The notes under the pieces: generated by a model
The model's input: the letters and a program-made list of their open reading frames with translations, nothing else
What the model was told of the DNA's origin: nothing
Database searches by the model: none
Shown here: positions 1 to 64,000 of the stretch, piece by piece
How the letters are laid out: each line of letters starts with the position of its first letter
Numbering within the stretch: the first letter of the stretch is position 1
Source: Patagioenas fasciata
Lineage: Eukaryota > Chordata > Aves > Columbiformes > Columbidae
Direction of reading: 5' to 3'
Assembly: GCF_037038585.1 (NCBI RefSeq)
Contig: NC_092523.1
Location: forward strand, 49,803,501-49,867,500
Length of the DNA: 64,000 bases
Translations under genes and position numbers: made by a program

Positions 1-1839
1 GGGGTTAGGGGTTGGGGTTAGGGTTTGGGGTTAGGGATTGGGGTTAGGTTTAGATTTGGAGTTAGGGGTTGGTGTTAGGTTCAGATTTGGGGTTAGGTTT
101 AGATTTGGGGTTAGGGGTTGGGGTTAGGGGTTGGGGTTAGGGGTTGGGGTTAGGGGTTGAGGTTAGGTTTAGATTTGGGGTTAGGGGTTGGGGTTAGGGT
201 TTGGGGTTAGGGATTGCGGTTAGGTTTATATTTGGGGTTAGGGGTTGGGGATAGGGGTTGGGGTTAGGTTTAGATTTGGGGTTAGGTTTAGATTTGGGTT
301 TAGGGGTTGGGGTTAGGGTTTGGGGTTAGGGATTGGGGTTAGGTTTAGATTTGGGTTAGGGGGTGGGCTTTAGGGGTTGGGGTTAGGTTTAGATTTGGGG
401 TTAGGTTTTGGGGTTAGGGATTGGGGTTAGGTTTAGATTTGGGGTTAGGTTTAAATTTGGGGTTGGGGGTTGGGGTTAGGGGTTGGGGTTAGGTTTAGAT
501 TTGGGGTTAGGGGTTGGGGTTAAGGTTTGGCGTTAGGGATTGGGGTTAGGTTTAGATTTGGAGTTAGGGGTTGGGGTTAGGTTTAGATTTGGGGTTAGGT
601 TTAGATTTGGGGTTAGGGGTTGGGGTTAGGGGTTGGGGTTAGGGGTTGGGGTTAGGGGTTGAGGTTAGGTTTAGATTTGGGGTTAGGGGTTGGGGTTAGG
701 GGTTGGGGTTAGGTTTAGATTTGGGGTTAGGGGTTGGGGTTTAGGGGTTGGGGTTAGGGATTGGGGTTAGGTTTAGATTTGGGGTTAGGGGTTGGGGTTA
801 GGTTTAGATTTGGGGTTAGGGGTTGGGGTTTAGGGGTTGGGGTTAGGTTTAGATTTGGGGTTAGGGTTTGGGGTTAGGGATTGGGGTTAGGTTTAGATTT
901 GCGGTTAGGGGTTGGGGTTAGGTTTAGATTTGGGGTTAGGGGTTGGGGTTTAGGGGTTGGGGTTAGGTTTAGATTTGGGTTTAGGGGTTGGGGTTAGTGG
1001 TTGGGGTTAGGGATTGGGGTTAGGTTTAGATTTGGGGTTAGGGGTTGGGGTTAGGGTTTGGGGTTAGGGATTGGGGTTAGGTTTAGATTTGGGGTTAGGG
1101 GTTGGGGTTTAGGGGTTGGGGTTAGGTTTAGATTTGGGTTTAGGGGTTGGGGTTAGGGTTTGGGGTTAGGGATTGGGGTTAGGTTTAGATTTGGGGTTAG
1201 GGGTTGGGGTTTAGGGGTTGGGGTTAGGTTTAGATTTGGGGTTAGGGGTTGGGGTTAGGGGTTGGGGTTAGGGATTGGGGTTAGGTTTAGATTTGGAGTT
1301 AGGGGTTGGGGTTAGGTTTAGATTTGGGGTTAGGGGTTGGGGTTAGGGTTTGGGGTTAGGGATTGGGGTTAGGTTTAGATTTGGGGTTAGGGGTTGGCGT
1401 TTAGGGGTTGGGGTTAGGTTTAGATTTGGGGTTAGGGTTTGGGGTTAGGGGTTGGGGTTAGGTTTAGATTTGGGGTTAGGGGTTGGGGTTAGGGTTTGGG
1501 GTTAGGGTTTGGGGTTAGGTTTAGATTTGGAGTTAGGGGTTGGGGTTAGGTTTAGATTTGGGGTTAGGGGTTGGGGTTAGGTTTAGATTTGGGGTTAGGG
1601 TTTGGGGTTTAGGGGTTGCGGTTAGGAATTGGGGTTAGGCTTAGATTTGGGGTTAGGTTTAGATTTGGGGTTAGGGTTTGGGGTTAGGGGTTGGGGTTAG
1701 GTTTAGATTTGGGGTTAGGGGTTGGGGTTAGGGATTGGGGTTAGGTTTAGATTTGGAGTTAGGTTTAGATTTGGGGTTAGGGGTTGGGGTTAGGGGTTGG
1801 GGTTAGGGATTGGGGTTAGGTTTATATTTGGGGTTAGGG
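1..1839 (+). repeat. Segmental duplication, copy A (offset 4,161 bp)
   Basis: This block reappears at 4,162-6,000. Rare variants that mark it recur at exactly +4,161: GGTGTTAGG (71 and 4,232), the GGGGGTGGGCT run (359 and 4,520), the C of GGCGTTAGGG (531 and 4,692), GGCGTTTAGG (1,396 and 5,557), GTTAGGAAT (1,621 and 5,782) and GAGTTAGG (1,756 and 5,917). The copies differ by scattered substitutions, for example GGGGATAGG near 250 against GGGGTTAGG. Homology stops at about 1,839. The left limit is hidden by the window edge. Confidence 0.85.
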
Positions 1840-3242
1840 TTTGGGGTTAGGGGTTGGGGTTAGGTTTAGATTTGGGGTTAGGGGTTGGGGTTAGGGTTTG
1901 GGGTTAGGGATTGGGGTTAGGTTTAGATTTGGAGTTAGGGGTTGGGGTTAGGTTTAGATTTGGGGTTAGGGGTTGGGGTTAGGGTTTGGGGTTAGGGATT
2001 GGGGTTAGGTTTAGATTTGGGGTTAGGGGTTGGGGTTTAGGGGTTGGGGTTAGGTTTAGATTTGGGGTTAGGGTTTGGGGTTAGGTTTAGATTTGGGGTT
2101 AGGGGTTGGGGTTAGGGTTTGGGGTTAGGGATTGGGGTTAGGTTTAGATTTGGAGTTAGGGGTTGGGGTTAGGTTTAGATTTGGGGTTAGGGGTTGGGGT
2201 TAGGTTTAGATTTGGGGTTAGGGGTTAGGGTTTAGGGGTTGGGGTTAGGTTTAGATTTGGGTTTAGGGGTTGGGGTTAGGGTTTGGGGTTAGGGATTGGG
2301 GTTAGGTTTAGATTTGGGGTTAGGGGTTGGGGTTTAGGGGTTTGGGTTAGGTTTAGATTTGGGGTTAGGGGTTGGGGTTAGGGTTTGGGGTTAGGGATTG
2401 GGGTTAGGTTTAGATTTGGGGTTAGGGTTTGGGGTTAGGTTTAGATTTGGGATTAGGGGTTGGGGTTTAGGGGTTGGGGTTAGGTTTAGATTTGGGTTTA
2501 GGGTTTGGGGTTAGGGGTTGGGGTTAGGTTTAGATTTGGGGTTAGGGGTTGGGGCTTAGGGGTTGGGGTTAGGTTTAGATTTGGGTTTAGGGGTTGGGGT
2601 TAGGGTTTGGGGTTAGGGATTGGGGTTAGGTTTAGATTTGGGGTTAGGGGTTGGGGTTTAGGGGTTGGGGTTAGGTTTAGATTTGGGGTTAGGGTTTGGG
2701 GTTAGGGATTGGGGTTAGGTTTAGATTTGCGGTTAGGTTTAGATTTGGGGTTGGGGTTTGGGGTTAGGGTTTGGGGTTAGGGATTGGGGTTAGGCTTAGA
2801 TTTGGGGTTAGGTTTAGATTTGGGGTTAGGGTTTGGGGTTAGGGGTTGGGGTTAGGTTTAGATTTGGGGTTAGGGTTTGGGGTTAGGGGTTGGGGTTAGG
2901 TTTAGATTTGGGGTTAGGGGTTGGGGTTAGGGTTTGGGGTTAGGGATTGGGGTTAGGTTTAGATTTGGAGTTAGGGGTTGGGGTTAGGTTTAGATTTGGG
3001 GTTAGGGGTTGGGGTTAGGGTTTGGGGTTAGGGATTGGGGTTAGGTTTAGATTTGGGGTTAGGGGTTGGGGTTTAGGGGTTGGGGTTAGGTTTAGATTTG
3101 GGGTTAGGGTTTGGGGTTAGGGGTTGGGGTTAGGTTTAGATTTGGGGTTAGGGGTTGGGGTTAGGGTTTGGGGTTAGGGATTGGGGTTAGGTTTAGATTT
3201 GGAGTTAGGGGTTGGGGTTAGGTTTAGATTTGGGGTTAGGGG

Positions 3243-3504
3243 TTGGGGTTAGGTTTAGATTTGGGGTTAGGGGTTGGGGTTTAGGGGTTGGGGTTAGGTT
3301 TAGATTTGGGTTTAGGGGTTGGGGTTAGGGTTTGGGGTTAGGGATTGGGGTTAGTTTTAGATTTGGGGTTAGGGGTTGGGGTTAGGGTTTGGGGTTAGGG
3401 ATTGGGGTTAGGTTTAGATTTGGGGTTAGGGTTTGGGGTTAGGTTTAGATTTGGGATTAGGGGTTGGGGTTTAGGGGTTGGGGTTAGGTTTAGATTTGGG
3501 TTTA
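3243..3504 (+). repeat. Left partner of the 262 bp inverted repeat at the flip
   Basis: Read as reverse complement, this stretch matches 17,532-17,793, the very start of the C-rich arm, with two mismatches that I could find: a GGTTAGTTTTAG variant near 3,350-3,360, and a CCTCAAACC variant near 17,700 in the partner. The match fails one base before 17,532 and just after 17,793. Related blocks occur elsewhere in the G-rich arm, for example about 2,360-2,495, so this need not be the actual donor. Confidence 0.8.
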
Positions 3505-3860
3505 GGGGTTGGGGTTAAGGGTTGGGGTTAGGGATTGGGGTTAGGTTTAGATTTGGGGTTAGGGGTTGAGGTTTAGGGGTTGGGGTTAGGTTTAGATTTG
3601 GGTTTAGGGGTTGGGGTTAGGGTTTGGGGTTAGGGGTTGGGGTTAGGTTTAGATTTAGGGTTAGGGGTTGGGGTTAGGGTTTGGGGTTAGAAATTGGGGT
3701 TAGGTTTAGATTTGGGGTTAGGGTTTGGGGTTAGGTTTAGATTTGGGATTAGTGGTTGGGGTTTAGGGGTTGGGGTTAGGTTTAGATTTGGGTTTAGGGT
3801 TTGGGGTTAGGGGTTGGGGTTAGGTTTAGATTTGGGGTTAGGGGTTGGGGTTTAAAGGTT

Positions 3861-4250
3861 GGGGTTAGGTTTAGATTTGGGTTTAGGGGTTGGGGTTAGG
3901 GTTTGGGGTTAGGGATTGGGGTTAGGTTTAGATTTGGGGTTAGGGGTTGGGGTTTAGGGGTTGGGGTTAGGTTTAGATTTGGGGTTAGGGTTTGGGGTTA
4001 GGGATTGGGGTTAGGTTTAGATTTGCGGTTAGGTTTAGATTTGGGGTTGGGGTTTGGGGTTAGGGTTTGGGGTTAGGAATTGGGGTTAGGCTTAGATTTG
4101 GGGTTAGGTTTAGATTTGGGGTTAGGGTTTGGGGTTAGGGGTTGGGGTTAGGTTTAGATTTGGGGTTAGGGGTTGGGGTTAGGGTTTGGGGTTAGGGATT
4201 GGGGTTAGGTTTAGATTTGGAGTTAGGGGTTGGTGTTAGGTTCAGATTTG
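3861..4250 (+). repeat. Left partner of a 390 bp inverted block
   Basis: The reverse complement corresponds to 40,030-40,419 (paired coordinates sum to 44,280). Rare markers match in order: the C of GCGG at 4,026 with the G at 40,254, GGAATT at 4,076-4,081 with AATTCC at 40,199-40,204, GGCTTAG at 4,091 with CTAAGCC at 40,189, and GGAGTTAG at 4,221 with CTAACTCC at 40,059. The block shows that both arms derive from one higher-order family and not merely from the same monomer. Confidence 0.75.
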
Positions 4251-6000
4251 GGGTTAGGTTTAGATTTGGGGTTAGGGGTTGGGGTTAGGGGTTGGGGTTA
4301 GGGGTTGGGGTTAGGGGTTGAGGTTAGGTTTAGATTTGGGGTTAGGGGTTGGGGTTAGGGTTTGGGGTTAGGGATTGCGGTTAGTTTTATATTTGGGGTT
4401 AGGGGTTGGGGTTAGGGGTTGGGGTTAGGTTTAGATTTGGGGTTAGGTTTAGATTTGGGTTTAGGGGTTGGGGTTAGGGTTTGGGGTTAGGGATTGGGGT
4501 TAGGTTTAGATTTGGGTTAGGGGGTGGGCTTTAGGGGTTGGGGTTAGGTTTAGATTTGGGGTTAGGTTTTGGGGTTAGGGATTGGGGTTAGGTTTAGATT
4601 TGGGGTTAGGTTTAAATTTGGGGTTGGGGGTTGGGGTTAGGGGTTGGGGTTAGGTTTAGATTTGGGGTTAGGGGTTGGGGTTAAGGTTTGGCGTTAGGGA
4701 TTGGGGTTAGGTTTAGATTTGGAGTTAGGGGTTGGGGTTAGGTTTAGATTTGGGGTTAGGTTTAGATTTGGGGTTAGGGGTTGGGGTTAGGGGTTGGGGT
4801 TAGGGGTTGGGGTTAGGGGTTGAGGTTAGGTTTAGATTTGGGGTTAGGGGTTGGGGTTAGGGGTTGGGGTTAGGTTTAGATTTGGGGTTAGGGGTTGGGG
4901 TTTAGGGGTTGGGGTTAGGGATTGGGGTTAGGTTTAGATTTGGGGTTAGGGGTTGGGGTTAGGTTTAGATTTGGGGTTAGGGGTTGGGGTTTAGGGGTTG
5001 GGGTTAGGTTTAGATTTGGGGTTAGGGTTTGGGGTTAGGGATTGGGGTTAGGTTTAGATTTGCGGTTAGGGGTTGGGGTTAGGTTTAGATTTGGGGTTAG
5101 GGGTTGGGGTTTAGGGGTTGGGGTTAGGTTTAGATTTGGGTTTAGGGGTTGGGGTTAGTGGTTGGGGTTAGGGATTGGGGTTAGGTTTAGATTTGGGGTT
5201 AGGGGTTGGGGTTAGGGTTTGGGGTTAGGGATTGGGGTTAGGTTTAGATTTGGGGTTAGGGGTTGGGGTTTAGGGGTTGGGGTTAGGTTTAGATTTGGGT
5301 TTAGGGGTTGGGGTTAGGGTTTGGGGTTAGGGATTGGGGTTAGGTTTAGATTTGGGGTTAGGGGTTGGGGTTTAGGGGTTGGGGTTAGGTTTAGATTTGG
5401 GGTTAGGGGTTGGGGTTAGGGGTTGGGGTTAGGGATTGGGGTTAGGTTTAGATTTGGAGTTAGGGGTTGGGGTTAGGTTTAGATTTGGGGTTAGGGGTTG
5501 GGGTTAGGGTTTGGGGTTAGGGATTGGGGTTAGGTTTAGATTTGGGGTTAGGGGTTGGCGTTTAGGGGTTGGGGTTAGGTTTAGATTTGGGGTTAGGGTT
5601 TGGGGTTAGGGGTTGGGGTTAGGTTTAGATTTGGGGTTAGGGGTTGGGGTTAGGGTTTGGGGTTAGGGTTTGGGGTTAGGTTTAGATTTGGAGTTAGGGG
5701 TTGGGGTTAGGTTTAGATTTGGGGTTAGGGGTTGGGGTTAGGTTTAGATTTGGGGTTAGGGTTTGGGGTTTAGGGGTTGCGGTTAGGAATTGGGGTTAGG
5801 CTTAGATTTGGGGTTAGGTTTAGATTTGGGGTTAGGGTTTGGGGTTAGGGGTTGGGGTTAGGTTTAGATTTGGGGTTAGGGGTTGGGGTTAGGGATTTGG
5901 GTTAGTTTTAGATTTGGAGTTAGGTTTAGATTTGGGGTTAGGGGTTGGGGTTAGGGTTTGGGGTTAGGGATTGGGGTTAGGTTTATATTTGGGGTTAGGG
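4162..6000 (+). repeat. Segmental duplication, copy B (offset 4,161 bp)
   Basis: This is the second copy of the block at 1-1,839 with the same order of rare variants. After about 6,000 the two part company: copy A continues with a GGGTTT-type monomer and copy B with a GGGGTT-type one. Fragments of the block also occur further right. The diagnostic AAGGTTTGGCGTTAGG has its C at 6,290, 7,815 and 8,889 as well, so pieces were copied at least three more times at unequal spacing. Confidence 0.85.
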
Positions 6001-9000
6001 GTTGGGGTTAGGGGTTGGGGTTAGGTTTAGATTTGTGGTTAGGTTTAGATTTGGGTTTAGGGGTTGAGGTTAGGGTTTGGGGTTAGGGATTGGGGTTTAG
6101 TTTAGATTTGGGGTTAGGGGTTGGGGTTTAGGGGTTGGGGTTAGATTTAGATTTGGGGTTACGGTTTTGGGATTAGGGATTGGGGTTAGGTTTAGATTTG
6201 GGGTTAGGTTTAAATTTGGGGTTGGGGGTTGGGGTTAGGGGTTGGGGTTAGGTTTAGATTTGGGGTTAGGGGTTGGGGTTAAGGTTTGGCGTTAGGGATT
6301 GGGGTTAGGTTTAGATTTGGAGTTAGGGGTTGGGGTTAGGTTTAGATTTGGGGTAAGGTTTAGATTTGGGGTTAGGGGTTGGGGTTAGGGGTTGGGGTTA
6401 GGGGTTGAGGTTAGGTTTAGATTTGGGGTTAGGGGTTGGGGTTAGGGGTTGAGGTTAGGTTTAGATTTGGGGTTAGGGGTTGGGGTTAGGTTTAGATTTG
6501 GGGTTCGGGGTTGGGGTTAGGTTTAGATTTGGGGTTAGGGATTGGGGTTTAGGGGTTGGGGTTAAGTTTAGATTTGGGGTTAGGGTTTGGGGTTAGGGTT
6601 TGGGGTTAGGTTTAGATTTGGGGTTAGAGGTTGGGGTTAGGGTTTGGGGTTAGGGATTGGGGTTAGGTTTAGATTTGGGGTTAGGGGTTGGGGTTAGGGT
6701 TTGGGGTTAGGGATTGGGGTTAGGTTTAGATTTGGGGTTAGGGGTTGGGGTTTAGGGGTTGGGGTTAGGTTTAGATTTGGGTTTAGGGCTTGGGGTTAGG
6801 GTTTGGGGTTAGGGATTGGGGTTAGGTTTAGATTTGGGGTTAGGGGTTGGGGTTTAGGGGTTGGGTTTAGGTTTAGATTTGGGGTTAGGGGTTGGGGTTA
6901 GGGGTTGGGGTTAGGGATTGGGGTTAGGTTTAGATTTGGAGTTAGGGGTTGGGGTTAGGTTTAGATTTGGGGTTAGGGGTTGGGGTTAGGGTTTGGGGTT
7001 AGGGATTGGGGTTAGGTTTAGATTTGGGGTTAGGGGTTGGGGTTTAGGGGTTGGGGTTAGGTTTAGATTTGGGGTTAGGGTTTGGGGTTAGGGGTTGGGG
7101 TTAGGTTTAGATTTGGGGTTAGGGGTTGGGGTTAGGGTTTGGGGTTAGGGTTTGGGGTTAGGTTTAGATGTGGAGTTAGAGGTTGGGGTTAGGTTTAGAT
7201 TTGGGGTTAGGGGTTGGGGTTAGGTTTAGATTTGGGGTTAGGGTTTGGGGTTTAGGGGTTGGGGTTAGGAATTGGGGTTAGGCTTAGATTTGGGGTTAGG
7301 TTTAGATTTGGGGTTAGGGTTTGGGGTTAGGGGTTGGGGTTAGGTTTAGATTTGGGGTTAGGGGTTGGGGTTAGGGTTTGGGGTTAGGGATTGGGGTTAG
7401 GTTTAGATTTGGAGTTAGGGGTTGGGGTTAGGTTCAGATTTGGGGTTAGGTTTAGATTTGGGGTTAGGGGTTGGGGTTAGGGTTTGGGGTTAGGGATTGG
7501 GGTTAGGTTTATATTTGGGGTTAGGGGTTGGGGTTAGGGGTTGGGGTTAGGTTTAGATTTGTGGTTAGGTTTAGATTTGGGTTTAGGGGTTGGGGTTAGG
7601 GTTTGGGGTTAGGGATTGGGGTTAGGTTTAGATTTGGGGTTAGGGGTTGGGGTTTAGGGGTTGGGGTTAGGTTTAGATTTGGGGTTAGGTTTTGGGATTA
7701 GGGATTGGGGTTAGGTTTAGATTTGGGGTTAGGTTTAAATTTGGGGTTGGGGGTTGGGGTTAGGGGTCGGGGTTAGGTTTAGATTTGGGGTTAGGGGTTG
7801 GGGTTAAGGTTTGGCGTTAGGGATTGGGGTTAGGTTTAGATTTGGAGTTAGGGGTTGGGGTTAGGTTTAGATTTGGGGTTAGGTTTAGATTTGGGGTTAG
7901 GTGTTGGGGTTAGGGGTTGGGGTTAGGGGTTGGGGTTAGGGGTTGAGGTTAGGTTTAGATTTGGGGTTAGGGGTTGGGGTTAGGGGTTGGGGTTAGGTTT
8001 AGATTTGGGGTTAGGGGTTGGGGTTTAGGGGTTGGGGTTAGGGATTGGGGTTAGGCTTAGATTTGGGGTTAGGGGTTGGGGTTAGGTTTAGATTTGGGGT
8101 TAGGGGTTGGGGTTTAGGGGTTGGGGTTAGGTTTAGATTTGGGGTTAGGGTTTGGGGTTAGGGTTTGGGGTTAGGTTTAGATTTGGGGTTAGAGGTTGGG
8201 GTTAGGGTTTGGGGTTAGGGATTGGGGTTAGGTTTAGATTTGGGGTTAGGGGTTGGGGTTAGGGTTTGGGGTTAGGGATTGGGGTTAGGTTTAGATTTGG
8301 GGTTAGGGGTTGGGGTTTAGGGGTTGGGGTTAGGTTTAGATTTGGGCTTAGGGCTTGGGGTTAGGGTTTGGGGTTAGGGATTGGGGTTAGGTTTAGATTT
8401 GGGGTTAGGGGTTGGGGTGTAGGGGTTGGGTTTAGGTTTAGATTTGGGGTTAGGGGTTGGGGTTAGGGGTTGGGGTTAGGGATTGGGGTTAGGTTTAGAT
8501 TTGGAGTTAGGGGTTGGGGTTAGGTTTAGATTTGGGGTTAGGGGTTGGGGTTAGGGTTTGGGGTTAGGGATTGGGGTTAGGTTTATATTTGGGGTTAGGG
8601 GTTGGGGTTAGGGGTTGGGGTTAGGTTTAGATTTGTGGTTAGGTTTAGATTTGGGTTTAGGGGTTGGGGTTAGGGTTTGGGGTTAGGGATTGGGGTTAGG
8701 TTTAGATTTGGGGTTAGGGGTTGGGGTTTAGGGGTTGGGGTTAGGTTTAGATTTGGGGTTAGGTTTTGGGATTAGGGATTGGGGTTAGGTTTAGATTTGG
8801 GGTTAGGTTTAAATTTGGGGTTGGGGGTTGGGGTTAGGGGTTGGGGTTAGGTTTAGATTTGGGGTTAGGGGTTGGGGTTAAGGTTTGGCGTTAGGGATTG
8901 GGGTTAGGTTTAGATTTGGAGTTAGGGGTTGGGGTTAGGTTTAGATTTGGGGTTAGGTTTAGATTTGGGGTTAGGGGTTGGGGTTAGGGGTTGGGGTTAG

Positions 9001-12000
9001 GGGTTGGGGTTAGGGGTTGAGGTTAGGTTTAGATTTGGGGTTAGGGGTTGGGGTTAGTGGTTGGGGTAAGTTTTAGATTTGGAGTTAGGGGTTGGGGTTT
9101 AGGGGTTGGGGTTAGGGATTGGGGTTAGGTTTAGATTTGGGATTAGGGGTTGGGGTTAGGTTTAGATTTGGGGTTAGGGTTGGGGTTTAGGGGTTGGGGT
9201 TAGGTTTAAATTTGGGGATAGGGTTTGGGGTTAGGGTTTGGGGTTAGGTTTATATTTGGGGTTAGGGGTTGGGGTTAGGGTTTGGGGTTAGGGATTGGGG
9301 TTAGGTTTAGATTTGGGGTTAGGGGTTGGGGTTAGGGTTTGGGGTTAGGGATTGGGGTTAGGTTTAGATTTGGGGTTAGGGGTTGGGGTTTAGGGATTGG
9401 GGTTAGGTTTAGATTTGGGTTTAGGGGTTGGGGTTAGGGTTTGGGGTTAGGGATTGGGATTAGGTTTAGATTTGGGGTTAGGGGTTGGGGTTTAGGGGTT
9501 GGGGTTAGGTTTAGATTTGGGGTTAGGGGTTGGGGTTAGGGGTTGGGGTTAGGGATTGGGGTTAGGTTTAGATTTGGAGTTAGGGGTTGGGGTTAGGTTT
9601 AGATTTGGGGTTAGGGGTTGGGGTTAGGGTTTGGGGTTAGGGATTGGGGTTAGGTTTAGATTTGGGGTTAGGGGTTGGGGTTTAGGGGTTGGGGTTAGGT
9701 TTAGATTTGGGGTTAGGGTTTGGGGTTAGGGGTTGGGGTTAGGTTTAGATTTGGGGTTAGGGGTTGGGGTTAGGGTTTGGGGTTAGGGTTTGGGGTTAGG
9801 TTTAGATTTGGAGTTAGGGGTTGGGGTTAGGTTTAGATTTGGGGTTAGGGGTTGGGGTTAGGTTTAGATTTGGGGTTAGGGTTTGGGGTTTAGGGGTTGG
9901 GGTTAGGTTTAGATTTGGGTTTAGGGGTTGGGGTTAGGGTTTGGGGTTAGGGATTGGGGTTAGGTTTAGATTTGGGGTTAGGGGTTGGGGTTAGGGGTTG
10001 AGGTTAGGTTTAGATTTGGGGTTAGGGGTTGGGGATAGGGGTTGGGGTTAGGTTTAGATTTGGGTTTAGGGGTTGGGGTTTAGGGGTTGGGGTTAGGTTT
10101 AGATTTGGGGTTAGGGTTTGGGGTTAGGTATTGGGGTTAGGTTTAGATTTGGGGTTAGGTGTTGGGGTTAGGGTTTGGGTTTAGGGATTGGGGTTAGGTT
10201 TAGATTTGGGGTAAGGGGTTGGGGTTAGGTTTAGATTTGCAGTTAGGGGTTGGGGTTTAGGGGTTGGGGTTAGGTTTAGATTTGGGGTTAGGGTTTGGGG
10301 TTAGGGGTTGGGGTTAGGTTTAGATTTGGGGTTAGGGGTTGGGGTTAGGTTTAGATTTGGGGTTGGGGTTGGGGTTAGGTTTAGATTTGGGGTTACGGTT
10401 TGGGGTTAGGGGTTGGGGTTAGGTTTAGATTTGGGGTTAGGGATTGGGGTTAGGTTTAGATTTGGACTTAGGGGTTGGGGTTAGGTTTAGATTTGGGGTT
10501 AGGGGTTGGGGTTAGGGTTTGGGGTTAGGGATTGGGGTTAGGTTTAGATTTGGGGTTAGGGGTTGGGGTTTAGGGGTTGGGGTTAGGTTTAGATTTGGGG
10601 TTAGGGTTTGGGGTTAGGGGTTGGGGTTAGGTTTAGATTTGGGGTTAGGGGTTGGGGTTAGGGTTTGGGGTTAGGGATTGGGGTTAGGTTTAGATTTGGG
10701 GTTAGGTTTAAATTTGGGGTTGGGGGTTGGGGTTAGGGTTTGGGGTTAGGGATTGGGGTTAGGTTTAGATTTGGGGTTAGGTTTAGATTTGGGGTTAGGG
10801 TTTGGGGTTAGGGGTTGGGGTTAGGTTTGGATTTGGAGTTAGGGTTTGGGGTTAGGTTTAGATTTGGGGTTAGGTTTAGATTTGGGGTTAGGGGTTGGGG
10901 TTAGGGGTTGGGTTTAAAGGTTGGGGTTAGGGGTTGAGGTTAGGTTTAGATTTGGGGTTAGGGGTTGGGGTTAGGGGTTGGGTTTAGGGGTTGGGGTTTA
11001 GGGGTTGGGGTTAGGTTTAGATTTGGGGTTAGGGTTTGGGGTTAGGGGTTGGGGTTAGGTTTAGATTTGGGTTTAGGGGTTGGGGTTAGGGTTTGGTGTT
11101 AGGGATTGGGGTTAGGTTTAGATTTGGAGTTAGGGGTTGGGGTTAGGTTTAGATTTGGGGTTAGGGGTTGGGGTTAGGTTTAGATTTGGGGTTAGGGGTT
11201 GGGGTTTAGGGGTTGGGGTTAGGTTTAGATTTGGGGTTAGGGTTTGGGGTTAGGGATTGGGGTTAGGTTTAGATTTGGGGTTAGGGGTTGGGGTTAGGGT
11301 TTGGGGTTAGGGATTGGGGTTAGGTTTAGATTTGGGGTTAGGGGTTGGGGTTAGGTTTAGATTTGGGGTTAGGGGTTGGGGTTTAGGGGTTGGGGTTAGG
11401 TTTATTTTTGGGTTTAGGGGTTAGGGTTAGGGGTTGGGGTTAGGGATTGGGATTAGGTTTAGATTTGGGGTTAGGGGTTGGGGTTAGGGTTTGGGGTTAG
11501 GGATTGGGGTTAGGTTTAGATTTGGGGTTAGGGGTTGGGGTTTAGGGGTTGGGGTTAGGTTTAGATTTGGGTTTAGGGTTTGGGGTTAGGGTTTGGGGTT
11601 AGGGATTGGGGTTAGGTTTATTTGGGGTTAGGGGTTGGGGTTTAGTGGTTGGGGTTAGGTTTAGATTTGGTGTTAGGGTTTGGGGTTAGGGATTGGGATT
11701 AGGTTTAGATTTGGGGTTGGGGGTTGGGGTTAGGGTTTGGGGTTAGGGATTGGGGTTAGGGATTGGGGTTAGGTTTAGATTTGGGGTTAGGGTTTGGGGT
11801 TTAGGGGTTGGGGTTAGGTTTAGATTTGGGTTTAGGGGTTGGGGTTAGGGTTTGGGGTTAGGGATTGGGGTTAGGTTTAGATTTGGGGTTAGGGGTTGGG
11901 GTTAGGGGTTGAGGTTAGGTTTAGATTTGGGGTTAGGGGTTGGGGTTAGGGGTTGGGGTTAGGTTTAGATTTGGGGTTAGGGGTTGGGGTTTAGGGGTTG

Positions 12001-12904
12001 GGGTTAGGTTTAGATTTGGGGTTAGGGTTTGGGGTTAGGGATTGGGGTTAGGTTTAGATTTGGGGTTAGGGGTTGGGGTTAGGGTTTGGGGTTAGGGATT
12101 GGGGTTAGGTTTAGATTTGGGGTTAGGGGTTGGGGTTAGGTTTAGATTTGGAGTTAGGGGTTGGGGTTTAGGGGTTGGGGTTAGGTTTAGATTTGGGGTT
12201 AGGGTTTGGGGTTAGGGGTTGGGGTTAGGTTTAGATTTGGGGTTAGGGGTTGGGGTTAGGTTTAGATTTGGGGTTGTGGTTGGGGTTAGGTTTAGATTTG
12301 GGGTTAGGGATTGGGGTTAGGTTTAGATTTGGAGTTAGGGGTTGGGGTTAGGTTTAGATTTGGGGTTAGGGTTTGGGGTTAGGGATTGGGGTTAGGTTTA
12401 GATTTGGGGTTAGGGGTTGGGGTTAGGGTTTGGGGTTAGGGATTGGGGTTAGGTTTAGATTTGGGGTTAGGGGTTGGGGTTAGGTTTAGATTTGGGGTTA
12501 GGGGTTGGGGTTTAGGGGTTGGGGTTAGGTTTAGATTTGGGGTTAGGGGTTGGGGTTAGGGTTTGGGGTTAGGGGTTGGGGTTAGGTTTAGATTTGGGGT
12601 TAGGGGTTGGGGTTAGGTTTAGATTTGGGGTTAGGAGTTGGGGTTAGGTTTAGATTTGGGGTTAGGGATTGGGGTTAGGTTTAGATTTGGAGTTAGGGGT
12701 TGGGGTTAGGTTTAGATTTGGGGTTAGGGTTTGGGGTTAGGGATTGGGGTTAGGTTTAGATTTGGGGTTAGGGGTTGGGGTTAGGGTTTGGGGTTAGGGA
12801 TTGGGGTTAGGTTTAGATTTGGGGTTAGGGGTTGGGGTTAGGTTTAGATTTGGGGTTAGGGGTTGGGGTTTAGGGGTTGGGGTTAGGTTTAGATTTGGGT
12901 TTAG

Positions 12905-14880
12905 GAGTTAGGGTTAGGGGTTGGGGTTAGGGATTGGGATTAGGTTTAGATTTGGGGTTAGGGGTTGGGGTTAGGGTTTGGGGTTAGGGATTGGGGTTAG
13001 GTTTACATTTGGGGTTAGGGGTTGGGGTTTAGGGGTTGGGGTTAGGTTTAGATTTGGGTTTAGGGGTTGGGGTTAGGGTTTGGGGTTAGGGATTGGGGTT
13101 AGGTTTATTTGGGGTTAGGGGTTGGGGTTTAGGGGTTGGGGTTAGGTTTAGATTTGGTGTTAGGGTTTGGGGTTAGGGATTGGGGTTAGGTTTAGATTTG
13201 GGGTTGGGGTTTGGGGTTAGGGTTTGGGGTTAGGGATTGGGGTTAGGGATTGGGGTTAGGTTTAGATTTGGGGTTAGGGTTTGGGGTTTAGGGGTTGGGG
13301 TTAGGTTTAGATTTGGGTTTAGGGGTTGGGGTTAGGGTTTGGGGTTAGGGATTGGGGTTAGGTTTATATTTGGGGTTAGGGGTTGGGGTTAGGGGTTGAG
13401 GTTAGGTTTAGATTTGGGGTTAGGGGTTGGGGTTAGGGGTTGGGGTTAGGTTTAGATTTGGGGTTAGTGGTTGGGGTTTAGGGGTTGGGGTTAGGTTTAG
13501 ATTTGGGGTTAGGCTTTGGGGTTAGGGATTGGGGTTAGGTTTAGATTTGGGGTTAGGGGTTGGGGTTAGGTTTAGATTTGGGGTTAGGGTTTCGGGTTAG
13601 GAGTTGGGGTTAGGTTTAGATTTGGGGTTAGGGATTGGGGTTAGGTTTAGATTTGGGGTTGGGGTTGGGGTTACGTTTAGATTTGGGGTTAGGGTTTGGG
13701 GTTAGGAGTTGGGGTTAGGTTTAGATTTGGGGTTAGGGATTGGGGTTAGGTTTAGATTTGGAGTTAGGGGTTGGGGTTTGGTTTTGATTTGGGGTTAGGG
13801 GTTGGGGTTAGGTTTAGATTTGGGGTTAGGGGTTGGGGGTTAGGGTTTGGGGTTAGGTTTAGATTTGGGGTTAGGGTTTGGGGTTAGGGGTTGGGGTTAG
13901 GTTTAGATTTGGGGTTAGGTGTTGGGGTTAGGGGTTGGGGTTAGGGATTGGGGTTAGGTTTAGATTTGGGGTTAGGGGTTGGGGTGAGGGTTTGGGGTTA
14001 GGGATTGGGGTTAGGTTTAGATTTGGGGTTAGGGGTTGGGGTTCAGGGGTTGGGGTTAGGTTTAGATTTGGGTTTAGGGGTTGGAGTTAGGGTTTGGGGT
14101 TAGGGATTGGGGTTAGGTTTAGATTTGGGGTTAGGGGTTGGGGTTTAGGGGTTGGGATTAGGTTTAGATTTGGGGTTAGGGTTTGGGGTTAGGGATTGGG
14201 TTTAGGTTTAGATTTGGGGTTAGGTTTAGATTTGGGGTTGGGGGTTTCGGTCAGTTTTCGATTTGGGTTTCGGTTTAGATTTGGGGTTAGGCTTAGATTT
14301 GGGGTTAGGTTTAGATTTGGGGTTAGGGGTTGGAGTTAGGGCTTGGGGTTAGGTGTAGATTTGGGTTTAGGGGTTGGGGTTAGGTTTAGATTTGGGGTTA
14401 GGAGTTGGAGTTTAGGGGTTGGGGTTAGGTTTAGATTTGGGGTTAGGGTTTGGGGTTAGGGATTGGGGTTAGGTTTAGATTTGGGGTTAGGTTTAGATTT
14501 GGGTTTGGGGGTTGGGGTTAGGGGTTGAGGTTAGGGATTGGGGTTAGATTTAGATTTGGGGTTAGGGGTTGGGGTTCGGTTTAGATTTGGGGTTAGGGGT
14601 TGGGGTTAGGTTTAGATTTGGGGTTAGGGGTTGGGGTTAGGGATTGGGGTTAAGTTTAGATTTGGGGTTAGGGGTTGGAGTTAGGTTTAGATTTGGGGTT
14701 AGGGGTTGGGGTTAGGGATTGGGGTTAAGTTTAGATTTGGGGTTAGGGGTTGGGGTTACGGTTTGGGGTTAGGGATTGGGGTTAGATTTAGATTTGGCGT
14801 TAGGGGTTGGGGTTAGGTTTAGATTTGGGGTTAGGTTTAGATTTGGGGTTAGGGGTTGGGGTTTAGGGGTTGGGGTTAGG
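12905..14880 (+). repeat. Segmental duplication near the flip, copy A
   Basis: This block recurs at about 15,040-17,059. Paired markers: AGGTTTATTT at 13,101 and 15,236 (offset 2,135), GTTAGTGG at 13,463 and 15,585 (2,122), TTACGTTTAG near 13,671 and 15,850 (2,179), GTTTCGGT near 14,245 and 16,424 (2,179), GGGGTTCGG at 14,571 and 16,750 (2,179), TACGGTTTGG at 14,757 and 16,936 (2,179). The offset falls by one 13-mer and then rises by one 57 bp higher-order unit. Confidence 0.85.
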
Positions 14881-15039
14881 GGTTAGGGTTAGGGGTTGGG
14901 GTTAGGGATTGGGATTAGGTTTAGATTTGGGCTTAGGGGTTGGGGTTAGGGTTTGGGGTTAGGGATTGGGGTTAGGTTTAGATTTGGGGTGTAGGGGTTG
15001 GGGTTTAGGGGTTGGGGTTAGGTTTAGATTTGGGTTTAG

Positions 15040-17059
15040 GGGTTAGGGTTAGGGGTTGGGGTTAGGGATTGGGATTAGGTTTAGATTTGGGGTTAGGGGT
15101 TGGGGTTAGGGTTTGGGGTTAGGGATTGGGGTTAGGTTTAGATTTGGGGTTAGGGGTTGGGGTTTAGGGGTTGGGGTTAGGTTTAGATTTGGGTTTAGGG
15201 GTTGGGGTTAGGGTTTGGGGTTAGGGATTGGGGTTAGGTTTATTTGGGGTTAGGGGTTGGGGTTTAGGGGTTGGGGTTAGGTTTAGATTTGGTGTTACGG
15301 TTTGGGGTTAGGTTTAGATTTGGGGTCGGGGGTTGGGGTTAGGGTTTGGGGTTAGGGATTGGGGTTAGGGATTGGGGTTAGGTTTAGATTTGGGGTTAGG
15401 GTTTGGGGTTTAGGGGTTGGGGTTAGGTTTAGATTTGGGTTTAGGGGTTGGGGTTAGGGTTTGGGGTTAGGGATTGGGGTTAGGTTTATATTTGGGGTTA
15501 GGGGTTGGGGTTAGGGGTTGAGGTTAGGTTTAGATTTGGGGTTAGGGGTTGGGGTTAGGGGTTGGGGTTAGGTTTAGATTTGGGGTTAGTGGTTGGGGTT
15601 TAGGGGTTGGGGTTAGGTTTAGATTTGGGGTTAGGGTTTGGGGTTAGGGATTGGGGTTAGGTTTAGATTTGGGGTTAGGGGTTGGGGTTAGGGTTTGGGG
15701 TTAGGGATTGGGGTTAGGTTTAGATTTGGGGTTAGGGGTTGGGGTTAGGTTTAGATTTGGGGTTAGGGTTTCGGGTTAGGAGTTGGGGTTAGGTTTAGAT
15801 TTGGGGTTAGGGATTGGGGTTAGGTTTAGATTTGGGGTTGGGGTTGGGGTTACGTTTAGATTTGGGGTTAGGGTTTGGGGTTAGGAGTTGGGGTTAGGTT
15901 TAGATTTGGGGTTAGGGATTGGGATTAGGTTTAGATTTGGAGTTAGGGGTTGGGGTTTGGTTTTGATTTGGGGTTAGGGGTTGGGGTTAGGTTTAGATTT
16001 GGGGTTAGGGGTTGGGGTTTAGGGGTTGGGGTTAGGTTTAGATTTGGGGTTAGGGTTTGGGGTTAGGGATTGGGGTTAGGTTTAGATTTGGGGTTAGGGG
16101 TTGGGGTTAGGGGTTGGGGTTAGGGATTGGGGTTAGGTTTAGATTTGGGGTTAGGGGTTGGGGTTAGGGTTTGGGGTTAGGGATTGGGGTTAGGTTTAGA
16201 TTTGGGGTTAGGGGTTGGGGTTTAGGGGTTGGGGTTAGGTTTAGATTTGGGTTTAGGGGTTGGAGTTAGGGTTTGGGGTTAGGGATTGGGGTTAGGTTTA
16301 GATTTGGGGTTAGGGGTTGGGGTTTAGGGGTTGGGATTAGGTTTAGATTTGGGGTTAGGGTTTGGGGTTAGGGATTGGGTTTAGGTTTAGATTTGGGGTT
16401 AGGTTTAGATATGGGGTTGGGGGTTTCGGTCAGGTTTCGATTTGGGTTTCGGTTTAGATTTGGGGTTAGGCTTAGATTTGGGGTTAGGTTTAGATTTGGG
16501 GTTAGGGGTTGGAGTTAGGGCTTGGGGTTAGGTGTAGATTTGGGTTTAGGGGTTGGGGTTAGGTTTAGATTTGGGGTTAGGAGTTGGAGTTTAGGGGTTG
16601 GGGTTAGGTTTAGATTTGGGGTTAGGGTTTGGGGTTAGGGATTGGGGTTAGGATTAGATTTGGGGTTAGGGTTAGATTTGGGTTTGGGGGTTGGGATTAG
16701 GGGTTGGGGTTAGGGATTGGGGTTAGATTTAGATTTGGGGTTAGGGGTTGGGGTTCGGTTTAGATTTGGGGTTAGGGGTTGGGGTTAGGTTTAGATTTGG
16801 GGTTAGGGGTTGGGGTTAGGGATTGGGGTTAAGTTTAGATTTGGGGTTAGGGGTTGGAGTTAGGTTTAGATTTGGGGTTAGGGGTTGGGGTTAGGGATTG
16901 GGGTTAAGTTTAGATTTGGGGTTAGGGGTTGGGGTTACGGTTTGGGGTTAGGGATTGGGGTTAGATTTAGATTTGGAGTTAGGGGTTGGGGTTAGGTTTA
17001 GATTTGGGGTTAGGTTTAGATTTGGGGTTAGGGGTTGGGGTTTAGGGGTTGGGGTTAGG
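15040..17059 (+). repeat. Segmental duplication near the flip, copy B
   Basis: This is the second copy of 12,905-14,880. Against copy A it lacks one GGGATT-type 13-mer near 15,300 and carries one extra 57 bp higher-order unit near 15,660-15,720. The TACGGTTTGG marker recurs once more at 17,281, 345 bp after 16,936, which shows a further small tandem duplication just before the flip. Confidence 0.8.
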
Positions 17060-17523
17060 TTTAGATTTGGGGTTAGGGTTTGGGGTTAGGGATTGGGGTT
17101 AGGTTTAGATTTGGGGTTAGGTTTAGATTTGGGGTTGGGGGTTGGGGTTAGGGGTTGGGGTTAGGGATTGGGGTTAGATTTAGATTTGGAGTAAGGGGTT
17201 GGGGTTAGGTTGAGATTTGGGGTTAGGGTTTGGGGTTAGGGATTGGGGTTAAGTTTAGATTTGGGGTTAGGGGTTGGGGTTACGGTTTGGGGTTAGGGAT
17301 TGGGGTTAGATTTAGATTTGGAGTTAGGGGTTGGGGTTAGGTTTAGATTTGGGGTTAGGTTTAGATTTGGGGTTAGGGGTTGGGGTTTAGGGGTTGGGGT
17401 TAGGTTTAGATTTGGGGTTAGGGTTTGGGGTTAGGGATTGGGGTTAGGTTTAGATTTGGGGTTAGGTTTAGATTTGGGGTTGGGGGTTGGGGTTAGGGGT
17501 TGGAGTTAGCGATTGGGGTTAGG

Positions 17524-17535
17524 TTTAAATATAAA
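17524..17535. other. Head-to-head orientation flip of the telomere-like arrays
   Basis: The last G of the G-rich arm is at 17,523 and the first C of the C-rich arm is at 17,536. Between them lie 12 AT-only bases, TTTAAATATAAA, an imperfect palindrome inside GGTTT...AAACC. To the left AGGTTTAAAT is a normal piece of the G-rich family, as in AGGTTTAAATTTGGGG near 448. To the right TAAACCCAAATCT begins the block homologous to the reverse complement of 3,504-3,243, so the join sits at 17,530-17,532. The two flanks are not reverse complements of each other at the join itself. This geometry equals two chromosome ends fused end to end, an inversion inside satellite, or a misassembly. Confidence 0.9.
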
Positions 17536-17793
17536 CCCAAATCTAAACCTAACCCCAACCCCTAAACCCCAACCCCTAATCCCAAATCTAAACCTAACCC
17601 CAAACCCTAACCCCAAATCTAAACCTAACCCCAATCCCTAACCCCAAACCCTAACCCCAACCCCTAACCCCAAATCTAAACCTAACCCCAATCCCTAACC
17701 TCAAACCCTAACCCCAACCCCTAAACCCAAATCTAAACCTAACCCCAACCCCTAAACCCCAACCCCTAACCCCAAATCTAAACCTAACCCCAA
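17532..17793 (-). repeat. Right partner of the 262 bp inverted repeat at the flip
   Basis: This is the first sequence of the C-rich arm and is the reverse complement of 3,243-3,504 with two mismatches. Paired coordinates sum to 21,036. It ends where the C-rich arm has an AATCCC-type monomer and the left arm has an AACCCC-type one. Because the partner lies 14 kb inside the left arm, the flip is not a symmetric hairpin. Confidence 0.8.
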
Positions 17794-20700
17794 TCCCTAA
17801 CCCCAAACCTTAACCCCAACCCCTAAACCCAAATCTAAACCTAACCCCAAACCCTAAACCCCAACCCCTAATCCCAAATCTAAACCTAACCCCAAACCCT
17901 AACCCCAAATCTAAACCTAACCCCAATCCCTAACCCCAAACCCTAACCCCAACCCCTAACCCCAAATCTAAACCTAACCCCAATCCCTAACCCCAAACCC
18001 TAACCCCAACCCCTAAACCCAAATCTAAACCTAACCCCAACCCCTAAACCCCAACCCCTAACCCCAAATCTAAACCTAACCCCAGCCCCTAACCCCAACC
18101 CCTAACCCCAAGCCCTAACCCCAAATCTAAACCTAACCCCAATCCCTAACCCCAAAACCTAACCCCAAATCTAAACCTAACCCCAATCCCTAACCCCAAA
18201 CCCTAACCCCAACCCCTAACCCCAAATCTAAAACTAACCCCAATCCCTAATCCCAAACCCTAACCCCAAATCTAAACCTAACCCCAACCCCTAAACCCCA
18301 ACCCCTAACCCCAAATCTAAACCTAACCCCAATCCCTAACCCCAAACCCTAACCCCAACCCCTAAACCCAAATCTAAACCTAACCCCAACCCCTAACCCC
18401 AAATCTAAACCTAACCCCAATCCCTAACCCCAAACCCTAACCCCAACCCCTAAACCCAAATCTAAACCTAACCCCAACCCCTAAACCCCAACCCCTAACC
18501 CCAAATCTAAACCTAACCCCAATCCCTAACCCCAACCCTAAACCCCAACCCCTAACCCCAAATCTAAACCTAACCCCAATCCCTAACCCCAACCCCTAAA
18601 CCCCAACCCCTAACCCCAAATCTAAACCTAACCCCAATCCTTAACCCCAAATCCTAACCCCAACCCCTAACCCCAAATCTAAACCTAACCCCAACCCCTA
18701 ACTCCAAATATAAACCTAACCCCAATCCCTAACCCCAAACCCTAACCCCAACCCCTAACCCCAAATCTAAACCTAACCCCAACCCCTAACCCCAAACCCT
18801 AAACCCAAATCTAAACCTAACCTCAACCCCTAAACCCCAACCCCTAAAGCCAAATCTAAACCTAACCCCAACCCCTAACCCCAAACCCTAACCCCAAATC
18901 TAAACGTAACCCCAATCCCTAACCCCAAACCCTAACCCCAACCCCTAACCCCAAATCTAAACCTAACCCCTATTCCTAAACCCAACCCCTAACCCCAACC
19001 CCTAAACCCAAATCTAAACCTAACCCCAACCCCTAAACCCCAACCCCTAACCCCAAATATAAACCTAACCCCAACCCCTAACCCCAAATCTAAACCTAAC
19101 CCCAACCCCTAACTCCAAATCTAAACCTAACCCCAATCCCTAACCCCAAACCCTAACCCCAACCCCTAACCCCAAATCTAAACCTAACACCAATCCCTAA
19201 CCCCAAACCCTAACCCCAAATCTAAACCTAACCCCAACCCCTAAACCCCAACCCCTAACCCCAAATCTAAACCTAACCGAATCCTTAACCCTAAACCCTA
19301 ACCCCAACCCCTAACCCCAAATCTAAACCTAACCCCAACCCCTAACTCCAAATCTAAACCTAACCCCAATCCCTAACCCCAAACCCTAACCCCAACCCCT
19401 AACCCCAAATCTAAACCTAACCCCAACCCCTAAACCCAAACCCTAACCCCAAATGTAAACCTAACCCCAACCCCTAAACCCAAATCTAAACCTAACCCCA
19501 ACCCCTAACTCCAAATCTAAACCTAACCCCAATCCCTAACCTCAAACCCTAACCCCAACCCCTAACCCCAAATCTAAACCTAACCTCAATCCCTAACCCC
19601 AAACCCTAACCCCAAATCTAAACCTAACCCCAATTCCTAACCCCAACCCCTAACCCCAACCCCTAACCCCAACCCCTAACCCCAAATCTAAACCTAATCC
19701 CAAATCTAAACCTAACCCCAACCCCTAACCCCAAATCTAAACCTAACCCCAATCCCTAACCCCAAACCCTAACCCCAACCCCTAACCCCAAATCTAAACC
19801 TAACCACAACCCCTAACCCCAAACCCTAACCCCAAATCTAAACCTAACCCCAAATCTAAGCCTAACCCCAATCCCTAACCCCAAACCCTAACCCCAACCC
19901 CCAACCCCAAATTTAAACCTAACCCCAAATCTAAACCTAACCCCAACCCCTAACCCCAAACCCTAACCCCAAATCTAAATCTAACCCCAACCCCTAAACC
20001 CCAACCCCTAACCCCAAATCTAAACCTAACCCCAACCCCTAAACCCCAACCCCTAACCCCAAATATAAACCTAACCCCAAACCAAAACCCCAACCCCTAA
20101 CCCCAAATATAAACCTAACCCCAACCCCTAAACCCCAACCCCTAACCCCAAATCTAAACCTAACCCCAATCCCTAACCCCAAACTCTAACCCCAACCCCT
20201 AACCCCAAATCTAAACCTAACCCCAATCCCTAACCCCAAACCCTAACCCCAACCCCTAAACCCAAATCTAAACCTAACCTCAACCCCTAAACCCCAACCC
20301 CTAACCCCAAATCTAAACCTAACCCCAACCCCTAATCCCAAACCCTAACCCCAAATCTAAACCTAACCCCAACCTCTAAACCCAAATCTAAACCTAACCC
20401 CAATCCCTAACCCCAACCCCTAAACCCCAACCCCTAACCCCAAATCTAAACCTAACCCCAACCCCTAAGCCCAACCCCTAACCCCAAATCTAAACCTAAC
20501 CTCAACCCCTAACCCCAACCCCTAACCCCAACCCCTAACCCCAACCCCTAACCCCAAATCTAAACCTAACCCCAAATCTAAACCTAACCCCAACCCTTAA
20601 CTCCAAATCTAAACCTAACCCCAATCCCTAACCCCAAACCCTAACCCCAACCCCTAACCCCAAATCTAAACCTAACCCCAACCCCTAACCCCAAACCCTA

Positions 20701-21699
20701 ACCCCAAATCTAAACCTAAGCCCAAATCTAAGCCTAACCCCAATCCCTAACCCCAAACCCTAACCCCAACCCCCAAACCCAAATCTAAACCTAACCCCAA
20801 TCCCTAACCCCAAACCCTAACCCCAACCCCTAAACCCAAATCTAAACCTAACCCCAACCCCTAAACCCCAACCACTAACCCCAAATCTAAACCTAACCCA
20901 AATCCCTAAGCCCAACCCCTAACCCCAACCCCTAATCCCAAATCTAAACCTAATCCCAATCCCTAACCCCAACCCCTAACCCCAACCCCTAAACCCAAAT
21001 CTAAACCTAACCCCAACCCCTAAACCCCAACCCCTAACCCCAAATCTAAACCTAACCCCAACCCCTAACCCCAAATCTAAACCTAACCCCAATCCCTAAC
21101 CCCAAACCCTAACCCCAACCCCTAACCCCAAATCTAAACCTAACCCCAATCCCTAACCCCAAACCCTAACCCCAAATCTAAACCTAACCCCAACCCCTAA
21201 ACCCCAACCCCTAACCCCAAATCTAAACCTAACCCCAACCCCTAACCCCAAATCTAAACCTAACCCCAACCCCTAACTCCAAATCTAAACCTAACCCCAA
21301 TCCCTAACCCCAAACCCTAACCCCAACCCCTAAACCCAAATCTAAACCTAACCCCAACCCCTAACCCCAAACCCTAACCCCAAATCTAAACCTAACCCCA
21401 ACCCCTAAACCCCAACCCATAACCCCAAATCTAAACCTAACCCCAATCCCTAACCCCAAAACCTAACCCCAACCCCTAACCCCAAATCTAAACCTAACCC
21501 CAACCCCTAACTCCAAATCTAAACCTAACCCCAATCCCTAACCCCAAACCCTAACCCCAACCCCTAACCCCAAATCTAAACCTAACCCCAACCCCTAACC
21601 GCAAACACTAACCCCAAATCTAAACCTAACCCCAACCCCTAAACCCCAACCCCTAACCCCAAATCTAAACCTAACCCCAACCCCTAACCCCAAATCTAA

Positions 21700-22690
21700 A
21701 CCTAACCCCAACCCCTAACCCCAAACCCTAACCCCAACTCCTAACCCCAAATCTAAATCTAACCCCAATCCCTAACCCCAAACCCTAACCCAAATCTAAA
21801 CCTAACCCCAACCCCTAAACCCCAACCCCTAACCCCAAATCTGAACCTAACCCCAACCCTTAACTCCAAATCTAAACCTAACCACAATCCCTAACCCCAA
21901 ACCCTAACCCCAACCCCCAAACCCAAATCTAAACCTAACCCCAACCCCTAACCCCAAACCCTAACCCCAAATCTAAACCTAACCCCAAATCTAAGCCTAA
22001 CCCCAATCCCTAACCCCAAAACCTAACCCCAAACCCCAACCCCAAATCTAAACCTAACCGCAAATCTAAACCTAACCCCAATCCTTAACCCCAAACCCTA
22101 AGCCCAAATCTAAACCTAACCCCAACCCCTAAACCCCAACCCCTAACCCCAAATCTAAACCTAACCCCAATCCCTAACCCCAAACCCTAACCCCAACCCC
22201 TAAACCCAAATCTAAACCTAACCCCAACCCCTAAACCCCAACCCCTAACCCCAAATCTAAACCTAACCCCAACCCCTAACCCCAAACCCTAAACCCAAAT
22301 CTAAACCTAACCCCAACCCCTAAACCCCAACCCCTAATCCCAAATCTAAACCTAACCCCAAACCCTAACCCCAAATCTAAACCTAACCCCAATCCCTAAC
22401 CCCAAACCCTAACCCCAACCCCTAACCCCAAATCTAAACCTAACCCCAATCCCTAACCCCAAACCCTAACCCCAACCCCTAACCCCAAATCTAAACCTAA
22501 CCCCAATCCCTAACCCCAAACCCTAACCCCAAATCTAAACCTATCCCCAACCCCTAAACCCCAACCCCTAAACCCAAATCTAAACCTAACCCCAATCCCT
22601 AACCCCAAACCCTAACCCCAACCCCTAACCCCAAATCTAAACCGAACCCCAACCCCTAACTCCAAATCTAAACCTAACCCCAATCCCTAA
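21700..22690 (-). repeat. Segmental duplication in the C-rich arm, copy A (offset 3,840 bp)
   Basis: This block recurs at about 25,540-26,530 with a constant 3,840 bp offset over most of its length: CTGAACCTAACC at 21,841 and 25,681, CCCTAAGCCCAAATC ending near 22,110 and 25,950, and the stretch at 22,321 and 26,161 identical over at least 50 bp. A single missing C near 21,790 shifts the far left by one base. The edges are approximate. Confidence 0.75.
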
Positions 22691-25539
22691 CCCCAAATCT
22701 AAACCTAACCCCAACCCCTAACCCCAAATCTAAACCTAACCCCAATCCCTAACCCCAAACCCTAACCCCAAATCTAAACCTAACCCCAACCCCTAAACCC
22801 CAACCCCTAACCCCAAATCTGAACCTAACCCCAACCCCTAACTCCAAATCTAAACGTAACCCCAATCCCTAACCCTAAACCCTAACCCCAACCCCTAACC
22901 TCAAATCTAAACCTAACCCCAACCCCTAACCCCAAACCCTAACCCCAAATCTAAACCTAACCCCAAATCTAAGCCTAACGCCAATCCCTAACCCCAAAAC
23001 CTAACCCCAAACCCCAACCACAAATCTAAACCTAACCGCAAATCTAAACCTAACCACAATCCCTAACCCCAACCCTAACCCCAAATCTAAACCTAACCCC
23101 AACCCCTAAACCCCAACCCCTAACCCCAAATCTAAACCTAACCCCAATCCCTAACCTCAAACCCTAACCCCAACCCCTAAACCCAAATCTAAACCTAACC
23201 CCAACCCCTAAACCCCAACCCCTAACCCCAAATCTAAACCTAACCCCAACCCCTAACCCCAAACCCTAAACCCAAATCTAAACCTAACCCCAACCCATAA
23301 ACCCCAACCCCTAATCCCAAATCTAAACCTAACCCCAAACCCTAACCCCAAATCTAAACCTAACCCCAATCCCTAACCCCAAACCCTAACCCCAACCCCT
23401 AACCCCAAATCTAAACCTAACCCCAATCCCTAACCCAAAACCCTAACCCCAGCCCCTAAACCCAAATCTAAACCTAACCCCAACCCCTAAACCTCAACCC
23501 CTAACCCCAAATCTAAACCTAACCCCAATCCCTAACCCCAACTCTTAACCCCAACCCCTAAACCCAAATCTAAACCTAACCCCAACTCCTAAACCCCAAC
23601 CCCTAATCCCAAATCTAAACCTAACCCCAAACCCTAACCCCAAATCTAAACCTAACCCCAATCCCTAACCCCAAAACCTAACCCCAACCCCTAACCCCAA
23701 ATCTAAACCTAACCCCAATCCCTAACCCCAAACCCTAACCCCAACCCCTAAACCCAAATCTAAACCTAACCCCAACCCCTAAACCCCAACCCCTAACCCC
23801 AAATCTTAACCTAACCCCAACCCCTAACCCCAAATCTAAACCTAACCCCAACCCCTAACTCCAAATCTAAACCTAACCCCAATCCCTAACCCCAAACCCT
23901 AACCCCAACCCCTAACCCCAAATCTAAACCTAACCCCAACCCCTAACCCCAACCCCTAACCCCAAATCTAAACCTAACCCCAACGCTAAACCCAAATCTA
24001 AACCTAACCCCAACCCCTAACCCCAACCCCTAACCCCAAATCTAAACCTAACCTCAACCCCTAACCCCAACCCCTAAACCCAACCCCTAACCCCAACCCC
24101 TAACCCCAAATCTTAACCTAACCCCAAATCTAAACCTAACCCCAAATCTAAGCCTAACCCCAATCCCTAACCCCAAACCCTAACCCCAACCCCCAACCCC
24201 AAATTTAAACCTAACCCCAAATCTAAACCTAACCCCAGTCCCTAACCCCAAACCCTAACCCCAACCCCTAACCCCAAATCTAAACCTAACCCCAACCCCT
24301 AACCCCAAACCCTAACCCCAAATCTAAACCTAACCCCAACCCCTAAACCCCAACCCCTAACCCCAAATCTAAACCTAACCCCAATCCCTAACCCCAAACC
24401 CTAACCCCAACCACTAACCCCAAATCTAAACCTAACCCCAACCCCTAACTCCAAATCTAAACCTAACCCCAATCCCTAACCCCAAATCTAAACCTAACCC
24501 CAACCCCTAACCCCAAACCCTAACCCCAAATCTAAACCTAACCCCAACCCCTAACCCCAAATCTAAACCTAACCCCAACCCCTAACCCCAACCCCTAACC
24601 CCAAATCTAAACCTAACCCCAATCCCTAACCCCAAACCCTAACCCCAACCCCTAACCCCAAATCTAAACCTAACCCCAATCCCTAACCCCAAACCCTAAC
24701 CCCAAATCTAAACCTAACCCCAAGCCCTAAACCCCAACCCCTAACCCCAAATCTAAACCTAACCCCAACCCCTAACCCCAACCCCTAACCCCAAATCTAA
24801 ACCTAACCTCAACCCCTAACCCCAACCCCTAACCCCAAATCTAAACCTAACCCCAATCCCTAACCCCAACCCCTAACCCCAACCCCTAAACCCAAATCTA
24901 AACCTAACCCCAACCCCTAAACCCCAAACCCTAACCCCAAATCTAAACCTAACCCCAACCCCTAACCCCAAATCTAAACCTAACCCCAATACCTAACCCC
25001 AAACCCTAACCCCAACCCCTAAACCCAAATCTAAACCTAACCCCAACCCCTAAACCCCAACCCCTAACCTCAAATCTAAACCTAACCCCAACCCCTAACC
25101 CCAAATCTAAACCTAACCCCAACCCCTAACTCCAAATCTAAACCTAACCCCAATCCCTAACCCCAAACCCTAACCCCAACCCCTAACCCCAAATCTAAAC
25201 CCAACCCCAACCCCTAACCCCAACCCCTAACCCCAAATCTAAACCTAACCCCAACCCCTAACCCCAAATCTAAACCTAACCCCAACCCCTAACCCCAAAC
25301 CCTAACCCCAAATCTAAACCTAACCCCAACCCCTAAACCCCAACCCCTAACCCCAAATCTAAACCTAAACCCAATCCCTAACCCCAAAACCTAACCCCAA
25401 CCCCTAACCCCAAATCTAAACCTAACCCCAACCCCTAACTCCAAATCTAAACCTAACCCCAATCCCTAACCCCAAACCCTAACCCCAACCCCTAACCCCA
25501 AATCTAAACCTAACCCCAACCCCTAACCCCAAATCTAAA

Positions 25540-26530
25540 CCTAACCCCAACCCCTAACCCCAAACCCTAACCCCAACCCCTAACCCCAAATCTAAACCTA
25601 ACCCCAATCCCTAACCCCAAACCCTAACCCCAAATCTAAACCTAACCCCAACCCCTAAACCCCAACCCCTAACCCCAAATCTGAACCTAACCCCAACCCT
25701 TAACTTCAAATCTAAACCTAACCCCAATCCCTAACCCCAAACCCTAACCCCAACCCCTAACCCCAAATCTAAACCTAACCCCAACCCCTAACCCCAAACC
25801 CTAACCCCAAATCTAAACCTAACCCCAAATCTAAGCCTAACCCCAATCCCTAACCCCAAAACCTAACCCCAAACCCCAACCCCAAATCTAAACCTAACCG
25901 CAAATCTAAACCTAACCCCAATCCCTAACCCCAAACCCTAAGCCCAAATCTAAACCTAACCCCAACCCCTAAACCCCAACCCCTAACCCCAAATCTAAAC
26001 CTAACCCCAATCCCTAACCCCAAACCCTAACCCCAACCCCTAAACCCAAATCTAAACCTAACCCCAACCCCTAAACCCCAACCCCTAACCCCAAATCTAA
26101 ACCTAACCCCAACCCCTAAGCCCAAACCCTAAACCCAAATCTAAACCTAACCCCAACCCCTAAACCCCAACCCCTAATCCCAAATCTAAACCTAACCCCA
26201 AACCCTAACCCCAAATCTAAACCTAACCCCAATCCCTAACCCCAAACCCTAACCCCAACCCCTAACCCCAAATCTAAACCTAACCCCAATCCCTAACCCC
26301 AAACCCTAACCCCAACCCCTAACCCCAAATGTAAACCTAACCCCAACCCCTAACCCCAAACCCTAACCCCAAATCTAAACCTAACCCCAACCCCTAAACC
26401 CCAACCCCTAAACCCAAATCTAAACCTAACCCCAATCCCTAATTCCAAACCCTAACCCCAACCCCTAACCCCAAATCTAAACCTAACCCCAACCCCTAAC
26501 TCCAAATCTAAACCTAACCCCAATCCCTAA
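25540..26530 (-). repeat. Segmental duplication in the C-rich arm, copy B (offset 3,840 bp)
   Basis: This is the second copy of about 21,700-22,690. It differs at a few points, such as AATGTAAACC at 26,327 and AATTCC at 26,441. These variants then recur in the next, larger duplication, which gives a relative order of events: this copy first, the 2,569 bp tandem duplication later. Confidence 0.7.
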
Positions 26531-28860
26531 CCCCAAACCCTAACCCCAACCCCTAACCCCAAATCTAAACCTAACCCCAACCCCTAACCCCAAACCCTAA
26601 CCCCAAATATAATCCTAACCCCAACCCCTAAACCCCAACCCCTAACCCCAAATCTAAACCTAACCCCAACCCCTAACCCCAAATCTAAACCTAACCCCAA
26701 TCCCTAACCCCAAACCCTAACCCCAAATCTAAACCTAACCACAACCCCTAAACCCCAACCTCTAACCCCAAATCTGAACCTAACCCCAACCCCTAACTCC
26801 AAATCTAAACCTAACCCCAATCCCTAACCCCAAACCCTAACCCCAACCCCTAACCCCAAATCTAAACCTATCCCCAACCCCTAACCCCAAACCCTAACCC
26901 CAAATCTAAACCTAACCCCAAATCTAAGCCTAACCCCAATCCCTAACCCCAAAACCTAACCCCAAACCCCAACCCCAAATCTAAACCTAACCGCAAATCT
27001 AAACCTAACCCCAATCCCTAACCCCAACCCCTAACCCCAAATCTAAACCTAACCCCAACCCCTAAACCCCAACCCCTAACCCCAAATCTAAACCTAACCC
27101 CAATCCCTAACCTCAAACCCTAACCCCAACCCCTAAACCCAAATCTAAACCTAACCCAAACCCCTAAACCCCAACCCCTAACCCCAAATCTAAACCTAAC
27201 CCCAACCCCTAACCCCAAACCCTAAACCCAAATCTAAACCTAACCCCAACCCGTAAACCCCAACCCCTAATCCCAAATCTAAACCTAACCCCAAACCCTA
27301 ACCCCAAATCTAAACCTAACCACAATCCCTAACCCCAAACCCTAACCCCAACCCCTAACCCCAAATCTAAACCTAACCCCAATCCCTAACCCAAAACCCT
27401 AACCCCAACCCCTAAACCCAAATCTAAACCTAACCCCAACCCCTAAACCTCAACCCCTAACCCCAAATCTAAACCTAACCCCAATCCCTAACCCCAAACC
27501 CTAACCCCAACCCCTAAACCCAAATCTAAACCTAACCCCAACCCCTAAACCCCAACCCCTAACTCCAAATCTAAACCTAACCCCAACCCCTAACCCCAAA
27601 TCTAAACCTAACCCCAACCCCTAACTCCAAATCTAAACCTAACCCCAATCCCTAACCCCAAACCCTAACCCCAACCCCTAACCCCAAATCTAAACCTAAC
27701 CCCAACCCCTAACTCCAAACCCTAACCCCAAATCTAAACCTAACCCCAACCCCTAAACCCCAACCCCTAACCCCAAATCTAAACCTAACCCCAATCCCTA
27801 ACCCAAAACCCTAACCCCAACCCCTAACCCCAAATCTAAACCTAACCCCAACCCCTAACTCCAAATCTAAACCTAACCCCAATCCCTAACCCCAAACCCT
27901 AACCCCAACCCCTAACCCCAAATCTAAACCTAACCCCAACCCCTAACCCCAAACCCTAACCCCAAATCTAATCCTAACCCCAACCCCTAAACCCCAACCC
28001 CTAACCCCAAATCTAAACCTAACCCCAACCCCTAACCCCAAATCTAAACCTAACCCCAATCCCTAACCCCAACCCCTAAACCCCAAACCCTAACCCCAAA
28101 TCTAAAGCTAACCCCAACCCCTAACCCCAACCCCTAACCCCAAATCTAAACCTAACCTCAACCCCTAATCCCAACCCCTAAACCCAACCCCTAACCCCAA
28201 CCCCTAACCCCAAATCTAAACCTAACCCCAAATCTAAACCTAACCCCAACCCCTAACACCAAATCCAAACCTAACCCCAATCCCTAACCCCAAACCCTAA
28301 CCCCAACCCCTAACCCCAAATCTAAACCTAACCCCAACCCCTAACCCCAAACCCTAACCCCAAATCTAAACCTAACCCCAAATCTAAGCCTAAACCCAAT
28401 CCCTAACCCCAAACCCTAACCCCAACCCCCAACCCCAAATTTAAACCTAACCCCAAATCTAAACCTAACCCCAATCCCTAACCCCAAACCCTAACCCCAA
28501 CCCCTAACCCCAAATCTAAACCTAACCCCAACCCCTAACCTCAAACCCTAAAACCAAATCTAAACCTAACCCCAACCCCTAAACCCCAACCCCTAACCCC
28601 AAATCTAAACCTAACCCCAATCCCTAACCCCAAACCCTAACCCCAACCCCTAACCCCAAATCTAAACCTAACCCCAACCCCTAACTCCAAATCTAAACCT
28701 AACCCCAATCCCTAACCCCAAATCTAAACCTAACCCCAACCCCTAACCCCAAACCCTAACCCCAAATCTAAACCTAACCCCAACCCCTAACCCCAAATCT
28801 AAACCTAACCCCAACCCCTAACCCCATATCTAAACCTAACCCCAACCCCTAACCCCAAAC
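26291..28860 (-). repeat. 2,569 bp tandem duplication, first copy
   Basis: This is the first of two adjacent, nearly identical copies. Rare markers repeat at exactly +2,569: GTAAAC of AATGTAAAC (26,331 and 28,900), ATTCC (26,442 and 29,011), AAATATAATCC (26,605 and 29,174), CCGTAAACC (27,251 and 29,820), CTAAAGCT (28,102 and 30,671), TCAAACCCTAAAACC (28,541 and 31,110), CCCCATATC (28,822 and 31,391). The ends are uncertain by about 20 bp because the monomers themselves match across them. Confidence 0.9.
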
Positions 28861-31429
28861 CCTAACCCCAAACCCTAACCCCAACCCCTAACCCCAAATG
28901 TAAACCTAACCCCAACCCCTAACCCCAAACCCTAACCCCAAATCTAAACCTAACCCCAACCCCTAAACCCCAACCCCTAAACCCAAATCTAAACCTAACC
29001 CCAATCCCTAATTCCAAACCCTAACCCCAACCCCTAACCCCAAATCTAAACCTAACCCCAACCCCTAACTCCAAATCTAAACCTAACCCCAATCCCTAAC
29101 CCCAAACCCTAACCCCAACCCCTAACCCCAAATCTAAACCTAACCCCAACCCCTAACCCCAAACCCTAACCCCAAATATAATCCTAACCCCAACCCCTAA
29201 ACCCCAACCCCTAACCCCAAATCTAAACCTAACCCCAACCCCTAACCCCAAATCTAAACCTAACCCCAATCCCTAACCCCAAACCCTAACCCCAAATCTA
29301 AACCTAACCACAACCCCTAAACCCCAACCTCTAACCCCAAATCTGAACCTAACCCCAACCCCTAACTCCAAATCTAAACCTAACCCCAATCCCTAACCCC
29401 AAACCCTAACCCCAACCCCTAACCCCAAATCTAAACCTAACCCCAACCCCTAACCCCAAACCCTAACCCCAAATCTAAACCTAACCCCAAATCTAAGCCT
29501 AACCCCAATCCCTAACCCCAAAACCTAACCCCAAACCCCAACCCCAAATCTAAACCTAACCGCAAATCTAAACCTAACCCCAATCCCTAACCCCAACCCC
29601 TAACCCCAAATCTAAACCTAACCCCAACCCCTAAACCCCAACCCCTAACCCCAAATCTAAACCTAACCCCAATCCCTAACCTCAAACCCTAACCCCAACC
29701 CCTAAACCCAAATCTAAACCTAACCCAAACCCCTAAACCCCAACCCCTAACCCCAAATCTAAACCTAACCCCAACCCCTAACCCCAAACCCTAAACCCAA
29801 ATCTAAACCTAACCCCAACCCGTAAACCCCAACCCCTAATCCCAAATCTAAACCTAACCCCAAACCCTAACCCCAAATCTAAACCTAACCACAATCCCTA
29901 ACCCCAAACCCTAACCCCAACCCCTAACCCCAAATCTAAACCTAACCCCAATCCCTAACCCAAAACCCTAACCCCAACCCCTAAACCCAAATCTAAACCT
30001 AACCCCAACCCCTAAACCTCAACCCCTAACCCCAAATCTAAACCTAACCCCAATCCCTAACCCCAAACCCTAACCCCAACCCCTAAACCCAAATCTAAAC
30101 CTAACCCCAACCCCTAAACCCCAACCCCTAACTCCAAATCTAAACCTAACCCCAACCCCTAACCCCAAATCTAAACCTAACCCCAACCCCTAACTCCAAA
30201 TCTAAACCTAACCCCAATCCCTAACCCCAAACCCTAACCCCAACCCCTAACCCCAAATCTAAACCTAACCCCAACCCCTAACTCCAAACCCTAACCCCAA
30301 ATCTAAACCTAACCCCAACCCCTAAACCCCAACCCCTAACCCCAAATCTAAACCTAACCCCAATCCCTAACCCAAAACCCTAACCCCAACCCCTAACCCC
30401 AAATCTAAACCTAACCCCAACCCCTAACTCCAAATCTAAACCTAACCCCAATCCCTAACCCCAAACCCTAACCCCAACCCCTAACCCCAAATCTAAACCT
30501 AACCCCAACCCCTAACCCCAAACCCTAACCCCAAATCTAATCCTAACCCCAACCCCTAAACCCCAACCCCTAACCCCAAATCTAAACCTAACCCCAACCC
30601 CTAACCCCAAATCTAAACCTAACCCCAATCCCTAACCCCAACCCCTAAACCCCAAACCCTAACCCCAAATCTAAAGCTAACCCCAACCCCTAACCCCAAC
30701 CCCTAACCCCAAATCTAAACCTAACCTCAACCCCTAATCCCAACCCCTAAACCCAACCCCTAACCCCAACCCCTAACCCCAAATCTAAACCTAACCCCAA
30801 ATCTAAACCTAACCCCAACCCCTAACACCAAATCCAAACCTAACCCCAATCCCTAACCCCAAACCCTAACCCCAACCCCTAACCCCAAATCTAAACCTAA
30901 CCCCAACCCCTAACCCCAAACCCTAACCCCAAATCTAAACCTAACCCCAAATCTAAGCCTAAACCCAATCCCTAACCCCAAACCCTAACCCCAACCCCCA
31001 ACCCCAAATTTAAACCTAACCCCAAATCTAAACCTAACCCCAATCCCTAACCCCAAACCCTAACCCCAACCCCTAACCCCAAATCTAAACCTAACCCCAA
31101 CCCCTAACCTCAAACCCTAAAACCAAATCTAAACCTAACCCCAACCCCTAAACCCCAACCCCTAACCCCAAATCTAAACCTAACCCCAATCCCTAACCCC
31201 AAACCCTAACCCCAACCCCTAACCCCAAATCTAAACCTAACCCCAACCCCTAACTCCAAATCTAAACCTAACCCCAATCCCTAACCCCAAATCTAAACCT
31301 AACCCCAACCCCTAACCCCAAACCCTAACCCCAAATCTAAACCTAACCCCAACCCCTAACCCCAAATCTAAACCTAACCCCAACCCCTAACCCCATATCT
31401 AAACCTAACCCCAACCCCTAACCCCAAAC
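28861..31429 (-). repeat. 2,569 bp tandem duplication, second copy
   Basis: This copy directly follows the first. The one clear substitution I found is T at 26,871 against A at 29,440. The homology decays in monomers after about 31,440. Related but more diverged blocks carry the same markers further right (CTAAAGCT at 34,099 and 36,427; CCCCATATC at 34,818 and 37,147), spaced about 3.43 and 2.33 kb apart. Confidence 0.9.
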
Positions 31430-33439
31430 CCTAACCCCAAATCTAAACCTAACCCCAACCCCTAAACCCCAACCCCTAACTCCAAATCTAAACCTAACCC
31501 CAACCCCTAACCCCAAATCTAAACCTAACCCCAATCCCTAACCCCAAACCCTAACCCCAACCCCTAACCCCAAATCTAAACCTAACCCCCATCCCTAACC
31601 CCAAACCCTAACCCCAAATCTAAACCTAACCCCAACCCCTAAACCCCAACCCCTAACCCCAAATCTAAACCTAACCCCAACCCCTAACCCCAACCCCTAA
31701 ACCCAAATCTAAACCTAACCTCAACCCCTAACCCCAACCCCTAACCCCAAATCTAAACCTAACCCCAATCCCTAACCCCAAACCCTAACCCCAACCCCTA
31801 ACCCCAAATCTAAACCTAACCCCAACCCCTAAACCCCAAACCCTAACCCCAAATCTAAACCTAACCCCAACCCCTAACCCCAAATCTAAACCTAACCCCA
31901 ACCCCTAACTCCAAATCTAAACCTAACCCCAAACCCTAACCGCAAACCCTAACCCCAACCCCTAACCCCAAATCTAAACCTAACCCCAACCCCTAACCCC
32001 AAACCCTAAGCCCAAATCTAAACCTAACCCCAACCCCTAAACCACAACCCCTAACCCCAAATCTAAACCTAACCCCAATCCCTAACCCCAAACCCTAACC
32101 CCAACCCCTAACCCCAAATCTAAACCTAACCCCAACCCCTAACTCCAAATCTAAACCTAACCCCAATCCCTAACACCAACCCCTAACCCCAACCCCTAAC
32201 CCCAAATCTAAACCTAACCCCAACCCCTAACCCCAAACCCTAAACCCAAATCTAAACCTAACCCCAACCCGTAAACCCCAACCCCTAATCCCAAATCTAA
32301 ACCTAACCCCAACCCCTAACCCCAAATCTAAACCTAACCCCAATCCCTAACCCAAAACCCTAACCCCAACCCCTAAATCCAAATCTAAACCTAACCCCAA
32401 CCCCTAAACCTCAACCCCTAACCCCAAATCTAAACCTAACCCCAATCCCTAACCCCAAACCCTAACCCCAACCCCTAAACCCAAATCTAAACCTAACCCC
32501 AACCCCTAAACCCCAACCCCTAACTCCAAATCTAAACCTAACCCCAACCCCTAACCCCAAATCTAAACCTAACCCCAACCCCTAACTCCAAATCTAAACC
32601 TAACCCCAATCCCTAACCCCAAACCCTAACCCCAACCCCTAACCCCAAATCTAAACCTAACCCCAACCCCTAACCCCAAACCCTAACCCCAAATCTAATC
32701 CTAACCCCAACCCCTAAACCCCAACCCCTAACCCCAAATCTAAACCTAACCCCAACCCCTAACCCCAAATCTAAACCTAACCCCAATCCCTAACCCCAAA
32801 CCCTAACCCCAAATCTAAACCTAACCCCAACCCCTAAACCCCAACCCCTAACCCCAAATCTGAACCTAACCCCAACCCCTAACTCCAAATCTAAACCTAA
32901 CCCCAATCCCTAACCCCAAACCCTAACCCCAACCCCTAACCCCAAATCTAAACCTAACCCCAACCCCTAACCCCAAACCCTAACCCCAAATCTAAACCTA
33001 ACCCCAAATCTAAGCCTAACCCCAATCCCTAACCCCAAAACCTAACCCCAAACCCCAACCCCAAATCTAAACCTAACCGCAAATCTAAACCTAACCCCAA
33101 TCCCTAACCCCAAACCCTAACCCCAAATCTAAACCTAACCCCAACCCCTAAACCCCAACCCCTAACCCCAAATCTAAACCTAACCCCAATCCCTAACCTC
33201 AAACCCTAACCCCAACCCCTAAACCCAAATCTAAACCTAACCCCAACCCCTAAACCCCAACCCCTAATCCCAAATCTAAACCTAACCCCAAACCCTAACC
33301 CCAAATCTAAACCTAACCCCAATCCCTAACCCCAAACCCTAACCCCAACCCCTAACCCCAAATCTAAACCTAACCCCAATCCCTAACCCAAAACCCTAAC
33401 CCCAACCCCTAAACCCAAATCTAAACCTAACCCCAACCC

Positions 33440-36400
33440 CTAAACCTCAACCCCTAACCCCAAATCTAAACCTAACCCCAATCCCTAACCCCAAACCCTA
33501 ACCCCAACCCCTAAACCCAAATCTAAACCTAACCCCAACCCCTAAACCCCAACCCCTAACTCCAAATCTAAACCTAACCCCAACCCCTAACCCCAAATCT
33601 AAACCTAACCCCAACCCCTAACTCTAAATCTAAACCTAACCCCAATCCCTAACCCCAAACCCTAACCCCAACCCCTAACCCCAAATCTAAACCTAACCCC
33701 AACCCCTAACCCCAAACCCTAACCCCAAATCTAAACCTAACCCCAACCCCTAAACCCCAACCCCTAACCCCAAATCTAAACCTAACCCCAATCCCTAACC
33801 CAAAACCCTAACCCCAACCCCTAACCCCAAATCTAAACCTAACCCCAACCCCTAACTCCAAATCTAAAGCTAACCCCAATCCCTAACCCCAAACCCTAAC
33901 CCCAACCCCTAACCCCAAATCTAAACCTAACCCCAACCCCTAACCCCAAACCCTAACCCCAAATCTAATCCTAACCCCAACCCCTAAACCCCAACCCCTA
34001 ACCCCAAATCTAAACCTAACCCCAACCCCTAACCCCAAATCTAAACCTAACCCCAATCCCTAACCCCAACCCCTAAACCCCAAACCCTAACCCCAAATCT
34101 AAAGCTAACCCCAACCCCTAACCCCAACCCCTAACCCCAAATCTAAACCTAACCTCAACCCCTAACCCCAACCCCTAAACCCAACCCCTAACCCCAACCC
34201 CTAACCCCAAATCTAAACCTAACCCCAAATCTAAACCTAACCCCAACCCCTAACTCCAAATCCAAACCTAACCCCAATCCCTAACCCCAAACCCTAACCC
34301 CAACCCCAACCCCAAATCTAAACCTAACCCCAACCCCTAACCCCAAACCCTAACCCCAAATCTAAACCTAACCCCAAATCTAAGCCTAAACCCAATCCCT
34401 AACCCCAAACCCTAACCCCAACCCCCAACCCCAAATTTAAACCTAACCCCAAATCTAAACCTAACCCCAATCCCTAACCCCAAACCCTAACCCCAACCCC
34501 TAACCCCAAATCTAAACCTAACCCCAACCCCTAACCCCAACCCCTAAACCCAAATCTAAACCTAACCCCAACCCCTAAACCCCAACCCCTAACCCCAAAT
34601 CTAAACCTAACCCCAATCCCTAACCCCAAACCCTAACCCCAACCCCTAACGCCAAATCTAAACCTAACCCCAACCCCTAACTCCAAATCTAAACCTAACC
34701 CCAATCCCTAACCCCAAATCTAAACCTAACCCCAACCCCTAACCCCAAACCCTAACCCCAAATCTAAACCTAACCCCAACCCCTAACCCCAAATCTAAAC
34801 CTAACCCCAACCCCTAACCCCATATCTAAACCTAACCCCAACCCCTAACCCCAAACCCTAACCCCAAATCTAAACCTAACCCCAACCCCTAAACCCCAAC
34901 CCCTAACTCCAAATCTAAACCTAACCCCAACCCCTAACCCCAAATATAAACCTAACCCCAATCCCTAACCCCAAACCCTAACCACAACCCCTAACCCCAA
35001 ATCTAAACCTAACCCCAATCCCTAACCCCAAACCCTAACCCCAAATCTAAACCTAACCCCAACCCCTAAACCCCAACCCCTAACCCCAAATCTAAACCTA
35101 ACCCCAACCCCTAACCCCAACCCCTAACCCCAAATCTAAACCTAACCTCAACCCCTAACCCCAACCCCTAACCCCAAATCTAAACCTAACCCCAATCCCT
35201 AACCCCAAACCCTAACCCCAACCCCTAACCCCAAATCTAAACCTAACCCCAACCCCTAAACCCCAAACACTAACCCCAAATCTAAACCTAACCCCAACCC
35301 CTAACCCCAAATCTAAACCTAACCCCAACCCCTAACTTCAAATCTAAACCTAACCCCAAACCCTAACCCCAAACCCTAACCCCAAACCCTAACCCCAAAT
35401 CTAAACCTAACCCCAACCCCTAACCCCAAACCCTAACCCCAAATCTAAACCTAACCCCAACCCCTAAACCCCAACCCCTAACCCCAAATCTAAACCTAAC
35501 CCCAATCCCTAACCCCAAACCCTAACCCCAACCCCTAACCCCAAATCTAAACCTAACCCCAACCCCTAACTCCAAATCTAAACCTAACCCCAATCCCTAA
35601 CCCCAACCCCTAACCCCAACCCCTAACCCGAAATCTAAACCTAACCCCAATCCCTAACCCCAACCCCTAACCCCAACCCCTAACCCCAAATCTAAACCTA
35701 ACCCCAACCCCTAACCCCAAACCCTAAACCCAAATCTAAACCTAACCCCAACCCGTAAACCCCAACCCCTAATCCCAAATCTAAACCTAACCCCAAACCC
35801 TAACCCCAAATCTAAACCTAACCCCAATCCCTAACCCCAAACCCTAAACCCAACCCCTAACCCCAAATCTAAACCTAACCCCAATCCCTAACCCAAAACC
35901 CTAACCCCAACCCCTAAACCCAAATCTAAACCTAACCCCAACCCCTAAACCTCAACCCCTAACCCCAAATCTAAACCTAACCCCAATCCCTAACCCCAAA
36001 CCCTAACCCCAACCCCTAAACCCAAATCTAAACCTAACCCCAACCCCTAAACCCCAACCCCTAACTCCAAATCTAAACCTAACCCCAACCCCTAACCCCA
36101 AATCTAAACCTAACCCCAACCCCTAACTCCAAATCTAAACCTAACCCCAATCCCTAACCCCAAACCCTAACCCCAACCCCTAACCCCAAATCTAAACCTA
36201 ACCCCAATCCCTAACCCCAAACCCTAACCCCAACCCCTAACCCCAAATCTAAACCTAACCCCAACCCCTAACCCCAAACCCTAACCTCAAATCTAAACCT
36301 AACCCCAACCCCTAAACCCCAACCCCTAACCCCAAATCTAAACCTAACCCCAACCCCTAACCCCAAATCTAAACCTAACCCCAATCCCTAACCCCAACCC

Positions 36401-38200
36401 CTAAACCCCAAACCCTAACCCCAAATCTAAAGCTAACCCCAACCCCTAACCCCAACCCCTAACCCCAAATCTAAACCTAACCTCAACCCCTAACCCCAAC
36501 CCCTAAACCCAACCCCTAACCCCAACCCCTAACCCCAAATCTAAACCTAACCCCAAATCTAAACCTAACCCCAACCCCTAACTCCAAATCCAAACCTAAC
36601 CCCAATCCCTAACCCCAAACCCTAACCCCAACCCCTAACCCCAAATCTAAACCTAACCCCAACCCCTAACCCCAAACCCTAACCCCAAATCTAAACCTAA
36701 CCCCAAATCTAAGCCTAAACCCAATCCCTAACCCCAAACCCTAACCCCAACCCCCAACCCCAAATTTAAACCTAACCCCAAATCTAAACCTAACCCCAAT
36801 CCCTAACCCCAAACCCTAACCCCAACCCCTAACCCCAAATCTAAACCTAACCCCAACCCCTAACCACAAACCCTAACCCCAAATCTAAACCTAACCCCAA
36901 CCCCTAAACCCCAACCCCTAACCCCAAATCTAAACCTAACCCCAATCCCTAACCCCAAACCCTAACCCCAACCCCTAACCCCAAATCTAAACCTAACCCC
37001 AACCCCTAACTCCAAATCTAAACCTAACCCCAATCCCTAACCCCAAATCTAAACCTAACCCCAACCCCTAACCCCAAACCCTAACCCCAAATCTAAACCT
37101 AACCCCAACCCCTAACCCCAAATCTAAACCTAACCCCAACCCTTAACCCCATATCTAAACCTAACCCCAACCCCTAAACCCAAACCCTAACCCCAAATCT
37201 AAACCTAACCCCAACCCCTAAACCCCAACCCCTAACTCCAAATCTAAACCTAACCCCAACCCCTAACCCCAAATCTAAACCTAACCCCAATCCCTAACCC
37301 CAAACCCTAACCCCAACCCCTAACCCCAAATCTAAACCTAACCCCAATCCCTAACCCCAAACCCTAACCCCAAATCTAAACCTAACCCCAACTCCTAAAC
37401 CCCAACCCCTAACCCCAAATCTAAACCTAACCCCAACCCCTAACCCCAACCCCTAACCCCAAATCTAAACCTAACCTCAACCCCTAACCCCAACCCCTAA
37501 CCCCAAATCTAAACCTAACCCCAATCCCTAACCCCAAACCCTAACCCCAACCCCTAACCCCAAATCTAAACCTAACCCCAACCCCTAAACCCCAAACCCT
37601 AACCCCAAATCTAAACCTAACCCCAACCCCTAACCCCAAATCTAAACCTAACCCCAACCCCTAACTCCAAATCTAAACCTAACCCCAAACCCTAACCCCA
37701 AACCCTAACCCCAACCCCTAACCCCAAATCTAAACCTAACCCCAACCCCTAACCCCAAACCCTAACCCCAAATCTAAACCTAACCCCAACCCCTAAACCC
37801 CAACCCCTAACCCCAAATCTAAACCTAACCCCAATCCCTAACCCCAAACCCTAACCCCAACCCCTAACCCCAAATCTAAACCTAACCCCAACCCCTAACT
37901 CCAAATCTAAACCTAACCCCAATCCCTAACCCCAACCCCTAACCCCAACCCTAACCCCAAATCTAAACCTAACCCCAACCCCTAACCCCAAACCCTAACC
38001 CCAAATCTAAACCTAACCCCAAATCTAAGCCTAACCCCAATCCCTAACCCCAAACCCTAACCCCAACCCCCAACCCCAAATTTAAACCTAACCCCAAATC
38101 TAAACCTAACCCCAATCCCTAACCCCAAACCCTAACCCCAAATCTAAACCTAACCCCAACCCCTAAACCCCAACCCCTAACCCCAAATCTAAACCTAACC
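33440..38200 (-). repeat. Two related blocks about 2.3-2.5 kb apart
   Basis: A block starting near 33,440 recurs near 35,945. In the left part the offset is 2,505 (CCTCAACCCC at 33,445 and 35,950; TAACTCC at 33,557 and 36,062). In the right part it is 2,328-2,329 (CTAAAGCT at 34,099 and 36,427; AAATTTAAACC at 34,433 and 36,762; CCCCATATC at 34,818 and 37,147). About 177 bp was therefore lost or gained between the two parts. The edges are approximate. Confidence 0.7.
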
Positions 38201-39110
38201 CCAATCCCTAACCCCAAACCCTAACCCCAACCCCTAAACCCAAATCTAAACCTAACCCCAACCCCTAAACCCCAACCCCTAACCCCAAATCTAAACCTAA
38301 CCCCAATCCCTAACCCCAAACCCTAACCCCAACCCCTAACCCCAAATCTAAACCTAACCCCAATCCCTAACCCCAAACCCTAACCCCAACCCCTAACCCC
38401 AAATCTAAACCTAACCCCAACCCCTAACCCCAAACCCTAACCCCAAATCTAAACCTAACCCCAACCCCTAAACCCCAACCCCTTACCCCAAATCTAAACC
38501 TAACCCCAACCCCTAACCCCAAATCTAAACCTAACCCCAATCCCTAACCCCAACCCCTAACCCCAAATCTAAACCTAACCCCAACCCCTAACCCCAACCC
38601 CTAACCCCAAATCTAAACCTAACCTCAACCCCTAACCCCAACCCCTAACCCCAACCCCTAACCCCAAATCTAAACCTAACCCCAAATCTAAACCTAACGC
38701 CAACCCCTAACTCCAAATCTAAACCTAACCCCAATCCCTAACCCCAAACCTTAACCCCAACCCCTAACCCCAAATCTAAACCTAACCCCAACCCCTAACC
38801 CCAACCCCCAACCCCAAATTTAAACCTAACCCCAAATCTAAACCTAACCCCAATCCCTAATCCCAAAACCTAACCCCAAATCTAAACCTAACCCCAACCC
38901 CTAAACCCCAACCCCTAACCCCAAATCTAAGCCTAACCCCAATCCCTAACCCCAAACCCTAACCCCAACCCCTAAACCCAAATCTAAACCTAACCCCAAA
39001 TCTAAACCTAACCCCAACCCCTAACCCCAACCCCTAACCCCAAATATAAACCTAACCCCAATCCCTAACCCCAAACCCTAACCCCAACCCCTAACCCCAA
39101 ATCTAAACCT

Positions 39111-39250
39111 AACCTCAACCCCTAACCCCAACCCCTACCCCCAACCCCTAACCCCAACCCCTAACCCCAAATCTAAACCTAACCTCAACCCCTAACCCCA
39201 ACCCCTACCCCCAACCCCTAACCCCAACCCCTAACCCCAAATCTAAACCT
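39111..39250 (-). repeat. Perfect 70 bp tandem duplication
   Basis: Positions 39,111-39,180 and 39,181-39,250 are identical, including the private variant CCCCTACCCCC that lacks the usual AA. A private variant inside both copies shows that the 70 bp was duplicated recently as a block. Confidence 0.95.
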
Positions 39251-40029
39251 AACCCCAATCCCTAACCCCAAACCCTAACCCCAAATCTAAACCTAACCCC
39301 AACCCCTAAACCCCAACCCCTAACCCCAAATCTAAACCTAACCCCAATCCCTAACCCCAAACCCTAACCCCAACCCCTAAACCCAAATCTAAACCTAACC
39401 CCAACCCCTAAACCCCAACCCCTAACCCCAAATCTAAACCTAACCCCAACCCCTAACCCCAAACCCTAAACCCAAATCTAAACCTAACCCCAACCCCTAA
39501 CCCCAACCCCTAATCCCAAATCTAAACCTAACCCCAAACCCTAACCCCAAATCTAAACCTAACCCCAATCCCTAACCCCAAACCCTAACCCCAACCCCTA
39601 ACCCCAAATCTAAACCTAACCCCAATCCCTAATCCCAAACCCTAACCCCAACCCCTAAACCCAAATCTAAACCTAACCCCAACCCCTAAACCTCAACCCC
39701 TAACCCCAAATCTAAACCTAACCCCAATCCCTAACCCCAACCCTTAACCCCAACCCCTAAACCCAAATCTAAACCTAACCCCAACCCCTAAACCCCAACC
39801 CCTAATCCCAAATCTAAACCTAACCCCAAACCCTAACCCCAAATCTAAACCTAACCCCAATCCCTAACCCCAAACCCTAACCCCAACCCCTAACCCCAAA
39901 TCTAAACCTAACCCCAATCCCTAACCCCAAACCCTAACCCCAACCCCTAAACCCAAATCTAAACCTAACCCCAACCCCTAAACCCCAACCCCTAACTCCA
40001 AATCTAAACCTAACCCCAACCCCTAACCC

Positions 40030-40419
40030 CAAATCTAAACCTAACCCCAACCCCTAACTCCAAATCTAAACCTAACCCCAATCCCTAACCCCAAACCCTA
40101 ACCCCAACCCCTAACCCCAAATCTAAACCTAACCCCAACCCCTAACCCCAAACCCTAACCCCAAATTTAAACCTAACCCCAAATCTAAGCCTAACCCCAA
40201 TTCCTAACCCCAAACCCTAACCCCAAACCCCAACCCCAAATCTAAACCTAACCGCAAATCTAAACCTAACCCCAATCCCTAACCCCAAACCCTAACCCCA
40301 AATCTAAACCTAACCCCAACCCCTAAACCCCAACCCCTAACCCTAAATCTAAACCTAACCCCAATCCCTAACCCCAAACCCTAACCCCAACCCCTCAACC
40401 CAAATCTAAACCTAACCCC
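40030..40419 (-). repeat. Right partner of a 390 bp inverted block
   Basis: This is the reverse complement of 3,861-4,250 with a few substitutions, for example AAATTTAAACC for AAATCTAAACC near 40,165 and CCCCTCAACC for CCCCTAAACC near 40,390. It shares the rare AATTCC, CTAAGCC and CCGCAAATC markers in the same order. Confidence 0.75.
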
Positions 40420-42883
40420 AACCCCTAACCCCAAATCTAAACCTAACCCCAACCCCTAACCCCAAACCCTAAACCCAAATCTAAACCTAACCCCAACCCC
40501 TAAACCCCAACCCCTAACCCCAAATCTAAACCTAACCCCAAACCCTAACCCCAAATCTAAACCTAACCCCAATCCCTAACCCCAAACCCTAACCCCAACC
40601 CCAAACCCCAAATCTAAACCTAACCCCAATCCCTAACCCCAAACCCTAACCCCAACCCCTAAACCCAAATCTAAACCTAACCCCAACCCCTAAACCTCAA
40701 CCCCTAACCCCAAATCTAAACCTAACCCCAATCCCTAACCCCAACCCTTAACCCCAACCCCTAAACCCAAATCTAAACCTAACCCCAACCCCTAAACCCC
40801 AACCCCTAATCCCAAATCTAAACCTAACCCCAAACCCTAACCCCAAATCTAAACCTAACCCCAATCCCTAACCCCAAACCCTAACCCCAACCCCTAACTC
40901 CAAATCTAAACCTAACCCCAATCCCTAACCCCAAACCCTAACCCCAACCCCTAACCCCAAATCTAAACCTAACCCCAACCCCTAACCCCAAACCCTAACC
41001 CCAAATCTAATCCTAACCCCAACCCCTAAACCCCAACCCCTAACCCCAAATCTAAACCTAACCCCAACCCCTAACCCCAAATCTAAACCTAACCCCAATA
41101 CCTAACCCCAACCCCTAAACCCCAAACCCTAACCCCAAATCTAAACCTAACCCCAACCCCTAACCCCAACCCCTAACCCCAAATCTAAACCTAACCTCAA
41201 CCCCTAACCTTAACCCCTAAACCCAACCCCTAACCCCAACCCCTAACCGCAAATCTAAACCTAACCCCAAATCAAAACCTAACCCCAACCCCTAACTCCA
41301 AATCCATACCTAACCCCAATCCCTAACCCCAACCCCTAACCCCAACGCCTAACACCAAATCTAAACCTAACCCCAAATCTAAGCCTAACCCCAACCCCTA
41401 ACCCCAAATCTAAACCTAACCCCAACCCCCAACCCCAAATTTAAACCTAACCCCAAATCTAAACCTAACCCCAATCCCTAACCCCAAACCCTAACCCCAA
41501 CCCCTAACCCCAAATCTAAACCTAACCCCAATCCCTAACCCCAAACCCTAACCCCAAATCTAAACCTAACCCCAACCCCTAAACCCCAACCCCTAACCCC
41601 AAATCTAAACCTAACCCCAATCCCTAACTCCAAATCTAAACCTAACCTCAACCCCTAAACCCCAACCCCTAACTCCAAATCTAAACCTAACCCCAATCCC
41701 TAACCCCAAACCCTAACCCCAAATCTAAACCTAACCCCAACCCCTAAACCCCAATCCCTAACCCCAAATCTAAACCTAACCCCAACCCCTAACTCCAAAT
41801 CTAAACCTAACCCCAATCCCTAACCCCAAATCTAAACCTAACCCCAACCCCTAACCCCAAACCCTAACCCCAAATCTAAACCTAACCCCAACCTTTAAAC
41901 CCCAACCCCTAAACCCAAATCTAAACCTAACCCCAACCCCCAACCCCAAATCTAAACCTAACCCCAATCCCTAACCCCAACCCCTAAACCCCAACCCCTA
42001 ACCCCAAATCTAAACCTAACCCCAACCCCTAACCCCAACCCCTAACCCCAAATCTAAACCTAACCTCAACCCCTAACCCCAACCCCTAACACCAACCCCT
42101 AACCCCAACCCCTAACCCCAAATCTAAACCTATCCCCAAATCTAAACCTAACCCCAACCCCTAACTCCAAATCTAAACCTAACCCCAATCCCTAACCCCA
42201 AACCTTAACCCCAACCCCTAACCCCAAATCTAAACCTAACCCCAACCCCTAACCCCAAGCCCCAACCCCAAATTTAAACCAAACCCCAAATCTAAACCTA
42301 ACCCCAATCCCTAACCCCAACCCCTAACCCCAAATCTAAACCTAACCCCAATCCCTAACCCCAAACCCTAACCCCAACCCCTAAACCCAAATCTAAACCT
42401 AACCCCAAATCTAAACCTAACCCCAACCCCTAACCCCAACCCCTAACCCCAAATCTAAACCTAACCCTAATCCCTAACCCCAAACCCTAACCCTAACCCC
42501 TAACCCCAAATCTAAACCTAACCCCAACCCCTAACCCCAAACCCTAAACCCCAACCCCTAACCCCAAATCTAAGCCTAACCCCAACCCCTAACCCCAACC
42601 CCTAACCCCAAATCTAAACCTAACCCCAATCCCTAAACCCAAACCCCTAACCCCAAATCTAAACCTAACCCCAACCCCTAACCCCAAATCTAAACCTAAC
42701 CCCAATCCCTAACCCCAAACCCTAACCCCAACCCCTAACCCCAAATCTAAACCTAACCCCAATCCCTAACCCCAAACCCTAACCCCAAATCTAAACCTAA
42801 CCCCAACCCCTAAACCCCAACCCCTAACCCCAAATCTAAACCTAACCCCAAATCTAAACCTAACCCCAACCCCTAACTCCAAA

Positions 42884-42892
42884 TCTTGCTAC
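42884..42892. other. Boundary between telomere-like array and 1.7 kb satellite
   Basis: The C-rich array ends with CTAACTCCAAATCT and passes directly into TGCTACTTCTCCTCC, which is an internal point of the 1.7 kb unit (GTGCTACTTCTCC in other copies). The join lies at 42,886/42,887. There is no spacer, no degraded transition zone and no target-site duplication in view. Confidence 0.9.
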
Positions 42893-44584
42893 TTCTCCTC
42901 CGTTGGCAAATGCTTCACAGTCGCCCTAGGAAAGACGTTTAACAATCGATCTCCAAGAGGAACGAAACACATGATGCCATAAGGCGAAAGAATAGCAGGG
43001 CATCTCTTCACAAGCTTGTCCCTGATCTATAGCTGAGGGCAAACACTTGTGTGCTTGTGGCAGAGCGTGTGTCTTTCCTGGAAGCGTTTGGGAGTTTTGC
43101 TCAGACGCGTGTTTCCTCAAGTTCAAGAATCAAGATCTAGGATACCTGCAGACAGGTGCCTGTTTGTGTGGAGACAGTCTGTTTGAAACTGTGTTCCTCA
43201 GCGCCCGCTCTTTCTCCCCGTCGCTCCACACGCCTGGGAGTCCCTTTCTTTCTCTCCACAAGCACGTGTGTTGACTTCGTCGCACATGTGCATCTGCACA
43301 AGCGTTGAGCTCAGCAGAGCGTGTCTCTTGACACTTGATGTGCGTTGGCTGTGTCTGCGTGCTCCAGTGAAGAGAGAAACGGGAAATCATCTTGGTAGAG
43401 GCAACAAAGCAAAAGCGAGGCAGGATTGACATCTGCTCAACAGAGACGGATTCCCTGCGCTGACACAGTTCACAGTTACACGAGAAGCAATCTGAGCGGT
43501 CCATCGACCGGAGACGTGTTTCCCAAGAGGTCGTTTAGCGAGTGAACAGCAGTGTGCGCGACTTTCAGGAGTGTGCCTGGAAAGTGCCAGAATCACCAGA
43601 GCATCTGTGCAAAAGCTGCTGCCTCTGTGACCGCATTGAGGCACGTTCCCGTGTCTGCGAGTACATAGACGGCTCTTCGCGTTCACTCCGAGGGAAACGG
43701 TCCGCTATTGCTTCTGTGCGTACAGACGCGATTCCCTTGTCTCTTGCGAACACAGGGAACTCTGTGCATCCAAATCTACAGGCTAAGGACGCGTCTGCAT
43801 ATGTTTTGGTGAACAATCGAGTGTGCGTGTTCTGACAGCTGCCTCTATGCAGACGTCTCCACAGAGCCACTTCTGAATGCCCCGCAGCCCAGGACTGAAT
43901 GGATACACTAACAAGTGCACCGGTGTGAGCAAGCACATATGCAGAAGGACGTCTTTCATCTCACAGAAGCGCGAACGTCTTGGCGTTCAAGCACATGGCA
44001 GAAACAAGGTGTGAACAGATGAGCTGCTGCTATTTTCTCCGTTCGGCATGCTTCGTTGTAGCTCTCTTGCCGGTCGCCGGCTTAGCGGCTTGCTTTGCGC
44101 GACTAGGTCTGCGGAGAGAAGGAGATAGCGCCGGAAACCTTGCCTTTTGCCTTCTTCGGCGCTGGAACCTGGTTGCTGCGCCTTCTCTTTGTCCATGTGC
44201 ACACACACGATTCCTCAGCGAAAACCATGCAGAAACCTTTCCACGAGTACCCAGGGATGTGCACCCAGCACCACCTGCACGCACACGCAGCTAGAGAAAA
44301 GCACCTACCTTTTCACACACTGATGCCTAAGCAAACGCGTGGCCACACACACGCACACATCCGCAAGCGCGCCTACTCCCATCTATTGAGGGAAAGACGG
44401 ACGAGCAACGTCCTGACAGGCTTGAGGGGAAAAACGTCCGTTGATGGTTGGCGTACTGCACGCCCGCCTACGGGGCTGCAGGGGAATCCACATTTGGAAG
44501 GTACCTGAAGATGTGTGCCTGTTCTTGGAGCTCCGCTAGTAGGGTAGCAAAGACACTCGTAGGCAGTACTGAATGCTGCTCCGT
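42888..44584. repeat. Satellite copy 1 (edge copy)
   Basis: This edge copy abuts the telomere-like array. Private differences include CCGTTGG for CCGCTGG (42,900), GAGTACCC for GAGCACCC (about 44,245), CACCTGC for CACGTGC (about 44,274) and GAGCAAGCAC for GAGCAACCAC (about 43,930). It shares CTGAATGG and CATATGCAG with copy 3. CA-rich tracts lie at 44,194-44,208 and 44,341-44,360. More private changes than inner copies is the usual picture at an array edge. Confidence 0.95.
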
Positions 44585-46281
44585 GCTACTTCTCCTCCGC
44601 TGGCAAATGCTTCACAGTCGCCCGAGGAAAGACATTTAACAATCGATCTCCAAGAGGAACGAAACACATGATGCCATAAGGCGAAAGAATAGCAGGGCAT
44701 CTCTTCACAAGCTTGTCCCTGATCTATAGCTGAGGGCAAACACTTGTGTGCTTGTGGCAGAGCGTGTGTCTTTCCTGGAAGCGTTTGGGAGTTTTGCTCA
44801 GACACGTGTTTCCTCAAGTTCAAGAATCAAGATCTAGGATACCTGCAGACAGGTGCCTGTTTGTGTGGAGACAGTCTGTTTGAAACTGTGTTCCTCAGCG
44901 CCCGCTCTTTCTCCCCGTCGCTCCACACGCCTGGGAGTCCCTTTCTTTCTCTCCACAAGCACGTGTGTTGACTTCGTCGCACATGTGCATCTGCACAAGC
45001 GTTGAGCTCAGCAGAGCGTGTCTCTTGACACTTGATGTGCGTTGGCTGTGTCTGCGTGCTCCAGTGAAGAGAGAAACGGGAAATCATCTTGGTAGAGGCA
45101 ACAAAGCAAAAGCGAGGCAGGATTGACATCTGCTCAACAGAGACGGATTCCCTGCGCTGACACAGTTCACAGTTACACGAGAAGCAATCTGAGCGGTCCG
45201 TCGACCGGAGACGTGTTTCCCAAGAGGTCGTTTAGCGAGTGAACAGCAGTGTGCGCGACTTTCAGGAGTGTGCCTGGAAAGTGCCAGAATCACCAGAGCA
45301 TCTGTGCAAAAGCTGCTGCCTCTGTGACCGCATTGAGGCACGTTCCCGTGTCTGCGAGTACATAGACGGCTCTTCGCGTTCACTCCGAGGGAAACGGTCC
45401 GCTATTGCTTCTGTGCGTACAGACGCGATTCCCTTGTCTCTTGCGAACACAGGGAACTCTGTGCATCCAAATCTACAGGCTAAGGACGCGTCTGCATATG
45501 TTTTGGTGAACAATCGAGTGTGCGTGTTCTGACAGCTGCCTCTATGCAGACGTCTCCACAGAGCCACTTCTGAATGCCCCGCAGCCCAGGACTGAAGGGA
45601 TACACTAACAAGTGCACCGGTGTGAGCAACCACATACGCAGAAGGACGTCTTTCATCTCACAGAAGCGCGAACGTCTTGGCGTTCAAGCACATGGCAGAA
45701 ACAAGGTGTGAACAGATGAGCTGCTGCTATTTTCTCCGTTCGGCATGCTTGGTTGTAGCTCTCTTGCCGGTCGCCGGCTTAGCGGCTTGCTTTGCGCGAC
45801 TAGGTCTGCGGAGAGAAGGAGATAGCGCCGGAAACCTTGCCTTTTGCCTTCTTCGGCGCTGGAACCTGGTTGCTGCGCCTTCTCTTTGTCCATGTGCACA
45901 CACACGATTCCTCAGCGAAAACCATGCAGAAACCTTTCCACGAGCACCCAGGGATGTGCACCCAGCACCACGTGCACGCACACGCAGCTAGAGAAAAGCA
46001 CCTACCTTTTCACACACTGATGCCTAAGCAAACGCGTGGCCACACACACGCACACATCCGCAAGCGCGCCTACTCCCATCTATTGAGGGAAAGACGGACG
46101 AGCAACGTCCTGACAGGCTTGAGGGGAAAAACGTCCGTTGATGGTTGGCGTACTGCACGCCCGCCTACGGGGCTGCAGGGGAATCCACATTTGGAAGGTA
46201 CCTGAAGATGTGTGCCTGTTCTTGGAGCTCCGCTAGTAGGGTAGCAAAGACACTCGTAGGCAGTACTGAATGCTGCTCCGT
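44585..46281. repeat. Satellite copy 2
   Basis: This copy is marked by GCCCGAGG for GCCCTAGG and AGACATTT for AGACGTTT (about 44,620-44,635), and by CAGACACG for CAGACGCG (about 44,800). It carries GGTCCGTCG, which is shared only with copy 3, and GCTTGGTTG. The GTCCGTCG change removes the ATG of the minus-strand frame seen in other copies. Confidence 0.95.
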
Positions 46282-47978
46282 GCTACTTCTCCTCCGCTGG
46301 CAAATGCTTCACAGTCGCCCTAGGAAAGACGTTTAACAATCGATCTCCAAGAGGAACGAAACACATGATGCCATAAGGCGAAAGAATAGCAGGGCATCTC
46401 TTCACAAGCTTGTCCCTGATCTATAGCTGAGGGCAAACACTTGTGTGCTTGTGGGAGAGCGTGTGTCTTTCCTGGAAGCGTTTGGGAGTTTTGCTCAGAC
46501 GCGTGTTTCCTCAAGTTCAAGAATCAAGATCTAGGATACCTGCAGACAGGTGCCTGTTTGTGTGGAGACAGTCTGTTTGAAACTGTGTTCCTCAGCGCCC
46601 GCTCTTTCTCCCCGTCGCTCCACACGCCTGGGAGTCCCTTTCTTTCTCTCCACAAGCACGTGTGTTGACTTCGTCGCACATGTGCATCTGCACAAGCGTT
46701 GAGCTCAGCAGAGCGTGTCTCTTGACACTTGATGTGCGTTGGCTGTGTCTGCGTGCTCCAGTGAAGAGAGAAACGGGAAATCATCTTGGTAGAGGCAACA
46801 AAGCAAAAGCGAGGCAGGATTGACATCTGCTCAACAGAGACGGATTCCCTGCGCTGACACAGTTCACAGTTACACGAGAAGCAATCTGAGCGGTCCGTCG
46901 ACCGGAGACGTGTTTCCCAAGAGGTCGTTTAGCGAGTGAACAGCAGTGTGCGCGACTTTCAGGAGTGTGCCTGGAAAGTGCCAGAATCACCAGAGCATCT
47001 GTGCAAAAGCTGCTGCCTCTGTGACCGCATTGAGGCACGTTCCCGTGTCTGCGAGTACATAGACGGCTCTTCGCGTTCACTCCGAGGGAAACGGTCCGCT
47101 ATTGCTTCTGTGCGTACAGACGCGATTCCCTTGTCTCTTGCGAACACAGGGAACTCTGTGCATCCAAATCTACAGGCTAAGGACGCGTCTGCATATGTTT
47201 TGGTGAACAATCGAGTGTGCGTGTTCTGACAGCTGCCTCTATGCAGACGTCTCCACAGAGCCACTTCTGAATGCCCCGCAGCCCAGGACTGAATGGATAC
47301 ACTAACAAGTGCACCGGTGTGAGCAACCACATATGCAGAAGGACGTCTTTCATCTCACAGAAGCGCGAACGTCTTGGCGTTCAAGCACATGGCAGAAACA
47401 AGGTGTGAACAGATGAGCTGCTGCTATTTTCTCCGTTCGGCATGCTTGGTTGTAGCTCTCTTGCCGGTCGCCGGCTTAGCGGCTTGCTTTGCGCGACTAG
47501 GTCTGCGGAGAGAAGGAGATAGCGCCGGAAACCTTGCCTTTTGCCTTCTTCGGCGCTGGAACCTGGTTGCTGCGCCTTCTCTTTGTCCATGTGCACACAC
47601 ACGATTCCTCAGCGAAAACCATGCAGAAACCTTTCCACGAGCACCCAGGGATGTGCACCCAGCACCACGTGCACGCACACGCAGCTAGAGAAAAGCACCT
47701 ACCTTTTCACACACTGATGCCTAAGCAAACGCGTGGCCACACACACGCACACATCCGCAAGCGCGCCTACTCCCATCTATTGAGGGAAAGACGGACGAGC
47801 AACGTCCTGACAGGCTTGAGGGGAAAAACGTCCGTTGATGGTTGGCGTACTGCACGCCCGCCTACGGGGCTGCAGGGGAATCCACATTTGGAAGGTACCT
47901 GAAGATGTGTGCCTGTTCTTGGAGCTCCGCTAGTAGGGTAGCAAAGACACTCGTAGGCAGTACTGAATGCTGCTCCGT
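46282..47978. repeat. Satellite copy 3
   Basis: It carries GTGGGAGAG (for GTGGCAGAG), GGTCCGTCG as in copy 2, CTGAATGG and CATATGCAG as in copy 1, and GCTTGGTTG. It therefore combines copy 1 and copy 2 variants. Confidence 0.95.
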
Positions 47979-49675
47979 GCTACTTCTCCTCCGCTGGCAA
48001 ATGCTTCACAGTCGCCCTAGGAAAGACGTTTAACAATCGATCTCCAAGAGGAACGAAACACATGATGCCATAAGGCGAAAGAATAGCAGGGCATCTCTTC
48101 ACAAGCTTGTCCCTGATCTATAGCTGAGGGCAAACACTTGTGTGCTTGTGGGAGAGCGTGTGTCTTTCCTGGAAGTGTTTGGGAGTTTTGCTCAGACGCG
48201 TGTTTCCTCAAGTTCAAGAATCAAGATCTAGGATACCTGCAGACAGGTGCCTGTTTGTGTGGAGACAGTCTGTTTGAAACTGTGTTCCTCAGCGCCCGCT
48301 CTTTCTCCCCGTCGCTCCACACGCCTGGGAGTCCCTTTCTTTCTCTCCACAAGCACGTGTGTTGACTTCGTCGCACATGTGCATCTGCACAAGCGTTGAG
48401 CTCAGCAGAGCGTGTCTCTTGACACTTGATGTGCGTTGGCTGTGTCTGCGTGCTCCAGTGAAGAGAGAAACGGGAAATCATCTTGGTAGAGGCAACAAAG
48501 CAAAAGCGAGGCAGGATTGACATCTGCTCAACAGAGACGGATTCCCTGCGCTGACACAGTTCACAGTTACACGAGAAGCAATCTGAGCGGTCCATCGACC
48601 GGAGACGTGTTTCCCAAGAGGTCGTTTAGCGAGTGAACAGCAGTGTGCGCGGCTTTCAGGAGTGTGCCTGGAAAGTGCCAGAATCACCAGAGCATCTGTG
48701 CAAAAGCTGCTGCCTCTGTGACCGCATTGAGGCACGTTCCCGTGTCTGCGAGTACATAGATGGCTCTTCGCGTTCACTCCGAGGGAAACGGTCCGCTATT
48801 GCTTCTGTGCGTACAGACGCGATTCCCTTGTCTCTTGCGAACACAGGGAACTCTGTGCATCCAAATCTACAGGCTAAGGACGCGTCTGCATATGTTTTGG
48901 TGAACAATCGAGTGTGCGTGTTCTGACAGCTGCCTCTATGCAGACGTCTCCACAGAGCCACTTCTGAATGCCCCGCAGCCCAGGACTGAAGGGATACACT
49001 AACAAGTGCACCGGTGTGAGCAACCACATATGCAGAAGGACGTCTTTCATCTCACAGAAGCGCGAACGTCTTGGCGTTCAAGCACATGGCAGAAACAAGG
49101 TGTGAACAGATGAGCTGCTGCTATTTTCTCCGTTCGGCATGCTTCGTTGTAGCTCTCTTGCCGGTCGCCAGCTTAGCGGCTTGCTTTGCGCGACTAGGTC
49201 TGCGGAGAGAAGGAGATAGCGCCGGAAACCTTGCCTTTTGCCTTCTTCGGCGCTGGAACCTGGTTGCTGCGCCTTCTCTTTGTCCATGTGCACACACACG
49301 ATTCCTCAGCGAAAACCATGCAGAAACCTTTCCACGAGCACCCAGGGATGTGCACCCAGCACCACGTGCACGCACACGCAGCTAGAGAAAAGCACCTACC
49401 TTTTCACACACTGATGCCTAAGCAAACGCGTGGCCACACACACGCACACATCCGCAAGCGCGCCTACTCCCATCTATTGAGGGAAAGACGGACGAGCAAC
49501 GTCCTGACAGGCTTGAGGGGAAAAACGTCCGTTGATGGTTGGCGTACTGCACGCCCGCCTACGGGACTGCAGGAGAATCCACATTTGGAAGGTACCTGAA
49601 GATGTGTGCCTGTTCTTGGAGCTCCGCTAGTAGGGTAGCAAAGACACTCGTAGGCAGTACTGAATGCTGCTCCGT
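47979..49675. repeat. Satellite copy 4
   Basis: It carries GTGGGAGAG, GGAAGTGTT, GCGCGGCTTTC, a private ACATAGATGG (about 48,765), CATATGCAG, GTCGCCAGC, and GGGACTGCAGGAGAATC. Several of these reappear together only in copy 12, eight units away. Confidence 0.95.
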
Positions 49676-51372
49676 GCTACTTCTCCTCCGCTGGCAAATG
49701 CTTCACAGTCGCCCTAGGAAAGACGTTTAACAATCGATCTCCAAGAGGAACGAAACACATGATGCCATAAGGCGAAAGAATAGCAGGGCATCTCTTCACA
49801 AGCTTGTCCCTGATCTATAGCTGAGGGCAAACACTTGTGTGCTTGTGGCAGAGCGTGTGTCTTTCCTGGAAGTGTTTGGGAGTTTTGCTCAGACGCGTGT
49901 TTCCTCAAGTTCAAGAATCAAGATCTAGGATACCTGCAGACAGGTGCCTGTTTGTGTGGAGACAGTCTGTTTGAAACTGTGTTCCTCAGCGCCCGCTCTT
50001 TCTCCCCGTCGCTCCACACGCCTGGGAGTCCCTTTCTTTCTCTCCACAAGCACGTGTGTTGACTTCGTCGCACATGTGCATCTGCACAAGCGTTGAGCTC
50101 AGCAGAGCGTGTCTCTTGACACTTGATGTGCGTTGGCTGTGTCTGCCTGCTCCAGTGAAGAGAGAAACGGGAAATCATCTTGGTAGAGGCAACAAAGCAA
50201 AAGCGAGGCAGGATTGACATCTGCTCAACAGAGACGGATTCCCTGCGCTGACACAGTTCACAGTTACACGAGAAGCAATCTGAGCGGTCCATCGACCGGA
50301 CACGTGTTTCCCAAGAGGTCGTTTAGCGAGTGAACAGCAGTGTGCGCGACTTTCAGGAGTGTGCCTGGAAAGTGCCAGAATCACCAGAGCATCTGTGCAA
50401 AAGCTGCTGCCTCTGTGACCGCATTGAGGCACGTTCCCGTGTCTGCGAGTACATAGACGGCTCTTCGCGTTCACTCCGAGGGAAACGGTCCGCTATTGCT
50501 TCTGTGCGTACAGACGCGATTCCCTTGTCTCTTGCGAACACAGGGAACTCTGTGCATCCAAATCTACAGGCTAAGGACGCGTCTGCATATGTTTTGGTGA
50601 ACAATCGAGTGTGCGTGTTCTGACAGCTGCCTCTATGCAGACGTCTCCACAGAGCCACTTCTGAATGCCCCGCAGCCCAGGACTGAAGGGATACACTAAC
50701 AAGTGCACCGGTGTGAGCAACTACATACGCAGAAGGACGTCTTTCATCTCACAGAAGCGCGAACGTCTTGGCGTTCAAGCACATGGCAGAAACAAGGTGT
50801 GAACAGATGAGCTGCTGCTATTTTCTCCGTTCGGCATGCTTGGTTGTAGCTCTCTTGCCGGTCGCCGGCTTAGCGGCTTGCTTTGCGCGACTAGGTCTGC
50901 GGAGAGAAGGAGATAGCGCCGGAAACCTTGCCTTTTGCCTTCTTCGGCGCTGGAACCTGGTTGCTGCGCCTTCTCTTTGTCCATGTGCACACACACGATT
51001 CCTCAGCGAAAACCATGCAGAAACCTTTCCACGAGCACCCAGGGATGTGCACCCAGCACCACGTGCACGCACACGCAGCTAGAGAAAAGCACCTACCTTT
51101 TCACACACTGATGCCTAAGCAAACGCGTGGCCACACACACGCACACATCCGCAAGCGCGCCTACTCCCATCTATTGAGGGAAAGACGGACGAGCAACGTC
51201 CTGACAGGCTTGAGGGGAAAAACGTCCGTTGGTGGTTGGCGTACTGCACGCCCGCCTACGGGGCTGCAGGGGAATCCACATTTGGAAGGTACCTGAAGAT
51301 GTGTGCCTGTTCTTGGAGCTCCGCTAGTAGGGTAGCAAAGACACTCGTAGGCAGTACTGAATGCTGCTCCGT
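49676..51372. repeat. Satellite copy 5
   Basis: It carries GGAAGTGTT with GTGGCAGAG, a private TCTGCCTGC for TCTGCGTGC (about 50,144), CCGGACACG for CCGGAGACG (about 50,287), GCAACTACATACG, GCTTGGTTG, and TTGGTGGTTGG shared with copy 7. Confidence 0.95.
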
Positions 51373-53069
51373 GCTACTTCTCCTCCGCTGGCAAATGCTT
51401 CACAGTCGCCCTAGGAAAGACGTTTAACAATCGATCTCCAAGAGGAACGAAACACATGATGCCATAAGGCGAAAGAATAGCAGGGCATCTCTTCACAAGC
51501 TTGTCCCTGATCTATAGCTGAGGGCAAACACTTGTGTGCTTGTGGCAGAGCGTGTGTCTTTCCTGGAAGCGTTTGGGAGTTTTGCTCAGACGCGTGTTTC
51601 CTCAAGTTCAAGAATCAAGATCTAGGATACCTGCAGACAGGTGCCTGTTTGTGTGGAGACAGTCTGTTTGAAACTGTGTTCCTCAGCGCCCGCTCTTTCT
51701 CCCCGTCGCTCCACACGCCTGGGAGTCCCTTTCTTTCTCTCCACAAGCACGTGTGTTGACTTCGTCGCACATGTGCATCTGCACAAGCGTTGAGCTCAGC
51801 AGAGCGTGTCTCTTGACACTTGATGTGCGTTGGCTGTGTCTGCGTGCTCCAGTGAAGAGAGAAACGGGAAATCATCTTGGTAGAGGCAACAAAGCAAAAG
51901 CGAGGCAGGATTGACATCTGCTCAACAGAGACGGATTCCCTGCGCTGACACAGTTCACAGTTACACGAGAAGCAATCTGAGCGGTCCATCGACCGGAGAC
52001 GTGTTTCCCAAGAGGTCGTTTAGCGAGTGAACAGCAGTGTGCGCGGCTTTCAGGAGTGTGCCTGGAAAGTGCCAGAATCACCACAGCATCTGTGCAAAAG
52101 CTGCTGCCTCTGTGACCGCATTGAGGCACGTTCCCGTGTCTGCGAGTACATAGACGGCTCTTCGCGTTCACTCCGAGGGAAACGGTCCGCTATTGCTTCT
52201 GTGCGTACAGACGCGATTCCCTTGTCTCTTGCGAACACAGGGAACTCTGTGCATCCAAATCTACAGGCTAAGGACGCGTCTGCATATGTTTTGGTGAACA
52301 ATCGAGTGTGCGTGTTCTGACAGCTGCCTCTATGCAGACGTCTCCACAGAGCCACTTCTGAATGCCCCGCAGCCCAGGACTGAAGGGATACACTAACAAG
52401 TGCACCGGTGTGAGCAACCACATACGCAGAAGGACGTCTTTCATCTCACAGAAGCGCGAACGTCTTGGCGTTCAAGCACATGGCAGAAACAAGGTGTGAA
52501 CAGATGAGCTGCTGCTATTTTCTCCGTTCGGCATGCTTGGTTGTAGCTCTCTTGCCGGTCGCCGGCTTAGCGGCTTGCTTTGCGCGACTAGGTCTGCGGA
52601 GAGAAGGAGATAGCGCCGGAAACCTTGCCTTTTGCCTTCTTCGGCGCTGGAACCTGGTTGCTGCGCCTTCTCTTTGTCCATGTGCACACACACGATTCCT
52701 CAGCGAAAACCATGCAGAAACCTTTCCACGAGCACCCAGGGATGTGCACCCAGCACCACGTGCACGCACACGCAGCTAGAGAAAAGCACCTACCTTTTCA
52801 CACACTGATGCCTAAGCAAACGCGTGGCCACACACACGCACACATCCGCAAGCGCGCCTACTCCCATCTATTGAGGGAAAGACGGACGAGCAACGTCCTG
52901 ACAGGCTTGAGGGGAAATACGTCCGTTGATGGTTGGCGTACTGCACGCCCGCCTACGGGGCTGCAGGGGAATCCACATTTGGAAGGTACCTGAAGATGTG
53001 TGCCTGTTCTTGGAGCTCCGCTAGTAGGGTAGCAAAGACACTCGTAGGCAGTACTGAATGCTGCTCCGT
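51373..53069. repeat. Satellite copy 6
   Basis: It carries GCGCGGCTTTC together with CACCACAGC (shared with copy 9), GCTTGGTTG, and a private GGAAATACG for GGAAAAACG (about 52,915). Confidence 0.95.
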
Positions 53070-54769
53070 GCTACTTCTCCTCCGCTGGCAAATGCTTCAC
53101 AGTCGCCCTAGGAAAGACGTTTAACAATCGATCTCCAAGAGGAACGAAACACATGATGCCATAAGGCGAAAGAATAGCAGGGCATCTCTTCACAAGCTTG
53201 TCCCTGATCTATAGCTGAGGGCAAACACTTGTGTGCTTGTGGCAGAGCGTGTGTCTTTCCTGGAAGCGTTTGGGAGTTTTGCTCAGACGCGTGTTTCCTC
53301 AAGTTCAAGAATCAAGATCTAGGATACCTGCAGACAGGTGCCTGTTTGTGTGGAGACAGTCTGTTTGAAACTGTGTTCCTCAGCGCCCGCTCTTTCTCCC
53401 CGTCGCTCCACACGCCTGGGAGTCCCTTTCTTTCTCTCCACAAGCACGTGTGTTGACTTGGTCGCACATGTGCATCTGCACAAGCGTTGAGCTCAGCAGA
53501 GCGTGTCTCTTGACACTTGATGTGCGTTGGCTGTGTCTGCGTGCTCCAGTGAAGAGAGAAACGGGAAATCATCTTGGTAGAGGCAACAAAGCAAAAGCGA
53601 GGCAGGATTGACATCTGCTCAACAGAGACGGATTCCCTGCGCTGACACAGTTCACAGTTACACGAGAAGCAATCTGAGCGGTCCATCGACCGGAGACGTG
53701 TTTCCCAAGAGGTCGTTTAGCGAGTGAACAGCAGTGTGCGCGGCTTTCAGGAGTGTGCCTGGAAAGTGCCAGAATCACCAGAGCATCTGTGCAAAAGCTG
53801 CTGCCTCTGTGACCGCATTGAGGCACGTTCCCGTGTCTGCGAGTACATAGACGGCTCTTCGCGTTCACTCCGAGGGAAACGGTCCGCTATTGCTTCTGTG
53901 CGTACAGACGCGATTCCCTTGTCTCTTGCGAACACAGGGAACTCTGTGCATCCAAATCTACAGGCTAAGGACGCGTCTGCATATGTTTTGGTGAACAATC
54001 GAGTGTGCGTGTTCTGACAGCTGCCTCTATGCAGACGTCTCCACAGAGCCACTTCTGAATGCCCCGCAGCCCAGGACTGAAGGGATACACTAACAAGTGC
54101 ACCGGTGTGAGCAACTACATACGCAGAAGGACGTCTTTCATCTCACAGAAGCGCGAACGTCTTGGCGTTCAAGCACATGGCAGAAACAAGGTGTGAACAG
54201 ATGAGCTGCTGCTATTTTCTCCGTTCGGCATGCTTCGTTGTAGCTCTCTTGCCGGTCGCCGGCTTAGCGGCTTGCTTTGCGCGACTAGGTCTGCGGAGAG
54301 AAGGAGATAGCGCCGGAAACCTTGCCTTTTGCCTTCTTCGGCGCTGGAACCTGGTTGCTGCGCCTTCTCTTTGTCCATGTGCACACACACGATTCCTCAG
54401 CGAAAACCATGCAGAAACCTTTCCACGAGCACCCAGGGATGTGCACCCAGCACCACGTGCACCCAGCACACGCAGCTAGAGAAAAGCACCTACCTCTTCA
54501 CACACTGATGCCTAAGCAAACGCGTGGCCACACACACGCACACATCCGCAAGCGCGCCTACTCCCATCTATTGAGGGAAAGACGGACGAGCAACGTCCTG
54601 ACAGGCTTGAGGGGAAAAACGTCCGTTGGTGGTTGGCGTACTGCACGCCCGCCTACGGGGCTGCAGGGGAATCCACATTTGGAAGGTACCTGAAGATGTG
54701 TGCCTGTTCTTGGAGCTCCGCTAGTAGGGTAGCAAAGACACTCGTAGGCAGTACTGAATGCTGCTCCGT
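53070..54769. repeat. Satellite copy 7 (1,700 bp, 3 bp insertion)
   Basis: It carries a 3 bp expansion giving CGTGCACCCAGCACACG near 54,455-54,472, as do copies 9 and 10. It also has GACTTGGTCG (shared with 9, 12, 13), GCGCGGCTTTC, GCAACTACATACG, TTGGTGGTTGG and a private CTACCTCTTCAC (about 54,490). Confidence 0.95.
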
Positions 54770-56466
54770 GCTACTTCTCCTCCGCTGGCAAATGCTTCAC
54801 AGTCGCCCTAGGAAAGACGTTTAACAATCGATCTCCAAGAGGAACGAAACACATGATGCCATAAGGCGAAAGAATAGCAGGGCATCTCTTCACAAGCTTG
54901 TCCCTGATCTATAGCTGAGGGCAAACACTTGTGTGCTTGTGGCAGAGCGTGTGTCTTTCCTGGAAGCGTTTGGGAGTTTTGCTCAGACGCGTGTTTCCTC
55001 AAGTTCAAGAATCAAGATCTAGGATACCTGCAGACAGGTGCCTGTTTGTGTGGAGACAGTCTGTTTGAAACTGTGTTCCTCAGCGCCCGCTCTTTCTCCC
55101 CGTCGCTCCACACGCCTGGGAGTCCCTTTCTTTCTCTCCACAAGCACGTGTGTTGACTTCGTCGCACATGTGCATCTGCACAAGCGTTGAGCTCAGCAGA
55201 GCGTGTCTCTTGACACTTGATGTGCGTTGGCTGTGTCTGCGTGCTCCAGTGAAGAGAGAAACGGGAAATCATCTTGGTAGAGGCAACAAAGCAAAAGCGA
55301 GGCAGGATTGACATCTGCTCAACAGAGACGGATTCCCTGCGCTGACACAGTTCACAGTTACACGAGAAGCAATCTGAGCGGTCCATCGACCGGAGACGTG
55401 TTTCCCAAGAGGTCGTTTAGCGAGTGAACAGCAGTGTGCGCGGCTTTCAGGAGTGTGCCTGGAAAGTGCCAGAATCACCAGAGCATCTGTGCAAAAGCTG
55501 CTGCCTCTGTGACCGCATTGAGGCACGTTCCCGTGTCTGCGAGTACATAGACGGCTCTTCGCGTTCACTCCGAGGGAAACGGTCCGCTATTGCTTCTGTG
55601 CGTACAGACGCGATTCCCTTGTCTCTTGCGAACACAGGGAACTCTGTGCATCCAAATCTACAGGCTAAGGACGCGTCTGCATATGTTTTGGTGAACAATC
55701 GAGTGTGCGTGTTCTGACAGCTGCCTCTATGCAGACGTCTCCACAGAGCCACTTCTGAATGCCCCGCAGCCCAGGACTGAAGGGATACACTAACAAGTGC
55801 ACCGGTGTGAGCAACCACATACGCAGAAGGACGTCTTTCATCTCACAGAAGCGCGAACGTCTTGGCGTTCAAGCACATGGCAGAAACAAGGTGTGAACAG
55901 ATGAGCTGCTGCTATTTTCTCCGTTCGGCATGCTTGGTTGTAGCTCTCTTGCCGGTCGCCGGCTTAGCGGCTTGCTTTGCGCGACTAGGTCTGCGGAGAG
56001 AAGGAGATAGCGCCGGAAACCTTGCCTTTTGCCTTCTTCGGCGCTGGAACCTGGTTGCTGCGCCTTCTCTTTGTCCATGTGCACACACACGATTCCTCAG
56101 CGAAAACCATGCAGAAACCTTTCCACGAGCACCCAGGGATGTGCACCCAGCACCACGTGCACGCACACGCAGCTAGAGAAAAGCACCTACCTTTTCACAC
56201 ACTGATGCCTAAGCAAACGCGTGGCCACACACACGCACACATCCGCAAGCGCGCCTACTCCCATCTATTGAGGGAAAGACGGACGAGCAACGTCCTGACA
56301 GGCTTGAGGGGAAAAATGTCCGTTGATGGTTGGCGTACTGCACGCCCGCCTACGGGGCTGCAGGGGAATCCACATTTGGAAGGTACCTGAAGATGTGTGC
56401 CTGTTCTTGGAGCTCCGCTAGTAGGGTAGCAAAGACACTCGTAGGCAGTACTGAATGCTGCTCCGT
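54770..56466. repeat. Satellite copy 8
   Basis: This 1,697 bp copy lies between copies 7 and 9 but lacks their 3 bp insertion. It has GCGCGGCTTTC, CACCAGAGC, GCTTGGTTG and a private GGAAAAATGTCC (about 56,313). Confidence 0.95.
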
Positions 56467-58164
56467 GCTACTTCTCCTCCGCTGGCAAATGCTTCACAGT
56501 CGCCCTAGGAAAGACGTTTAACAATCGATCTCCAAGAGGAACGAAACACATGATGCCATAAGGCGAAAGAATAGCAGGGCATCTCTTCACAAGCTTGTCC
56601 CTGATCTATAGCTGAGGGCAAACACTTGTGTGCTTGTGGCAGAGCGTGTGTCTTTCCTGGAAGCGTTTGGGAGTTTTGCTCAGACGCGTGTTTCCTCAAG
56701 TTCAAGAATCAAGATCTAGGATACCTGCAGACAGGTGCCTGTTTGTGTGGAGACAGTCTGTTTGAAACTGTTCCTCAGCGCCCGCTCTTTCTCCCCGTCG
56801 CTCCACACGCCTGGGAGTCCCTTTCTTTCTCTCCACAAGCACGTGTGTTGACTTGGTCGCACATGTGCATCTGCACAAGCGTTGAGCTCAGCAGAGCGTG
56901 TCTCTTGACACTTGATGTGCGTTGGCTGTGTCTGCGTGCTCCAGTGAAGAGAGAAACGGGAAATCATCTTGGTAGAGGCAACAAAGCAAAAGCGAGGCAG
57001 GATTGACATCTGCTCAACAGAGACGGATTCCCTGCGCTGACACAGTTCACAGTTACACGAGAAGCAATCTGAGCGGTCCATCGACCGGAGACGTGTTTCC
57101 CAAGAGGTCGTTTAGCGAGTGAACAGCAGTGTGCGCGGCTTTCAGGAGTGTGCCTGGAAAGTGCCAGAATCACCACAGCATCTGTGCAAAAGCTGCTGCC
57201 TCTGTGACCGCATTGAGGCACGTTCCCGTGTCTGCGAGTACATAGACGGCTCTTCGCGTTCACTCCGAGGGAAACGGTCCGCTATTGCTTCTGTGCGTAC
57301 AGACGCGATTCCCTTGTCTCTTGCGAACACAGGGAACTCTGTGCATCCAAATCTACAGGCTAAGGACGCGTCTGCATATGTTTTGGTGAACAATCGAGTG
57401 TGCGTGTTCTGACAGCTGCCTCTATGCAGACGTCTCCACAGAGCCACTTCTGAATGCCCCGCAGCCCAGGACTGAAGGGATACACTAACAAGTGCACCGG
57501 TGTGAGCAACTACATACGCAGAAGGACGTCTTTCATCTCACAGAAGCGCGAACGTCTTGGCGTTCAAGCACATGGCAGAAACAAGGTGTGAACAGATGAG
57601 CTGCTGCTATTTTCTCCGTTCGGCATGCTTCGTTGTAGCTCTCTTGCCGGTCGCCGGCTTAGCGGCTTGCTTTGCGCGACTAGGTCTGCGGAGAGAAGGA
57701 GATAGCGCCGGAAACCTTGCCTTTTGCCTTCTTCGGCGCTGGAACCTGGTTGCTGCGCCTTCTCTTTGTCCATGTGCACACACACGATTCCTCAGCGAAA
57801 ACCATGCAGAAACCTTTCCACGAGCACCCAGGGATGTGCACCCAGCACCACGTGCACCCAGCACACGCAGCTAGAGAAAAGCACCTACCTTTTCACACAC
57901 TGATGCCTAAGCAAACGCGTGGCCACACACACGCACACATCCGCAAGCGCGCCTACTCCCATCTATTGAGGGAAAGACGGACGAGCAACGTCCTGACAGG
58001 CTTGAGGGGAAAAACGTCCGTTGATGGTTGGCGTACTGCACGCCCGCCTACGGGGCTGCAGGGGAATCCACATTTGGAAGGTACCTGAAGATGTGTGCCT
58101 GTTCTTGGAGCTCCGCTAGTAGGGTAGCAAAGACACTCGTAGGCAGTACTGAATGCTGCTCCGT
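56467..58164. repeat. Satellite copy 9 (2 bp deletion and 3 bp insertion)
   Basis: It is the only copy with GAAACTGTTCC for GAAACTGTGTTCC (about 56,769, loss of one GT). It also has the 3 bp insertion near 57,855, GACTTGGTCG, GCGCGGCTTTC, CACCACAGC and GCAACTACATACG. The 2 bp loss changes the frame of both the plus- and the minus-strand open frames that cross it. Confidence 0.95.
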
Positions 58165-59864
58165 GCTACTTCTCCTCCGCTGGCAAATGCTTCACAGTCG
58201 CCCTAGGAAAGACGTTTAACAATCGATCTCCAAGAGGAACGAAACACGTGATGCCATAAGGCGAAAGAATAGCAGGGCATCTCTTCACAAGCTTGTCCCT
58301 GATCTATAGCTGAGGGCAAACACTTGTGTGCTTGTGGGAGAGCGTGTGTCTTTCCTGGAAGCGTTTGGGAGTTTTGCTCAGACGCGTGTTTCCTCAAGTT
58401 CAAGAATCAAGATCTAGGATACCTGCAGACAGGTGCCTGTTTGTGTGGAGACAGTCTGTTTGAAACTGTGTTCCTCAGCGCCCGCTCTTTCTCCCCGTCG
58501 CTCCACACGCCTGGGAGTCCCTTTCTTTCTCTCCACAAGCACGTGTGTTGACTTCGTCGCACATGTGCATCTGCACAAGCGTTGAGCTCAGCAGAGCGTG
58601 TCTCTTGACACTTGATGTGCGTTGGCTGTGTCTGCGTGCTCCAGTGAAGAGAGAAACGGGAAATCATCTTGGTAGAGGCAACAAAGCAAAAGCGAGGCAG
58701 GATTGACATCTGCTCAACAGAGACGGATTCCCTGCGCTGACACAGTTCACAGTTACACGAGAAGCAATCTGAGCGGTCCATCGACCGGAGACGTGTTTCC
58801 CAAGAGGTCGTTTAGCGAGTGAACAGCAGTGTGCGCGACTTTCAGGAGTGTGCCTGGAAAGTGCCAGAATCACCACAGCATCTGTGCAAAAGCTGCTGCC
58901 TCTGTGACCGCATTGAGGCACGTTCCCGTGTCTGCGAGTACATAGACGGCTCTTCGCGTTCACTCCGAGGGAAACGGTCCGCTATTGCTTCTGTGCGTAC
59001 AGACGCGATTCCCTTGTCTCTTGCGAACACAGGGAACTCTGTGCATCCAAATCTACAGGCTAAGGACGCGTCTGCATATGTTTTGGTGAACAATCGAGTG
59101 TGCGTGTTCTGACAGCTGCCTCTATGCAGACGTCTCCACAGAGCCACTTCTGAATGCCCCGCAGCCCAGGACTGAAGGGATACACTAACAAGTGCACCGG
59201 TGTGAGCAACCACATACGCAGAAGGACGTCTTTCATCTCACAGAAGCGCGAACGTCTTGGCGTTCAAGCACATGGCAGAAACAAGGTGTGAACAGATGAG
59301 CTGCTGCTATTTTCTCCGTTCGGCATGCTTCGTTGTAGCTCTCTTGCCGGTCGCCAGCTTAGCGGCTTGCTTTGCGCGACTAGGTCTGCGGAGAGAAGGA
59401 GATAGCGCCGGAAACCTTGCCTTTTGCCTTCTTCGGCGCTGGAACCTGGTTGCTGCGCCTTCTCTTTGTCCATGTGCACACACACGATTCCTCAGCGAAA
59501 ACCATGCAGAAACCTTTCCACGAGCACCCAGGGATGTGCACCCAGCACCACGTGCACCCAGCACACGCAGCTAGAGAAAAGCACCTACCTTTTCACACAC
59601 TGATGCCTAAGCAAACGCGTGGCCACACACACGCACACATCCGCAAGCGCGCCTACTCCCATCTATTGAGGGAAAGACGGACGAGCAACGTCCTGACAGG
59701 CTTGAGGGGAAAAACGTCCGTTGATGGTTGGCGTACTGCACGCCCGCCTACGGGGCTGCAGGGGAATCCACATTTGGAAGGTACCTGAAGATGTGTGCCT
59801 GTTCTTGGAGCTCCGCTAGTAGGGTAGCAAAGACACTCGTAGGCAGTACTGAATGCTGCTCCGT
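58165..59864. repeat. Satellite copy 10 (1,700 bp)
   Basis: It has ACACGTGATG for ACACATGATG (about 58,245, shared only with copy 11), GTGGGAGAG, GCGCGACTTTC with CACCACAGC, GTCGCCAGC, and the 3 bp insertion near 59,555. Confidence 0.95.
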
Positions 59865-61562
59865 GCTACTTCTCCTCCGCTGGCAAATGCTTCACAGTCG
59901 CCCTAGGAAAGACGTTTAACAATCGATCTCCAAGAGGAACGAAACACGTGATGCCATAAGGCGAAAGAATAGCAGGGCATCTCTTCACAAGCTTGTCCCT
60001 GATCTATAGCTGAGGGCAAACACTTGTGTGCTTGTGGGAGAGCGTGTGTCTTTCCTGGAAGCGTTTGGGAGTTTTGCTCAGACGCGTGTTTCCTCAAGTT
60101 CAAGAATCAAGATCTAGGATACCTGCAGACAGGTGCCTGTTTGTGTGGAGACAGTCTGTTTGAAACTGTGTTCCTCAGCGCCCGCTCTTTCTCCCCGTCG
60201 CTCCACACGCCTGGGAGTCCCTTTCTTTCTCTCCACAAGCACGTGTGTTGACTTCGTCGCACATGTGCATCTGCACAAGCGTTGAGCTCAGCAGAGCGTG
60301 TCTCTTGACACTTGATGTGCGTTGGCTGTGTCTGCGTGCTCCAGTGAAGAGAGAAACGGGAAATCATCTTGGTAGAGGCAACAAAGCAAAAGCGAGGCAG
60401 GATTGACATCTGCTCAACAGAGACGGATTCCCTGCGCTGACACAGTTCACAGTTACACGAGAAGCAATCTGAGCGGTCCATCGACCGGAGACGTGTTTCC
60501 CAAGAGGTCGTTTAGCGAGTGAACAGCAGTGTGCGCGACTTTCAGGAGTGTGCCTGGAAAGTGCCAGAATCACCACAGCATCTGTGCAAAAGCTGCTGCC
60601 TCTGTGACCGCATTGAGGCACGTTCCCGTGTCTGCGAGTACATAGACGGCTCTTCGCGTTCACTCCGAGGGAAACGGTCCGCTATTGCTTCTGTGCGTAC
60701 AGACGCGATTCCCTTGTCTCTTGCGAACACAGGGAACTCTGTGCATCCAAATCTACAGGCTAAGGACGCGTCTGCATATGTTTTGGTGAACAATCGAGTG
60801 TGCGTGTTCTGACAGCTGCCTCTATGCAGACGTCTCCACAGAGCCACTTCTGAATGCCCCGCAGCCCAGGACTGAAGGGATACACTAACAAGTGCACCGG
60901 TGTGAGCAACCACATACGCAGAAGGACGTCTTTCATCTCACAGAAGCGCGAACGTCTTGGCGTTCAAGCACATGGCAGAAACAAGGTGTGAACAGATGAG
61001 CTGCTGCTATTTTCTCCGTTCGGCATGCTTCGTTGTAGCTCTCTTGCCGGTCGCCAGCTTAGCGGCTTGCTTTGCGCGACTAGGTCTGCGGAGAGAAGGA
61101 GATAGCGCCGGAAACCTTGCCTTTTGCCTTCTTCGGCGCTGGAACCTGGTTGCTGCGCCTTCTCTTTGTCCATGTGCACACACACGATTCCTCAGCGAAA
61201 ACCATGCAGAAACCTTTCCACGAGCACCCAGGGATGTGCACCCAGCACCACGTGCACGCACACGCAGCTAGAGAAAAGCACCTACCTTTTCACACACTGA
61301 TGCCTAAGCAAACGCGTGGCCACACACACGCACACATCCGCAAGCGCGCCTACTCCCATCTATTGAGGGAAAGACGGACGAGCAACGTCCTGACAGGCTT
61401 GAGGGGAAAAACGTCCGTTGTTGGTTGGCGTACTTGCACGCCCGCCTACGGGACTGCAGGAGAATCCACATTTGGAAGGTACCTGAAGATGTGTGCCTGT
61501 TCTTGGAGCTCCGCTAGTAGGGTAGCAAAGACACTCGTAGGCAGTACTGAATGCTGCTCCGT
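59865..61562. repeat. Satellite copy 11 (1,698 bp)
   Basis: Its first half matches copy 10 (ACACGTGATG, CACCACAGC, GTCGCCAGC). Its end matches copy 12: TTGTTGGTTGG, a 1 bp insertion giving GTACTTGCACG (about 61,434) and GGGACTGCAGGAGAATC. It has no 3 bp insertion. It looks like a recombinant between the two neighbouring types. Confidence 0.95.
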
Positions 61563-63260
61563 GCTACTTCTCCTCCGCTGGCAAATGCTTCACAGTCGCC
61601 CTAGGAAAGACGTTTAACAATCGATCTCCAAGAGGAACGAAACACATGATGCCATAAGGCGAAAGAATAGCAGGGCATCTCTTCACAAGCTTGTCCCTGA
61701 TCTATAGCTGAGGGCAAACACTTGTGTGCTTGTGGGAGAGCGTGTGTCTTTCCTGGAAGTGTTTGGGAGTTTTGCTCAGACGCGTGTTTCCTCAAGTTCA
61801 AGAATCAAGATCTAGGATACCTGCAGACAGGTGCCTGTTTGTGTGGAGACAGTCTGTTTGAAACTGTGTTCCTCAGCGCCCGCTCTTTCTCCCCGTCGCT
61901 CCACACGCCTGGGAGTCCCTTTCTTTCTCTCCACAAGCACGTGTGTTGACTTGGTCGCACATGTGCATCTGCACAAGCGTTGAGCTCAGCAGAGCGTGTC
62001 TCTTGACACTTGATGTGCGTTGGCTGTGTCTGCGTGCTCCAGTGAAGAGAGAAACGGGAAATCATCTTGGTAGAGGCAACAAAGCAAAAGCGAGGCAGGA
62101 TTGACATCTGCTCAACAGAGACGGATTCCCTGCGCTGACACAGTTCACAGTTACACGAGAAGCAATCTGAGCGGTCCATCGACCGGAGACGTGTTTCCCA
62201 AGAGGTCGTTTAGCGAGTGAACAGCAGTGTGCGCGACTTTCAGGAGTGTGCCTGGAAAGTGCCAGAATCACCAGAGCATCTGTGCAAAAGCTGCTGCCTC
62301 TGTGACCGCATTGAGGCACGTTCCCGTGTCTGCGAGTACATAGACGGCTCTTCGCGTTCACTCCGAGGGAAACGGTCCGCTATTGCTTCTGTGCGTACAG
62401 ACGCGATTCCCTTGTCTCTTGCGAACACAGGGAACTCTGTGCATCCAAATCTACAGGCTAAGGACGCGTCTGCATATGTTTTGGTGAACAATCGAGTGTG
62501 CGTGTTCTGACAGCTGCCTCTATGCAGACGTCTCCACAGAGCCACTTCTGAATGCCCCGCAGCCCAGGACTGAAGGGATACACTAACAAGTGCACCGGTG
62601 TGAGCAACCACATATGCAGAAGGACGTCTTTCATCTCACAGAAGCGCGAACGTCTTGGCGTTCAAGCACATGGCAGAAACAAGGTGTGAACAGATGAGCT
62701 GCTGCTATTTTCTCCGTTCGGCATGCTTCGTTGTAGCTCTCTTGCCGGTCGCCAGCTTAGCGGCTTGCTTTGCGCGACTAGGTCTGCGGAGAGAAGGAGA
62801 TAGCGCCGGAAACCTTGCCTTTTGCCTTCTTCGGCGCTGGAACCTGGTTGCTGCGCCTTCTCTTTGTCCATGTGCACACACACGATTCCTCAGCGAAAAC
62901 CATGCAGAAACCTTTCCACGAGCACCCAGGGATGTGCACCCAGCACCACGTGCACGCACACGCAGCTAGAGAAAAGCACCTACCTTTTCACACACTGATG
63001 CCTAAGCAAACGCGTGGCCACACACACGCACACATCCGCAAGCGCGCCTACTCCCATCTATTGAGGGAAAGACGGACGAGCAACGTCCTGACAGGCTTGA
63101 GGGGAAAAACGTCCGTTGTTGGTTGGCGTACTTGCACGCCCGCCTACGGGACTGCAGGAGAATCCACATTTGGAAGGTACCTGAAGATGTGTGCCTGTTC
63201 TTGGAGCTCCGCTAGTAGGGTAGCAAAGACACTCGTAGGCAGTACTGAATGCTGCTCCGT
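61563..63260. repeat. Satellite copy 12 (1,698 bp)
   Basis: It carries GTGGGAGAG, GGAAGTGTT, GACTTGGTCG, CACCAGAGC, CATATGCAG, GTCGCCAGC, TTGTTGGTTGG, the 1 bp insertion (about 63,132) and GGGACTGCAGGAGAATC. The set overlaps strongly with copy 4. Confidence 0.95.
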
Positions 63261-64000
63261 GCTACTTCTCCTCCGCTGGCAAATGCTTCACAGTCGCCCT
63301 AGGAAAGACGTTTAACAATCGATCTCCAAGAGGAACGAAACACATGATGCCATAAGGCGAAAGAATAGCAGGGCATCTCTTCACAAGCTTGTCCCTGATC
63401 TATAGCTGAGGGCAAACACTTGTGTGCTTGTGGGAGAGCGTGTGTCTTTCCTGGAAGTGTTTGGGAGTTTTGCTCAGACGCGTGTTTCCTCAAGTTCAAG
63501 AATCAAGATCTAGGATACCTGCAGACAGGTGCCTGTTTGTGTGGAGACAGTCTGTTTGAAACTGTGTTCCTCAGCGCCCGCTCTTTCTCCCCGTCGCTCC
63601 ACACGCCTGGGAGTCCCTTTCTTTCTCTCCACAAGCACGTGTGTTGACTTGGTCGCACATGTGCATCTGCACAAGCGTTGAGCTCAGCAGAGCGTGTCTC
63701 TTGACACTTGATGTGCGTTGGCTGTGTCTGCGTGCTCCAGTGAAGAGAGAAACGGGAAATCATCTTGGTAGAGGCAACAAAGCAAAAGCGAGGCAGGATT
63801 GACATCTGCTCAACAGAGACGGATTCCCTGCGCTGACACAGTTCACAGTTACACGAGAAGCAATCTGAGCGGTCCATCGACCGGAGACGTGTTTCCCAAG
63901 AGGTCGTTTAGCGAGTGAACAGCAGTGTGCGCGACTTTCAGGAGTGTGCCTGGAAAGTGCCAGAATCACCAGAGCATCTGTGCAAAAGCTGCTGCCTCTG
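63261..64000. repeat. Satellite copy 13 (partial, cut by window end)
   Basis: This is the first 740 bp of a unit. It shares GTGGGAGAG, GGAAGTGTT and GACTTGGTCG with copy 12 and appears to be the same subtype. The array continues beyond the window. Confidence 0.95.

Follow-up and report, generated by a model that had tools for sequence, protein, structure and literature searches.

The plus strand of the window, the whole 64-kb stretch of DNA analysed here, passes from the G-rich to the C-rich strand of one telomere-like minisatellite. This strand switch is confirmed in the given sequence; it is sharp and essentially a blunt join. The two arms on either side of it draw on a single pool of repeat variants, and the switch lies inside, or at the edge of, the most degenerate stretch of the array. 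The best reading of these features is that the switch is an old inversion-type junction inside the satellite, a reading that we hold with about as much belief as doubt.

Position and structure of the strand switch

G-rich sequence occupies 1–17,530 of the plus strand and C-rich sequence the stretch 17,532 to about 42,886; a single base separates the two (Table 1). In 1-kb bins, the GC skew is +0.95 to +1.00 throughout 1–17,000, +0.05 in the bin 17,001–18,000, and −0.97 to −1.00 throughout 18,001–42,000. The hexamers CCCTAA and CCCCAA are absent from the plus strand within 1–17,520, and TTAGGG and TTGGGG are absent from it within 17,546–42,880; given this strict separation by strand, the hexamer test leaves one switch in an array of about 43 kb. 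No 20-mer is common to the left and right arms in direct orientation. The longest suffix with a match in the G-rich pool has its last base at 17,530 and measures only 18 bp, owing to private changes in the final words of the left arm; matches of at least 60 bp to the C-rich pool start at 17,532. On the plus strand, the sequence across the switch reads GGGTTAGGTTTAAAT-A-TAAACCCAAATCTA. The 21-mer at the switch occurs only once in the 64-kb window, which is free of N bases.

The preliminary description had reported a plus strand that turns from 17.5 kb of G-rich to 25.4 kb of C-rich sequence. The change of strand is borne out by GC skew, hexamer counts and pool matches, and the arm sizes are correct, at no less than 17,530 bp and about 25.35 kb. 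There is no return switch within the window: at about 42,886 the right arm gives way to a different tandem array, and the left arm overruns the window edge.

Table 1. Coordinates of the switch, the two arms and associated features in the 64-kb window.
Feature	Position	Strand	Properties
Left arm, G-rich satellite	1..17530	+	Words TTAGGGNTTGGGG (13 bp) and TTAGGTTTAGATTTGGGG (18 bp); cut by the left edge of the window
Strand switch	17531..17531		Base A, outside the matching pools of both arms, between GGTTTAAAT and TAAACCCAAATC
Right arm, satellite of the left arm in reverse orientation (C-rich on +)	17532..42886	-	Assigned by skew, words and shared matches
Degenerate zone ending at the switch	13351..17588		0.671 canonical words
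Wider degenerate segment, switch inside	12876..24238		0.738 canonical words; slightly better score
Tandem pair beside the switch, within the degenerate zone; copies of about 2,179 bp	12697..17054	+	98.9% identity at aligned bases, 116 gap columns
Tandem duplication, middle of the right arm	26291..31441	-	2,582 bp, spacing 2,569 bp, one mismatch (580 + 1 + 2,001)
Tandem array adjoining the right arm	42888..64000	+	12 complete copies of a 1,697–1,700-bp unit and a 740-bp partial copy; overruns the right edge

The junction is of a clean end-join type. Mirror identity at the switch is 0.848, 0.829 and 0.836 over 500, 1,000 and 2,000 bp, respectively; the corresponding means for random left/right pairs (60 per length) are 0.852, 0.853 and 0.853. 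In the 3 kb next to the switch on either side, exact inverted matches reach at most 130 bp, as compared with 113–243 bp in 12 random 3-kb pairs; for the whole arms the maximum is 393 bp, and this match lies at 7.6 kb and 20.0 kb from the switch. Since mirror identity is at or below the random mean and inverted matches near the switch are not unusually long, an artefact of fold-back (template-complement) reads was rejected. A switch driven by a hairpin was also rejected; the 6-bp stem GGTTTA/TAAACC is equalled or beaten in 1,580 of 3,000 random abutments of the arms. A microhomology join via AAAT, which overlaps at 17,527–17,530, is possible; it accounts for the junction less well than a start at 17,532, as the match to the C-rich pool extends for 11 bp from the overlap versus at least 60 bp from 17,532.

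One satellite on both strands

The array is a satellite composed of a 13-bp word, TTAGGGNTTGGGG (where N is G, T or A), and an 18-bp word, TTAGGTTTAGATTTGGGG. When the C-rich strand is cut behind every CCTAA, the left arm gives 1,107 words and the right arm 1,652 (end pieces counted); the commonest, as written on the C-rich strand, are CCCCAACCCCTAA, CCCCAAATCTAAACCTAA, CCCCAAACCCTAA and CCCCAATCCCTAA. The periods of 13, 31, 44 and 57 reported by Tandem Repeats Finder correspond to 13 or 18 + 13n, and its periods of 6 and 7 are parts of words.

The repeat TTTAGGG is described as that of Toxoplasma telomeres (PMC9498087; PMC4008256); a Toxoplasma-like source for the window is a guess of the preliminary description. 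Its tandem dimer, (TTTAGGG)2, does not occur on either strand of the 64 kb, switch included. Single copies of TTTAGGG are found inside satellite words (111 on the plus and 184 on the minus strand), and (TTAGGG)2 is present five times on the plus and three times on the minus strand of the window. A true telomere array was rejected on the complete lack of tandem TTTAGGG dimers; the array is a satellite that resembles telomeric sequence and is distinct from a telomere of the TTTAGGG kind. The term 'telomere-like' in the preliminary description is therefore apt for composition and single motifs, and fails for tandem repeats. Exact matches to the satellite pattern were absent from the viral and prokaryote contigs scanned (a set that may omit the window's own genome), and a literature search with six satellite words returned, as judged by titles, nothing on this satellite. 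Most likely, the array acts as gene-free heterochromatin.

In both composition and shared sequence, the two arms behave as one population. Eight word classes (the seven commonest words and the rest) show no difference in frequency between the arms (χ2 = 3.80, P = 0.80; 1,106 left and 1,651 right complete words). Exact matches of at least 100 bp occur at densities of 2.10 per Mb² within the left arm, 2.12 within the right arm, and 2.11 between the arms in inverted orientation, within-arm densities being based only on pairs at least 5 kb apart. In the same order, the densities are 14.94, 19.18 and 17.79 at 60 bp, 0.20, 0.31 and 0.26 at 150 bp, and 0.06, 0.10 and 0.05 at 200 bp (5, 21 and 21 matches). 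When the best partner of 300-bp pieces is sought outside 1.5 kb, the average for the left arm is 0.757 in its own arm versus 0.659 in the other, and that for the right arm is 0.779 versus 0.684; this own-arm advantage is put down to local tandem duplications. A word-level local alignment of the arms gave near-global alignments under loose scoring, and was kept out of the evidence.

Degeneration and duplication along the array

Canonical words, defined as the seven commonest, account for 2,233 of the 2,757 words in the whole array. In the 4 kb to the left of the switch they number 155 of 230, as compared with 729 of 876 in the remainder of the left arm (Fisher P = 4e-7; P = 0.001 by permutation of 1-kb blocks). 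The 4 kb to the right of the switch contain 208 canonical words out of 259 and are thus ordinary; the step between the left and right sides of the switch has P = 0.0013. The middle of the right arm (933/1,133) and its last 4 kb (208/259) complete the profile, and at this other edge of the right arm the drop is confined to the last 1.4 kb. The right side is weak; the first six 1-kb blocks right of the switch, a number picked after the values had been viewed, give P = 0.02.

A best-match score compares 300-bp pieces with anything at least 4 kb away in the same arm or with anything in the other arm; it is about 0.85 at 3.5–5 kb and 32–36 kb and drops to 0.49 at 15.5 kb. Counted from the lowest, 4-kb intervals centred at 17,500 rank 22nd of 156 for canonical words and 21st of 156 for best match. 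Of 200 block permutations, 2 reached the score observed for the best degenerate segment. The zone is skewed leftwards, with its minimum 2 kb left of the switch; by simple arithmetic, a random point would fall that close to the minimum about one time in ten. Because inverted neighbours would be unable to exchange across the switch, the degenerate zone may be the trace of an old array edge.

Both arms also contain duplications (Table 1). The tandem pair beside the switch is an older duplication. The 2,582-bp duplication in the right arm is either the product of a very recent unequal exchange or was made by the assembler. In addition, the left arm carries an exact 1,485-bp repeat, whose copies at 252–1,736 and 4,413–5,897 are offset by 4,161 bp.

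In the adjoining array, the copies of the 1,697–1,700-bp unit all run in one direction, and each complete copy has 3–9 differences from the consensus. A 3-bp insertion is common to copies 7, 9 and 10, which are not all adjacent. Rfam, applied at gathering score to 42,800–64,000, gave no match. Some unit copies near the right end have a reading frame of 177 aa that is absent from the consensus unit; the consensus does have frames of at least 110 aa, the longest of 134 aa. A protein search with the 177-aa frame returned 119 candidates, none at E ≤ 0.001. The exact pattern of the unit was not found in viral contigs, in a scan that may omit the window's own genome.

Origin of the switch

An old inversion-type junction is suggested by the indistinguishable word composition of the arms, their equal match densities, the lack of a TTTAGGG dimer, the degenerate flank, and the clean junction. 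The arrangement that characterises such a junction, one satellite family on opposite strands on its two sides, was found. The sequence of events may have begun with a double-strand break within the satellite; a satellite segment could then have been turned round, or a fragment of this satellite family brought in from another place and joined in reverse, with the break being repaired by end joining. Inverted neighbours would no longer pair for unequal crossing over across the switch, and homogenisation would slow there. The repeats flanking the switch would drift, leaving a degenerate zone at the switch and fresh tandem duplications in the arms. In human alpha satellite, inversions are described as commoner in divergent layers, and one is reported within the array of a live centromere (PMC9549924). 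Against an inversion-type origin stand the lopsided zone, the fact that intervals centred at 17,500 are low but not the lowest, the offset of 2 kb between minimum and switch, the short extent (1.4 kb) of the drop at the far edge of the right arm, and the lack of a return switch in the window; with a single switch in view, inversion and fusion are not separable by sequence alone. If the switch is real, it constitutes a clean breakpoint in a satellite that is still exchanging sequence, and the extent to which homogenisation has been lost to its left, which can be measured, might serve to date inversions or fusions where chromosome ends are rich in repeats. Telomere-like strand bias alone marks neither a telomere nor a fusion.

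The preliminary description had left three options, namely fusion of two chromosome ends, inversion within subtelomeric satellite, and a misjoin by the assembler. Of these, the inversion fits best, and the misjoin is eliminated only in its fold-back form, by mirror identity. Long, similar satellite is where assemblers fail, and an error of assembly or library preparation, in which two arrays of the family from separate locations were brought together head to head by read chimerism or by a forced join of contigs, is a rather unlikely alternative. A ligation chimera would also leave a join with one extra base, and a long-read study of Toxoplasma describes telomeric regions as not deeply assessed (PMC12690857; not known to be the present assembly). 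Fold-back reads are not the cause, as mirror identity at the switch is no higher than in random pairs. The lack of N bases also speaks against an error, and because the 21-mer at the switch has no second copy in the window, overlap assembly should require one or more reads containing it. A random chimera, moreover, need not hit the degenerate zone, although this coincidence is one of only about one in ten.

The claim that had headed the preliminary description, telomere-like arrays joined as in an end-to-end chromosome fusion, is unsupported, the array being a 13/18-bp satellite with no TTTAGGG dimer. The accompanying argument, that G-rich followed by C-rich sequence means two ends facing each other, is right for true telomeres. 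A fusion scar would here imply loss of the telomeric tips from two chromosomes, with the 13/18-bp satellite left at their ends, and is unlikely. Its orientation fits two facing ends, the neighbouring tandem array is compatible with a subtelomere, and large telomere-like blocks are described as being often seen as rearrangement remnants (PMC6410037). Yet there is no tandem TTTAGGG dimer at the switch or anywhere else in the window, the arms are as alike as one array, so that both ends would need to have shared one pool, and the window ends within the left arm, with nothing in it that points to two ancestral chromosomes. A fusion, if there was one, would be through satellite, not through telomeres. 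It is doubtful, and a little more so than fusion as such, that the switch is a real fusion scar of ends in telomere-like satellite devoid of canonical telomere repeats, with a datable homogenisation trough left by fusion of subtelomeric satellites. Very improbable is a functional feature, such as a selected replication or heterochromatin boundary; the switch is sharp and single in 43 kb, but its 6-bp stem is no stronger than chance and its left flank is degenerate. The switch itself needs no function.

Several known systems resemble the present array in part. Human alpha satellite, as described in PMC9549924, likewise has one family on both strands, with disorder, including inversions, in divergent and poorly homogenised layers; in contrast, the array in the window is a G-rich, telomere-like 13/18-bp minisatellite, compared here by its sequence and not by any link to a centromere. 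The human 2q13–2q14 fusion site shares the order of G-rich strand followed by C-rich strand; it is described as consisting of degenerate TTAGGG telomere repeats (PMC6410037), whereas 13/18-bp words extend over 43 kb here, with no TTTAGGG dimer. Of the features of a 2q13-type fusion, the head-to-head orientation was found, and tandem true telomeric repeats on both sides were not. Fusion sites of the Indian muntjac (PMC2760882) also have satellite at the proposed chromosome junction. There, head-to-tail fusions with demonstrated breaks in synteny are reported to have (TTAGGG)n adjoining centromeric satellite I (PMC2760882); here, one satellite faces itself, as known from the sequence of the window only. 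The het-ITS blocks covered in PMC6410037 are likewise long and telomere-like, with satellite character; they are presented as blocks of telomeric repeats, mainly (peri)centromeric, in vertebrates, the comparison with the present array being made apart from its chromosomal location.

The TgTARE1–3 and Sat350 repeats of Toxoplasma (PMC4008256) are described as tandem, gene-poor and oriented repeats near chromosome ends, and to this extent are similar. By unit size, which is the basis of this comparison rather than sequence, they do not correspond: the TgTARE units are given as about 350/680 and 250–300 bp (PMC4008256), as against 13/18-bp words and a 1,697-bp unit in the window. On chromosome IV of Toxoplasma, roughly 60 kb are reported to separate an inverted element from an internal tract of TTTAGGG (PMC4008256).
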